From NCBI GenBank assembly GCA_947625765.1, contig CANQPP010000015.1, forward strand, positions 1-50,252: DNA of 50,252 nt. Direction: 5' to 3'. Origin of the DNA: an uncultured Clostridia bacterium (GTDB lineage: Bacteria > Bacillota > Clostridia > Christensenellales > UBA1750). The notes under the pieces are model-generated. The model saw only the letters and a program-made list of their open reading frames with translations, made no database searches and was not told the DNA's origin. Each line of letters opens with the position of its first letter. Position 1 is the stretch's first letter. Shown here piece by piece: positions 1 through 50,252 of the stretch. The position numbers and the translations under genes were made by a program.

Positions 1-805
1 AGAGGTTGACGGCTCCCACGAACTCCGCGCCCCTGTGCAGGCACTCCACCACCAGCGGGGTGAGCAGGGCGTTGGTGGGCGCGGCGGCGGCGTTGAGCAG
101 CACCGCCACCAGGCAGAAGCGAATGAGAGCGCCGTGCCCGCGGGCGTAGAGTAGCCCTTCCCGCAGGGAGGCCGACCAGCGGGGCCGCTTCTTCCCCTCC
201 GCCCCCGGCTCCCGCACGCGGATGGATACGATCAACAGGCCGGAGAGCAGGAAGGTGGCGGCGTCTATCAGCACGCCCGCAGCCGCGCCCCAGGAGGCCA
301 CCAGCAGCCCGCCCAGGCCGAACATGACCAGCTCCACTGTGGTGCCCAGGCTCTGGCTCAAGGAGATGCCCGCGTCGTACAGCCTCTCCGGCAGCAGCAG
401 GGGCATGAGCGCCGTGCCCGCGGGGCTGCGGAAGGCCTCCGCCGTGGAGATGCACAGCGTCAGGAGCATGAGCAGCCCGGTCGTGAGCGTTCCGGCCATG
501 TAACAGATAGCGATGACCAAAACAAAGAGGAAGCGCGCCCAGTCGCAGGCGGCCATCAGCCAGCGCTTGGGCCAGGCCTCCACCAGCGCCCCGGCGAAGG
601 GCTGCACCAGCACCGAGGGCAGGCAGTTGAGGGCGTAGGTCAGGGCCGAGAGGCTGGCGCTGCCGCTAATCTGGTAGACGATCCAGACCTGCGCCACCGC
701 GTCCACGGAGTCGCCGAAGCGGTTCACCAGGTTGGCCAGCAGCAGCCGGCGGTAGCCCAGCAGCGCCAGCAGCCCACGGTAGTCCGGCACCCTGTCGTTC
801 CTCAT
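1..805 (-). CDS. MFS exporter, N-terminal part (runs off left edge)
   Basis: The minus-strand frame is open from ATG at 805 to the window edge, giving about 268 residues. The protein begins MRNDRVPDYRGLLALLGYRR and shows successive hydrophobic helices, with a charged loop near VEAWPKRWLMAACDWARF and another near RVREPGAEGKKRPRWS. This pattern fits the N-terminal half and central loop of a 12-TM major facilitator of the EntS/MFS_3 drug- or siderophore-exporter type. The start at 805 is chosen because AAGGAG lies about 10 nt upstream. A nearby ATG at 815 is in another frame and abuts the SD. The substrate cannot be told. Paired palindromic operators around the promoter suggest inducible control by a MarR-like repressor not seen in the window. 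Confidence 0.8.
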   Translation of the reverse strand, partial: MRNDRVPDYRGLLALLGYRRLLLANLVNRFGDSVDAVAQVWIVYQISGSASLSALTYALNCLPSVLVQPFAGALVEAWPKRWLMAACDWARFLFVLVIAICYMAGTLTTGLLMLLTLCISTAEAFRSPAGTALMPLLLPERLYDAGISLSQSLGTTVELVMFGLGGLLVASWGAAAGVLIDAATFLLSGLLIVSIRVREPGAEGKKRPRWSASLREGLLYARGHGALIRFCLVAVLLNAAAAPTNALLTPLVVECLHRGAEFVGAVNL

Positions 806-832
806 TCAGGTTCATCTCCTTCTATCTTTATA

Positions 833-848
833 TTAGATATATATCTAA
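833..848. promoter_or_regulatory. Palindromic operator, downstream copy
   Basis: Perfect 16-bp palindrome TTAGATATATATCTAA between the -10 element and the RBS of the MFS gene. It shares the TTAGATA/TATCTAA arms with a second palindrome at 894-909. The arm type is typical of MarR-family operators (family assignment is inference). Confidence 0.6.
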
Positions 849-856
849 CATTAAGA

Positions 857-885
857 AGGATACCATCACCGTCGAACATTGTCAA
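857..885 (-). promoter_or_regulatory. Sigma-A-type promoter of the MFS gene
   Basis: On the minus strand TTGACA (885-880) is followed after 17 bp by TATCCT (862-857). It is bracketed by the two palindromes, so a bound repressor would block polymerase. Confidence 0.6.
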
Positions 886-893
886 TCGTTTTC

Positions 894-909
894 TTAGATA
901 ATTATCTAA
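894..909. promoter_or_regulatory. Palindromic operator, upstream copy
   Basis: Perfect 16-bp palindrome TTAGATAATTATCTAA just upstream of the -35 element of the MFS promoter. Its centre lies 61 bp from that of the copy at 833-848, about six helical turns. Confidence 0.6.
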
Positions 910-933
910 TATTACTTCCATTCACTCATCGAA

Positions 934-1345
934 GGAAAAACCGCCGCCCACTTCCCCGTCGAAATATGCACGGAGCGCCCTTTCCATTGAAGGCAGCTCA
1001 CCGGCGCGAGCAAACAAAACGCCGCCCCTTTGCTTCTTAAAAGGAACAGCGGGAAGGTCGGGCGGAATGCCTCTCCATTCGGAAGAACACCCGTCGCCAG
1101 CGCGGACTGCTTTTCCGATGCCTTCTTCACGTTTTCGCCGAAAAACCGCCGCCCCGCTTCCCCGTCGAAGCACGCACGGACCGCCTTTTTCATTGAAGGC
1201 AGCTCACCGGCGCGAGCAAACGAACCGCCGCCCCTCTGCTTCTCAAAAGGAACGGCGTGAAGGTCGGGCGGAATGTCTCTCCATTAGGAAGAACCCCCCG
1301 TCGCCAGCGCGGCCTGCTTTTTCGATGCCTTCTCCATGTTTTCAT
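934..1345. repeat. Tandem ~205-bp intergenic repeat, two degenerate copies
   Basis: Blocks such as AACCGCCGCCC, GGCAGCTCACCGGCGCGAGC, GGTCGGGCGGAATG and CGTCGCCAGCGCGG recur in the same order with a period of about 205-207 bp (for example at 941 and 1146). A third, more decayed start appears near 1349. Short open frames on both strands here look like chance GC-rich frames: they share no recognisable domain and change frame between repeat copies. I see no gene in 915-2073. Confidence 0.7.
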
Positions 1346-1522
1346 CGGAAAACCCCCGCCGCGTTTCCACTTTCCACCCAAAACTCCCGCAACTAAAAAA
1401 CCGCCGCTCCCGCTTTCCCTATCAAAAGGCGGCGGAAAACGCCTTTCTCTTTGATCGACCAAACGCCGTTTTGCAGACCTCTTTCCGCGTTTTCTCTTTC
1501 CGTCGAACCTCTCCGCGCACAG

Positions 1523-1555
1523 AAAAACCGCTCCTCCGTTTTCACGGAAGGGCGG
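1523..1555 (-). terminator. Duplicated intrinsic terminator, distal copy
   Basis: Minus strand: a stem built on CCGCCCTTCCG / CGGAGGAGCGG followed by TTTTTCT. It is the third copy counted from purR. Some stem positions have mismatches. Confidence 0.55.
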
Positions 1556-1762
1556 CGTGAAATGCCTTCTTCATCGAGAGAACTCCGGCAGTCGCAGGCC
1601 GTGTCTTCGTCTCTCGTCGGCAAAGGCAGGTAAATGCAGCAAAAGCGCCTTTTCATCGAAAGAAGCCCGTTGGCGCGGGCGGTGCTTTCATCATGAAAAG
1701 CGCCCTATTTCTATAAGGAAACCCCGCGCTTTCTCTTTCCGCCGAACCTCTCCCGCACACAG

Positions 1763-1795
1763 AAAAACCGCTCCTCCGTTTCCACGGATGGGCGG
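1763..1795 (-). terminator. Duplicated intrinsic terminator, middle copy
   Basis: Same hairpin type (CCGCCCATCCG / CGGAGGAGCGG) followed by TTTTTCT on the minus strand, 240 bp from the distal copy. Confidence 0.55.
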
Positions 1796-1997
1796 CGCGA
1801 AATGCCTTCTTCATCGTAAAAATCAGACAGGCGCAGGCCGTGCCTTTCTATCTCGCCGCGAAAGGAGGGGAACTGTGGCAAAAGCGCCTTTCCTCGAAAG
1901 AAGCCCGGCGGCGCGGGTGGCATTTTCATCATGAAAAGCGCCCTATTTCTATAAGGAAACCCCGCGTTTTCTCTTTCCGCCGAAAACCCCCACAGAC

Positions 1998-2031
1998 AGA
2001 AAAACCGCCCCTCCGTTTCCCGGAAGGGCGG
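1998..2031 (-). terminator. purR intrinsic terminator
   Basis: Minus-strand stem CCGCCCTTCCG / CGGAGGGGCGG with a short GGAAA loop, then TTTTTCTG, about 45 bp after the purR stop. It has the best-matched stem of the three copies. Confidence 0.8.
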
Positions 2032-2073
2032 CCGAATTTGGCTTTTCTATTGAGGGAAGTCCGGCGGTGCGGT

Positions 2074-2898
2074 TTACTCGCCCAGCAGCCAGGGCGCGGG
2101 CTCCACCACCGCGCCGTGCTCCCTGTCCATGTCGTCGCGGACGTGGATGAGGGCGCGGATGTCGCTGATGTCCTGCTTTTCCGGCATGCTCAGGCGCTTG
2201 ACCATCACGCCCATGCCCACGACCTCCACGTCGAACTCGCGCATCAGCTCCACCATGCCGCGCACGGTGCCGCCGTCCTTGGTGAAGTCGTCCATGATGA
2301 GGGCGCGCTGGCCCTCGGTGACGGAGCGCTTGGCCAGGGACATGGTCTTCATCTGCCCGCCGCCGGTGATGTAGTTGATGGTCACCACGGAGCCCTCGAA
2401 GGCGCGGTTGTCCCGCCGGGCGATCACCACGGGCACGCCCAGGGCGCGGGCCACCATCAGGGCAAAGGGGATGCCCTTGGTCTCCACGGTGAGCACGAAG
2501 TCCGGCTGCAGGGCGAAATAGGGCCCGGCCATGATGGCGCCCAGCTTTTCCAGCGCGGCGGGGTCGGACAAAATGTCCTGTATATAGAGGTAGTTGCCGG
2601 GCAGCACGCGCTCGGGGCTCTCCAGGCGCAGGCAGGTCTCCTGCACGTAGGAGAGTGCCTCCTGCGCATCCACCTTCGGCAGGAAGCGCACGCCGCCCGC
2701 GGCCCCTGCCACGGTCTCGATCTCGCCCAGGCCGAACTGGCGGAAGACGCCGCGCAGCAGCTCCACATCCTCGCTGACGGTGGACTTGGCCGCGTCAAAG
2801 AGCACGCAGAAACGGTTGAGCGTGTAGATCCTGTTCGGCGAGCTGGCCAGAATGCGGGCCATGGCCCCGACCCTCTCGTTGCGCTTCAGCTTCCCCAT
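2074..2898 (-). CDS. purR: Purine operon repressor PurR
   Basis: 274 residues, close to the B. subtilis PurR length. Residues 1-75 form the winged-helix DNA-binding part (AAKSTVSEDVELLRGVF). Residues 80-270 form a type I phosphoribosyltransferase fold with the PRPP-binding loop IMDDFTKDGGT at 201-211. In this family PRPP is the inducer that releases DNA, so the protein couples purine synthesis genes to PRPP supply. GGAGGAG lies 4 nt before the ATG. A perfect PurBox-like site lies just upstream at 2918-2930, so autoregulation is likely. The gene is transcribed away from spoIIP and ends at a triplicated terminator. Identification is secure from full-length similarity to known PurR sequence as remembered. 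Confidence 0.95.
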   Translation of the reverse strand: MGKLKRNERVGAMARILASSPNRIYTLNRFCVLFDAAKSTVSEDVELLRGVFRQFGLGEIETVAGAAGGVRFLPKVDAQEALSYVQETCLRLESPERVLPGNYLYIQDILSDPAALEKLGAIMAGPYFALQPDFVLTVETKGIPFALMVARALGVPVVIARRDNRAFEGSVVTINYITGGGQMKTMSLAKRSVTEGQRALIMDDFTKDGGTVRGMVELMREFDVEVVGMGVMVKRLSMPEKQDISDIRALIHVRDDMDREHGAVVEPAPWLLGE

Positions 2899-2917
2899 CG
2901 TTCTCCTCCAAATCCCG

Positions 2918-2930
2918 AATGTTCGGATAT
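2918..2930 (-). promoter_or_regulatory. PurBox operator upstream of purR
   Basis: On the minus strand this reads ATATCCGAACATT, matching the described PurBox consensus AWWWCCGAACWWT at every position. It also lies within the partial palindrome CCGAACATTCGG. It sits between the -10 element and the RBS of purR. Confidence 0.75.
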
Positions 2931-2939
2931 ATTTTTATC

Positions 2940-2969
2940 ATTATAATCCGTGTCCTATGGATAAAGCAA
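2940..2969 (-). promoter_or_regulatory. purR promoter
   Basis: Minus strand TTGCTT (2969-2964), 18-bp spacer, TATAAT (2945-2940), directly upstream of the PurBox. The -10 is perfect. The -35 is fair. Confidence 0.55.
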
Positions 2970-2985
2970 GCGCTTTACCTAATTT

Positions 2986-4074
2986 TTATTCAGTTTTTGT
3001 TTCCCCGCGCAGCACCCGCGAAATGGCCTGCGCTAGGGGCTTCATGGCGTTCTGGGCCTGCTCCAGCGTGTTCTCGTTGTGGCCTACCTCTATAAGTAAG
3101 GCGCTCTCCGACATGTGCTGGTTATAGCGGCCGGTCTTGACCATCACGTCCCGGCAGAGGCCGCTCTGGATGGCGTTCAGCGTATCGGTCAGCGCCTGGG
3201 CCAGCTTGTAGTTCTCCTGCCAGTTGGGTTTTATCTTGAAGCCGTCCTCGCCGGTGCCGATGAGCACCATCAGGCGGGCGCAGTCCGCGCCGTCCACGGT
3301 GATGAAGGCCGGGTCGCGGTTGCGGGCGCTGGCGGCGTCCCTGTGCAGGTCGATCATCATGTCGAACTTCTCTCCCGCCTCGGCGTAGGCCTCCAGCGTC
3401 TCCAGCGAGCGCACGTAGGCCGTGCCCAGCTTGGGCGGCTCGTGCTCGGTCAGGTCGTGCACCACCTCGATCCCGAGGGCGCGCAGCTCCTCCGACAGCG
3501 TCTCGCCCACGCCCATGATGTTATAGCGCATGTCCGCGGTGCGCCAGCGGCTGGTCTCCTCGTAGGGCTCGTCCGCGTCCTGCTGATAGGCTTCGTAGCT
3601 GTGGGTGTGGTAGATGAGCACCCGCAGCTTGTCCGCCTGCGCGGGCGCCTCGTACTTTTCCTCGATCTTTTCGATCTCGACCCGGATGCGCTCCACGTCG
3701 TCGGGCTCGTCCGGCGAAAGCTCGTCCGCATTGGCGTTGGCCGGGACGCCCTCCTCCTCCACGAAGGGGAACTGGTAGCGCAGGACGCTCAGCGGGTCCA
3801 GGGGGTCCACGTCCAGCAGCAGCGTGGACAGGCTGGACACCGCCCCGGCCGCCTGCGCGCCCGCCGAAAAGGCTTCCGCCGACGGGGCCTCCAGCCCCAC
3901 GTTCATGGTGGGGCCGGGGGCGGACGTGGCCTGCGGGGGCTGCGCCGTCCCGTCGGACGCGCCGGTGCCGCGGAGGAACCAGCCGACCGCCAGCACCAGC
4001 ACCAAAACGCACAGCACCGCCACCGCCGCCATGTACAGCAGCTGCGACGCCTTGACGACCTGGATACGGATCAT
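2986..4074 (-). CDS. spoIIP: Stage II sporulation protein P (SpoIIP)
   Basis: 362 residues from ATG 4074, chosen because GAGGTG lies 6 nt upstream. A longer open frame reaches 4413 but would run across the divergent spoVB start. A cytoplasmic N-terminus is followed by one TM helix (about 12-34), then a variable linker and the SpoIIP domain (about 150-360). The domain has the family signatures YHTHSYEAY (155-163), IDLHRDAA (241-248) and IEVGHNENTLEQA (329-341). In known spore-formers SpoIIP is the amidase/endopeptidase that works with SpoIID and SpoIIM in septal thinning and engulfment. spoIID and spoIIM are not in the window. This gene is good evidence that the host, or its recent ancestor, sporulates. 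Confidence 0.92.
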   Translation of the reverse strand: MIRIQVVKASQLLYMAAVAVLCVLVLVLAVGWFLRGTGASDGTAQPPQATSAPGPTMNVGLEAPSAEAFSAGAQAAGAVSSLSTLLLDVDPLDPLSVLRYQFPFVEEEGVPANANADELSPDEPDDVERIRVEIEKIEEKYEAPAQADKLRVLIYHTHSYEAYQQDADEPYEETSRWRTADMRYNIMGVGETLSEELRALGIEVVHDLTEHEPPKLGTAYVRSLETLEAYAEAGEKFDMMIDLHRDAASARNRDPAFITVDGADCARLMVLIGTGEDGFKIKPNWQENYKLAQALTDTLNAIQSGLCRDVMVKTGRYNQHMSESALLIEVGHNENTLEQAQNAMKPLAQAISRVLRGETKTE

Positions 4075-4243
4075 GGACGACACCTCGTTTTCCGTCTTTG
4101 GGCGGGAACAGGCCCCGGAGGGAAGCGTGCTCCCTTCCCCGGCCGTCCCGATATAGAATCTATGCGCCTTTATCTCCCCGTATGCGTCTGCACGCTCACC
4201 CCTTCCCCTTTTCTTTTTCACATGACCTTCTTCCAAGGTTTTC

Positions 4244-4273
4244 TTGACAAGCCTCCCCTTGCGGGGGTACTGT
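4244..4273 (+). promoter_or_regulatory. Candidate spoVB promoter
   Basis: TTGACA (4244-4249), 18-bp spacer, TACTGT (4268-4273), about 58 bp before the spoVB start. The -35 is perfect and the -10 is weak. A sporulation sigma factor may be used instead. Confidence 0.4.
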
Positions 4274-4330
4274 ATACATGCCGGCGAAGGTCCGAAAAGC
4301 CGCCCGGCAAGAAAGGGGCTTTGATCAGCC

Positions 4331-5941
4331 ATGCCCGCGAGCGAAAAGCGTTCCTTCGTCAAGGGGGCGGCCATCCTGTCCATGGCCGGCCTGCTGGGCA
4401 AGTTCATCGGCATGTTCTACCGCATCTGGCTGATGCAGCTGATCACGCCTGAGGGCTTCGCCTTCTACCAGTCCCCCTATTCCCTGTACAACTTCCTGCT
4501 GGTGGTCTCCTCCGCGGGGCTGCCCACGGCCATCTCCCGCATGGTCTCCGAGCAGATCGCAACCGGCCGCAACGGCAACGCGCGGCTGGTCCTGCGCAAG
4601 GCCCGGCGCATCCTGTTCCTGACGGGCCTTGCCGCCAGTGTTCTCATGGCCGCGCTGGCCAAGCCCGTGGCCATCGCCATCGGCGACCCGGACGCCGCGC
4701 CCGGCTTCGTGGCGCTGGCCCCGGCCATCTTCTTTGTCTGCCTCCTGTCCTCCTACCGGGGGTATTTCCAGGGCCATCAGAACATGACGCCCACCGCCGT
4801 CTCCCAGGTGGTGGAGCAGCTGGGCAAGGTGGGCCTGGGCTTCGGCCTGGCGCTGCTCTTGCAGAGGTACGGCCTTGTCTGGGGCGCGGTGGGCGCGATC
4901 CTGGGCGTGACGCTCTCCGAGGCGCTGGCCCTGCTCTACATCGCCCTGACCGCCCGCAGGCAGATGGCCGGACAGAGCAGCCTGCCCGCCGAAGCCGTAA
5001 ACGCGCCGGGCATGGAGCGCTTCTACGCCCGGCTGTTCGCCATCGCCGTCCCGGTCACCATCGGCGCGTCCATGATGCCCATCGTCTCCATGGTGGATAC
5101 GGCGCTGGTCATCAACCAGCTAAAGGCCATCGGCTACGCCATCGAGCAGGCCCGCGCGCTGTACAGCGTCTTTACAGGCGCTGTGACCTCCATGATCAAC
5201 ATGCCGGCCGTCATCACCCTCTCCTGCTCCATGGCGCTGGTCCCCGCCATCGCCTCCGGCCTTGCCTCGGGCGATAAGGAGGGTATCCGCAGCACCGCCA
5301 GCACCGGCATCAAGCTGGCCTTCCTGCTGGGCTCCGCCGTGGCCGTGGGGATGGGCCTTCTCTCCCGGCAGATCATCGGCCTGCTGTTTCACTCCAGCCT
5401 CTCCGCCATGCAGCAGGACGTGGGCGGGCAGCTGCTGGCCGTCATGTCCGTGGCCTTCCTGTTTCTGTCCATCGTGCAGTCAACCACCGGCATGCTGCAG
5501 GGGCTGGGCAAGCCCATCTACCCCGTCTACACGCTGCTGTGCGGCATAGTGCTCAAGATCGTCCTCAACTGCGTGCTCATCCGCGTTCCCGCGCTCAATA
5601 TTTTAGGCGCGGCCATTTCGAGCCTGTGCTGCTACGCGGTGGCGGCCTGCGGAAATTTGTTCCTGGTGCTGCGGCTGACCGGGGCGCGCATCGACTTCGG
5701 CCACTTCATACTGCGCCCGGCGCTGGCCGCGGGCGGCATGGGGCTGGCCGTGTGCGCGGTCAAGCTGCTGCTGCCGCTTCTCGGGCAGACGATTGTGACG
5801 ATACTGGCCGTGGGCGTGGGCGTCGTGGTCTACTGCGCGCTGGCGCTGCTGCTGGGCTGCCTGACCCGGCAGGACCTGGCCTTCCTGCCCGGCGGCGGGC
5901 GCATCGCCTCCCTGCTTGGGAAGATGCATATCAGGCTGTGA
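4331..5941 (+). CDS. spoVB: SpoVB/YabM-type polysaccharide flippase
   Basis: 536 residues, almost all hydrophobic, with roughly 14 predicted helices. The N-terminal block FVKGAAILSMAGLLGKFIGM and the later YYRGYFQG-like motif (SSYRGYFQGHQNMTPTA) are typical of the MVF/MATE-like oligosaccharidyl-lipid flippases SpoVB, YabM and MurJ-like proteins. These move lipid-linked cell-wall or cortex precursors across the membrane. The next gene is a YabN-type MazG and the rqcP gene follows, as in the B. subtilis yabM-yabN-yabO order and in many Clostridia. Family is certain. Whether it is the true SpoVB, or YabM or a vegetative homologue, is not. Confidence 0.88.
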   Translation: MPASEKRSFVKGAAILSMAGLLGKFIGMFYRIWLMQLITPEGFAFYQSPYSLYNFLLVVSSAGLPTAISRMVSEQIATGRNGNARLVLRKARRILFLTGLAASVLMAALAKPVAIAIGDPDAAPGFVALAPAIFFVCLLSSYRGYFQGHQNMTPTAVSQVVEQLGKVGLGFGLALLLQRYGLVWGAVGAILGVTLSEALALLYIALTARRQMAGQSSLPAEAVNAPGMERFYARLFAIAVPVTIGASMMPIVSMVDTALVINQLKAIGYAIEQARALYSVFTGAVTSMINMPAVITLSCSMALVPAIASGLASGDKEGIRSTASTGIKLAFLLGSAVAVGMGLLSRQIIGLLFHSSLSAMQQDVGGQLLAVMSVAFLFLSIVQSTTGMLQGLGKPIYPVYTLLCGIVLKIVLNCVLIRVPALNILGAAISSLCCYAVAACGNLFLVLRLTGARIDFGHFILRPALAAGGMGLAVCAVKLLLPLLGQTIVTILAVGVGVVVYCALALLLGCLTRQDLAFLPGGGRIASLLGKMHIRL

Positions 5942-5991
5942 ACCCTTTTTAGGGAAAGAAACATACAAAGAGATAGGTGGTCGTGTCTTTC

Positions 5992-7404
5992 ATGATCTTG
6001 ATCGTTGGCCTGGGCGTTGAGCCCGGCGACCTCACCCAGCGCGCCGCGGAGGCCCTGCTTTCGGGAAAACCCGTGCTGCTGCGCACCGGCAGGCACCCGG
6101 CGGCGGAGTTCTTAAAGGAGAAGGGCGTGCCCTTCAAGACGCTGGACGAGTTGTACGAGCAAAGCGCGGACTACGACGAGCTGCTCTCCCGCATCGCGGA
6201 GAGCGTCTGCGCGAGCGCCCCTTGCGTGTTCGGCGTGCCGGGCGGCGCGGGGCTCATGGACGAGAGCGTGCGCGCCGTGGTCTCCCTGGCCAAGGAACGC
6301 GGCCTCCCCTGCGAGGTCGCCGCGGGCGTCGGCTACTGCGAGCGCGCGGGGGCTGCTGCGGGCGGGCTGTCCTGCGCGGTGTGCATGGCGGCCGCCGACT
6401 ACGGCCCGGGGGCCTACGATCCCCGGCTGCCGCTGGTGCTGCAGGAGCTGCACTCCCCGCTGACCGCGTCGGAGGCAAAGCTGCGCCTGTTGGAGGTGTA
6501 CCCGGCGGAGCATATAGCGCTGCTCAACGGCAGGCCCCTCCCGCTGGAGGAGCTGGACCGGCAGGAGGCGGCCGCCTACGACCACAGGACCTGCCTGGTG
6601 GTGCCGCCGGTACCCCTAAACTCCCTCGAGCGTTTCGACCTGGAGAGCCTGCGCCGAATGCTCGAGAAGCTGCGCGACCCGCTGGACGGCTCCGCCTGGG
6701 ACCGGGAGCAGACCCACGAGTCCCTGCGCGGCGACCTGCTGGAGGAGAGCTACGAGGCCGTGGACGCCATCGACCGGGGCGACATGGACGACCTGTGCGA
6801 GGAGCTGGGCGATATGCTGCTGCACATCGGCATGCAGGCGCAGATCGCCTCGGAGCACGGCGACTTCGACCTGCGCGACGTGGTGAGCGGCATCTGCTTA
6901 AAGCTCCTGCGCCGCCTGCCGCAGGTGTTCAGCGGCGCGCCCCTAAAGACCGCAGAAGAAGTACAGGCCGAATGGGACAAGACCAAGATGCAGGCAAAGG
7001 GCCAAAGCGGCCAGGCCGAGGCAATGCGTCAGCTACCCCGCGCGCTCCCGGCGCTGCTTCGGACCGACAAGGCGCAGAGGCTGGCCTCGCCCCTGGGCTA
7101 CGACTTCAAGGACGCCTCCGCCGCCATGGAGAAGCTGCTGGAGGAGGCCGCGGAGGTCCGCTCCGCCGCCCCGGAGGAGCTGGAAGGGGAATTAGGCGAC
7201 CTGCTGTTCTCCTGCGTCAACGTCTGCCGCCTGTGCGGCGTCAGCGCCGAGGCCGCTTTGGGGCGCTCACTGGAGAAGTTCATTCGCCGCATCGGGGCCG
7301 TGGAGGAAACGGCAAAGAAGCGCGGGATCGACCTTAAGACCCTGTCCGAGGCCCAGCTGGACCTGCTCTGGGAGGAGGCCAAGGCCGCTTTAAACCGTGT
7401 TTAA
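5992..7404 (+). CDS. mazG: Tetrapyrrole methylase-like / MazG fusion (YabN family)
   Basis: 470 residues from ATG 5992, chosen because AGGTGG (5975-5980) lies 11 nt upstream. In-frame GTG codons at 5977 and 5983 are alternatives. Residues 1-210 form a TP-methylase-like domain (ILIVGLGVEPGDLT; CVFGVPGG at 78-85). Residues 219-335 form the first MazG domain with WDREQTHESLRGDLLEESYE and EELGDMLL (270-277). Residues about 350-460 form a second MazG half (EEAAEV, EGELGDLLF). MazG domains hydrolyse nucleoside triphosphates to monophosphates and PPi and are thought to clean the nucleotide pool. The usual GCPWD before the motif is GSAWD here. Gene order with spoVB, hup and rqcP is conserved in Firmicutes. 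Confidence 0.92.
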   Translation: MILIVGLGVEPGDLTQRAAEALLSGKPVLLRTGRHPAAEFLKEKGVPFKTLDELYEQSADYDELLSRIAESVCASAPCVFGVPGGAGLMDESVRAVVSLAKERGLPCEVAAGVGYCERAGAAAGGLSCAVCMAAADYGPGAYDPRLPLVLQELHSPLTASEAKLRLLEVYPAEHIALLNGRPLPLEELDRQEAAAYDHRTCLVVPPVPLNSLERFDLESLRRMLEKLRDPLDGSAWDREQTHESLRGDLLEESYEAVDAIDRGDMDDLCEELGDMLLHIGMQAQIASEHGDFDLRDVVSGICLKLLRRLPQVFSGAPLKTAEEVQAEWDKTKMQAKGQSGQAEAMRQLPRALPALLRTDKAQRLASPLGYDFKDASAAMEKLLEEAAEVRSAAPEELEGELGDLLFSCVNVCRLCGVSAEAALGRSLEKFIRRIGAVEETAKKRGIDLKTLSEAQLDLLWEEAKAALNRV

Positions 7405-7465
7405 CTAAACTTTAATCGAAAAAGGCCTAAATCCTCGGCATTTTCCCCGTTTCGGCGGCAGGATT

Positions 7466-7493
7466 TTCGCAGACTGGGCAGAATACTTATAGT
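7466..7493 (+). promoter_or_regulatory. Candidate hup promoter
   Basis: TTCGCA (7466-7471), 16 bp, TATAGT (7488-7493), about 100 bp before the HU start. It suggests HU has its own transcript inside the cluster. Confidence 0.45.
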
Positions 7494-7593
7494 TTGTATG
7501 GAATGGGCCGTGGCCCGGAACCATCTGCAATACCAGACCGCAGGCCAAAAAACAAGGCCGCGGCAAACATATCTCAAGGAGGTTTTACCGTCT

Positions 7594-7869
7594 ATGAATA
7601 AGGCCGAACTCATTGCCAGCGTGGCGCAGAAGAACTCCATCACCCGCAAGGACGCCGAGAAGTATGTCGCCAGCGTCCTGGAGACCATCACCCAGACCCT
7701 GGCCGCCGGCGAGAAGGTCTCCCTGGTGGGCTTTGGCACCTTCGAGGTCAAGACCCGCGCCGCCCACGAGGGCATCAACCCCATGACCAAGCAGAAGATC
7801 CAGATCGCCGCCAGCAACAGCCCCGTCTTCAAGGCCGGCAAGCAGCTGAAGGATTCCGTCAACAAGTAA
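7594..7869 (+). CDS. hup: Nucleoid protein HU
   Basis: 91 residues, the normal HU length. It starts MNKAELIASVAQK and carries the family core GEKVSLVGFGTFEVKTRAA, then the DNA-grasping arm and the C-terminal helix FKAGKQLKDSVNK. The arm reads HEGINPMTKQKIQIAASNSP, where the common RxGRNPxTG is replaced by EGINPMTK, a mild variation. HU bends and compacts DNA as a dimer. AAGGAGG lies 10 nt before the ATG, fitting high expression. A strong terminator follows at 7891-7933, so HU is probably a short separate transcript. Confidence 0.97.
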   Translation: MNKAELIASVAQKNSITRKDAEKYVASVLETITQTLAAGEKVSLVGFGTFEVKTRAAHEGINPMTKQKIQIAASNSPVFKAGKQLKDSVNK

Positions 7870-7890
7870 GGAAACCTGCGCGACGAAAAG

Positions 7891-7933
7891 CAAAAGCCCC
7901 GGAAACAGGCATTGAGCCTGGCCGGGGCTTTTG
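7891..7933 (+). terminator. hup intrinsic terminator
   Basis: Stem CAAAAGCCCCGG...CAGGC / GCCTG...CCGGGGCTTTTG with loop ATTGA. The outer A/T part of the stem supplies the T-tract. It is nearly symmetric, so it may act in both directions. Confidence 0.8.
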
Positions 7934-8342
7934 CTGTGTCCATTCCATCCATTTCTTGAAGCGCCCCGGCTCCCGCCTGGAGCGTCTTTTCGGTCATCTT
8001 CGCAGCCGCCTCTTGGAAATGGGGAAAGTCGAGACCCTTTCAAAGGAGCTATGAAGGCCCTTTCCATCGGAAAGAGACAGCTCGCCGCGCGCCTTTCTTC
8101 CCCTCTTTCACTTATAACACGAGAGACATGGAGAATCGCCGCCCGGAAAAGGCGTTTTCCCGCGTTCCGGCTTTTCCTCTTTCACTTAAAAACCGGCAGG
8201 CCCTTTCTTCTTTCCAATGCGGACCGCCGCCGGGAATGGGCGAAAAGCCGTGAAGCCTTTTCAATGGATCCACGGAGGGCCTTTCCACAAAAAAAGACGT
8301 TCTATCGCGCGCACTGCCTTCCTTCTTTCTTGCGCGCCGCTC
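7934..8342. other. Intergenic stretch without a recognisable gene
   Basis: About 400 bp of GC-rich sequence between the hup terminator and the rqcP promoter. Short motifs such as CTCTTTCACTTA (about 8101 and 8179) and CCCTTTC recur, suggesting old duplication like that downstream of purR. An in-frame upstream extension of the rqcP frame exists but lacks a plausible RBS and domain. I see no gene. Confidence 0.5.
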
Positions 8343-8371
8343 TTGTTTTCGCGCATCTTTGCCGTTATACT
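8343..8371 (+). promoter_or_regulatory. rqcP promoter
   Basis: TTGTTT (8343-8348), 17 bp, TATACT (8366-8371), about 50 bp before the rqcP ATG. It probably drives rqcP-ispDF-mutY. Confidence 0.6.
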
Positions 8372-8419
8372 ATATTTGACAGGCGGCCCGACCCGCCGCC
8401 GGAAAAGGGGAAATTTCAA

Positions 8420-8662
8420 ATGCGTTTGGATAAATACCTGAAGGTCTCCCGCATCATCAAGCGCCGCACCGTGGCCAACGAGGCCGCCGACGCGGGCCGC
8501 GTGACCATCAACGGCAAGCCCGCCAAGCCCTCCGCCGAGGTGAAGGTGGGCGACGTGCTGGAGATCCGCTTCGGCGACAAGCTGAGCCGCTACGAGGTGC
8601 TGTCCGTCAGCGAGCACGCCACCAAGGCCGGCGCCGCGGAGCTGTTCCGCCCCCTGCCGTGA
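8420..8662 (+). CDS. rqcP: S4-domain RNA-binding protein RqcP (YabO)
   Basis: 80 residues. The N-terminus MRLDKYLKVSRIIKRRTVANEAADAGRVTING is a classic S4 fold, and the protein has the usual YabO length. In B. subtilis RqcP works with RqcH on stalled 50S subunits to add alanine tails to nascent chains in ribosome quality control. AAGGGG lies about 10 nt before the ATG. Its stop overlaps the GTG start of ispDF by 4 bp, implying translational coupling. The family is clear. The functional name rests on synteny with mazG and hup as well as sequence. Confidence 0.9.
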   Translation: MRLDKYLKVSRIIKRRTVANEAADAGRVTINGKPAKPSAEVKVGDVLEIRFGDKLSRYEVLSVSEHATKAGAAELFRPLP

Positions 8663-9795
8663 GCGGCGCCTTCGCGGTGGTCGTCGCCGCGGGCAGGGGC
8701 GAGCGCCTGGGCGCGCCCGTCAACAAGGTGCTGCTGCCCCTTGGCGGCAAGCCCGTCCTGCGGCACAGCCTGGAGGCCTTCGAGGAGCACCCGGACGTTG
8801 ATCTGGTGGCCGTGGTCGGCGCGCCCGGCGAGCTGGACGCGCTGCGTAAGGCGGCGCGGGGGCTCATGAAATGCGCCTTCTTCGTGGAGGGCGGGCCCAG
8901 CCGCCAGCACTCGGTCATGAACGGCCTGCGCGCCTTGCCCCTCCGCCACGTGCCCGTGCTCGTGCACGACGGCGCGCGCCCCTTCTTGAGCGCTCGGCTC
9001 ATCTCGGACTGCGTTGCCTCCGTCTGGCAGTACGGCTCCGGCGTCGCCTCCCTGCCCCTGACGGACACCGTCAAGCAGTTAAGCGGCGAAGGCCTCACCA
9101 CCCCCGACCGCTCCCGCCTGCGCGCGGTGCAGACGCCGCAGGCCTTCTTTCTGGACGAGCTGCTTGAGGCCTACGAGGCCGCCTTTGCGGACGGCTGCTC
9201 CCTCACCGACGACGCGGGCGCGATGGAGCGCCTGGGGAAGGAGGTCCGCCTGGTCATGGGCGACAGGACCAACATCAAGATCACCGAGGGCGCGGACCTG
9301 CTCTTTGCCCGCGCCCTGAGTGGCGACCTCTGCCCCGTCTGCGGGCAGGGCTACGACGTGCACCGCTTGACGACCGGTCGGCCGCTGGTGCTCTGCGGGG
9401 TGACGATCCCGGGCGACTTAGGATTGCTCGGCCACAGCGACGCGGACGTGGCCGTGCACGCGCTGATCGACGCGCTTTTGGGCGCGGCCTGCCTGGGCGA
9501 CATCGGCCGCCTGTTCCCCGACAGCGACCCGGCATATCTCGGCATCTCCTCCATGGAGCTGCTCCGCCGCGTGACGGAGAGGCTGACCGGCTGGCGCATA
9601 CTGCACGCGGACGTGACCATCATCGCCCAGAGACCCAAGCTGGCTCCCTTTATGGACCAAATGGTCAAAAGCCTGTCCGCCGCCCTGCCCGGCTGCGCGG
9701 TGAGCGTCAAGGCCACCACCACCGAGGGGCTGGGCTTTGCGGGCCGCGGGGAGGGCATCGCCGCGCAGGCGGTGGCGACGCTGTGCCGGGCGTAG
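8659..9795 (+). CDS. ispDF: Bifunctional IspD/IspF of the MEP isoprenoid pathway
   Basis: 378 residues from a GTG overlapping the rqcP stop. Residues 1-218 are IspD (CDP-ME synthase): AAGRGERLG (10-18) and VHDGARPF (102-109). Residues 228-378 are IspF (MECDP synthase): DVHR (233-236) with metal ligands D233 and H235, LLGHSDADV (256-264), H267, and the C-terminal ATTTEGLGFAGRGEG. The two enzymes catalyse non-consecutive steps of the MEP route, cytidylylation of MEP and cyclisation of CDP-ME 2-phosphate. The intervening kinase IspE is not in the window. The fusion is known in several bacterial groups but is not universal. The stop overlaps the mutY start. Confidence 0.95.
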   Translation: MSGAFAVVVAAGRGERLGAPVNKVLLPLGGKPVLRHSLEAFEEHPDVDLVAVVGAPGELDALRKAARGLMKCAFFVEGGPSRQHSVMNGLRALPLRHVPVLVHDGARPFLSARLISDCVASVWQYGSGVASLPLTDTVKQLSGEGLTTPDRSRLRAVQTPQAFFLDELLEAYEAAFADGCSLTDDAGAMERLGKEVRLVMGDRTNIKITEGADLLFARALSGDLCPVCGQGYDVHRLTTGRPLVLCGVTIPGDLGLLGHSDADVAVHALIDALLGAACLGDIGRLFPDSDPAYLGISSMELLRRVTERLTGWRILHADVTIIAQRPKLAPFMDQMVKSLSAALPGCAVSVKATTTEGLGFAGRGEGIAAQAVATLCRA

Positions 9796-10760
9796 CGCTG
9801 CTGGCCTGGTACGGGGCCAACGCCCGCGAGCTGCCCTGGCGCAGGGACGCAGAGCCCTACCGCGTGTGGGTGAGCGAGGTCATGCTGCAGCAGACGCGGG
9901 TGGAGGCCGTGCTGCCCCGGTACGAGGCCTTTCTGCGGGCCCTGCCGGACGTGCACGCCCTGGCCGCCGTCCCGGAGGAGACGCTCTTTAAGCTCTGGGA
10001 GGGGCTCGGCTATTACAGCCGCGCCCGCGCCTTGCAGAAGGCCGCCCGTCAGATCGAAGCGCTGGGCGCCTTCCCCCAAACGGTGGAGGAGCTGCGGCAT
10101 TTGAGCGGCTTTGGCCCCTACACCGCCGGGGCCGTCGCCTCCATCGCCTTCGGCGTCCGCTGCGCCGCCGTGGACGGCAACGTGCTGCGCATCCACGCGC
10201 GCATGTGCATGGATGTAACGCCCATTCCCTCCCCCGCCGCATCCAGGGCGGCCGAGGATTGGGTGCTTTCCCTGATGCCGGAGGACTGCCGCCCCGGCGA
10301 CTTCAACCAGGCGCTGATGGACCTGGGCGCTTCCCTCTGCGTGCCCGGCGCGCCGCGCTGCGGCCGCTGCCCCTGGCAGGGCTTCTGCCCGGCGCACAAG
10401 GAGGGGATGGAGGACACCTTCCCCCGCCGCGTGCCCAAGGCCGCCAAAAAGGAGGAGCGCTTCCCTGTGTTCCTGTGCCTGCGCGGCGGCAAAGTGCTGG
10501 TGCGCAGGCGGCCGGATACGGGCATGCTTGCGGGCCTGTGGGAGTTTCCCCACCACGAGGAGGGCCTGTCGCCCAAGGGAGAACCCCTCTGCAGACACAG
10601 GCACATATTCACCCACCGCATCTGGGAGATGGAGCTGTTTCTGTCCGACGGCAGCGCCGAGGGCACGTTCGTGGACGCGGACGGACTGCGGGCCCTGCCC
10701 ATGGCTTCCGCCTTCGAGCCCTTCCGGCAGGCGGCGCTGCGCCTGCTCTCCGATCCATAA
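9783..10760 (+). CDS. mutY: A/G-specific adenine glycosylase MutY
   Basis: 325 residues from GTG 9783, inside the end of ispDF. The helix-hairpin-helix glycosylase core has SEVMLQQTRV with the catalytic Glu at 32, the hairpin LSGFGPYTAGAVASIAFG and the catalytic Asp in VDGNVLR (D131). A 4Fe-4S loop has Cys at 186, 193, 196 and 202 (spacing C-x6-C-x2-C-x5-C). The C-terminal part (about 220-325) resembles the NUDIX-like 8-oxoG recognition domain (RRRPDTGMLAGLWEFPHHE). The enzyme removes adenine mispaired with 8-oxoguanine. Alternative starts are possible because no strong SD precedes the GTG. Coupling to ispDF is likely. Confidence 0.95.
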   Translation: MPGVALLAWYGANARELPWRRDAEPYRVWVSEVMLQQTRVEAVLPRYEAFLRALPDVHALAAVPEETLFKLWEGLGYYSRARALQKAARQIEALGAFPQTVEELRHLSGFGPYTAGAVASIAFGVRCAAVDGNVLRIHARMCMDVTPIPSPAASRAAEDWVLSLMPEDCRPGDFNQALMDLGASLCVPGAPRCGRCPWQGFCPAHKEGMEDTFPRRVPKAAKKEERFPVFLCLRGGKVLVRRRPDTGMLAGLWEFPHHEEGLSPKGEPLCRHRHIFTHRIWEMELFLSDGSAEGTFVDADGLRALPMASAFEPFRQAALRLLSDP

Positions 10761-10778
10761 GGAGGTCTGCTTGATCCT

Positions 10779-11543
10779 ATGCGGCTGCTGATCGTCCGCC
10801 ACGCGGAGCCCGACTACGCCCGCGACACCATCACCAAAAAGGGCCGCCGCGAGGCGGAGCTGCTGGCCGAGAGGCTTTCCCGCCTGCCCGTTTCGGCCGT
10901 CTACTGTTCGCCTCTGGGCCGCGCGAAGGACACCGCCGCGCCCACTCTCCAAAAGCTGGGCATGCGGGCGCAGGTGCTGCCCTGGCTGGAGGAGTTCCCC
11001 TGCCGGGTGAACAGGCCCGACGGACAAGCCCACGGCCTGCCCTGGGACCTGCCGGACAGCATCTGGACCGCCCATCCCCTGCTCTACGACAAGGACCGCT
11101 GGACGGAAGAGCCCTTCATGACCACCGGCGACGGTGTCAAAGGAGGCGCGGACCGCGTGTGGCAGGGTCTGGACGCCCTTTTGGAAAGCCACGGCTACAA
11201 GCGGCGCGGCCCCTTATACGAGCCTGTCCGGCCGAACAAGGACACGATCCTTCTGTTCTGCCACCTGGGTGTGCAGTTCGTGATGCTCTCGCACCTCTGC
11301 GGCGTGGCGGCGCCCGTGCTCTGGCAGAACTTCTGCGTGCTGCCGAGCTCCGTGACCACGGTCTGCTCCCAGCAGCGGGAGAAGGAGGTCTGCTGCTTCC
11401 GCGTGCAGGGACTGGGCGACCTTTCCCACCTGTACGCAGGCGGCGAAGCGCCCTCGCCCATGGGCTTCTTCCGCGAGGTCTTTACCGAGGACGACTACTT
11501 TCCCGACCTTTCGGACGTTCCGAGCCGCTCAACTCCGGAATAG
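10779..11543 (+). CDS. Histidine phosphatase family protein
   Basis: 254 residues. N-terminal LLIVRHAEPDY carries the RHG-type phosphate-binding motif (RHAE). YCSPLGRAKDTAAPT and the second histidine region FCHLGVQFVMLSHLCG complete the phosphoglycerate-mutase-like fold. AAGGAGG lies 13-14 nt before the ATG. The middle (about 70-150) contains an insertion with many aromatic and acidic residues, as in family members of unknown substrate. It follows mutY by 18 bp and may share its transcript. Substrate unknown. CobC- or GpmB-like annotation would be guesswork. Confidence 0.85.
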   Translation: MRLLIVRHAEPDYARDTITKKGRREAELLAERLSRLPVSAVYCSPLGRAKDTAAPTLQKLGMRAQVLPWLEEFPCRVNRPDGQAHGLPWDLPDSIWTAHPLLYDKDRWTEEPFMTTGDGVKGGADRVWQGLDALLESHGYKRRGPLYEPVRPNKDTILLFCHLGVQFVMLSHLCGVAAPVLWQNFCVLPSSVTTVCSQQREKEVCCFRVQGLGDLSHLYAGGEAPSPMGFFREVFTEDDYFPDLSDVPSRSTPE

Positions 11544-11586
11544 TCCTTGAGAAACAACCTATACGACCCCAAGGAGGTGTCCCATC

Positions 11587-12423
11587 ATGGGCATGTACGC
11601 GTCCATCAACCAATGGTCCTTCCCCGGCGACCTGAGCGCCGCCCAGTGCCTGCGACTGGCCAAGGAGTACGGCTACCAGGGCTTCGAGCCCGCCTTCTTC
11701 GAGAAGGGCGAGCTTTCCCTGGAAGGCTTTGCGCCCTGCTGCCGGGAGCTCAAACGCATCGCGGACGGCGAGGGCGTAAGCCTCACCTCGCTGGCCAGCG
11801 GGCTCTACTGGAACTATCCCCTGTCCGAGGCCGGGCAGAAGGGAGAACAGGCCTTGAGCGTCCTTAAGACCCACATCGACGCCGCCGCGGAATTGGGTGT
11901 TCGGCACATCCTGGTGGTGCCCGGGACCGTGGGTTCCGGCTTCTGGGGCGAGGGGCAGACGGGCTACGACGAGGCCTATGCCCGCTCCCAGGAGCTGCTC
12001 TTGAAGGCCGAGCCCTACGCCCGCGAGCGGAACGTCGTCATCTGCGTGGAGAACGTGTGGAACAACTTCCTGCTCTCCCCCCTGGAGGCGGCCCGCTACA
12101 TCGACGAGCTGGCCTCGCCCTATATCCAGGCTTATCTGGACATCGGCAACGTGATCCTGTTCGGCTTTGCGGAGCAATGGGTGCGCATCCTTGGCAAGCG
12201 GATCGGCCGCGTGCACGTCAAGGACTTTAAGCGCTCCGTGGGCACGCTGGACGGCTTCTGCGACCTGCTGGCCGGGGACGTGAACTTCCCCGCCGCGATG
12301 AAGGAGCTGCGCGCGATAGGCTACGACGGCCCCCTGACCGCCGAGATGGGCTCCTACAAGCACGCGCCCTTGGGGCTCGTGCGCCAGACGCGCGCGGCCC
12401 TCGAGATGATCCTGAACATGTAA
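11587..12423 (+). CDS. Sugar phosphate isomerase/epimerase (TIM barrel)
   Basis: 278 residues of the AP-endonuclease-2-like xylose-isomerase superfamily. Likely metal ligands fall in the expected strand ends: VICVENVWNN (Glu), AYLDIGNVI (Asp), RVHVKDFK (His) and LTAEMGSY (Glu). These proteins isomerise or epimerise ketoses, inositol derivatives or hexulose phosphates. AAGGAGGTG lies before the ATG. The gene is 31 bp upstream of a Gfo/Idh/MocA oxidoreductase, a pairing common in sugar or inositol-like catabolic modules. The exact substrate is unknown and no transporter is adjacent. Confidence 0.88.
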   Translation: MGMYASINQWSFPGDLSAAQCLRLAKEYGYQGFEPAFFEKGELSLEGFAPCCRELKRIADGEGVSLTSLASGLYWNYPLSEAGQKGEQALSVLKTHIDAAAELGVRHILVVPGTVGSGFWGEGQTGYDEAYARSQELLLKAEPYARERNVVICVENVWNNFLLSPLEAARYIDELASPYIQAYLDIGNVILFGFAEQWVRILGKRIGRVHVKDFKRSVGTLDGFCDLLAGDVNFPAAMKELRAIGYDGPLTAEMGSYKHAPLGLVRQTRAALEMILNM

Positions 12424-12460
12424 AACACCTGCACATATTTTTAAGGAGGGTATTTTGGTT

Positions 12461-13495
12461 ATGCTCAAGGTTGCTTTGATCGGTCTGGGCGGCATGGGCC
12501 GCGGACACCTGGCCTGCTACCAGAGGCTGATGAAGGAGGGCTACCCCGTCAAGCTGGTGGCCGTCTGCGACATCGACGAGGAGAAGTTCAGGAGGACGGA
12601 CATCACCATCAACATCGACACCGGCAGCAAGGGGCTGGAGCTGGGCGACGTCAAGCTCTACACCGACTACAAGCAGATGATCGACGAGGTGGAGCTGGAC
12701 TACGTGGACACCCCGCTGCCCACCTACGAGCACGCCAAGGCCGCCATCTACGCGATGGACCACGGCCTGAACGTGCTGTGCGAAAAGCCGATGGCGCTGA
12801 ACGTGGAGCAGTGCCGCGAGATGATCGCCGCCCGCGACCGCTCCGGCAAGACGCTCATGATCGCCCAGTGCCTGCGCTTCTGGCCCGCCTACGAGCAGCT
12901 CAAGAAATGCGTGGACGAAAAGACCTACGGCGAGGTGACCAGCGCCTACTTCTTCCGCGGCGGCTCCACGCCCATGTGGTCCTACAACAACTGGCTGCAG
13001 AAGAAGGAGCTGAGCGGCGGCGCGCTGATGGACCAGCACGTGCACGACGTGGACACCATCAACTGGCTGTTCGGCATGCCCGCGACCGTCTCCTGCCAGG
13101 CCAAGAACGTGCTCCCCGGCAGCGGCTACGACGCCGTCTCCACCCAGTACTTCTACCCGGACGGCAAGGTGGTCAACGCCCAGGACGACTGGACCATCAA
13201 CGGCGACTTCGGCTTTGAGATGATCTTCCGCGTCAACTTCGAGCGCGCCTGCCTGGTGCTGGCCCGCGACGGCGGCCTGACCGTCTATCCCGTGGGGCAG
13301 AAGGGCTTCGTGCCCGACATGCCCGCGGACGATGGCTACTACCGCGAGATCGTCTACTACACCAAGTGCCTGGAGGCGGGCGTTCAGCCCCTTGCCTGCA
13401 CGCCGGAAAGCTGCATGGACACCATCCGCATCGCCAGCGCGGAGCAGCTCTCCGCCGACGAGGATTCCCGCCGGGTCGATCCCCGCATCCTGTAA
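12461..13495 (+). CDS. Gfo/Idh/MocA family NAD(P)-dependent oxidoreductase
   Basis: 344 residues from ATG 12461, 10 nt after AAGGAGGG. A TTG at 12455 is too close to the SD. The Rossmann motif IGLGGMGRGH is at 7-16. DYVDTPLPTYEH and the family Glu-Lys-Pro (EKPMALN, 108-114) are present. The C-terminal beta-sheet domain contains GGALMDQHVHDVDTINWLFG with the likely catalytic Asp/His. Members oxidise or reduce sugars and inositols with a bound nicotinamide cofactor. It probably forms an operon with the upstream TIM-barrel isomerase. The gene ends in a four-copy terminator array. Confidence 0.9.
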   Translation: MLKVALIGLGGMGRGHLACYQRLMKEGYPVKLVAVCDIDEEKFRRTDITINIDTGSKGLELGDVKLYTDYKQMIDEVELDYVDTPLPTYEHAKAAIYAMDHGLNVLCEKPMALNVEQCREMIAARDRSGKTLMIAQCLRFWPAYEQLKKCVDEKTYGEVTSAYFFRGGSTPMWSYNNWLQKKELSGGALMDQHVHDVDTINWLFGMPATVSCQAKNVLPGSGYDAVSTQYFYPDGKVVNAQDDWTINGDFGFEMIFRVNFERACLVLARDGGLTVYPVGQKGFVPDMPADDGYYREIVYYTKCLEAGVQPLACTPESCMDTIRIASAEQLSADEDSRRVDPRIL

Positions 13496-13507
13496 ACGCC
13501 AACGCCA

Positions 13508-13806
13508 AAAGGAGCGGACGCGCCAAGCGCCCGCTCCTTTTTTCTGCACTAAAATCCCTTTGCATTTTGCATCCCTCGAATACCCGGCGGTTCCCCTATG
13601 AGAAAAAGGAACGGGTACGCCAAGCGCCCGCTCCTTCTCTGCCCTAAATGCCCCTTTCCTCCCATTTCTCGAACGCCCGGCGGTTCCCCTTATGAGAAAA
13701 AGGAACGGTGTGCCACGAGCCGCTCCTTTTCTCTGCCATAAATACCCGATAGTTCCCTTATGAGAAAAAGGAACGGATGCGCCAGGCGCCCGCTCCTTTT
13801 CTGCGT
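13508..13806 (+). repeat. Array of four tandem terminator-type hairpins
   Basis: The first hairpin (AAAGGAGCGG at 13508-13517 pairing with CCGCTCCTTT at 13531-13540, then Ts) is a good intrinsic terminator for the oxidoreductase gene. Three more copies follow at about 13601-13642, 13695-13735 and 13764-13803. Each joins AAAAAGGAACGG to a CGCTCCTT arm, usually followed by TCT. The last three units share the longer block GGTTCCC...TATGAGAAAAAGGAACGG. Spacing varies (about 94 and 67 bp). No coding sequence is seen in 13496-13844. Confidence 0.75.
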
Positions 13807-13844
13807 TCGATGATATTGATTTGGTTTCCCGCGCAGGCCTTAAG

Positions 13845-14354
13845 TCAGACCTCCCGCGGCCTTAGCCGCTTTTCCAGCCGGTACAGGCCTTCCTCGTCCG
13901 GGTAGCGCTTCCCCGGCTTTTCCGTGTAACCGAACTTCTTGTAGAAGTTGACCGCCGTGATGGACGCGGGGATCTCCGCCCGCTCGGCCCGCAGGAACAT
14001 GGGATCGCGCTCCAGCGCCTCGATGAGGCTCCTTCCCACGCCCTGCCCCTGCATATCCGGCTCCACGAACACGTTGAAGAAGCTGACCTCCGTTTGACTT
14101 CCCCAGAAGGGGCCGATCGCCGCGCAGCCCACGAGCCTGCCCGCCCGCTCCGCCACGTACATGTGCGTCCAGGCGGCGCGCTCTTTCAGCGCTTCCGGGC
14201 TCATCTTTGCGGACAGGCGCTCGATCTCCTCCGGCGGGTAGTCGCCCGCGTTGCTCTTTCTGAGCGTGCGGCCGATCATTTGGGACAGCTCCGTCTCCTC
14301 TCCATCTCGGAAGGGGCGCACGAGCGTTTTGGGCATCTCCGTTACCGCAGCCAT
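13845..14354 (-). CDS. GNAT family N-acetyltransferase
   Basis: 169 residues. The acetyl-CoA-binding signature is VEPDMQGQGVGRSLIEALE (Q/R-x-x-G-x-G/A form), preceded by VSFFNVFV (beta-4) and followed by EIPASITAVNFYKKFGYTE, the usual C-terminal fold end. It acetylates an unknown amine, commonly a small molecule or protein N-terminus. The annotated start lies 13 bp inside the upstream yhhN-like gene. A second in-frame Met (14336) is possible. Co-transcription with the YhhN gene is likely. Confidence 0.85.
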   Translation of the reverse strand: MAAVTEMPKTLVRPFRDGEETELSQMIGRTLRKSNAGDYPPEEIERLSAKMSPEALKERAAWTHMYVAERAGRLVGCAAIGPFWGSQTEVSFFNVFVEPDMQGQGVGRSLIEALERDPMFLRAERAEIPASITAVNFYKKFGYTEKPGKRYPDEEGLYRLEKRLRPREV

Positions 14355-15028
14355 ATCGTCAGCGCCAGCAGCAGCTGGGCCAGGTAGTAGCTGCCCAGGT
14401 TCGCGGCGGTCAGCCAGCGGGCCTTGGGGCGCCCAAAGTAGAGGATGGCCAGCACGCCATCCGAGAAGGCGAACAGCCAGCCCGCGATGCAGACCAGCCA
14501 GCCCAGCGCGCCGCCCGCGACGGCCGCGCCGCAGGCCAGGCCCACCATCACGCTGATCACGCCGGCGTACACGTACACGGGCAGGCGCATGCGGCCCAGC
14601 TCCAGCTTAAAGAACACCTGCGCGCAGAGCAGCGCCAGGAACAGGAGCACCGCAAGGCCCAGCCAGAGCGCGCCGGCCTGGGGCTGGCAGGCGAAGGCCG
14701 AGATGTAGAACAGGTGCCCCAGCAGGAAGGCGGACAGCCCCACCAGGAAGTACTTCTCCTTGCGGCGGGGGAACACCTCCTGATAGGCCAGGGCAATGTC
14801 TCCGGCCAGGCCGCAGAACAGGCCCAGCAGCATCAGCACCGCGTAGGCGTTCCTGCCCGGGCCCAGGGGCTGCGCGCAGGCGCAGAGTATGCCCACCAGC
14901 AGGAAGCAGAAGGACGCCAGCGCCTTGGTGCTCAGCTTGCTGAACGCGCGGCCGATGTAGGCCACGCGGATAAACAGGGCGGCAGCCAGGGCCGCGACGA
15001 CCACGAACAGCCAGATCACAAACGCCAT
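14342..15028 (-). CDS. YhhN/TMEM86-like membrane protein (lysoplasmalogenase family)
   Basis: 228 residues from ATG 15028, preceded by AGGAGG about 11 nt upstream. The open frame reaches 15076 without an SD. The protein is hydrophobic, with about eight helices, and has the family pattern GLAGDIALAYQE followed by FLVGLSAFLLGHLFYISAF. Characterised relatives hydrolyse the vinyl-ether bond of lysoplasmalogens, and many Clostridia make plasmalogens, so a lipid role is plausible but not shown. The stop overlaps the GNAT start. Confidence 0.82.
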   Translation of the reverse strand: MAFVIWLFVVVAALAAALFIRVAYIGRAFSKLSTKALASFCFLLVGILCACAQPLGPGRNAYAVLMLLGLFCGLAGDIALAYQEVFPRRKEKYFLVGLSAFLLGHLFYISAFACQPQAGALWLGLAVLLFLALLCAQVFFKLELGRMRLPVYVYAGVISVMVGLACGAAVAGGALGWLVCIAGWLFAFSDGVLAILYFGRPKARWLTAANLGSYYLAQLLLALTIWLR

Positions 15029-15164
15029 GGAATAAACCCCTCCTTGTGTATGTTTCCTTCCCCTATTGTACCGCATGCGGGGCGGAAAGAAAACCTAGCT
15101 CTGTAAATTTAAACGCGAAATGGATGTTTTTGGTTCGCATTTTGTGATTTTGAGGCGAAATCGG

Positions 15165-15193
15165 TTGCAGGGAAGGGCCGCGGGGCGTATACT
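15165..15193 (+). promoter_or_regulatory. Promoter of the DUF975 gene
   Basis: TTGCAG (15165-15170), 17 bp, TATACT (15188-15193), about 62 bp before the start codon. Confidence 0.6.
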
Positions 15194-15254
15194 TAAAACA
15201 GAAAAATCATCGAGCGACCCGGGCGCAGCGCCCGGAAAAGGGAGGTCTTCTACT

Positions 15255-16064
15255 ATGATGTGGACGCGGGATCTTCTCAAGACCAACGCGAAGGCGGCCC
15301 TGCGCGGCCGCTATTGGATGGCGTTCCTCGCCTGCCTGATCTGCGGGCTGTTCGTCGGCTCCGGCGCCTCCGGCAGCGGCGCGGCGGTGGGCGCGTCCGG
15401 CTCCATGCAGGCCGTGGGCGGCGCTTCGTCCGTCGGCGGCGGCATGCACGGCTTCGAGTCCGCGCTGGACGATCTGTTCGCCTACCCCGGCGGCGCGGCC
15501 GCCCTCACGGCCATACTGGCCGTTTCCACGATCATCCTGCTGCTCACGGTGGGTATCGTTCTCTGTCTGGAGATCTTCGTGGCCTATCCCGTGCAGGTCG
15601 GCACCAACCGCTACTTCATGGAGAACCGTCTGGGCCAGCCGTCCCTGGGCTGCCTGTTCTCCTGCTTCCGCGCCGGCTACCTGCGCGTGATCGGCGCCGT
15701 CTTCATGAAGCGGCTGTTCGTCTCCCTCTGGAGCCTGCTGTTCGTCATCCCCGGCATCGTCAAGAGCTATGAGTATTTCTTCGTGGAATACCTGATGGCC
15801 GAGAACCCCTCGCTCTCCTGGCGGCGCGCGCTGGAGCTCTCCCGCGCCATGACCCACGGCGAGAAGTGGGACATCTTCGTGCTGGAGCTGAGCTTCCTCG
15901 GCTGGCTGTTCTTAGGCGCGCTCTGCTGCGGCGTGGGCACGCTGTTCGTGCAGCCCTACATTTCCGCCACCTTTGCGGAGCTCTACGAGGCCTCCCGCGA
16001 AAAGGCGCTGGCCAACGGCATGGCCACCGCCGAGGAGCTGCCCGGCTTCGTCCTGCACGCATAA
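15255..16064 (+). CDS. DUF975 family integral membrane protein
   Basis: 269 residues from ATG 15255 (a second ATG follows at once) behind GGGAGGT. It begins MMWTRDLLKTNAKAALRGRYW, the typical DUF975 N-terminus. Four to six hydrophobic segments follow, with a Gly/Ser-rich extracytoplasmic loop (about 36-70). The core VIPGIVKSYEYFFVEYLMAENPSLSWRRALELSRAMTHGEKWDIF is recognisable from the family. Function is not established for this family, which is widespread in Firmicutes. It has its own promoter and a strong terminator. Confidence 0.85.
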   Translation: MMWTRDLLKTNAKAALRGRYWMAFLACLICGLFVGSGASGSGAAVGASGSMQAVGGASSVGGGMHGFESALDDLFAYPGGAAALTAILAVSTIILLLTVGIVLCLEIFVAYPVQVGTNRYFMENRLGQPSLGCLFSCFRAGYLRVIGAVFMKRLFVSLWSLLFVIPGIVKSYEYFFVEYLMAENPSLSWRRALELSRAMTHGEKWDIFVLELSFLGWLFLGALCCGVGTLFVQPYISATFAELYEASREKALANGMATAEELPGFVLHA

Positions 16065-16093
16065 GACCAAACCGCTTTCAAGGCATGAAAACG

Positions 16094-16120
16094 CCCGGCT
16101 CCGCGGAACGCGGAGCCGGG
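16094..16120. terminator. Convergent terminator between DUF975 and L,D-transpeptidase genes
   Basis: Perfect 12-bp stem CCCGGCTCCGCG / CGCGGAGCCGGG with a three-base loop. Moderately T-rich sequence follows on the plus side. Confidence 0.7.
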
Positions 16121-16136
16121 CTTCCTTTGTGCCTTG

Positions 16137-16889
16137 CTATCTCTGGTCCAGCCGGTCGTACTTGCCGAAATCCCTTTCGGTGGTGGAGACGTAGGGCGTG
16201 GGCAGCAGGGACTGGCGCAGGGCCTCGTCCTTCTCGCCGTCCATGATCCAGACCAGCGTCCCGGCGGGGCAGTGGTCGAAGATCCAGTGGACGTCCTCGT
16301 CCAGCATGCGGATGCAGCCGTGGGAGGCGCGGGAGCCCAGATCCTCATAGGAGGCCTTGCGCAGGGAGGACATGCTCTGGCGGCCGTAGATGATGGAATG
16401 GAAGAAATAATTGCCGAAGATGCGCACGCCGTAGCGTATGTAGCAGTGGGAAGTGGGGAAGTAGCGCCACTCCTTGCGGGAGGAGCTCGTCAGCTTGTAG
16501 ACGCCCGCGGGGGTCCAGGACCGCGACGCGCCCGTGGAGCAGATGTATTGGTCCACCACCCGCGAGAAAGCGCCCGTCTCGTTTTTCTCCATCACGGAGA
16601 CGATCTGGTTCTCCCTGTCCACGAAGATGGCGTAGGGCAGGTCGTAGCCGTTGGGCGCGATCAGGCCCTGGACGTTGATGTCCTTGGGCGCGTCCGGCTG
16701 CGGCTCCGTCGTCTGCACGGGCTGGATCCAGGCGTTCGCCTGGCGGCTCTCCTCCACGTCGTCCTCGTCGAAATGGCGCTCGCTCACCGCGTATTCCCAG
16801 CCCTCCTCCGCCTGGGCCAGGGCCATGCCGCCGAACAGGCACAGCGCGAAGGCCAGCAGCAGCAGGGGGATCCGAAAAGACCTTCTCAT
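16137..16889 (-). CDS. Secreted L,D-transpeptidase (YkuD domain)
   Basis: 250 residues. An N-terminal signal peptide (basic MRRSFRIP, hydrophobic 8-24) has a likely cleavage after ALAQA. A short acidic linker leads to the YkuD domain from about residue 84, with catalytic motif SHGCIRM at 189-195 (Cys192) and upstream His in FFHSIIYG. Such enzymes form 3-3 crosslinks or anchor proteins to peptidoglycan outside the membrane. The RBS (AAGGAG about 15 nt upstream) is loosely placed, so the start may differ slightly. It converges with the DUF975 gene. Confidence 0.9.
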   Translation of the reverse strand: MRRSFRIPLLLLAFALCLFGGMALAQAEEGWEYAVSERHFDEDDVEESRQANAWIQPVQTTEPQPDAPKDINVQGLIAPNGYDLPYAIFVDRENQIVSVMEKNETGAFSRVVDQYICSTGASRSWTPAGVYKLTSSSRKEWRYFPTSHCYIRYGVRIFGNYFFHSIIYGRQSMSSLRKASYEDLGSRASHGCIRMLDEDVHWIFDHCPAGTLVWIMDGEKDEALRQSLLPTPYVSTTERDFGKYDRLDQR

Positions 16890-17055
16890 GGTCGGTGCGC
16901 CACGCTCCTTCCCGTCTGGGGCCCGCGTCTCTTTTTCGATGTTTTTCTATATCGCAAAGCCCACAACATATAAGTATGCCACAAACCGCCCTCCGTGTAT
17001 AGTGTTTTTTCGACATTTTTGTATCTCTCCGCGCTGTATGATCTTTCCAACAAAC

Positions 17056-17097
17056 AAAAAACGGCCCCTTCCCCATCGCGGAGAACGGCCGTTTTTT
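17056..17097. terminator. Bidirectional terminator after the glycine-zipper gene
   Basis: Stem AAAAAACGGCC (17056-17066) / GGCCGTTTTTT (17087-17097). Both strands have a T-run after the GC stem. It ends the 21521-17106 operon. Confidence 0.75.
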
Positions 17098-17105
17098 GCA
17101 GCATG

Positions 17106-18122
17106 TCAATACGGGATCCGCATGTTCTTTAGGAAGCCCTCGATGCTGGCCGCCTTGCCCTCTGATTCCTCCGTCAAGAGCCCGTCATCCGTCAGAAGCG
17201 GCGTATCGAGGACCGACTTGACCGAGACCGCGACGCTCGCGCAGGAGGCGACCGTCTTCTTGGACGCGTCGGAATACAGCTGATAATCGTCCCCTTCGGC
17301 CTTCACGATGTCCTCCATCTTGTAGATCAGCGGGAGGAAATAGGTATCGAGCCGGGCGAGCAGGTTGTAAAACAGATAGGTGCGCCGCCGGATCGTTTCG
17401 CACTGCAGGGACGCCGCATCCAGCTGGGAGGCGATCTGCGTGGCCTCCGCTTTGTTGGTATAGGCCTTCTCGAGGTTTTTCTTGGCGACCTGGCCCGTGA
17501 CCAGGCCCATGACCATGAGCGCGGGGCCCGCCACAAGGCCGCCGAGCACCAGGGTGCCGCCCGCCATGCCGAGCCCGCCCGCAGCCAGGGAACCGCCCCC
17601 GAAGAAGGCCAGCGTCGCATTGGTGGCCGCCGCGCCGTGCAGGGCGGCGATCGCCGTGCCGGTCGAGGCGAAGGCGAACGACTGCGCCGCTCCGTACGCG
17701 CCGAAGGCCGCCAGCGCTCCGCCTGCGGTCCCGGCGACCGCGCCGCCCGCCAGAGAGCCGGCGAAATTCACCATGGTCTTCATTTCGGTAAATTCTTTCT
17801 CGTCCACGTGGAGCCTGTGCAGCTCGTCAAGCCCCTCTGTATCCCGAAAGTCTACGTTTTTGATCTTCGTGAACGTATCCAGGAACTGCGACATGCTCGT
17901 GTTCAGCACGAACAGCTTCTCGCTGCCCAGGTGCGAGAGCGAATTGCCGCAGGCCAGCCTCTGCGCGTTCAACGCATTTGTGGAGCTCTCCACGATCTCG
18001 TTGGCGCTCTTGTTGATGTTGCTCGCGTTGACAGAATCGATCCCGGCCTTCACGGTCTTGCCCACGCCAAAGGCTCCTGACGCAGCGGCTATGCCAATAA
18101 ACAGGATCGGTAGCGCTAACAT
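17106..18122 (-). CDS. Glycine-zipper membrane protein of the M48/TerB cassette
   Basis: 338 residues. A short hydrophobic N-terminus (LALPILFIGIAAASGAFGVG) is followed by a helical region (about 25-110). Then comes a long Gly/Ala-rich hydrophobic stretch (about 113-215; GSLAGGAVAGTAGGALAAFG and later GGLVAGPALMVMGLVTG) and a charged helical C-terminus. The pattern suggests glycine-zipper helices that pack in a membrane, as in some pore-forming or membrane-remodelling proteins. I do not recognise the family. AAGGAGG lies 8 nt before the ATG. It is the last gene of a tight operon (14 bp after the TerB-like gene). Its role in the cassette is unknown. Confidence 0.75.
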   Translation of the reverse strand: MLALPILFIGIAAASGAFGVGKTVKAGIDSVNASNINKSANEIVESSTNALNAQRLACGNSLSHLGSEKLFVLNTSMSQFLDTFTKIKNVDFRDTEGLDELHRLHVDEKEFTEMKTMVNFAGSLAGGAVAGTAGGALAAFGAYGAAQSFAFASTGTAIAALHGAAATNATLAFFGGGSLAAGGLGMAGGTLVLGGLVAGPALMVMGLVTGQVAKKNLEKAYTNKAEATQIASQLDAASLQCETIRRRTYLFYNLLARLDTYFLPLIYKMEDIVKAEGDDYQLYSDASKKTVASCASVAVSVKSVLDTPLLTDDGLLTEESEGKAASIEGFLKNMRIPY

Positions 18123-18136
18123 ATTTCGTTCCTCCT

Positions 18137-18919
18137 TTAAAGCGCGATCAGATCTTTCACGCTGTCAAAGATCACGGTTTTTCTTTCCGCGATCTCGTTG
18201 ACCATGGCCTCGATCGTAAGATAGGGCCTGTCCGTGGTCTTGATCCAGGCAAGCTCCTTTTCCAGGTCCATCAGCGTCTGGATGCTGCTCTCCATCTCCA
18301 GGAAGACCGCCTTATCGATATCCAGCTTGCGCACGATGTGCTTTAGGAACCTTCTCTCCGTTTCGTCGTAGCTCTCGTCGCTGTAAGCGACGGTCAGCAG
18401 ATCCCAGACCAGCAGCTTCGGCGTGATGAACGTGTCCGCCGTCGGCGTTGAGGAGAGGAGCGCCAGCTCGGCGCCGTCCTGCAGGACGTCGTAATAGTCC
18501 TCCGGGTCGATGACCTTGTCCATCTGGGCCTTGCATTCCCGGACGATCTTCTCCTTGTGCTCCGCAAAGCCCGGGTCCAGTTCCATCCCGATGGCGTCGA
18601 ACTTTTCTTCTTCGTTGTGAAAGATCTCGCCGTCCGCCGCCATCAGGTAGTAGATGATCTTGATGGCGTTCCGTGTGGAGATGGTCTTGATCTCCAGCGG
18701 CTCTTCCTGCTCGTCCCGGTCGCCCTGTTCTTCCTTGCGGGGCTTCTTTTTGAACAGGTCCTTCACCTGTTCGGGGACCTTCAGCTCCGGCGCCTTAAAC
18801 TCCGGCAGCTTCACGTTCTGCACCGTCTCCTTGACGGACTCCTTGACCGAGTCCACCGCGCCGTGCAGCGTGTTGAGGATGCCCTTGCCCTTCTCCTGTT
18901 CGGGTTCTTTCTTTGCCAT
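18137..18919 (-). CDS. TerB-like protein with amphipathic N-terminus
   Basis: 260 residues. Residues 1-75 are Lys/Glu-rich with repeated amphipathic pieces (VKESVKETVQNVKLPEFKAP, ELKVPEQVKDLF), suggesting surface contact with a membrane or partner. Residues about 80-220 resemble a TerB fold: IKIIYYLMAADGEIFHNEEE and LLTVAYSDESYDETERRFL are the paired acidic helices seen in TerB domains, which bind divalent metal in tellurite-resistance proteins. It lies between the M48 protease gene (18 bp gap) and the glycine-zipper gene (14 bp gap). It is likely an adaptor or sensor. TerB assignment is by pattern only. Confidence 0.7.
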   Translation of the reverse strand: MAKKEPEQEKGKGILNTLHGAVDSVKESVKETVQNVKLPEFKAPELKVPEQVKDLFKKKPRKEEQGDRDEQEEPLEIKTISTRNAIKIIYYLMAADGEIFHNEEEKFDAIGMELDPGFAEHKEKIVRECKAQMDKVIDPEDYYDVLQDGAELALLSSTPTADTFITPKLLVWDLLTVAYSDESYDETERRFLKHIVRKLDIDKAVFLEMESSIQTLMDLEKELAWIKTTDRPYLTIEAMVNEIAERKTVIFDSVKDLIAL

Positions 18920-18937
18920 GCCTCTAAATACCTCCCA

Positions 18938-21274
18938 TCACAGCGTCAACGGCTCTTCCGACTCCATCAACGCATCAAATTCCTTCTGGTTCGTAAACTG
19001 CGGCTGGCGGCCGAGGACCTTCTGGATGATGACGTTCCCGCGGATCACCAGGTCGGAATCCCCCTGCGACAAGCCCTGTTGCATATAGTCGAAGCCCGAC
19101 ATGAACTGCGTGATGTCCTCCGCCAGGTAGTTGGAGACCCTTTCCTCCAGCCTGGCCTTGAACTCCTGCAGCTGTTCCAGGAACAGGGACGCCTTTTCCT
19201 CGGAAAGCAGCATCTTTTCGTGGAGCAGCTGTATCTCCTTCCTTTCGGTGGGGATCTCCTTGAAGATCGCGACCGCGGCCCTGCCGGCGCCCACGTAGTT
19301 GAACCTCGTCACGAACCTGCCGGAGAACAGCACCCAATTGCCGCCGGACTCGATCGCGGCGTGGATGGCGGCGTCGGCCGTGTCGGCGATGGTGAGCGTC
19401 ATGGTGGAGATCGTGAGCATCCGGTCGACCGTGCGGTTGTGGAATGGCCGCATCGCTTCCCAATTCAGATCGGCGAGTTTTTCTGTCCCGCTCAAGTTGG
19501 AGCTGGCAAGCTCCATGACGAAGCGCCGAACGAAGTACACCGATCTGACGATGCACTCGTTTATGATGACCGGGACCGTTTGACGGGCGATGTGTCGCTG
19601 AACGCCGAGTTCCGTTCGCAGATCGAACTTATGGGGGATCAGCTTATTGTTTTCATCCCTCTCCCCCAGCAGCGTTCCGTTGAACAATTTCGAGATGAAC
19701 ACGGAAAACTCTTTGTGCCCATCTTTATTCGTTTTCCGAAATATGGGCAAAGCGGACAGTTCCTTTAGCAGGGAGACCAGCGGTCCGGGCAATCCTGTCC
19801 CAAGTTTGCCTTCCCGCACAGAACTTGAAGATCCGGCCATATCGCTCGCTATGTGGAAAAACCAGTTGATGGTGCCGCAGATGATTTTTTCCTTGACGCC
19901 TTTTCCGATCAGTTCAAGTCCATTCTCGTCCAATTTGACCCGTAAAAACTTTCCGTCAACATCCGTTCCATAGACTTTGCACGTAAACTGCGTCAAAATG
20001 GAACAAAAAAGGCCAAAGGGTGTTGGATGATGAGAAAAATCGCGGAGATGATGCTGCTTTCCCCCGCCGAAATTATTCGTTGCCTTGTCCGCCGCGATGG
20101 GGAACTCTTTCTCCAGATATTCTATCGCTCCAGGAAGCTCGTTCCCTTTGTATCCCCTCATTTGGGCTACTTTTATCACAAAGGCATTTACCTTTTCATT
20201 GCCCCATTGGTCGGCCTCTTGCAGATCGAAAGCGCCTACATACACGCTGTCGATGATGCCGCTTAGGATGCCGCTGCTGATGGCCAGGGCGTAATCGGTC
20301 CTGTCCGCACTGACGGTGTAGCGCGCAAGCTCTTCCTCGACCCTTTGCAGCGAGCGATTCACCTCGTCGATGCCGCGCTTTGCCTGCGGGTCTTCCGCGG
20401 TGACGGCGACTTCCGCGGAGATGACCTCTTCCTCCGTGCAGCGCTCCTCCTCCGCCCGCTTTTCCCTGAGCGTGTACGTGCCGTTCAGTATCCCGCGGTA
20501 CTGCTCGGACCTCGACCATTCGTAGCACTCGTAGGCGCGCGTCGCCATGCGTGGATGGCTTTCTTCCCGGATCAGCATCTGCTCCAGGAACTTGTTTGCG
20601 CCCGAATCGTTGACGAACGCATTGAGGTCGATGGCCTGCTTCAGGAACTCCGTCCTGTCGATCTTTTCGTCATAGCCGTGCACCTTCAGGAGCGCGTCGA
20701 CCGTTCTGTCCACGTCCCCGTCGCAGAGCACGGAGGCGCGATCCGCCGACAGTTCGCTGCACCTGTCCCAAAACAGCAGCGCCCGCACCAGCGTCGGCGA
20801 CAAAAGGGCGCGGATGGCAGGAATGCGCGTGAGCGGGCTGTTGTTGATGCCGTCCACGAGCTTCGACGCGATGGAATGGTACAGGAAATGCTTGCAGGCG
20901 ATGTGCCCGCATTCGTGCGCCAAAACGCTCGAGATCAGGTCCCGCGGCAGCTTGTCCACCAGTTCGGAGGTAACGAACAGATACGGGTGGACGCTGCCGC
21001 CGGTCGCGGCGTTCATCGCATCCGATTTGACGTAATACAGCTCCGGCACCTCGATGCCCAGCTGGTCGCAGATGGGCGGCAGCAGTTGATAGACGCCCGG
21101 CATCTGCCTGTCGCTCAGCCGGATCGCGTTGGAAAGGAGATCGATCTTGGCGGCTTTTTCATCGAAGTTGGCCTGATACGCTTCCAGCAGCTTTGTGAAC
21201 CTGGGGAAGGTGTTCAGCGCGGCTGTGGCCTTCCGGTCCAGGTCGTGCATATACAGCTCAGAACTATACGACAT
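18938..21274 (-). CDS. Large M48-family zinc metalloprotease
   Basis: 778 residues from ATG 21274, 4 bp after the stop of the Xre gene, implying coupled translation. Residues about 60-270 are the peptidase: HECGH at 120-124 in LAHECGHIACKHF and the third-ligand helix ELSADRA (173-179). The rest (about 330-778) is a long helical region with no domain I can name. It includes basic/acidic heptad-like stretches (about 620-720) and a C-terminal block VIIQKVLGRQPQFTNQKEFD that recurs in other uncharacterised membrane-associated proteins. No clear TM helix is seen, unlike HtpX. Partners are the TerB-like and glycine-zipper proteins. It may be a stress- or damage-activated protease. Substrate unknown. 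Confidence 0.85.
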   Translation of the reverse strand: MSYSSELYMHDLDRKATAALNTFPRFTKLLEAYQANFDEKAAKIDLLSNAIRLSDRQMPGVYQLLPPICDQLGIEVPELYYVKSDAMNAATGGSVHPYLFVTSELVDKLPRDLISSVLAHECGHIACKHFLYHSIASKLVDGINNSPLTRIPAIRALLSPTLVRALLFWDRCSELSADRASVLCDGDVDRTVDALLKVHGYDEKIDRTEFLKQAIDLNAFVNDSGANKFLEQMLIREESHPRMATRAYECYEWSRSEQYRGILNGTYTLREKRAEEERCTEEEVISAEVAVTAEDPQAKRGIDEVNRSLQRVEEELARYTVSADRTDYALAISSGILSGIIDSVYVGAFDLQEADQWGNEKVNAFVIKVAQMRGYKGNELPGAIEYLEKEFPIAADKATNNFGGGKQHHLRDFSHHPTPFGLFCSILTQFTCKVYGTDVDGKFLRVKLDENGLELIGKGVKEKIICGTINWFFHIASDMAGSSSSVREGKLGTGLPGPLVSLLKELSALPIFRKTNKDGHKEFSVFISKLFNGTLLGERDENNKLIPHKFDLRTELGVQRHIARQTVPVIINECIVRSVYFVRRFVMELASSNLSGTEKLADLNWEAMRPFHNRTVDRMLTISTMTLTIADTADAAIHAAIESGGNWVLFSGRFVTRFNYVGAGRAAVAIFKEIPTERKEIQLLHEKMLLSEEKASLFLEQLQEFKARLEERVSNYLAEDITQFMSGFDYMQQGLSQGDSDLVIRGNVIIQKVLGRQPQFTNQKEFDALMESEEPLTL

Positions 21275-21278
21275 ACGG

Positions 21279-21521
21279 TCACCGGCCTTCTTTTTTCTTT
21301 TTTCCGGGGGACTTTTCCTCATCGGGAACAAATTCAACAATATCGTCAAGCTTGCAGTCCAGCGTGGTGCAGAGCTTCTCCAGCACCTGGACACGGACGT
21401 CCTCGTTGCGCCCGAGCTTTGCCATCGCGTTCGTGCTGATCCCGGCAAGATGGGTCAGCTCCGTCTTGTTGATGCTCTTATCGACCATCAGCTTCCAAAG
21501 CTTGTTGTACCTGACCGCCAT
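21279..21521 (-). CDS. Xre/Cro-type transcriptional regulator
   Basis: 80 residues, essentially a single helix-turn-helix domain (SINKTELTHLAGISTNAMAKL) of the YozG-like Xre family, plus a Lys-rich tail. AAGGAGG lies 6 nt before the ATG. It heads the operon with the M48 protease and is preceded by a perfect 14-bp inverted repeat that overlaps the expected -35 region. Autorepression is therefore likely. An Xre regulator next to a HExxH protease recalls the ImmR/ImmA pair, but this protease is a different, much larger family. Confidence 0.88.
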   Translation of the reverse strand: MAVRYNKLWKLMVDKSINKTELTHLAGISTNAMAKLGRNEDVRVQVLEKLCTTLDCKLDDIVEFVPDEEKSPGKKKKEGR

Positions 21522-21586
21522 CCGAAACCTCCTTCGTTGTTAAGATCCTTGGGCATTCCGATCCTCAAGGATAGGATAACACACCC

Positions 21587-21592
21587 AGTATA
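21587..21592 (-). promoter_or_regulatory. -10 element of the xre-M48 operon
   Basis: TATACT on the minus strand, about 65 bp before the xre start. No good -35 is visible because that position is taken up by the palindrome at 21600-21630. Confidence 0.5.
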
Positions 21593-21599
21593 AAAACGC

Positions 21600-21630
21600 A
21601 AGAATTTCTTGAATTGTTCAAGAAATTCTT
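21600..21630. promoter_or_regulatory. 31-bp perfect palindromic operator
   Basis: Arms AAGAATTTCTTGAA and TTCAAGAAATTCTT (14 bp each, perfect) around a 3-bp centre, located 8 bp upstream of the -10 element. Each arm contains an internal AAGAA/TTCTT symmetry, so two dimers could bind. It is the obvious candidate site for the Xre protein. Confidence 0.75.
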
Positions 21631-21646
21631 TTGCGCCTTTATCCTC

Positions 21647-21686
21647 AAAAAGCCAGCGGACACCTGTCGTATCCGCTGGCTTTTTT
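21647..21686. terminator. Terminator after ktrA
   Basis: Stem AAAAGCCAGCGGA / TCCGCTGGCTTTTTT with T-runs on both strands. It serves ktrA on the minus strand and could shield the operator region in the other direction. Confidence 0.8.
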
Positions 21687-21699
21687 GTTGTTCTGCCGC

Positions 21700-22380
21700 T
21701 TATTTGCCCTTGGTCAGGTCGTCCAGGCGGCGGAGGTCGTCGCGTTTGGCCACGGCGATGAGCACGTCGGAGCTGTGCAGCTTCTCCTGGGCGGAGGGGG
21801 AAACGTCGATGCCGCCGCCCTGCCTGCGGACGGCCACCACGTTTAAGCCGTAGCTCTGGCGGAGCTTGAGCTCCATCATGCTCTTGCCCTCCCAGACGGC
21901 GGGGATCTCCAGCTCCACCATGGAGTGGTCCGCGGACAGCTCGATGTAGTCCAGCACGCTGTTGGTGCCAAGGCTGTGCGCGGTGCGCACGCCCATGTCC
22001 CTTTCGGGGAAGACCACGCGGTCCGCGCCCACCTTGGCCAGGACCTTGGCGTGCAGCTCGCTGCCCGCCTTGGCCAGCACCTGGGGCACGCCCTGTTCCT
22101 TTAGGAGCATGGTCACCAGGATCGAGGCCTGTATGTCCGCGCCGATGGCCACCACGGCCACGTCGAAATCGCGCAGGCCCAGGGAGAGCAGGGCGGCCTC
22201 GTCCGTCACGTCCACGCGCACCGCGTGGGTGACCTGGTCGGCGATGTCCTGCACCAGCTCCATCTCCCGGTCCACGGCCAGCACGTCGTAGCCCATGGCG
22301 CACAGGGTCCGGGCCACGGAGCTGCCGAAGCGTCCCAGGCCGATCACCGCGAATTGCTTTGTCTTTTTTCTACCCGGCAT
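21700..22380 (-). CDS. ktrA: Potassium uptake regulatory subunit KtrA/TrkA
   Basis: 226 residues with an RCK fold. The N-terminal Rossmann motif FAVIGLGRFGSSVARTL, DVLAVDRE (ribose-binding acidic residue) and VVAIGADIQASI are present. A C-terminal RCK_C part follows from about residue 140. The protein forms an octameric ring that binds ATP/ADP or NAD(H) and gates the KtrB channel at the inner face of the membrane. Its gene follows ktrB by 50 bp. Start ATG 22380. The cofactor preference cannot be read from sequence. Confidence 0.93.
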   Translation of the reverse strand: MPGRKKTKQFAVIGLGRFGSSVARTLCAMGYDVLAVDREMELVQDIADQVTHAVRVDVTDEAALLSLGLRDFDVAVVAIGADIQASILVTMLLKEQGVPQVLAKAGSELHAKVLAKVGADRVVFPERDMGVRTAHSLGTNSVLDYIELSADHSMVELEIPAVWEGKSMMELKLRQSYGLNVVAVRRQGGGIDVSPSAQEKLHSSDVLIAVAKRDDLRRLDDLTKGK

Positions 22381-22430
22381 GGTTCTTTTGTCCTTTCCTG
22401 CTTGAAGTTAGGAAACGCCTGAAATGCGCG

Positions 22431-23783
22431 TCAGCCGATCATGATGCGGCTCTCGGGGTATTCGGTCCTTTCCTCCCCCTTGCGCGCCCGGCGGGACAGG
22501 CCGACGGCCAGCGTCAGCAGCCCCACGCGGCCCACGTACATCACCAGAGAGGTCCACAGCTTGGCCGCCCAGCCCATCTTCTCCGTCACGCCGATGGTCA
22601 GGCCCACCGTGCCGAAGGCGGAGACCGTCTCGTACAGCACCCAGGAGGAGGAAAGCCCCGCGTCCATGAGCAGCGTCAGGACCAGCTGGGAGAGCACGAT
22701 CAGGAAAAAGGCGAGGATCAGCAGCACGGCGGCGCGGTTCACCTGCTCCTGGGCGATGCTGCGGCCAAAGAGGGCGATGCGCGGCCGGCCGGCCAGCACC
22801 TGGCCCACCATCAGGGCGAACACCGCGCAGGTGGTGGTCTTGATGCCGCCGCCGGTGGAGGCCGGCGAGGCGCCGATGAACATGAGCAGGAGCGTCAGCA
22901 CCAAGGAGGGCTGCGTAAGGCCCGCCTGGTCGAAGGTGGCAAAGCCCGCCGTGCGGCAGGTGACCGACTGGAACAGGGCGTGAAGCAGCCGCAGCGCCGG
23001 GCCCTGGCCCGGCTGGGCCAGCGTCTCGGGGTTGCGCCACTCAAAGACCGCAAAGGCCAGCGCCCCGCCGAACGTCAGGAGCAGGGAGGAGAGCAGCACC
23101 AGCTTCGTGTGCAGGCTCAGAGCGCGGAAGCGGCCCTTCTTCCTGTGCAGCTCGAAGATCACGTGGAAGCCCAGGCCCCCCAGCGTGATGAGCGCCATGG
23201 TGGTGAGCAGCACGGCCGGGTCGCTGCGAAAGCTCGCATAGCCGCCTTCCAGGTCGAAGCCCGCGTTGCAGAAGGCGGAGACTGCGTGGAACAGGGCGGA
23301 CCATACGCCCCGCAGGGGCCCGTGCCGGGCGGCCATGCTGGGATAGAGCAAAAGCGCGCCCATTCCCTCCAGCAGCGCGGTCAGGCCCACGATGCGCCGG
23401 GCCAGCTGGGACACGCCGCGCAGGGCGTCCTGGCCTAAGGAGTCCTGCAGCGTCAGCCGCTCGCGCAGGCTCAGGCGCTGGCCTAAGGCCATCATGAGCA
23501 GCGTGGAGAGCGTCATGAACCCCAGGCCCCCGATCTGGATGAGGATGAGCAGCAGCAGCTGGCCGGCGAAGCTCAGGTCGCGGCCCGGGTCCAAAACGGA
23601 CAGGCCGGTCACGCAGACGGCGGAGGTGGCGGTGAACAGCGCGTCCACGAAGGACAGGCGGCCGCCCGTGCTCATCCCCGGCAGGCGGAACAGGCAGGCG
23701 CCAAAGAGTATGAGCAGCAGGAAGCCGAACAAGAGCACCCGCGAGGGGGTGATCCAGCGGCGGCGGAACGCAGACTCCCTCAT
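22431..23783 (-). CDS. ktrB: Potassium channel subunit KtrB/TrkH
   Basis: 450 residues with four M1-P-M2 repeats. Visible filter-type segments include ATSAVCVTGLSV (first pore loop), HAVSAFCNAGFDL (second), SVTCRTAGFATFD (third) and ETVSAFGTVGLTIG (fourth), each with the conserved central glycine. It forms the sodium-dependent or independent K+ pathway gated by KtrA. It overlaps the end of the pdxK gene by 4 bp and precedes ktrA, so the three may be one transcript. Confidence 0.95.
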   Translation of the reverse strand: MRESAFRRRWITPSRVLLFGFLLLILFGACLFRLPGMSTGGRLSFVDALFTATSAVCVTGLSVLDPGRDLSFAGQLLLLILIQIGGLGFMTLSTLLMMALGQRLSLRERLTLQDSLGQDALRGVSQLARRIVGLTALLEGMGALLLYPSMAARHGPLRGVWSALFHAVSAFCNAGFDLEGGYASFRSDPAVLLTTMALITLGGLGFHVIFELHRKKGRFRALSLHTKLVLLSSLLLTFGGALAFAVFEWRNPETLAQPGQGPALRLLHALFQSVTCRTAGFATFDQAGLTQPSLVLTLLLMFIGASPASTGGGIKTTTCAVFALMVGQVLAGRPRIALFGRSIAQEQVNRAAVLLILAFFLIVLSQLVLTLLMDAGLSSSWVLYETVSAFGTVGLTIGVTEKMGWAAKLWTSLVMYVGRVGLLTLAVGLSRRARKGEERTEYPESRIMIG

Positions 23784-24655
23784 TCCCCCGCCTCCTTGAG
23801 CTTCAGCCTCTCGACGTTTTGGCCGTCCACCTTTTGCAGGCGGCCTAGCAGGGCCTCCAGGAGCACCCCTTCCCGGGCGGGCGTGCCCTGCTCGAGCGTA
23901 AAGGCCACGGCCTGTCCCACGAAGTCGGAGGCGGTCGCGGCGGCGTCGATCAGGGAAGCGCCCCCGACCAGCCGTCCCGTCAGCACCGAGGCGAACAGGT
24001 CGCCCGTGCCGGGGAAATGGGCGGGCACGCGGGCGGTGCTGAGGGCAAAGGCGGGGCCGTCCTTCTCCTGCGCCAGCGTCGCCAGCTCGCCGGGACGGCC
24101 CTTGAGCCGCACCGAGGTCACGACCGCGGAGCCGCAGCCCAGAGAACGCAGCCTTTCCAAGAGGGAGAGGGCGAACTTTGCGTCCACCGGCCCTTTTGGC
24201 AGGGGCGTGTCCGACAGGAAGCAGGCCTCGGTCAGGTTGGGCGTGATCACGTCCGCCGCGCCGCAGAGGGCGCGCATGGCCCGCACCATGCCCTCATCGA
24301 TGTTCTGGTACAGCCTGCCCTCGTCGCCCATCACCGGGTCCACAACGCGCAGGCCGGGAAAATAGTCCATGGCCCGCCGCACCAGAGCCGCCTGGTCCGG
24401 GGAGCCCAGATAGCCGCTGTACACGGCGGAAAAGCCCTCGCCCAGCGCGCGGACCTTCTCCAATACCTTCTCCATGTCGCCGGTCAGCTCCCGCACGTAC
24501 ACGGGGCCGTAGCCGCCGGTGTCCGAGGAGAGCAGCGCCGTGGGCAGCGGGCAGACCTTCACGCCCATGGCCGAGAGCGTGGGGATCGCCACCGTCAGGG
24601 AGCAGCGGCCCAGGCACACCACGTCGTGCAGGGCCAGCACCTTGGGCACCCGCAT
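23780..24655 (-). CDS. pdxK: Pyridoxal/pyridoxamine kinase-like protein (PdxK family)
   Basis: 291 residues from ATG 24655, 8 nt after AAGGAGG. The open frame extends to 24703 without an SD. The ribokinase-like fold shows LALHDVVCLGRCSLTVAIPTLSAMG near the N-terminus, VYSGYLGSPDQAA, DPVMGDEGRLY (substrate and Mg) and the anion-hole motif HFPGTGDLFASV with the catalytic Asp. It phosphorylates vitamin B6 vitamers to feed PLP. The stop overlaps the ktrB start by 4 bp. A role on a related substrate cannot be excluded. Confidence 0.88.
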   Translation of the reverse strand: MRVPKVLALHDVVCLGRCSLTVAIPTLSAMGVKVCPLPTALLSSDTGGYGPVYVRELTGDMEKVLEKVRALGEGFSAVYSGYLGSPDQAALVRRAMDYFPGLRVVDPVMGDEGRLYQNIDEGMVRAMRALCGAADVITPNLTEACFLSDTPLPKGPVDAKFALSLLERLRSLGCGSAVVTSVRLKGRPGELATLAQEKDGPAFALSTARVPAHFPGTGDLFASVLTGRLVGGASLIDAAATASDFVGQAVAFTLEQGTPAREGVLLEALLGRLQKVDGQNVERLKLKEAGE

Positions 24656-24788
24656 CCGCCCCGCCTCCTTCCGTTTCCGTTCCTGCTTACAATGGTAGCC
24701 CACGGGGGCCTTCCTGTCAAATTATCTTTGGATGAAACCGCCGGGAAGGCGGCTTTTTCAGCCCGAAACAAAGGGCTTTTCACATAAG

Positions 24789-24822
24789 AAACGGGCGCGG
24801 GAAGGTTTTCCCGCGCCCGTTT
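24789..24822. terminator. Terminator after the flavodoxin-like gene
   Basis: Perfect 15-bp stem AAACGGGCGCGGGAA / TTCCCGCGCCCGTTT with a four-base loop, just after the stop of the 24836-25270 gene. Confidence 0.75.
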
Positions 24823-24835
24823 GGGGCCGCTTGTC

Positions 24836-25270
24836 TTACAGCTGGTGGTTGGAGACCAGGTCCAGGCACTTGTCCGCGAAGGTCTTGGCCTTGTTCAGGT
24901 CCTCGTCGGTGGGCATCTTGCCGCCGAAGGTGCCCTTGCCGTTGGCAACGAGCCTCTCCTCGATGACCTTGACGCCGCGTTCCTTGGCCGCGTTGGCCAG
25001 GACGTCCAGGCAGTCGCCGTCCAGCTTCGGGCTGGTGCAGAACAGGGCGACGGCGGCAACGCGCTTGTTGTCCAGCACGTTGATGAAGTCCAGGGCGCGC
25101 TTGTCGGGCTTCTTGCCCTTGGCGACGGTGCCTACAAAGGCTAGGGCCATGTTCTCGGGCATGTAAGCGGGAGGCAGGGGCTCGGAGTTCTGCTTGGCCT
25201 GGGCCGCGATGGTGATGGCGACTTCCTGAACGCAGGGCTTGTCGCCGGCATAATAAATCTTGACTCTCAT
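24836..25270 (-). CDS. Flavodoxin-like protein
   Basis: 144 residues. An alternating beta/alpha pattern is visible: VKIYYAG, AVALFCTSP and KVIEERLVANGKGTFGGKMPTDEDL, the last typical of flavodoxin-domain proteins of Clostridia. The classical P-loop T/S-x-T-G-x-T is absent (residues 7-15 read YYAGDKPCV), so FMN binding is uncertain. AAGGAGG precedes the ATG by 7 nt. It is monocistronic with its own strong terminator. Function unknown; redox or flavin-related role is inference. Confidence 0.7.
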   Translation of the reverse strand: MRVKIYYAGDKPCVQEVAITIAAQAKQNSEPLPPAYMPENMALAFVGTVAKGKKPDKRALDFINVLDNKRVAAVALFCTSPKLDGDCLDVLANAAKERGVKVIEERLVANGKGTFGGKMPTDEDLNKAKTFADKCLDLVSNHQL

Positions 25271-25338
25271 GGGATGACCTCCTTAAAATAAAAGCTGATG
25301 ACCAGCTAAATTGACCACTTCAAAAAGGAGCGCAACGC

Positions 25339-26022
25339 ATGGAGAATTTCCGCGATCTGTATCTGCAGGCCCTCGGCCTGCCGCCCGCCCGATCGAGCGC
25401 GGCGGTGGACGAGAATTTGAGCCCCGCCTATCCCCTCTGCCTGTACCGCTTTAGCGATTCCTCCCGCCTGCTGCTCGTCTGCCCGGAGCTTAAGGACGCC
25501 CTGCCGGACTTAAGGGAAACGGACATCACGCTGGACTTTGACGGGATCTGGCGCTTCCTGTTCGAGCCGGGGCTTCTCTTTGAGCCGGAGACGGTCAGCG
25601 CCTTCTGGCTATGCAAAGCGCCTGTGCTTAAGGAAGGCCCTCTCGTCAGGCCCTTGACGGTGGAGGATACGCCAGCGCTGCGTTCTCTTCACAGGGGCTG
25701 CAAGCGGGAATGGGAGGCCGCCGCCGTGGAGGCGGACGACCCATGGACGGCGGGCGTCTTTTCCGAGAAGGGGAAGCTGCTCGCCTGCGCCGGGGCCGTG
25801 CCCTTCGGCCACTTCGGGGACGTGAGCGTCTTTACGCACCCGCATGAGAGGGGCAAAGGGTATGGGCGCAGGGCCGTGGCGTTCTTGAGCGCCTCTCTCC
25901 TAAAGGAAGGGTTCTATCCCCTCTACCGCGCGGAGAACAGCAACGCACCGTCGCTGCGCCTGGTCGGGAGCTTGGGCTTCACGCCCGCCTTCACCATGAC
26001 GGGGGCGCGCGCTTTCACCTGA
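25339..26022 (+). CDS. GNAT acetyltransferase with N-terminal extension
   Basis: 227 residues. The N-terminal ~105 residues are a small alpha/beta domain I do not recognise. The C-terminal half is GNAT: LLACAGAVPFGHFGDVSVFTHP, the acetyl-CoA loop RGKGYGRRAVAFLSASLL and SNAPSLRLVGSLGFTP. This resembles two-domain GNATs of the FR47/GCN5-related type in Clostridia. AAGGAG is 8 nt before the ATG. It is divergent from the flavodoxin-like gene across about 70 bp. Substrate unknown. Confidence 0.82.
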   Translation: MENFRDLYLQALGLPPARSSAAVDENLSPAYPLCLYRFSDSSRLLLVCPELKDALPDLRETDITLDFDGIWRFLFEPGLLFEPETVSAFWLCKAPVLKEGPLVRPLTVEDTPALRSLHRGCKREWEAAAVEADDPWTAGVFSEKGKLLACAGAVPFGHFGDVSVFTHPHERGKGYGRRAVAFLSASLLKEGFYPLYRAENSNAPSLRLVGSLGFTPAFTMTGARAFT

Positions 26023-26094
26023 CGCTTCCGTTATTTTCATCTTAAAACGCCCCTTGTTAAAAATCAAGACCGCGAGGTGCAAATTCAATCTTTA

Positions 26095-27315
26095 TTAACC
26101 TTTGAGCGCCGCGCCCTCCTCCGCGCCGCCCTTCACCTTTCGGTAGAGCAGGCACACGGGCAGGACGGAGAGCGCCACGAAGCCCGCCGCGCAGAGGTAG
26201 GCGTTCTGAAGGCCCAGCGCGTCGCCCAACGCGCCCACCGCCACGGAGCCCACGGCCTTGGCCAGGCCGCTGGCCACCATGGCCACCAGCGTCTGGGCCG
26301 TGGCGCGGGCCTCGGGCCGCACGCGGCCGTGGATGAACTGGGCGGAGCAGTAGTAGAGCATGATGTAGGAGACCGAGTGCAGCGCCTGGGAAAGGCCTAA
26401 GAGCAGAAAGCCCTGCTGGGGGAACAGGCCCGCAAGATATGCAAACATCATGCGCAGGCCGGTAAAGAACAGCGTGGCGAGCATCACGTGCTCCCTGCGG
26501 AAGCGGCGCAGTATGCGGTCGATGCACAGGAAGATGGGCACCTCGCAGGCGGCGGAGACGCTGTTGAGCAGTCCGGCCTTCTGGTTGCTCATGCCCATGC
26601 CGGCGGCATACACCGGCAGGAAGCTGGTGGTGGACAGGCAGACGTTGACCACCAAATTGAGCAGCAGCACGAACAGGATCGCCGGGTCCCGCAGCATGCC
26701 GCGCACGGCGCCCTTGCCGGCCCCGCGGGGCTTGTCCTTATTCCTCTCCCCCTCGCCCTGCGCGCCGGGCACGAACTGGCTGGCGGCGGCCGCCAGCACG
26801 CAGAACGCGGCGTACAAGGGGAATATGTTGGTGATGGAGCGGTTCATGAGCCCGCCCACCAGCAGGGGCATCACCCCGAAGCCGATGGTGCCGCAGAGGC
26901 GGATGGGCGCAAAGCGGAAGCCCGACGCGGAGCAGTAGTCCAGGGCGATGGTGTCCGTCAGCGGCTGGGACGAGGTGGAACAGACCACGTACAGCCCCGC
27001 GATGAGCAGCGTATAGCCGAAGCTGCGGTTTAGATAGAACAGCAGCATGCTGCCCGCGGACAGGAGCAGCGTCAGCGCCAGCACGCGCCGCCTGCCGCTG
27101 CGGTCCGCAAAGCGGCCCCAGAACGTCTGCACGAGCATCGCCAGGCACGGCCCCAAGGCCGAGACGATGCCGATCTGCCGGTTGTCCAGGCCGATCTCGT
27201 TGTAATAGAGCCCGATATACGGATAATAGCTGCCGTGGGACATGTAGAACAGGACGAACATCAGGCAGCAGAGCCAGAAGCCGCGTTTGTTTCGGCCCTT
27301 TGTGTTTTCGCTCAT
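26095..27315 (-). CDS. MFS transporter (MFS_1-like, LacY-related)
   Basis: 406 residues with 12 predicted helices. The N-terminus FWLCCLMFVLFYMSHGSYYPYIGLYYNEIGL and the first cytoplasmic loop RFADRSGRRRVL match the MFS_1_like/phenylpropionate-permease and nucleoside-proton symporter group. A central charged loop (GAQGEGERNKDKPRGAGKG, about 190-208) separates the two six-helix bundles. It likely imports a small metabolite by proton symport. No catabolic neighbour reveals the substrate. Confidence 0.88.
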   Translation of the reverse strand: MSENTKGRNKRGFWLCCLMFVLFYMSHGSYYPYIGLYYNEIGLDNRQIGIVSALGPCLAMLVQTFWGRFADRSGRRRVLALTLLLSAGSMLLFYLNRSFGYTLLIAGLYVVCSTSSQPLTDTIALDYCSASGFRFAPIRLCGTIGFGVMPLLVGGLMNRSITNIFPLYAAFCVLAAAASQFVPGAQGEGERNKDKPRGAGKGAVRGMLRDPAILFVLLLNLVVNVCLSTTSFLPVYAAGMGMSNQKAGLLNSVSAACEVPIFLCIDRILRRFRREHVMLATLFFTGLRMMFAYLAGLFPQQGFLLLGLSQALHSVSYIMLYYCSAQFIHGRVRPEARATAQTLVAMVASGLAKAVGSVAVGALGDALGLQNAYLCAAGFVALSVLPVCLLYRKVKGGAEEGAALKG

Positions 27316-27392
27316 CGGTCTTGATTTCCCCCAATTTACGGTCTTTTTTCTATTTATCTATTTCTGTTTTTATAAGGGATTTTCCCATAAAA

Positions 27393-27422
27393 CGATCCCC
27401 GAGAGGATTCTCCCGGGGATCG
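27393..27422 (-). terminator. Terminator of the zinc-ribbon gene
   Basis: Stem CGATCCCCG... / ...CGGGGATCG followed by TTTT on the minus strand, about 40 bp after the stop of the zinc-ribbon gene. Confidence 0.7.
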
Positions 27423-27461
27423 CCTTAGATATCCATCTTTCCGAAAGTATGGCCGGTAGGA

Positions 27462-27755
27462 TTACCTACGAGTACGAGCCTGGAAGCACTCGCTGCAGTA
27501 AACGGGGCGGTCGTTCTTGGGAATGAAGGGGATCTTGGTGGGTTTGCCGCACTCAGCGCAGATGGCATCGTACATCTCGCGGGGACGGGAATCGTCACGA
27601 CGCGCGCCGCCGTTGGCCTTACGGGCGTCACGGCAAGCCTTGCAGCGGGAAGGCTCGTTCTGGAAGCCCTTCTCGGCGTAGAAAGCCTGCTCGCCAGCGG
27701 TGAAAACGAATTCAGCGCCGCAGTCTCTGCAAACCAAAGTCTTGTCTTCGTACAT
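27462..27755 (-). CDS. Small zinc-ribbon protein
   Basis: 97 residues from ATG 27755 (GGAGGG 10 nt upstream). It has two Cys4 modules: LVCRDCGAEFVFTAGEQAFY...RCKACRDARK (C-x2-C ... C-x2-C) and AICAECGKPTKIPFIPKNDRPVYCSECF (C-x2-C ... C-x2-C), with a basic linker. This matches the zinc-ribbon plus CxxC-x(n)-CxxC (zf-trcl-like) proteins common in Clostridia. Probable nucleic-acid or ribosome contact is inference. The gene has an unusually long, structured leader of about 290 nt (see 27756-28045). Confidence 0.85.
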   Translation of the reverse strand: MYEDKTLVCRDCGAEFVFTAGEQAFYAEKGFQNEPSRCKACRDARKANGGARRDDSRPREMYDAICAECGKPTKIPFIPKNDRPVYCSECFQARTRR

Positions 27756-28045
27756 GGTTAGGTATCCCTCCGATTGATCTTTTGTTACCCTGATGGAAAC
27801 GCGCCCCGGCTGACCTGGTCTTTGACCCCACACTCGCCGGCCGGAAGTCTCGCTCCTAAGGGGTGCTTCCCCTCCCCACTACTGCTTCTCTCGGGCTGCC
27901 CGGGAAAACCCCGTTCCGCCCGGCCGGACTTACCACTAGACCGCGCCATGCTCATCCGTATTTTACGGACTTACGTGGATCGTTTCGCCCGCGACTGGCA
28001 TCGACTTTCAACCACAGACCCGGCGCCGTCTTCACAAGAGCAACT
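27756..28045 (-). ncRNA. Long structured leader or small RNA upstream of the zinc-ribbon gene
   Basis: A good promoter at 28052-28080 would start transcription near 28045, leaving about 290 nt before the zinc-ribbon ATG. The region is rich in self-complementary pieces on the minus strand, for example TCCGTA-AAA-TACGGA (around 27955-27969) and CGGGGTTTTCCCGG. It has no coding frame that looks real. I cannot assign an RNA family. It lacks the T-box GGTGGNACC core and RNase P signatures. Candidates to test are the Clostridia raiA-type RNA and unknown riboswitches. Confidence 0.45.
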
Positions 28046-28051
28046 GCCTTT

Positions 28052-28080
28052 ATTATAATTCCGGTCAAAGAAAAAATCAA
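28052..28080 (-). promoter_or_regulatory. Promoter of the zinc-ribbon leader
   Basis: Minus strand TTGATT (28080-28075), 17 bp, TATAAT (28057-28052): a strong sigma-A-type promoter. Confidence 0.7.
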
Positions 28081-28166
28081 CTACCAAATCCATAAAACAT
28101 CCAGTTTTCTTTCCTGTCTCAGGCGCATTTCTTTCTCCTGCGTCTCATCCGCCCGGACAGATAAGC

Positions 28167-28197
28167 CGAAAGGCCCGCCAAAGAGGCGGGCCTTTCG
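28167..28197 (-). terminator. Terminator of the esterase gene
   Basis: Stem CGAAAGGCCCGCC / GGCGGGCCTTTCG with a five-base loop, about 17 bp after the esterase stop. Confidence 0.75.
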
Positions 28198-28213
28198 ATG
28201 CTTTTTGTAAACT

Positions 28214-29341
<1,128 letters not shown>

Positions 29342-29366
29342 CTATCTATCTATGGGCGTCCGGCTT

Positions 29367-30332
29367 CTAAGAGAGCCGGGCCGCAAGGCAGATCCAGTCG
29401 TTCTTTTCGTGCATCACCACGGGGGTGAGGCCCGCGTTTCTCAGAGCCTGTTCCACCTCGTCCTTCCTCTCGGAGATGATTCCGGAGGTGATGAACGTCC
29501 CGCCCGGTTTGAGCAGGGAGGGCACCTTTTCGGCCAGCGGGATGATGACGCCCGCCACGATGTTGGCCACCACCAGGTCCGCCCGGCCCAGACGTGTAAG
29601 CAGCGTCTCGTCCTCCAGCACGTTGCCGGTCAAAAACTCACATTGCTCGTCCGCAAAGCCGTTCTCATGCAGGTTCACCCGGGCGATGTCGCGGGCGTTG
29701 GGGTCGATGTCCACGCCCACGGCCTGTCCCGCGCCTAAAAGCAGTGCGCCGATGGCCAGAATGCCGCTGCCGCAGCCCAGGTCCAGCACCCGCATGCCGG
29801 GGCGCACGAACTCCTCCAGTGCCAGCAGGCTCAGCTGCGTGGTCTCGTGGGTGCCGGTGCCAAAGACCATGCCGGGGTCCATGTTGAGCACCAGCCTTCC
29901 CTCCGGGTCCTCCGTCTCCTCCCAGGAGGGCTTGATGAGCAGCCTCTTGCCGATGGGCGTGGGCTTATAGTAGCGCTTCCAGTTGTCGGCCCAGTCCTCC
30001 TGGCGCACCAGGTCCGTCTCGATCCGAAGGCTCCCCGCGTCCATGCCGCACAGGTCCTTCTTCAGCTGCTCGATGGAGGCCCTCACGGCCCGCAGCTGCG
30101 CCTGCCCCGTCTCGTTCTCGCTTAAGAAGGCGCGCACGCAGGGCTCCCGCGCGGAGAGCACCTCTTCCGCCTCCACATAGTCCCAGGAAGCGGCGGTCTC
30201 GTCCAGAAACTTCTGCACGACCTCGCTGTCCTCCACCAGCTCGTACTGGGGCACGCCGGCCCGCTCGAGGGCAAAGCCCACAAGCTCCAGCGCCTCCTGC
30301 GTGGTGTAGATGGTCACACGTACAAGGTCCAT
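29367..30332 (-). CDS. prmA: Ribosomal protein L11 methyltransferase PrmA
   Basis: 321 residues from ATG 30332, preceded by AGGAGG and GGAGGA. The longer frame to 30536 runs into the upstream gene's 3' end. The N-terminal ~110 residues are the L11-recognition region (MDLVRVTIYTTQEALELVGF). The SAM-binding domain follows: MVFGTGTHETTQLSL, RVLDLGCGSGILAIGALLLG, NIVAGVIIPLAEKVPSLLKPGG. PrmA trimethylates L11 and is dispensable in bacteria studied. It is often near dnaJ/dnaK in Firmicutes, but not here. Confidence 0.94.
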   Translation of the reverse strand: MDLVRVTIYTTQEALELVGFALERAGVPQYELVEDSEVVQKFLDETAASWDYVEAEEVLSAREPCVRAFLSENETGQAQLRAVRASIEQLKKDLCGMDAGSLRIETDLVRQEDWADNWKRYYKPTPIGKRLLIKPSWEETEDPEGRLVLNMDPGMVFGTGTHETTQLSLLALEEFVRPGMRVLDLGCGSGILAIGALLLGAGQAVGVDIDPNARDIARVNLHENGFADEQCEFLTGNVLEDETLLTRLGRADLVVANIVAGVIIPLAEKVPSLLKPGGTFITSGIISERKDEVEQALRNAGLTPVVMHEKNDWICLAARLS

Positions 30333-30408
30333 AGTCTTCCTCCCCTCCTGTCCCCTATTGTAAACGCTGACGCCGCATATTTCAAGAAGAAATTTGCATA
30401 CGCAAATA

Positions 30409-30438
30409 CCGGGGAGGCGTTTTTCCCGCGCTCCCCGG
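30409..30438 (-). terminator. Hairpin after the VanY-type gene
   Basis: Stem CCGGGGAG / CTCCCCGG about 60 bp after the stop. The following sequence has few Ts, so it may terminate weakly. Confidence 0.45.
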
Positions 30439-30493
30439 CCTTGCTTTGTCTTTGTTGTTCCGTCCTCCCGCTTTAGGAGTATATAAGCGTCGG

Positions 30494-31312
30494 TCACTCC
30501 CCCGCCCGCAGGGCGGCTAGGTATTCCTCCAGGCACAGCCCCTGCTCCTGGATCTCCTTTGCCGCATCTATCCCCACATAGCGGATGTGCCAGGGCTCGT
30601 AGCCGATGCCGGTCTGCTCCTGCTTATCCTCCGGGTAGCGCAGGATGAAGCCGTACTCGTGCATGTGCTTTAGGCAATACTTGTAGTGCGGCGTGTCCTC
30701 GAACGTGAGCGTCATGCCCGCGGAATCCAGGACCGATAAGTCGAAGGCCAGGCCGGTCCTGTGCTCGGTGGCCTCGGGCGTCTGCACGAAGGGCTTGCCC
30801 GAGGCGTCCTTGCCGTCGTCGCCGTTTTCCTCCTGATAGAGGCCCTGCTGGTAGTCCTTGGTGCGGTAGGCCGCGATCACCGTCAGGCCCTCATAGCCCT
30901 CCTGCTTCATCGCCGCGGCCAGCTCGCACAGGGCGGCGAAGGCGGTCTCGTCCGCCTCCATGGAGGTGTTCTTCAGGCCGATCACGTTGGGCGGCCGCTT
31001 GTCCGCCAGGTTCACCAGCGTGTCCGGCTCGTAATCGTCGGGCAGCGGGTATTCCTTGTTGACCAGCGCGAGGAAGCCCTCGGCCTTCACCTGCTCCGCG
31101 CTGTGTATATTTCCCGTCACAGAAGTCCCGTTACCCCCCCCCCCCGACGCGGTTTCCGAGGGCGAGCTCTGCGGCAAGGCCGAGGATGCTCGGAACTGGG
31201 CGCGCCTGTTCAGGTTCGCCAGCAGCAGCGCCGTCCCGCCCAGCAGCAGGGCCGCCGCCGCGCACAGGACGATCATAGAGCGGAGTTGTTTGGGTGTGAG
31301 CCTTGGGATCAT
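30494..31312 (-). CDS. Membrane-anchored VanY-type D,D-carboxypeptidase with poly-G tract
   Basis: 272 residues from ATG 31312 (AGGAGG 13 nt upstream). One N-terminal TM helix (12-33), a Ser/Gly-rich linker (41-68), then a peptidase M15B/VanY domain with zinc motif EHRTGLAFDLS (183-193) and EPWHIRYVG (239-247). It trims D-Ala from peptidoglycan stems outside the membrane. The linker Gly57-60 is encoded by a run of 12 G (31134-31145), long enough to slip. A one-base change would truncate this reading frame. A one-base loss would join the upstream membrane ORF (31131-31589) to this domain. Confidence 0.88.
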   Translation of the reverse strand: MIPRLTPKQLRSMIVLCAAAALLLGGTALLLANLNRRAQFRASSALPQSSPSETASGGGGNGTSVTGNIHSAEQVKAEGFLALVNKEYPLPDDYEPDTLVNLADKRPPNVIGLKNTSMEADETAFAALCELAAAMKQEGYEGLTVIAAYRTKDYQQGLYQEENGDDGKDASGKPFVQTPEATEHRTGLAFDLSVLDSAGMTLTFEDTPHYKYCLKHMHEYGFILRYPEDKQEQTGIGYEPWHIRYVGIDAAKEIQEQGLCLEEYLAALRAGE

Positions 31313-31589
31313 AAGCCGTGTTCGGCCTCCTTTCGTCGTCCTCCTCCCCTTGGTATCCTTCGCCGTCCGAGGGGAGCCTTTCGTACAGATACAGGAACAA
31401 GAGCATGAGCGCGCCGCAGACGAGCAGGGCCAGCGCGTCGTCCGCGCTCCCCGCCGCGAGCAGGCCGAGCTTTCCCGGCAGGGCGATGAGCCCCCGCAGG
31501 GCAAGCGCCGTCAGCGCCCCGCGCGTGAGCAGGACGGACGCGCAAAGAACAGCCGGCCATCGGCGCCGTTTGGGTGTCCATTTCCACAT
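31131..31589 (-). CDS. Two-helix membrane ORF overlapping the VanY gene
   Basis: About 152 residues from ATG 31589. Two hydrophobic segments (about 12-45 and 51-68; DDALALLVCGALMLLFLYLY) precede an acidic linker (EGYQGEEDDE). Codons have the GC-rich third positions of real genes up to about 31330. After that the frame runs through the start of the VanY gene in another frame and stops at TAA directly after the 12-G tract. No good SD is seen at the ATG (AGGAG is 17 nt away). It could be a small membrane protein whose natural stop was lost, or the true N-terminus of a slippage variant. No known family. Confidence 0.45.
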   Translation of the reverse strand: MWKWTPKRRRWPAVLCASVLLTRGALTALALRGLIALPGKLGLLAAGSADDALALLVCGALMLLFLYLYERLPSDGEGYQGEEDDERRPNTAYDPKAHTQTTPLYDRPVRGGGPAAGRDGAAAGEPEQARPVPSILGLAAELALGNRVGGGG

Positions 31590-31803
31590 AAAGCCGATCG
31601 TCTTCTCTCCTTTCTTATTCTCCTTCCCTTTGGGCCTTGATCGGCCGTGAGCGGAAGGCCTCTTTTTCCCTCTTCCGGAAGAGATCACCAAACAAACGCG
31701 GGGGGCGTTTCCCGCGTTGCGGCAAATGGATCATCGCTGTATCCTCCCTGTACCGAGTTTATGAACAATCCGTAAATAACGGCGCGCTTTTGCGCCCGCG
31801 CGG

Positions 31804-31832
31804 TTGACAAACGGGCTTTCTTCCGCTATACT
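31804..31832 (+). promoter_or_regulatory. greA promoter
   Basis: TTGACA (31804-31809), 17 bp, TATACT (31827-31832): near-consensus, about 100 nt before the greA start. Confidence 0.8.
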
Positions 31833-31855
31833 AAAGCAACAATTTAAAGATGAGG

Positions 31856-31895
31856 AAGCGGCACCTGCGACCGGGTCGGGTCGGGTGGCGCTTTT
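31856..31895 (+). promoter_or_regulatory. Leader hairpin of greA, attenuator-like
   Basis: AAGCGGCACC (31856-31865) can pair with GGTGGCGCTT (31884-31893) with one mismatch, followed by TTC. The loop holds GGGTCGGGTCGGG. It lies between the promoter and the greA RBS and could cause premature termination or pausing. Confidence 0.4.
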
Positions 31896-31938
31896 CGTCG
31901 GATGCACGAGAATGAATTTATAAGGAGGTCGTTTTTTG

Positions 31939-32418
31939 ATGCCTGGCGAAAACAGCAAGCTCTTTACGGTCGAGGGCATGAAAAAGATGGAGGAGGAACT
32001 GGAGTACCTCAAGACGGTCAAGCGCGTCGAGGTGGCGGAGCGCATCAAGGTGGCCCGTTCCTTCGGCGACCTTTCCGAGAACGCCGAGTACGACGCGGCC
32101 AAGAACGAGCAGGCCTTCATGGAAGGCCGCATCATGGAGCTGGAGACCACCCTGCGCAACGCCCAGGTGGTCACCGACGAGGAGGCCAACGGCGATACCG
32201 TCACCGTGGGCTCCAAGGTGGTCCTGCACGACCAGGACCGCGGCCGCGACGTGACCTACTATCTGGTGGGCGCTTCCGAGTCCGACCCCATCAAGGGCCG
32301 CATCTCCACCGAGTCCCCCGTGGGCCGCGCCCTGTTCGGCCGCAGCCTGGGCGACCAGGTGGACATCGTGGTGCCCGCGGGCACGCTGCACTACACCATC
32401 AAGTCCGTGAGCCGCTAA
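31939..32418 (+). CDS. greA: Transcription elongation factor GreA
   Basis: 159 residues, the standard size. ATG 31939 is 10 nt after AAGGAGG. A TTG three bases earlier is unlikely. The N-terminal coiled-coil (LFTVEGMKKMEEELEYLKTV) carries the tip acidic residues in SFGDLSENAEYDAAK, which enter the polymerase secondary channel and stimulate cleavage of backtracked RNA. The C-terminal globular FKBP-like domain (80-159) ends with the typical GDQVDIVVPAGTLHYTIKSV. It is followed by lysS in a likely two-gene operon, an order common in Firmicutes. Confidence 0.97.
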   Translation: MPGENSKLFTVEGMKKMEEELEYLKTVKRVEVAERIKVARSFGDLSENAEYDAAKNEQAFMEGRIMELETTLRNAQVVTDEEANGDTVTVGSKVVLHDQDRGRDVTYYLVGASESDPIKGRISTESPVGRALFGRSLGDQVDIVVPAGTLHYTIKSVSR

Positions 32419-32469
32419 ACCGCACAGAGAGCAAGTAAAATAGCCGCACGAAGGAGAAAAAAGATCAAC

Positions 32470-34002
32470 ATGGACGAGCCAAACCGGACGCCGGCAGAAC
32501 AGGCCGCACAGACCGAGCAGGAGGACGAGCAGCAGGAGCGGCTCCGCATGAGCGAGCAGGCCCGCATCCGTCTGGAGAAGCTGCAGGCCCTGCAGCGCGA
32601 GGGGCGCGACCCCTACGCCATCACCACCTTCGACAGGAGCCACAGGAGCGGGGACATCAAGTCCAACTACGAGGCGCTGGAGAACGCGCCCGTTTCCATC
32701 GCCGGCAGGATGGTCTCCCGCCGCATCATGGGCAAGGCCTCCTTTCTGCACCTGCAGGACAGCCAGGGCAGCATCCAGGTGTATGTCAAGCGTGACGACA
32801 TCGGCGCGGAGGCCTACCAGGACTTTAAGAACCTGGATATCGGCGATATTTTGGGCGTGAAGGGCTTTGTGTTCACCACCAAGACGGGCGAGATCTCCGT
32901 GCACGCCCAGTCCCTGACGCTGCTTTCCAAGTCCCTGCTTCCTCTGCCGGAGAAGTTCCACGGCCTCAAGGACCCGGACACCCGCTACCGCCAGCGCTAT
33001 GTGGACCTGATCGTGAACCCCGAGGTCAAGGAGACGTTCGTCAAGCGTTCGCGCATCATCACCGAGATCCGCTCCTATCTGGATGAGGCGGGCTTCCTGG
33101 AGGTGGAGACGCCGGTCCTGCACACGCAGGCGGGCGGCGCGTCGGCCCGGCCCTTCATCACCCACCACAACACGCTGGACATCGACCTGTACCTGCGCAT
33201 CGCGCTGGAGCTGCACCTAAAGCGCCTGATCGTGGGCGGCTTCGACGCGGTGTACGAGATCGGCCGCGTGTTCCGCAACGAGGGCATGGACACCCGCCAC
33301 AACCCGGAGTTCACGCTTCTGGAGCTCTACCAGGCCTACACCGACATCTTCGGCATGATGGACCTGACCGAGAACCTGTTCCGCCAGGTAGCCAAGAAGG
33401 TCTGCGGCAGCGCCGTGGTGCCCTATGGGGAGCTGACCATCGACCTGGATAAGCCCTTCGAGCGGCTGACCATGCTGGAGGCCGTCAAGCGCTATTCCGG
33501 CGTGGACTTCGCCCAGGTGCCCGACCTGGAGGCGGCCCGCGCGCTGGCAAAGGAGCACCACATCGCCTACGAGGAGCGCCACAAGAAGGGCGACATACTG
33601 AACCTGTTCTTCGAGACTTATGTGGAGGAGAAGCTCATCCAGCCCACCTTCATCCTGGGCCACCCGGTGGAGATCTCCCCGCTGGCCAAGCGCATGCGCG
33701 ACGACCCCGCCTACACACAGCGCTTCGAGCTATTCATCCTGGGCCGCGAGCACGCCAACGCCTTCTCCGAGCTCAACGACCCCATCGACCAGCGCGGCCG
33801 CTTCGAGGCCCAGGCGGCCCTCAAGGCCGCGGGCGACGAGGAGGCCGGCGAGGTGGACGAGGACTTCCTGACCGCCCTCTCCTACGGCATGCCCCCCACC
33901 GGCGGCCTGGGCATCGGCGTGGACCGCATGGTGATGCTGCTCACCAACAACGCCTCCATCCGCGACACCCTCCTCTTTCCAACGATGAAGCCGCTGGACT
34001 AA
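32470..34002 (+). CDS. lysS: Lysyl-tRNA synthetase, class II
   Basis: 510 residues. An N-terminal acidic extension (about 1-40) precedes the OB-fold anticodon-binding domain (60-170). The class II catalytic domain has motif 1 near [20 protein letters not shown], motif 2 with [18 protein letters not shown] and motif 3 with [13 protein letters not shown]. It charges tRNA-Lys with lysine at the expense of ATP. AAGGAG lies about 12 nt before the ATG. It is downstream of greA with a 51-bp gap. No T-box leader is visible upstream, so it probably relies on the greA promoter. Confidence 0.97.
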
Positions 34003-34095
34003 GAAACGGCGTATTATCAAAGGAAATCGGGCAGTTCCCGCAAGACTTGCGACCAATAGCGGTCGGGGCGAACAGCAGGAAAGGAGAAAAAGGCC

Positions 34096-34386
34096 GTGAC
34101 AGACATCACGAGGCTGCAAACGGTGCTGACCCCGGTATTTCGGGATTACGGGATCACCCGCGCCGTTTTGTTCGGCTCCGTTGCCAAAAGGACGGCCACG
34201 GACAAGAGTGATCTGGACCTGCTGGTGACGAGCGACCTGCACGGCCTGCGCTTCGTCGGGTTTATGGAAGCCGTTCGCCGTGCGGCGCAGATGCCGGTGG
34301 ATATTCTGGATGTTTCTCATATCGAGCGTGGCTCCAGGATCGAGCGGGAGATCGAGACGACCGGGGTGACCATCTATGAGAAATGA
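34096..34386 (+). CDS. mntA: MNT-type nucleotidyltransferase antitoxin
   Basis: 96 residues from GTG 34096 (AAGGAG 9 nt upstream). The pol-beta nucleotidyltransferase signature AVLFGSVAKRTATDKSDLDLLV (GS then DxD) is intact. In the MntA-HepT toxin-antitoxin family, MntA adenylylates the HEPN toxin to silence it. Its stop overlaps the start of the HEPN gene by 4 bp, as usual for this pair. The pair lies directly after lysS and before an unrelated GH172-type gene, which suggests a mobile insertion. The name follows the family and has not been tested here. Confidence 0.88.
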   Translation: MTDITRLQTVLTPVFRDYGITRAVLFGSVAKRTATDKSDLDLLVTSDLHGLRFVGFMEAVRRAAQMPVDILDVSHIERGSRIEREIETTGVTIYEK

Positions 34387-34703
34387 GCGCATCGTGGAAA
34401 AGATGCTTGCCCCTGTGCGAGAAGCTCATCCGCTATTGTGAAGGCTGTTCCTATGAAAGCTTCTCGGGCGACACCAAGCTGGTCGAGGCCTGTGTATTCA
34501 ATCTCAGCCAGATCGGAGAGTTGTGCCATTCGGTCGACGATGCTTTTGCAGCCGCTCACCCGGAAATACCGTGGGCGGAAATGTACGGCCTGCGAAACCG
34601 CATCGTGCACGACTATGAGGGCGTCAATCTCCTGCTCGTCTGGGAGATCATCAGCGAAGACGTGCCGGAGCTGAAAAGGCTGCTTCAAAACTGCAAACCA
34701 TAA
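34383..34703 (+). CDS. hepT: HEPN-domain toxin (HepT/DUF86 family)
   Basis: 106 residues, all helical. The RNase motif R-x4-H appears as RNRIVHDYEGV near residues 70-80, typical of HepT. Its Tyr is in the position modified by MntA in studied pairs (HDY). HEPN toxins cleave RNA when released from the antitoxin. The start overlaps the mntA stop. A terminator follows at 34748-34784. The module may stabilise the region or serve in phage defence. Confidence 0.88.
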   Translation: MSASWKRCLPLCEKLIRYCEGCSYESFSGDTKLVEACVFNLSQIGELCHSVDDAFAAAHPEIPWAEMYGLRNRIVHDYEGVNLLLVWEIISEDVPELKRLLQNCKP

Positions 34704-34747
34704 GCAGCACGGCTCGCTCTTTACGAAAAACCAAACCGATCCATCAA

Positions 34748-34784
34748 AGACGGACGTTCCCGCATCAGGGCCGTCCGTCTTTTT
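34748..34784 (+). terminator. Terminator after the HEPN gene
   Basis: Stem AGACGGAC (34748-34755) / GTCCGTCT (34773-34780) followed by TTTT. Confidence 0.75.
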
Positions 34785-34812
34785 GCATCAGGGTTTTTCG
34801 GCGTTCCTTCGC

Positions 34813-34840
34813 TTGTTTTTTCTCATGGTCGTGGTATACT
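34813..34840 (+). promoter_or_regulatory. Promoter of the GH172-type gene
   Basis: TTGTTT (34813-34818), 16 bp, extended -10 TGGTATACT (34832-34840), 44 bp before the start. Confidence 0.6.
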
Positions 34841-34883
34841 GAAAGCGGCCCTTTCATCAGAAATGCAACAGGAGGATGGCAAA

Positions 34884-35915
34884 ATGGCAGCGGACTATAC
34901 CCGGATCAGCGACCACGAGACATTCGCGTTTTCCGCGGAGAATCCCACCGGCGCGCGCAGCGGCGGATCCCGCGGCGGGGACTGCACCAAGCTGCGCCCC
35001 ACGGTGGAGATCCAGCCCGGCGAGGAGGCGGAGCTCGTCCGGGTCGAAGGGCCCGGCACCATCGAGACGATGTGGTTCACCGGGTACGTGGGGCACAGCT
35101 TCATCCTGCGCATCTACTGGGACGGCGCGGACTTCCCCAGCGTGGAGGCGCCGCTCTCCGCGTTCTTCGGCTGCGCCTACGACGAGGCGCTGCTGGACAG
35201 CAGCGGCAACTATCCCGCCTTCAGCGCCGCGGTGATGATGGTCGCGCCGGGCCGGGGCTTCAACAGCTACTGGGAGATGCCCTTCCGCAAGGGCTGCCGC
35301 ATCACGATGGAGAACCGCTCGGCGGAGCAAAAGAGCCTCTACTACTGCATCACGGGCGAGAGAGGCCCTGTCGCGCCGGACGCCGGCTACTTCCACGCGG
35401 CGTACCGGCAGGAGCACCCTGTGCAGCGCGGCCGCAGCTACACCGTGCTGGACGGCGTGCACGGCCAGGGGCAGTTCGTGGGCCTGACGCTGGCGACCGG
35501 GATGAACGGCCACAACAGCTGCTGGGTGGAAGGCGAGGCGCGCATGTATCTGGACGGCGACCGCTACCCCTCCCTGCACTACACCGGCACCGAGGACTAT
35601 TTCGGCGGCTCCTACGGCTTCGGCAACGACATCGCGCGCAGGAAGTACCAGACCTACGCCGGGCTGTACAGCGGCATGTTCGCGATCCTGGGCGACAACT
35701 CCCAAAATTACGCCCAGCAGCAGCGCTTTCTGCTCTACCGCTTCCACATCAAGGACCCCGTTCGCTTCCGCAGCGGCTTCCGCATGACGCTGGATAACCT
35801 CGGTTGGACGGGCCCCCGCTACGACGATTACACCTCCGTCGCCTTCTGGTACCAGAGCGCCCCCGCGCGCACGCCCTTCGCGCTCCCCGCGGACCACGAG
35901 CTCGTCATGCGCTGA
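34884..35915 (+). CDS. DUF2961/GH172-family protein
   Basis: 343 residues from ATG 34884, 8 nt after AGGAGG (a Met at 34863 lacks an SD). The two jelly-roll halves of DUF2961 are recognisable: GTIETMWFTGYVGHSFILRIYWDGADFPSVEAPLSAFFG in the first and SLHYTGTEDYFGGSYGFG with the conserved Glu in the second. GH172 enzymes characterised so far act on fructofuranosyl or D-arabinofuranosyl linkages, and many members are intracellular and hexameric. No signal peptide is seen. Substrate unknown; no sugar transporter is adjacent. Confidence 0.87.
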   Translation: MAADYTRISDHETFAFSAENPTGARSGGSRGGDCTKLRPTVEIQPGEEAELVRVEGPGTIETMWFTGYVGHSFILRIYWDGADFPSVEAPLSAFFGCAYDEALLDSSGNYPAFSAAVMMVAPGRGFNSYWEMPFRKGCRITMENRSAEQKSLYYCITGERGPVAPDAGYFHAAYRQEHPVQRGRSYTVLDGVHGQGQFVGLTLATGMNGHNSCWVEGEARMYLDGDRYPSLHYTGTEDYFGGSYGFGNDIARRKYQTYAGLYSGMFAILGDNSQNYAQQQRFLLYRFHIKDPVRFRSGFRMTLDNLGWTGPRYDDYTSVAFWYQSAPARTPFALPADHELVMR

Positions 35916-35933
35916 TCTCTCCCTATACATACA

Positions 35934-35977
35934 AACCCGCCGACTCGCTGGGAACACAGCCCCAGCGTCGGCGGGTT
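35934..35977. terminator. Convergent terminator between GH172 and sortase genes
   Basis: Stem AACCCGCCGAC / GTCGGCGGGTT with an inner CGCTGGG / CCCAGCG extension. The plus side continues into TTCTTGT. Confidence 0.75.
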
Positions 35978-35984
35978 CTTGTAT

Positions 35985-36710
35985 CTATTCCGCCCGCTTT
36001 CCCCGCACCAGCAGGCGGTAGGCGGTGCTGCCGTGGGGATGGCAGGAGATGAGCGTGCAGAAGTCCTCCCCCGGCTCGATGGCGAGGTCGTCCACCTGCC
36101 GGGGAAACACGACGGTGATCTGGTCGACCTCGTAGGTAAGGCATTCGTCCAGCACGGTGAGCGTGAACGCGTCCCCGACGGCCAGCTTGTCCAGGTCATG
36201 GAACAGGCGCGCGGTGGACAGGTCGCGGTGAGCGCACAGGGCTGTGTGGCAGCCTTCGCCGCCCACGGGCAGCGACGAGCCTGGGATGTGCCCCACGGCC
36301 TGCGCCAGCACGTCCTCGCCGGCGGTCTGGTAGATGGGCAGAGCCACGTCGATCTTGGGGATCTGCAGATAGCCCAGCATCCCGGTGCCTGTGAAGTCGA
36401 GCTGCGCGCGGTATGCCTGCATCTCCTCCGGCGAGAGCCGGAAATGCGTGCCCGGTCGCAAGCGGCAGTTATAGTCGAGCGCGGAGGCCCAAATCTCGCT
36501 TTTCTCCTCCTGGGAAAGCGCCGCGACCGCCTGATCGTAGCGGGCGATGCACGCGGCCATGCGCAGGGAATGGAACCAGTCGTGAATGGGCGTGTAGGCG
36601 AGCAGATACAGGCTCAAAAGGGCCGCGGCCCCGAGCGGGAGCCAGGCGGACAGGCGGGCCCTTTTGCCCGTCCGCGGCCCGTTTGGCGCCTTTTCGTGAA
36701 CGGCACCCAT
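35985..36710 (-). CDS. Class C-like (pilin) sortase
   Basis: 241 residues from ATG 36710. One N-terminal TM helix (21-40), then a sortase fold: LGYLQIPKIDVALPIYQ, CAHRDL (His161), TLISCHPHGSTAYRLLVRG (Cys223, Arg232). The TLxTCxPxGxxxxRLLVRG pattern is the mark of class C pilin-polymerising sortases. The usual C-terminal TM helix of class C is missing, so class D or a short C form is possible. It is the only sortase in the window and lies 86 bp after surface gene 1, separated by a hairpin. It is expected to process the LPESG signals of the three large surface proteins. Confidence 0.87.
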   Translation of the reverse strand: MGAVHEKAPNGPRTGKRARLSAWLPLGAAALLSLYLLAYTPIHDWFHSLRMAACIARYDQAVAALSQEEKSEIWASALDYNCRLRPGTHFRLSPEEMQAYRAQLDFTGTGMLGYLQIPKIDVALPIYQTAGEDVLAQAVGHIPGSSLPVGGEGCHTALCAHRDLSTARLFHDLDKLAVGDAFTLTVLDECLTYEVDQITVVFPRQVDDLAIEPGEDFCTLISCHPHGSTAYRLLVRGKRAE

Positions 36711-36748
36711 GGAAGCCCCGCCCCCTTGCGCTTGCGTTTTTATAGAAA

Positions 36749-36778
36749 GGGCCGGGGACAAGCGACTGCCCCCGGCCC
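36749..36778 (-). terminator. Hairpin between surface gene 1 and sortase
   Basis: Perfect 9-bp stem GGGCCGGGG / CCCCGGCCC. The following minus-strand sequence (TTTCTATAAAAAC) is a poor T-tract, so it may be a leaky terminator lowering sortase expression relative to the surface protein. Confidence 0.6.
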
Positions 36779-36795
36779 TCATGCGTTTGGTGAAG

Positions 36796-39700
36796 CTACC
36801 TCGCCCGGCGGCGGCGCAGCGCGGCCCAGACGGCCCCACCCAGGACCAGCGCGAGCCCGGCCAGCACACAGGGCCACGTCCCCGGCCCGCCGGATTCGGG
36901 CAGCTTATACTGGACCGGCGGATCGCCGACCGTCAGCACGCCATAAGGCACGGCTACCGTCACGCCCGCAGGTATGGATCTGTCCTCAAGCCCATAATAG
37001 AACAGAACGGGTCCTTCTAACTTCTGATATCCATCCGGGGCCTCGAGTTCCTCCAGAATGTAGTAGCGCCCAGGCTCCAGATTCCAGCCCGTGATGGTAA
37101 ACGTGCCGCTTTCGTTGGTCTCGAACTGCCAATCATCTTTGCTGTAACAGCTGAAGTTCTCGCCGTCTATGGTGAAGGTTTTGGTATCCTCCCAACTTTC
37201 CCCTTCCTTCTTCACCATATAGAACTTGAACTCCGCGCCCTTCAGCTTCCTGCTTGCGTTCTGACTGTCGGTCTTTTCGGTCGTCAGCCGGTACGTGTTG
37301 CCTTCGCCGCCAGCATAGACCTTATCGACCACCAAAGCGCCATCATAACTGCTGTCCGCTCGGTCCACGCCGTCGATGCTGGCCTTGTTGGACACCTCGA
37401 CCTCTCCCATTTCAGGGATGCTCGCCTGATAGTTGATGAACAGCTTCTTGCCGTCGGGTATCTTCAGCCTGTATTGGTTTTCCTTCTCCGAAGGCAGGAA
37501 GCCCCATTGGTCTAACGTCAATTCCCCGCCTTCCGTTGTGTATCCCAGCCCCGTCAGCTTGTTGCCGCTTTCGTCGGTCACTTCGATGCTGTTTGGATCG
37601 ATAACGATGCCGCTGCTCTCATCCGTTACGATCAAGTAGTCCTTATCCGGGTCCAGATCGGCGCCAATGGAGTTGATCTCCAGCTTGAAGCGGATCAGGT
37701 TGCTCGTGCCGTCCTGTTCGGCCGTCTTGTTCAGCCTGTTCGGGAAGTAGGGGACATCAGCCTCGGCATCCCAGTGGGGCATCGTGTTGTCCTCGATCAC
37801 AGCCCTATTGTGCACATTGGTCTCGGACCCGCTGTAAGCGTGCTCCTTGAGCCACTCGTCGGAGGCCTTCAGCGTATAGGTGAACTCCAATCGGTCCACC
37901 AAGGTGGAGTATGTATCGGCAAAGGCCCAGCATAAAAGACCGCTGTTGTTCCCAAAATTCCACAGGTACGCCTTGATATCGCCGTCGCCGAAATCATCTT
38001 CTGTTATGGAGCCTCTGGTATAATAATCGCCTGCACCGGGGGTATAGGGGTACACAAAAACCTCACCGTTTTTCCCATAGGTCGTCGCCGTCAGTGTCCC
38101 GTTCACATAGTCCCAGCCGTCGGCGTAATCGTCATAGAACGCGGCGGATGTGATGGGAGCGCCCTGATTGCCGACATCCAGCAAATACTCCCACACCGTC
38201 GAATCCGACAGGTTCAAGGAGACGGTATAGTCGATGGTGTTGTTGATCTTATCCAGTTTGCCGGTCTTGTTCAGCTTTTCTCCGTTGCTGAAGAACGTCT
38301 TATAACTGGGGAAAAAGGGACCATACTGGAGCGTGACCTTGTTCGAGATGCCCGTGAGCAGGACATCTTCCTTGGTCAGGGTGACCGTCACGGATGTGCC
38401 GTCGTCGTTTACGCGGCACAGGGTCAGGCCATTCGTCACATCCAGGTCGTATTCGACCGTTATCAGCCGCCCTAAATCGTACTTCCAGTGTCCCTTTGCG
38501 TACTCGCTATCCATCCCGAAGTAGATATACAGGTCTGCGGCCTTCACATCATCGATGCCATCATACAACCAGTAGATGTAGTTATCCATGCTTTTGGGAT
38601 CATAACCAGGCACATTCTCCGCCAGAGCATCATGATAGTCATAACCGACTAGTTCCTTCTTCTCGCCTGCTCCAGCCGGGAAGTCCTTTATGGGCCAATT
38701 GGCAACATCCTGGGCATAGACCTCCAAATTCCGGCAGTGGTCCGCGTCGAATCCCTGGACGATCCAGGTATAGCCGTCGTATTCCACCGTCGCGCGGTCG
38801 TTGATGAAGAAGGGGGCATACTCTGCGTTCGGCGCGACCGCCGCGTAAAGCGTATAGTGCAACAGCCCAGTCGCCTCGCTGTAATGCTGGTCCTTGCTCA
38901 CCACGCCGTCGCCGTTGGTATCCCAATAGACCTCCGCATAGCTTCCCCGCTTTTCTTCAACGGGTACGATCGTTTCCCCGCCGGTCTGCGGGTCCTTCAT
39001 GGGCATAGAGCCTGTAACGGTGGCTTCGTTGACGACCTGTCCGAAGAATCTGTCCGCCGCGCTCTGATCAAAGTTCGCCTTGTATTGGTAGTTGACGAAT
39101 AATTCGTCGCCCGTCTGCAGGGAGGCATACTTGCTCCCCTCTTTGAGCTTGACCTGGAAGGTCTGCAGCGCATAAGGGTTGGCCGGGTCGGGCGTCACGG
39201 GAACGAGTTCATAATCCTCTGCCGTCAATTCGATCGGCTCTCCGCCGCGCATGACTTTGGCCGAGATGTCATCCAACATCTCCAGGGTAATGCCCGGGGT
39301 CTGGGGCGGCGTGAGGACATCGCTCACGACAACATCCTGAATGGGGCCGTGGTCGACCGTCGTGTGGACGGTATACTCCAAAATTTGCGTGTCACTGTGA
39401 TAGTCGCTGAGCTTCTCCACCGTGATCTGGGGCTGGTCCGTGACCACAAACTTGAAGTTCTCGCCTGTGTCCCCGAAGTGCACGTCTTCGTCGCTGCCTC
39501 CCTCCATTTGCTGGGCGGTGGCATCCATATCGAAAGAGAGCGCAAAACTTGAGGATCCCTCCAGCGCTTTTTTTCCAGCATCGTTCAGCTCCACGGTGAG
39601 CACACCGTTTTCATCGATGGAGAATTTGCCGATCACCACTTCTTCACCATCGACTACGGCCTTCAGTTCAACATCGGACCTTTGCTCGACCTCGAAATTC

Positions 39701-40482
39701 TTCGGGATCTGATAGGTCATCTTTCCATCGTCCGACCACTGGAACTGGCCCTCGTCACCGCTCTGAGCGCCCTTCTCCTGAAATTCCAGGTGGATGCTAT
39801 ACTTCTCCCCCACGTACAGCTTGCCGTCCTTGACTTCCTCGCCCTTCTGGTCGGTGATCGTCACGTTGCCCACAAGGCCTTTCATATCCGGCACTTGAGG
39901 AGCCGCGATATACATGAACGCGAAATCCGAGAAGCCGTCCGTCGTGAAGGAAACGAAGCCGGCGTCGTCCACGGAGGTGTCCGCGATGAGCTGCGCTTCA
40001 TCTTCCCCCAAGTGCACCACCTGGATCGGGTCGCCCACCGCGAAGCCGTTCTGCAGTGCCTGTATGACCACGTTCACCGGCGCCGCCGGCTCGATCTCCT
40101 CCTCGCCCACGTAAAAGCCCACGTGGTAGATGGCGTTCATCTGGGGCGTTTCGCCGTCCCGGCCCGTGGCGGTCATGGCGGCGGCCATCTTCTTAGAATA
40201 GCTCTCCGGGTCGCTTTCCGGCGTCACCAAATAGGCCCGCAGCTGCGCGTCGCCGGGGATCTTCGCTTCCTTGCTGTACATGGCCTCCACATACACCGTA
40301 TCATCCCGGTAGGTCGCCGTGAGCGGGCCGTCCGCGCCGCGGAACTGCTGCCACGCCCCGACCGCTGCCAGGACCACGCCGAGCGCCATCGCCGCCCAGC
40401 ACGCGATGTTGAGCCACGTATTCGCCCTGTTTCCCTTGCCGAACCATTTAGTCATGGTATTTGCCTTCTTCGTTTCCATCAT
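36796..40482 (-). CDS. Giant LPESG-anchored surface protein 1 (pilin/adhesin-like)
   Basis: About 1,228 residues; start is one of two adjacent ATGs (40482 or 40479) behind GGAGGTGGC. A basic cytoplasmic head and a TM/signal segment (about 26-46) are followed by a ~150-residue domain shared with proteins 2 and 3 (ATYRDDTVYVEA to GFSDFAFMY). Several Ig-like adhesin domains follow, then a SpaA/Cna-B domain near 1085-1190 with the Glu box YYILEELEAPDGYQ, which suggests an intramolecular isopeptide bond. The sorting signal is LPESG at 1194-1198, then a TM helix and RRRRAR. The protein is likely a fibre or adhesin polymerised or anchored by the adjacent sortase. The only promoter visible upstream faces the wrong way, inside an inverted-repeat-bounded segment, so the gene looks OFF. 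Confidence 0.88.
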   Translation of the reverse strand: MMETKKANTMTKWFGKGNRANTWLNIACWAAMALGVVLAAVGAWQQFRGADGPLTATYRDDTVYVEAMYSKEAKIPGDAQLRAYLVTPESDPESYSKKMAAAMTATGRDGETPQMNAIYHVGFYVGEEEIEPAAPVNVVIQALQNGFAVGDPIQVVHLGEDEAQLIADTSVDDAGFVSFTTDGFSDFAFMYIAAPQVPDMKGLVGNVTITDQKGEEVKDGKLYVGEKYSIHLEFQEKGAQSGDEGQFQWSDDGKMTYQIPKNFEVEQRSDVELKAVVDGEEVVIGKFSIDENGVLTVELNDAGKKALEGSSSFALSFDMDATAQQMEGGSDEDVHFGDTGENFKFVVTDQPQITVEKLSDYHSDTQILEYTVHTTVDHGPIQDVVVSDVLTPPQTPGITLEMLDDISAKVMRGGEPIELTAEDYELVPVTPDPANPYALQTFQVKLKEGSKYASLQTGDELFVNYQYKANFDQSAADRFFGQVVNEATVTGSMPMKDPQTGGETIVPVEEKRGSYAEVYWDTNGDGVVSKDQHYSEATGLLHYTLYAAVAPNAEYAPFFINDRATVEYDGYTWIVQGFDADHCRNLEVYAQDVANWPIKDFPAGAGEKKELVGYDYHDALAENVPGYDPKSMDNYIYWLYDGIDDVKAADLYIYFGMDSEYAKGHWKYDLGRLITVEYDLDVTNGLTLCRVNDDGTSVTVTLTKEDVLLTGISNKVTLQYGPFFPSYKTFFSNGEKLNKTGKLDKINNTIDYTVSLNLSDSTVWEYLLDVGNQGAPITSAAFYDDYADGWDYVNGTLTATTYGKNGEVFVYPYTPGAGDYYTRGSITEDDFGDGDIKAYLWNFGNNSGLLCWAFADTYSTLVDRLEFTYTLKASDEWLKEHAYSGSETNVHNRAVIEDNTMPHWDAEADVPYFPNRLNKTAEQDGTSNLIRFKLEINSIGADLDPDKDYLIVTDESSGIVIDPNSIEVTDESGNKLTGLGYTTEGGELTLDQWGFLPSEKENQYRLKIPDGKKLFINYQASIPEMGEVEVSNKASIDGVDRADSSYDGALVVDKVYAGGEGNTYRLTTEKTDSQNASRKLKGAEFKFYMVKKEGESWEDTKTFTIDGENFSCYSKDDWQFETNESGTFTITGWNLEPGRYYILEELEAPDGYQKLEGPVLFYYGLEDRSIPAGVTVAVPYGVLTVGDPPVQYKLPESGGPGTWPCVLAGLALVLGGAVWAALRRRRAR

Positions 40483-40516
40483 GCCACCTCCAACGCTCCT
40501 TGCTCATGGCCTGAAC

Positions 40517-40542
40517 TACAACATAATCCGCATTATGTTGTA
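40517..40542 (+). repeat. Switch 1 left inverted repeat (recombination site)
   Basis: A site with perfect 11-bp arms TACAACATAAT / ATTATGTTGTA around the asymmetric centre CCGC. Palindromic arms around a short centre are the usual layout of a tyrosine recombinase core site. It lies 35 bp before the ATG of surface gene 1, so it would also form a hairpin in the mRNA leader. Confidence 0.85.
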
Positions 40543-40717
40543 AATCGGCAGCGGAAACTGGAAGACCGTACCGCCCGCGAGAGCTCCGCGGGCCGTTCGG
40601 ACCAAATTTAAGGCGCAAGAAACAAAGCCTTGTCATATTCTGGAAATGAGAGGGCTGTTTGCTGTGCGCATCGTTCGGTTTTGGCCCGTCAAGGCAAATG
40701 ATTCTTTCGGAAATCTC

Positions 40718-40746
40718 TTGCAAACGGCTGTCGGACGTGCTACAAT
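40718..40746 (+). promoter_or_regulatory. Promoter inside switch 1, facing away from surface gene 1
   Basis: TTGCAA (40718-40723), 17 bp, extended -10 TGCTACAAT (40738-40746). In this orientation it reads toward the 3' end of the recombinase 1 gene in antisense. It shares TTGCAAAC and GGACGTG with the promoter of switch 2. Confidence 0.75.
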
Positions 40747-40790
40747 GCAACTGTAAAAGTTTCTTTTCCTGGCGAGCTTTGGTTCGCTTT

Positions 40791-40816
40791 TACAACATAA
40801 TGCGGATTATGTCGTT
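40791..40816 (-). repeat. Switch 1 right inverted repeat (recombination site)
   Basis: Reads TACAACATAAT-GCGG-ATTATGTCGTT on the plus strand. Its reverse complement matches the left site over the contiguous 22 bp ACATAATCCGCATTATGTTGTA; the remaining outer arm differs at two bases. The centre is the reverse complement of the left centre, so recombination between the sites would invert the segment. Confidence 0.85.
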
Positions 40817-40837
40817 GACTGCGGGTCGGCGGCTTTT

Positions 40838-41680
40838 TTATTCGATCAAGTGCATGCGTTCCATGCGCTTGCGGTGTTCCGCGCCGGTGCTGATGATGTA
40901 CAGCCGCGTCGTTTCGATGCTGCTGTGGCCGAGGATGTCGGCCAGCTTGGCGATATCCTTTTCCAGCCCGTAGAACACCCGTGCGAACAGGTGGCGCAGG
41001 TTGTGCGGAAACACCTTCTTGGGATCGACGTGGGCCGCCGCGCACAGGCCCTTCATTTCGCGCCAGATGTTGCTGCGGTCCATCGGCCGGCCGGAGCGCG
41101 TGACGAACACCGCGCCGGAGCGGAGCTGCCTTTCGGCGATGTAGCGCAGCAGCTTCTTTTGCAGGGCCTTGACGAGGAACACCGACCGCGTTTTGCCCTT
41201 GAGCGAGACCGTCGCCTCGCCGCGGCGGACCGCCTCCACGGTGATGAAGGGCAGCTCGCTGACGCGGATGCCGGTGCCGCAGAGCGTCTGCAAAATGAGG
41301 AGCAGCCGCTCGTTGTGCGACCGCTGGGCCGCGCGGCAGAGCCGCTCGTACTCCGTCCGGGTGAGCTCGCGGTCCTCCGGGCAGAACAGCCGCCGCTGGA
41401 GCTTCACGGTCTTGACGCGGCAATCGTGCCAGCCCAGGAACGCAAACAGGCTGTTGAGGCTGGCCAGCGCCGAATTGACGCTCCGCACGGCGTAGCCGCT
41501 TGCCAGAAGCTGCCGCTTGTAGCGCACGACCGCCTCCTTCGTCACCGGCCGGCCGCGCTGCTCATCGGCGAAAAAGTGGATGTCGCGCAGGTATTTTTCC
41601 GCGGTGTTTGGGCTTTTTTCCTCCGCCCGGACGAACGCGGAAAAGCCGTCGATGGCGCGCGATGTGAGGAATCTTTGCAT
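40838..41680 (-). CDS. Tyrosine recombinase 1 (Xer-like, switch-associated)
   Basis: 280 residues from ATG 41680, preceded by GGAGGT (an upstream Met at 41749 lacks an SD). The N-terminal SAM-like core-binding domain (about 1-90) is followed by the catalytic domain with R139 (GTGIRVSEL), K163 (KGKTRS), H226 and R229 (HNLRH), H252 (LGHSS) and the nucleophile Y261 (TTRLYI), all intact. At this length it lacks an arm-binding domain, like XerC/D and the phase-variation invertases. Its gene ends 22 bp from the right site of switch 1. It is the likely recombinase for that switch. In the present orientation the switch promoter would transcribe its 3' end in antisense. Confidence 0.92.
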   Translation of the reverse strand: MQRFLTSRAIDGFSAFVRAEEKSPNTAEKYLRDIHFFADEQRGRPVTKEAVVRYKRQLLASGYAVRSVNSALASLNSLFAFLGWHDCRVKTVKLQRRLFCPEDRELTRTEYERLCRAAQRSHNERLLLILQTLCGTGIRVSELPFITVEAVRRGEATVSLKGKTRSVFLVKALQKKLLRYIAERQLRSGAVFVTRSGRPMDRSNIWREMKGLCAAAHVDPKKVFPHNLRHLFARVFYGLEKDIAKLADILGHSSIETTRLYIISTGAEHRKRMERMHLIE

Positions 41681-41710
41681 GGCATCTACCTCCGGGTAAG
41701 CTAGGAAAGA

Positions 41711-41738
41711 AGTATACCCGAAAAGTATGGCCGTGAAA
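41711..41738 (-). promoter_or_regulatory. Candidate recombinase 1 promoter
   Basis: Minus strand TTTCAC (41738-41733), 16 bp, TATACT (41716-41711), about 30 bp before the start codon. Confidence 0.5.
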
Positions 41739-41801
41739 GAGGCGAGCATCCGAAGAAAACGCCCGCAGACCCGACAAAGGTACGATTTGACAAAAAAGAA
41801 A

Positions 41802-41848
41802 CCCGCCGCGGCCGCTGGTTTTATGCGGTCGCAGGCGGGATTTTTTTG
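41802..41848. terminator. Terminator between recombinase 1 and surface gene 2
   Basis: Stem CCCGCC-GCGGCCGC / GCGGTCGC-GGCGGG with a T-run on the plus side (41841-41847) and an A-run on the other. It may act both ways and insulates the two units. Confidence 0.7.
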
Positions 41849-41865
41849 TTTTAGGGGAAAAAGAT

Positions 41866-41891
41866 GGGCCGGAACGCGATGTTTCCGGCCC
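41866..41891 (-). terminator. Terminator of surface gene 2
   Basis: Stem GGGCCGGAA / TTCCGGCCC followed by ATCTTTTTCCCC on the minus strand, 18 bp after the stop. Confidence 0.75.
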
Positions 41892-41908
41892 TTGGGTTTG
41901 GTTTGAAG

Positions 41909-44900
41909 TTAGTTCGCGCGGCGGCGCTTGATGAGGAACATGGCTAGGCCGCTCAACAGGATGAGCGCAAGCCCGCCCGCCAGCACGGCGGAAAGCCCGT
42001 TGCCGCCGGATTCGGGCAGCACATACGCGTTGGGCGTGTTGTCCACAATTACATTTTCGCCGCTGGAGTAATACACGACAGTCACCGTGAAATCTTTATA
42101 ACTGTCTCCAACCTTCATTCTGACAGTGACTTGTTCGGGTTCATCCGGGGCTTTACCGTACTTGAACACAAGCGGCGTAGAATCAAGCGTGTACCCATCG
42201 GGCGCCTTGGTCTCGACCAACACATAGTAATCATCATCTTTGGCGCCTTCCGGCTTTTTGATGGAGACACCCATACGGTTAGTGCTCGGGTCTCTTTCTG
42301 CGGTCGGACGATAGGTGTCCCCCGTCTTGTAAAGTGTGGTGGATTCGTCGCCATCTGTCGGAGTGATGTCCAAAGCATCTGACAGCAACGAACTCTTTTG
42401 CTTCGTATACAGAGCAAACTCGGCACCGTCAATAAACTTATTTGACTGTTCATCCTTCTTCAAAAGCCAGATATTGTCGGATGCGCCAGCGTCTACCTTG
42501 TCAATTTTCACGTCGAAATACGTGTCTTCCGTCTCGCCAAACTCAGCATCGCCAAACAGAGTCACCGTATTAACACCGTGAGGCCTCTCTCCCAAGACCT
42601 TCCTATCCAGCGTAACATTGTAAGTGATGGTCAGCTTGATCTCGTCCGGGACTAGAAGTTCCATACCATTTTCAGTGGGGGTCGCAGTAAAGGTTTTAGA
42701 ACCCAGAGAAACCTGCGAAGGATCATCGACCCACGTCAACTCACCGTCGGAAATTTCTTCACCGTTTTCATCAAAATGCGATCCCACGACCTTGATGGTC
42801 GACCAATCGATACTCATGCCCTTGAGCATCTCATCCTTGATGCTGTATGTCTGCAGGTCATGGGTCCCTCCACCCTCGGACGTACCAACAGCCATGTTTG
42901 CAGCTCCGGGATTCACAACGATGGTATACACCGCTTCATTGATGGCGTTGCCGGCCGCATCCGTAAGCAGCTTGGCGAACTTATCCACTATGTCGGGAGA
43001 GGTTTTGATCTTCTCGCTGTCGGAGAGGTCTTGACCTTCATACTTTATATGGGCAGTGTTGTCCAACGTCAGGTCTTCCGCTTGCAGATATTCGTTCTTG
43101 ATGCGCAGAGTGTACTGGAAAACATAGCGGCTGTCCTTGGGTTTATTCCCGCTGGCACTACTCTGGTATGTTTTCAACCACTCGTACAAAGAAGAAAGAT
43201 TGTATATTCCTGACGAGGTAGAATCTTTCACATTATGGGCATCATTAAAGTCTTTTGCCTCGACAGTCATGGTAGTTTTGTGATTTTCCGTTACGAACTC
43301 AATGCTATTTTGATCTTTTACTTTAAAATAGCCACGCAAGCCGCCGTCTATATCAAAAACCAGGACTTGCATCGAACCGGTCACATACTCCATCTTGTCG
43401 TCGAATTGATCCATAAAGACAAACGATTCGACCTGGCTTTCTGAAAAATCATTTATGGTTATTTCCGTACCTTCAGCATTCTTGAAGACGTTGTCGAACC
43501 TGACCCGGTACTCGATCTCGTTGCCGTTTTTGAGCTCCGCAAGCTTGTTTATGCTTGGTGTGGGGGTAATCTTGCTGTATTTATCCTCGCTCTTTAATTC
43601 GCGTCCATCATCGTTATCGAATTTTCCCCATACCTCGTTATCAAGCCTGTTGCCCGCTTCCAACAGCTGGCGAAGGGTATAGTCAGTCTCTACATATGTT
43701 TTTCCATCATCCAATTCCTTTACAAGTTTAGAATCACCAGGCACCCTGTACGTGATATTCAATGTCACTTCTTCATTGAACGGCCAGAGAGAGTTATGGT
43801 AATTACCCTGATCTTTTGTGTTGAAGTTAGTATTGAACCAAATACAGAACTCACGTACGTCTTTCTCGGTATCCCCTTTAGCTGTTTGCACTACGGTATA
43901 GCTATAGTAACTAGTATCTCCATTATAAACCGGATCCTTTACTTCTACAAACGTAAGCGGTTGGTTATTGCTGTCGAAGGCTTGGAAATTCGTGATCTCC
44001 GGGATATTGTTGACGAAAAAGCGGTTTTGCACAATATTTCCGTTTTCGTCGTAGAACGTAACATGCTCTTTAGGAAACTCCAACTGATCCCGAATGTAGA
44101 AATAGGGCCATTCTGTATCATCATAGCTTGGACCAGCTTCTTGGCCTTCAGAATCTGTCATTCTGCGCAGCTCTTCTTCCGGCGGGACCTTAACCGTGAT
44201 GGTATACTCAACATAATCTTCGGTGTCTGTATAGACATCGTTCGTCAAGAGCTTCTGGATGCCGCCGCTGCCGATCACGATCTCGCCAACAACGCCTTCC
44301 GGCAGGGCTTCCGTAAGGCCGCTCACCTTGTTGGTGAAGTTTTTGCTCTTACCCTGCTCCACAGGATCATGTTTGGTAAAGTATTCAACTTTGACCCAAT
44401 CGCCCGGTTCCCAGGCAACTGCGTGCCCTTCCGGCTGCCAGTCCATTTTACCAGTCCAAAATAGGTCGTCCTTGCCCGGAATCGTTACATTAAACCCAGT
44501 GATCCTACCCTGGTCATCGACCACAATATCCGTGACACCTGCCGCTTCCATGGCAGATTTATCGATCTGGCCATCCTTAAACTGCCATTCGATCTTCTTG
44601 GTCTTCATGGTGCCGTTGCCGTTTTTCCACTTGATCTCAAGGGGCTGAGTTGTATCCACCCACTGTCCCTCGCCAATGGTGTCCGTCAACTTTGATCCGC
44701 GCACATCAAAAGCACCGCTGCCAACGGAAATTTCCCAGTCAATGGTATCGCCCGAGCCCGGAGTGCCCTTCTTTTTCAGCTGAAGATCGTCCACCGTCTT
44801 TTTCTCTGTAGCTTCCGTTTTACCTTCGACTTTGTCCACGCCACTGGGCGTCGAGCATTCCAGCTTGGCCGTGTTATCCAAAGTGAAGTGATACCTATCT

Positions 44901-46279
44901 TCACCCTCGTCGAACTTCACATTTTTGTTCGCATCTTCATTGTCGAACTCCACGGCAACTTCATATTCGATCTCGATCTTCTGTCCTTCGGTCAATGCCT
45001 CCGGCAGGTTCTCGGTTACCCATCCATTTTCAGTCTTTTTTGCAGTAGCCGGGGGATCCAAGACGATCTCATTGCCATATTCGTCGTAAAGCTTGAGGGT
45101 AAACGTCCCGTCGACGAGAGACATGCCCTGTTCCATCTGGTCCAAAATCTTGGGGTCCAGAATAGCGCCTTTTTGGACCTCCATAGAAACCTTGTACTTG
45201 ATCGTATGCTTTACAGGATCATATTCCCCGGCAGCTTTGCTAAGGTCCACCTTGGGGTTGCCAGTTATGTCAAATTGGTGCTCATTGCTATCGCTCCAGG
45301 GGAAGCTGACCGAATTACCGTCTTTCGTTCCCACAGCAGTCATATTGAAAGAAGCACGGAACCAGGCGTCTTCGTGCGTGCTCAGATACGTCGGATCGAC
45401 ATTAAATGTAACGATTCCGGTTTCTTCATCGACAGAGTAGGTACCGATCTGCGTGCCATCTTCCGCTACAATAGGCAGGTCTTTAACGCCGGTTGCCAAA
45501 AAGCCGTCCGGCAGCTGGAAAGTCATGGGGCTGGTGAACTGGTTCGCGCCGTTTTCCGCAAATTTGACCGTATAGGTATACTTCTTGCCCAGCTCGATCT
45601 TTCCGTCTTCGGGCTCCTTGCCGTTGCTGTCGACCAGCTGTGCAAACTCGATAAAGCCGCCTTCATTCAGGTTCGTTCCGTTCGCTATGGTCGTCGGCGT
45701 TCCCAAAACGAATACGAAGTCCGAGAACCCGCCCGCGGTGAAGGTCACGCAGCCCGCCTCGTCCACAGCGGTGTCCGCGATCACTTCCACGGCCTGCTCG
45801 CCAAAGTGCACCACCTGGATCGGCTCGCCCACGGCAAAGCCGTCCCGCAGCAGCTGCACCGTCACGTCCACGGGCGCGGCGGGCTGCACCTCCTGCTCCC
45901 CTACGAAGAAGCCAAGGTTGTAGATGGCGTTCGTCGGGGCGGTCTCGCCGTCCCTGCCCATCGCGGCCATCGCCGCCGCCATCTCACGGCTGTATGCGTC
46001 CGGGTCCGCCTCCGGCGTTACCGCAACCGCGCGCAGAACCGCTTCCTTCGGGATCTGCGCATCCGCCCCGAACGACGCCGTTACATACACGCTCTCGTCT
46101 TGATACGTTGCCGTGATCGGCGCGGTCGCCGCGTTGTAATGCTTCCACGCCCCAAAGGAAAATAGGAGCACGCCGAGCGCCAGGGACAGCCAGCCCGCCG
46201 CGCCCAGAAGAGAGATCGCCCAGCTTCGCTTGCCCGGCATCCTCTTTGCGGTGTCGTTCGTCCTTGTCGTTTTCATCAT
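41909..46279 (-). CDS. Giant LPESG-anchored surface protein 2 (pilin/adhesin-like)
   Basis: 1,456 residues from the double ATG at 46279/46276, again behind GGAGGTGGC. An N-terminal TM/signal segment (about 24-47) and the shared ~150-residue domain (ITATYQDESVYVTA to GGFSDFVFVLG) are followed by a series of adhesin/isopeptide-type domains. These have many DxxDxM-like and YxVxxxV elements (for example VEYTITVKVPPEEELRR). A C-terminal SpaA domain carries YYVLVETKAPDGYT. The sorting signal LPESG is at 1421-1425, followed by a TM helix and KRRRAN. The middle of the gene is visibly more AT-rich than the window average, suggesting a different history. The promoter in the adjacent inverted-repeat segment faces away, so the gene looks OFF here. 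Confidence 0.88.
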   Translation of the reverse strand: MMKTTRTNDTAKRMPGKRSWAISLLGAAGWLSLALGVLLFSFGAWKHYNAATAPITATYQDESVYVTASFGADAQIPKEAVLRAVAVTPEADPDAYSREMAAAMAAMGRDGETAPTNAIYNLGFFVGEQEVQPAAPVDVTVQLLRDGFAVGEPIQVVHFGEQAVEVIADTAVDEAGCVTFTAGGFSDFVFVLGTPTTIANGTNLNEGGFIEFAQLVDSNGKEPEDGKIELGKKYTYTVKFAENGANQFTSPMTFQLPDGFLATGVKDLPIVAEDGTQIGTYSVDEETGIVTFNVDPTYLSTHEDAWFRASFNMTAVGTKDGNSVSFPWSDSNEHQFDITGNPKVDLSKAAGEYDPVKHTIKYKVSMEVQKGAILDPKILDQMEQGMSLVDGTFTLKLYDEYGNEIVLDPPATAKKTENGWVTENLPEALTEGQKIEIEYEVAVEFDNEDANKNVKFDEGEDRYHFTLDNTAKLECSTPSGVDKVEGKTEATEKKTVDDLQLKKKGTPGSGDTIDWEISVGSGAFDVRGSKLTDTIGEGQWVDTTQPLEIKWKNGNGTMKTKKIEWQFKDGQIDKSAMEAAGVTDIVVDDQGRITGFNVTIPGKDDLFWTGKMDWQPEGHAVAWEPGDWVKVEYFTKHDPVEQGKSKNFTNKVSGLTEALPEGVVGEIVIGSGGIQKLLTNDVYTDTEDYVEYTITVKVPPEEELRRMTDSEGQEAGPSYDDTEWPYFYIRDQLEFPKEHVTFYDENGNIVQNRFFVNNIPEITNFQAFDSNNQPLTFVEVKDPVYNGDTSYYSYTVVQTAKGDTEKDVREFCIWFNTNFNTKDQGNYHNSLWPFNEEVTLNITYRVPGDSKLVKELDDGKTYVETDYTLRQLLEAGNRLDNEVWGKFDNDDGRELKSEDKYSKITPTPSINKLAELKNGNEIEYRVRFDNVFKNAEGTEITINDFSESQVESFVFMDQFDDKMEYVTGSMQVLVFDIDGGLRGYFKVKDQNSIEFVTENHKTTMTVEAKDFNDAHNVKDSTSSGIYNLSSLYEWLKTYQSSASGNKPKDSRYVFQYTLRIKNEYLQAEDLTLDNTAHIKYEGQDLSDSEKIKTSPDIVDKFAKLLTDAAGNAINEAVYTIVVNPGAANMAVGTSEGGGTHDLQTYSIKDEMLKGMSIDWSTIKVVGSHFDENGEEISDGELTWVDDPSQVSLGSKTFTATPTENGMELLVPDEIKLTITYNVTLDRKVLGERPHGVNTVTLFGDAEFGETEDTYFDVKIDKVDAGASDNIWLLKKDEQSNKFIDGAEFALYTKQKSSLLSDALDITPTDGDESTTLYKTGDTYRPTAERDPSTNRMGVSIKKPEGAKDDDYYVLVETKAPDGYTLDSTPLVFKYGKAPDEPEQVTVRMKVGDSYKDFTVTVVYYSSGENVIVDNTPNAYVLPESGGNGLSAVLAGGLALILLSGLAMFLIKRRRAN

Positions 46280-46315
46280 GCCACCTCCAAGTGCCATTCA
46301 TCCATGCTTCCCGCC

Positions 46316-46346
46316 GCTCCCCGACTCGCTTCGGGGGGGCTTTTTT
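46316..46346 (+). terminator. Antisense-facing terminator in the leader of surface gene 2
   Basis: On the plus strand TCCCCGA (46318-46324) pairs with TCGGGGG (from 46331), then GGC and TTTTTT (46341-46346). It points into the invertible segment. In the sense (minus) direction it gives a leader hairpin without a T-tract. Confidence 0.6.
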
Positions 46347-46420
46347 GCGGTACGTGGCCGGGATCGATCGCATCGTTTCCCCCGTCCAACAAGGCCTTAA
46401 AAAAGCCCTGAAAACCTAGG

Positions 46421-46464
46421 AAAACCAGAACAGGCCCGGCAAACTTGTACCGCTAAATTGCGTA
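46421..46464 (+). repeat. Switch 2 left inverted repeat
   Basis: 44 bp that match the reverse complement of 47920-47963 at 43 positions. Weaker matching continues inward (CTGCGA at 46467-46472), and outward an AAAAAAGCCC block recurs at the same 12-bp distance in both leaders. It lies about 140 bp before surface gene 2. Confidence 0.92.
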
Positions 46465-46565
46465 TTCTGCGAAAAGGGTTTAAGCAGTCAAAACGCAAGC
46501 AGGGATTTTTGCCTGTTTTCCGGGCTTTTTTGTGGTGGCAGGAAATGGCAGGGGCGCGATAGACC

Positions 46566-47693
46566 CTATTTGACTGTAAAGTGTGACTGCGCATCCAGTT
46601 TTTCCATGTTAAGTCTCTTTTGCTCCAGCGTCGTGTGGACGTAGCGGTCCAGCGTCGTGGAGACGCGCGCGTGGCCCATGACCTCGGACAGGGCCTTGAT
46701 CTCAAAGCCCGCCTCCACGCAGCGCGTCGCGAACGTGTGGCGCAGCGTGTGGAAGTGCACGCCTTCCAAGCCGCAGTCCTTGGTGTATTGTTTGAATCGA
46801 TATTGCAGCTTGCGCGGCTCCATGTATTCCTCCGTTCCGGTCAGGACGTAGGCGTTCTTCTTGTGCGGGTCGAAGCGGCGACAGAGCTTGACCATCTCGC
46901 GCGTCAGCGGGATCGTGCGCGCGGAGGTCTCGCTTTTCGGCGCGCCGATCAATATTTTCGTCTTGTTGCCGCCTTCGCCGCTTAAGTCCCGGATGCGCTG
47001 CATGGTCGCGTCCACGCGCAGAGTCCTGTCGCGCACGGACAGCATGTCCCACTTGAGCGCGCACAGCTCGCCGATCCGCAGCCCCGTCATCAGCGCCAGC
47101 AAAACGCCCATTTTGCAGGCGTCCGTGTCCGCCTGCAGGTAGGCCGTCAGCCGCCGCTGCTCCGCGGGCGAGAGGACGCGCAGCTCCTTTCGCGGCTCCC
47201 GCGGGTAGCGGATGTCCACCGCCGGAAACAGCCCCGGCTGCATCCCGGAGCCGTAGCGCAGCACCGCGTGTAGCACCATCAAAGCGTTTTTCACGCTCTG
47301 CACGGAGAGCCCTTCCGCCAGCAGCTGCTGCTTGAACGTCTCGACCGCCTGCGTGTCGATGGAGCTGGGGCTGCGCAGGCCGAGCTTCGGCAGTATGTGC
47401 CGCCGAAGCGTCGAATCGTACTTAACATACGTGGACTCCTTCACCGCGCCCTTCTGCCTGCGCAGCCACTGCTCGCACCAGCAGCCGAAGCGCAGCCGCT
47501 TGTCCTCGATGGCGTTCGCTTCCCCGTCCGCGAGCGCCGCTTTTGACTTCTCCGCCTTCGCCTTTGCCTCCACGTAGGACTTCCCGTAGCAGAACCCGTA
47601 GCGGATCTTGCCGGAAAGCTCGTATCCCTTGACATAACGGGCTTCCCAGCGCCCGTCCTTTCGCAAAAAAATGTTGTCGCCGTTTCTTGGCAT
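46566..47693 (-). CDS. Tyrosine recombinase 2 (phage/Tn916-type integrase) inside switch 2
   Basis: 375 residues from ATG 47693, 6 nt after GGGAGG. Residues 1-60 look like an arm-binding three-strand sheet (GDNIFLRKDGRWEARYVKGY). The core-binding domain is about 65-165. The catalytic domain has R206 (GLRIGEL), H315 and R318 (HTLRHTF), H341 (MGHARV) and the nucleophile Y351 (TLDRYVH). All active-site residues are present. This subfamily normally integrates and excises phages or conjugative elements. Here no other mobile-element genes are present and the gene is framed by inverted, not direct, repeats, so a DNA-inversion role is favoured. Being inside the segment, it moves with each flip. Confidence 0.92.
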   Translation of the reverse strand: MPRNGDNIFLRKDGRWEARYVKGYELSGKIRYGFCYGKSYVEAKAKAEKSKAALADGEANAIEDKRLRFGCWCEQWLRRQKGAVKESTYVKYDSTLRRHILPKLGLRSPSSIDTQAVETFKQQLLAEGLSVQSVKNALMVLHAVLRYGSGMQPGLFPAVDIRYPREPRKELRVLSPAEQRRLTAYLQADTDACKMGVLLALMTGLRIGELCALKWDMLSVRDRTLRVDATMQRIRDLSGEGGNKTKILIGAPKSETSARTIPLTREMVKLCRRFDPHKKNAYVLTGTEEYMEPRKLQYRFKQYTKDCGLEGVHFHTLRHTFATRCVEAGFEIKALSEVMGHARVSTTLDRYVHTTLEQKRLNMEKLDAQSHFTVK

Positions 47694-47846
47694 CTTTCTC
47701 CCTCCCGGAACATAGATTGTATGTAGGGCCCGCCGACTACCCCTTCGGCAGAGGCTCAACGCGTGCCCGATTTTAACGCGCCGCAGGCCCCGGAAGCCCC
47801 AACCGCACAAACAAAAAATTTAATGCGTAAAATTTCCTGCCTTTTG

Positions 47847-47874
47847 TTGCAAACCCATTAGGACGTGGTATAAT
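47847..47874 (+). promoter_or_regulatory. Promoter inside switch 2, facing surface gene 3
   Basis: TTGCAA (47847-47852), 16 bp, extended -10 TGGTATAAT (47866-47874). Transcription would begin near 47881, cross the right repeat and enter surface gene 3. It is the best promoter in the segment and explains an ON state for gene 3. Confidence 0.8.
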
Positions 47875-47919
47875 TAGTATGAAAATAGAGGATCGAAGGT
47901 CGGGTTCTGTATCGCAGGT

Positions 47920-47963
47920 TACGCAATTTAGCGGTACAAGTTTACCGGGCCTGTTCTGGTTTT
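47920..47963 (-). repeat. Switch 2 right inverted repeat
   Basis: Partner of 46421-46464. The single mismatch is A instead of G at 47944. It ends 47 bp before the start of surface gene 3, so it is transcribed as part of the leader. Confidence 0.92.
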
Positions 47964-48010
47964 CCCGCAGAAACTGGGCTTTTTTGCCAACTGTACATGG
48001 AGGTGGCATG

Positions 48011-50252
48011 ATGAAAACGACACGGAAAAACGACGCCGCAAGGCCCCTTTTTGGCAAGGGTTACGCAGTCAAAATGATGAGCGCGGCGGGCTGGCTGTCC
48101 CTGGCGCTGAGCGTGTTGCTGTTCGCCTGCGGGCTGTTTGTGCACGTGCAGGCGGCCAGCGCCCCGCAGGTGATGACCTATCGGGACGACGCCGTGATCG
48201 TCACGGCCACGTTCGGGGCGGAGGCGCAGATCCCGAAGGAAGCGGAGTTGCGCGCGGTGGCGGTGACGCCGGAAAGCGACCCGGAGAGCTATTCCAGCCG
48301 GATGGCCGCGGCCATGAGCGCCGCCGGGCAGGAAGGCGAGGCCGCGCCGAAAAACGCGCTGTACGACCTGGGCTTTTACGTGGGCGAGCAGCCCGTTGAA
48401 CCCGCCGCGCCTGTGGACGTGACGGTGCAGCTGCTGCGGGACGGCTTTGCCGTGGGCGAGCCCATCCGCGTGGTGCATTTTGGGGAAGAAAACGCGGAAG
48501 TGATCGCGGACACGGCGGTGGACGAGGACGGCTGCGTCTCCTTCACGACGGACGGCTTCTCGGATTTCGCCTTTATTTTGGGCGAAAGCCGGATAAATCT
48601 AGGCCCCAACGATATGAGGGACCTTGTGAGCGGCGTAACGATCACCGACGGGAAGGGCGATCCCGTTACGCAAGGCCCGCTGTATGTGGGCGAAAAGTAT
48701 AGGATCACCCTGACGTTCTCGGAGGGCGGCGCCCAGAGCTCTAAGCAATTTCACTGGGACGAAGACGGCACCATGACGTACCAGCTCCCGGAATACTTTA
48801 AGGTAGAGGAGAAAAAGGATGTTCCGTTGACCATCAAGGTCAATGGGGAAGACGTCACGATCGGCACATACTCCGTGACCGAGGACGGCAAGATCGTCGT
48901 CACGTTGAATGAGGACGGAAAGAAAGCACTGAGTGCCACTTCAGGCGCTTCGCTCAATTTTGAGATGGACACCACCGTCCAGTCGGTCGAGGGCAGCGAC
49001 AGTGGGAAGGTCGACTTCGGCGGTACTGGTGAAGACTTTGACTTTGAGGTCGTAGACCAGGCCCGCGTGGAAGTGGATAAGCAGGGCAAATATACGGAAA
49101 ATGAGAATAAACAGGGCGGCAAGCTGGAATACACCGTGTCGACCACGGTAAAGCACGGCTCCGTCCACGACCTGACCATCCTTGACGAGTTCACCCCGCC
49201 CAATACCTCGGCGCTGAACATAGAGGACGTAAACCCCGATGATATCAAAGTGACGCTCAAACAGCGCGGGGTCGATGACACCGTTACAGAGATCAAGCTT
49301 ACACAGGGCGAGGACTACGAACTGGTCGAGGTGCCCGATGCAGAGCATCCCGGGAAAAAGACCTTCCAGGTCAAGCTCAAGAAGGGCAGCAAATATCCTA
49401 CCCTGAATGAGGGTGATGTGCTGGAAGTTACCTACCCGTATGAGGTGCAGTATGTGAAGGGCTCCACCGATGTGTTTTGGGGCAACGTGGCAAACGACGT
49501 CACTGTCACGGGCAAGGGCAAGGTGCCGGATCCTGCAGGCGAACCGGGTAAAGAGACGCCGGAGATCGACATTAAAGAACAGCGGGGCAGCAATGTGGAG
49601 ATCATAGTGACGCCTCCGGGGGACGGCATCATTTTCAAGACCCAGGAGTTTTCCGAGGCCGACCACAAGCTGCACTATACCCTTTATACCCTGGTGCCGA
49701 AGGGCACATGGAAGCCGTTCTTTATCCAGGACGACATGGTGGTGGAATTTGGCGGGGAAAGGTACAATCTCCAGGAGTTTAAGAAGGACGGCCGGGTCAG
49801 CAACCTCACGGTCAGCGCCGTGGACGTGGATGATAGTGGCACACTCGGAAACTGGTCGGACAGCACCGACGAACAGCGGCGGCAGAGCCTGGAAGAGCTG
49901 AAAGAAAGCGCGCATGAACTGACAGGCTATGATATGTACGGCGTATGGAACCCTTCCCCGGAGGGCTATGACCCTGAGAGTGTGGAGAATTGTATCCGCC
50001 TGTGGAATAACAATAATCTCGACATCATCTTCGGAGAGTGGGAATATGCAAAACAAAGTCTATTCGGCAACTGGAACTACAGTAAAGACCGCCTGATCAT
50101 CACCGAGTACGATCTGGATATGTCCAATGATGGGGGGCCGCTCACTCTCGTTGATACGAGCACTTACGATACGAATATAGAAAAAGAAGCCAGCGATGTG
50201 CTGCTGGCGGGCATCCGGAATACCGTCCATATGCGCTTTGACGGGTATAACC
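48011..50252 (+). CDS. Giant surface protein 3 (pilin/adhesin-like), N-terminal part, runs off right edge
   Basis: Open from the double ATG at 48008/48011 (GGAGG 7 nt before the second) to the window end, about 747 residues. A TM/signal segment (about 25-46, ending VHVQA-ASA) leads to the shared domain (VMTYRDDAVIVTA to GFSDFAFILG). That domain is closest to protein 2 (RAVAVTPE, VQLLRDGFAVGEPI). From about residue 200 on it follows protein 1 instead (LYVGEKY, MTYQLPEYFKVEE, LHYTLYTLVPKGTWKPFFI), so the gene is a mosaic of the two. The C-terminal sorting signal is outside the window. Its leader is supplied by the switch 2 promoter, which faces it here (ON). Confidence 0.85.
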   Translation, partial: MKTTRKNDAARPLFGKGYAVKMMSAAGWLSLALSVLLFACGLFVHVQAASAPQVMTYRDDAVIVTATFGAEAQIPKEAELRAVAVTPESDPESYSSRMAAAMSAAGQEGEAAPKNALYDLGFYVGEQPVEPAAPVDVTVQLLRDGFAVGEPIRVVHFGEENAEVIADTAVDEDGCVSFTTDGFSDFAFILGESRINLGPNDMRDLVSGVTITDGKGDPVTQGPLYVGEKYRITLTFSEGGAQSSKQFHWDEDGTMTYQLPEYFKVEEKKDVPLTIKVNGEDVTIGTYSVTEDGKIVVTLNEDGKKALSATSGASLNFEMDTTVQSVEGSDSGKVDFGGTGEDFDFEVVDQARVEVDKQGKYTENENKQGGKLEYTVSTTVKHGSVHDLTILDEFTPPNTSALNIEDVNPDDIKVTLKQRGVDDTVTEIKLTQGEDYELVEVPDAEHPGKKTFQVKLKKGSKYPTLNEGDVLEVTYPYEVQYVKGSTDVFWGNVANDVTVTGKGKVPDPAGEPGKETPEIDIKEQRGSNVEIIVTPPGDGIIFKTQEFSEADHKLHYTLYTLVPKGTWKPFFIQDDMVVEFGGERYNLQEFKKDGRVSNLTVSAVDVDDSGTLGNWSDSTDEQRRQSLEELKESAHELTGYDMYGVWNPSPEGYDPESVENCIRLWNNNNLDIIFGEWEYAKQSLFGNWNYSKDRLIITEYDLDMSNDGGPLTLVDTSTYDTNIEKEASDVLLAGIRNTVHMRFDGYN

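Follow-up and report, generated by a model that had tools for sequence, protein, structure and literature searches.

A 50,252-nt contig from an uncultured Clostridia bacterium, referred to here in its entirety as the window, carries between two divergent surface-protein genes (genes 2 and 3) a segment at 46419-47965 that is, with a probability of about 0.8 as judged from the sequence, a self-carried promoter inverton alternating the two genes by means of its own recombinase. In the proposed mechanism, the tyrosine recombinase encoded within the segment, P0001, would bind two inverted core sites at the segment ends and invert the DNA between them, and an outward promoter, always diverging from the recombinase gene, would read through the repeat. 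The present orientation would allow transcription of gene 3 and the flipped orientation transcription of gene 2, with alternate display of two related cell-wall proteins as the outcome. We infer that the segment's own recombinase performs the flip and that transcription follows the promoter; that the window copy flips is suggested by its anatomy together with that of its relatives.

Anatomy of the segment and its flanking genes

The segment is bounded by a left inverted repeat arm at 46419-46472 and a right arm at 47912-47965, each of 54 nt, in which 51 of 54 positions match including a degenerate inner end. The near-perfect stretch spans 46 bp with 45 matches, and the 44-bp repeat with 43 matches described in an earlier sequence-only reading was recovered as the outer part of this longer pair. 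Nearby, the remaining long inverted repeats are accounted for by genes 2 and 3, whose coding regions are paralogous, and by a 24/24 repeat belonging to a second switch. Inside the repeats and between the divergent genes lies the strong extended -10 promoter that the same reading had placed there (47847-47874, + strand, TTGCAA-16-TATAAT). A TG precedes its -10 element, and it scores highest of 4 promoter-like sites, compared with 0.5 expected. It is directed outward from the segment, now towards gene 3, giving the arrangement of a promoter inverton, with a promoter enclosed by inverted repeats and facing a target gene in one orientation.

Gene 2 (41909-46279, - strand), the predicted target after a flip, encodes a giant surface protein with a SpaA domain and a C-terminus consisting of an LPESG motif and a membrane tail. 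Its paralogue gene 3 (48008-50252, + strand), which the promoter now faces as its predicted target, is truncated where the contig ends. The description of both as LPESG-type genes thus holds for the anchor of gene 2, while any LPxTG end of gene 3 lies outside the view. The two proteins are homologous (42% over 525 aligned columns), with N-termini 70% identical over 192 aa, and the ribosome-binding site and start region of gene 2 (46246-46289, - strand) matches that of gene 3 (47998-48041) at 40/44 positions. No convincing terminator was found between the recombinase gene and the gene it points at, and expression of the gene on the silent side may therefore be leaky; the permanent expression of one gene or the other, as proposed in the sequence-only reading, may not be strictly either/or. 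A good terminator-like hairpin was observed at 46317-46348 (+ strand) in the gene 2 leader, directed out of gene 2 towards the segment. A candidate attenuator in the gene 3 leader was rejected, its fold being no better than that of shuffled sequences (z -1.0).

The recombinase P0001

The 375-aa P0001 is encoded inside the segment (46566-47693, - strand) and contains a phage-integrase catalytic domain and a SAM-like core-binding domain (Phage_integrase and SAM_3). Its catalytic residues R206, K253, H315, R318, H341 and Y351 are intact and are invariant in 21 homologues, and this R-K-H-R-H-Y set, together with the fold, identifies it as a tyrosine recombinase. In the predicted structure (mean pLDDT 87), three strands plus one helix make up an N-terminal domain at residues 8-56, and by both sequence and fold the nearest solved structures are the Tn1549 integrase followed by the lambda integrase. 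P0001 had been described as a phage/Tn916-type integrase with an arm-binding domain; the predicted fold makes an arm-type N-terminal domain plausible, whereas no Pfam arm-domain model matched the protein.

Homologous cassettes in related genomes

A protein search with P0001, covering some 400 genomes from the order and some 390 from the class, recovered homologues in many families. Each locus was tested for an enclosing inverted repeat, with mispaired flanks from different loci as the control (mean score 9.3, 99th percentile 14) and a calling threshold of at least 16. Of the 62 homologous loci that had large flanks, 54 have inverted repeats enclosing the recombinase gene, and at the other 8 none were found; the loci were picked by similarity to P0001 and are interrelated, with a few near-copies, and the 54 are not independent cases. 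Enclosure was found for 41 of 52 matches that include the N-terminal domain, compared with 1 of 22 that lack it (Fisher p about 1.5e-9, kinship ignored), and 9 of the latter 22 have an inverted-repeat pair outside the gene, 110-380 bp apart. Carriage of an arm-domain integrase within its own segment, previously considered unusual, is accordingly the rule among full-length homologues. On a tree of the homologues the self-carriage labels cluster, yet several changes are needed, which implies either repeated gain or loss of self-carriage or repeats that escaped detection.

Of the 54 cassettes, 44 have a strong outward promoter in the interval from the recombinase start to the nearer repeat (4.9 expected), and none has one on the 3' side of the recombinase gene (0.9 expected). 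The expectations were derived from dinucleotide-preserving shuffles and allow for the shorter interval on the 3' side (median 95 versus 222 bases). Other cassettes point towards genes for SpaA-domain and S-layer-domain surface proteins, Wzz-like chain-length proteins, transporters, chemotaxis functions and LytTR regulators, flank genes having been called mechanically, with small ones uncertain. A LytTR-type regulator occupies one side of the cassettes L109 and L113 (genome G082) and L194 (genome G100), and in the two G082 cassettes it stands opposite a giant surface protein, which suggests alternation of a regulator with a structural gene. The self-carried promoter cassette is apparently a widespread family.

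The survey also bears on whether the segment might be flipped by a recombinase encoded elsewhere, with the carried P0001 dispensable. The genome of the window contains three further matches homologous to P0001, and one recombinase can serve many switches, as with Mpi of Bacteroides fragilis according to PMC5903667. This explanation is nevertheless improbable, given that the gene is kept inside the repeats in 54 loci, that the catalytic residues are intact in all 21 aligned homologues, that the only close paralogue is 53% identical, and that no copy of the window repeat was found outside the segment in the same genome. The paralogue (L051, contig 16 of genome G000, 34000-43906) lies beside a pilus-like locus encoding a 504-aa protein with the N-terminal domain common to genes 1-3. 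The contig end beside the L051 cassette lies in a sequence that recurs on other contigs, which hides the cassette's own repeats, and it was discarded as a sign of inversion.

Predicted core sites

The repeat arms of the family are usually imperfect palindromes with a short spacer (mean score 8.1, compared with 4.3 for shuffles), a structure that fits a core site. The core-site profile derived from the relatives, with the window excluded, reads TTCGTAGAGT-N5-ACTCTACGAA. Scored with this profile, 46449-46473 in the left repeat ranks second of all positions in the 50 kb, giving the predicted left core ACCGCTAAAT-TGCGT-ATTCTGCGAA, and at the mirror position in the right arm the predicted core, 47911-47935, repeats this spacer, inverted. 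The match of the window core to the family profile is only moderate, and the inner half-sites of the two arms are not the same. On this placement, the outer portion of the long repeat would most plausibly be leader sequence common to both targets. A first palindrome guess for the window core, CGGTA-aacttg-TACCG, was superseded by the family-profile match.

Evidence for inversion

In the relative G100, contig C3 contains flank A, a repeat, the segment and a second repeat, followed by flank A again, in reverse complement, for about 120 bp. A search of this genome with the repeat core revealed a third copy where contig C44 starts; the first 123 bases of this contig are identical to the same segment end before it diverges, exactly at the repeat, into a flank B that holds a LytTR response regulator facing outward. 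The sequenced DNA of G100 probably contained both orientations, since one segment end joins two flanks, the outcome to be expected if the orientations were mixed; a chimeric assembly at the repeat, of only about 19 bp, is the less likely origin of these junctions. Homologous signal-peptidase operons were also observed, independently, on the promoter side of the cassette in L152 and L153 but across from it in L095, L096 and L151, a comparison of the same kind of target and not necessarily of the same locus.

Neither the genome of the window nor the other sequences searched contained an inverted copy of the window segment, the species being represented by one genome. The comparison with relatives suggested in the sequence-only reading therefore yielded no reversed copy of the segment itself but did yield a related cassette, that of G100, joined to two flanks. 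Several further candidates were rejected. An IMG/VR contig contains 22 bp that match the repeat exactly; they fall within a long structural gene of phage-like type, with no recombinase in the vicinity, and the match was attributed to chance. Contig ends beside the G157 cassettes are uninformative, their sequences recurring on other contigs, and for the G720 contig that ends at its repeat the partner contig was not found.

Taken with the enclosing repeats and the promoter position in the relatives, the G100 junctions strongly support the earlier proposal that a tyrosine recombinase inverts a promoter cassette. They also bear on an explanation without any flipping, in which the repeats are only homologous leader sequences, produced when a surface gene was duplicated in inverted orientation, with the recombinase present as a bystander or decayed mobile element. 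Homology of genes 2 and 3 and of their leaders on both sides would by itself yield inverted repeats. Most relatives, however, have short enclosing repeats and flanking genes without homology, the promoter position is conserved, one relative appears to hold both orientations, and the core predicted from the relatives falls within the window repeat, all of which make the duplication account very improbable.

Two proposed targets for one promoter

An alternation between genes 2 and 3 is the most economical reading of the anatomy, because there is a single promoter, a scan of the gene 2 leader found no sigma-70-like promoter for gene 2 outside the repeats, the start codon of gene 3 is only 42 bp from the repeat, and a parallel exists in the cassette L166. 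The latter lies between divergent, mutually homologous sets of exopolysaccharide genes. The sugar transferases of the two sets are homologous (56% identity), their sugar-kinase genes look similar, and the repeat of the cassette is extended by the homologous gene starts to about 165 bp. One of these gene starts is now cut off from its downstream part by a stop, and that side may therefore be partly decayed. Homologous targets on both sides, initially regarded as unusual, are thus not unique to the window.

The segment could instead act as a one-sided ON/OFF switch, on which a single gene depends and the other either has its own promoter or is silent, and an outward-facing gene is indeed found on one side only in many relatives. 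We consider this unlikely for the window, since the gene 2 leader has no promoter-like site outside the repeat, genes 2 and 3, both intact in their visible parts, have a common leader and start region, and L166 provides an example of two-sided homologous targets.

A second switch in the same locus

A third paralogue with an LPESG end, gene 1 (36796-40482, - strand), has upstream of it a second promoter inverton of the classical kind at 40521-40812, bounded by 24-bp perfect inverted repeats (40521-40544 and 40789-40812). A 280-aa XerC-like tyrosine recombinase, P0002, is encoded just outside it (40838-41680, - strand). The promoter of this inverton (40718-40746, + strand) faces away from gene 1, which is therefore probably OFF in the present assembly. 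The locus thus comprises three paralogous surface genes and two switches of differing design. Immediately downstream of gene 1 is a sortase gene (35985-36713), which gives the locus the look of a surface-protein island equipped with a sortase of its own.

Discussion

The segment resembles the Hin/hix switch of Salmonella flagellin, and those of Gin and Cin, in that an inverted segment contains both the recombinase gene and an outward promoter. In the case of Hin a single operon (fljBA) is driven, and repression of the other locus is indirect, whereas the window promoter would face one or the other adjacent gene directly. Hin is moreover a serine recombinase; P0001, a tyrosine recombinase with a predicted arm-type domain, would work like Hin and does not belong to the serine invertases. 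The same combination of tyrosine recombinase and inverted repeats occurs in fimS with FimB/FimE, in the Clostridioides difficile flagellar and cwpV switches with RecV and in the gut invertons found with PhaseFinder, which also share promoter inversion or orientation-dependent expression of surface structures. These systems have a short segment with the recombinase outside, nearby or distant, unlike the window segment; the second switch at 40521-40812 is of this classical kind. The integrases of lambda and of the Tn916/Tn1549 family combine an arm-type N-terminal domain with core-binding and catalytic domains; P0001 has the latter two and may have an arm-type domain as well. Unlike their elements, the segment has no conjugation or phage genes and carries predicted core sites, inverted, at its ends; with only a recombinase gene and a promoter between inverted rather than direct repeats, it is not a Tn916-family element.

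PMC5903667 gives Hin as an example of a recombinase within an invertible segment. Inverton surveys, PMC11892184 among them, associate invertons with tyrosine recombinases encoded nearby and, in the accessible text, give no description of a self-carried class. For a tyrosine recombinase inside its own promoter inverton, the open-access literature yielded only the statement on Hin and such general surveys. Promoter invertons are already known, and what appears to be new here is a tyrosine-integrase version of a Hin-like self-carried switch.

More broadly, the survey raises an idea that we hold at even odds: a large unnamed family of arm-domain tyrosine recombinases across the class may be dedicated to self-carried promoter inversion, as the tyrosine counterpart of Hin. 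Its cassette would front envelope, chemotaxis and regulatory operons, in some genomes alternating two homologous targets, and the arm domain would go with self-carriage and may govern inversion. This raises the question of why an inversion enzyme keeps an arm-type domain normally used for directional integration. Dozens of related bacteria have the same kind of apparently self-flipping cassette, in a family that spans many genera. Consisting of a recombinase, a promoter and two sites, it would be a compact portable module that makes a gene phase-variable, or alternates two genes, with no outside recombinase, and the simple sequence rule that it provides would allow phase variation of surface proteins, polysaccharides and regulators to be predicted in bacteria that are mostly uncultured.
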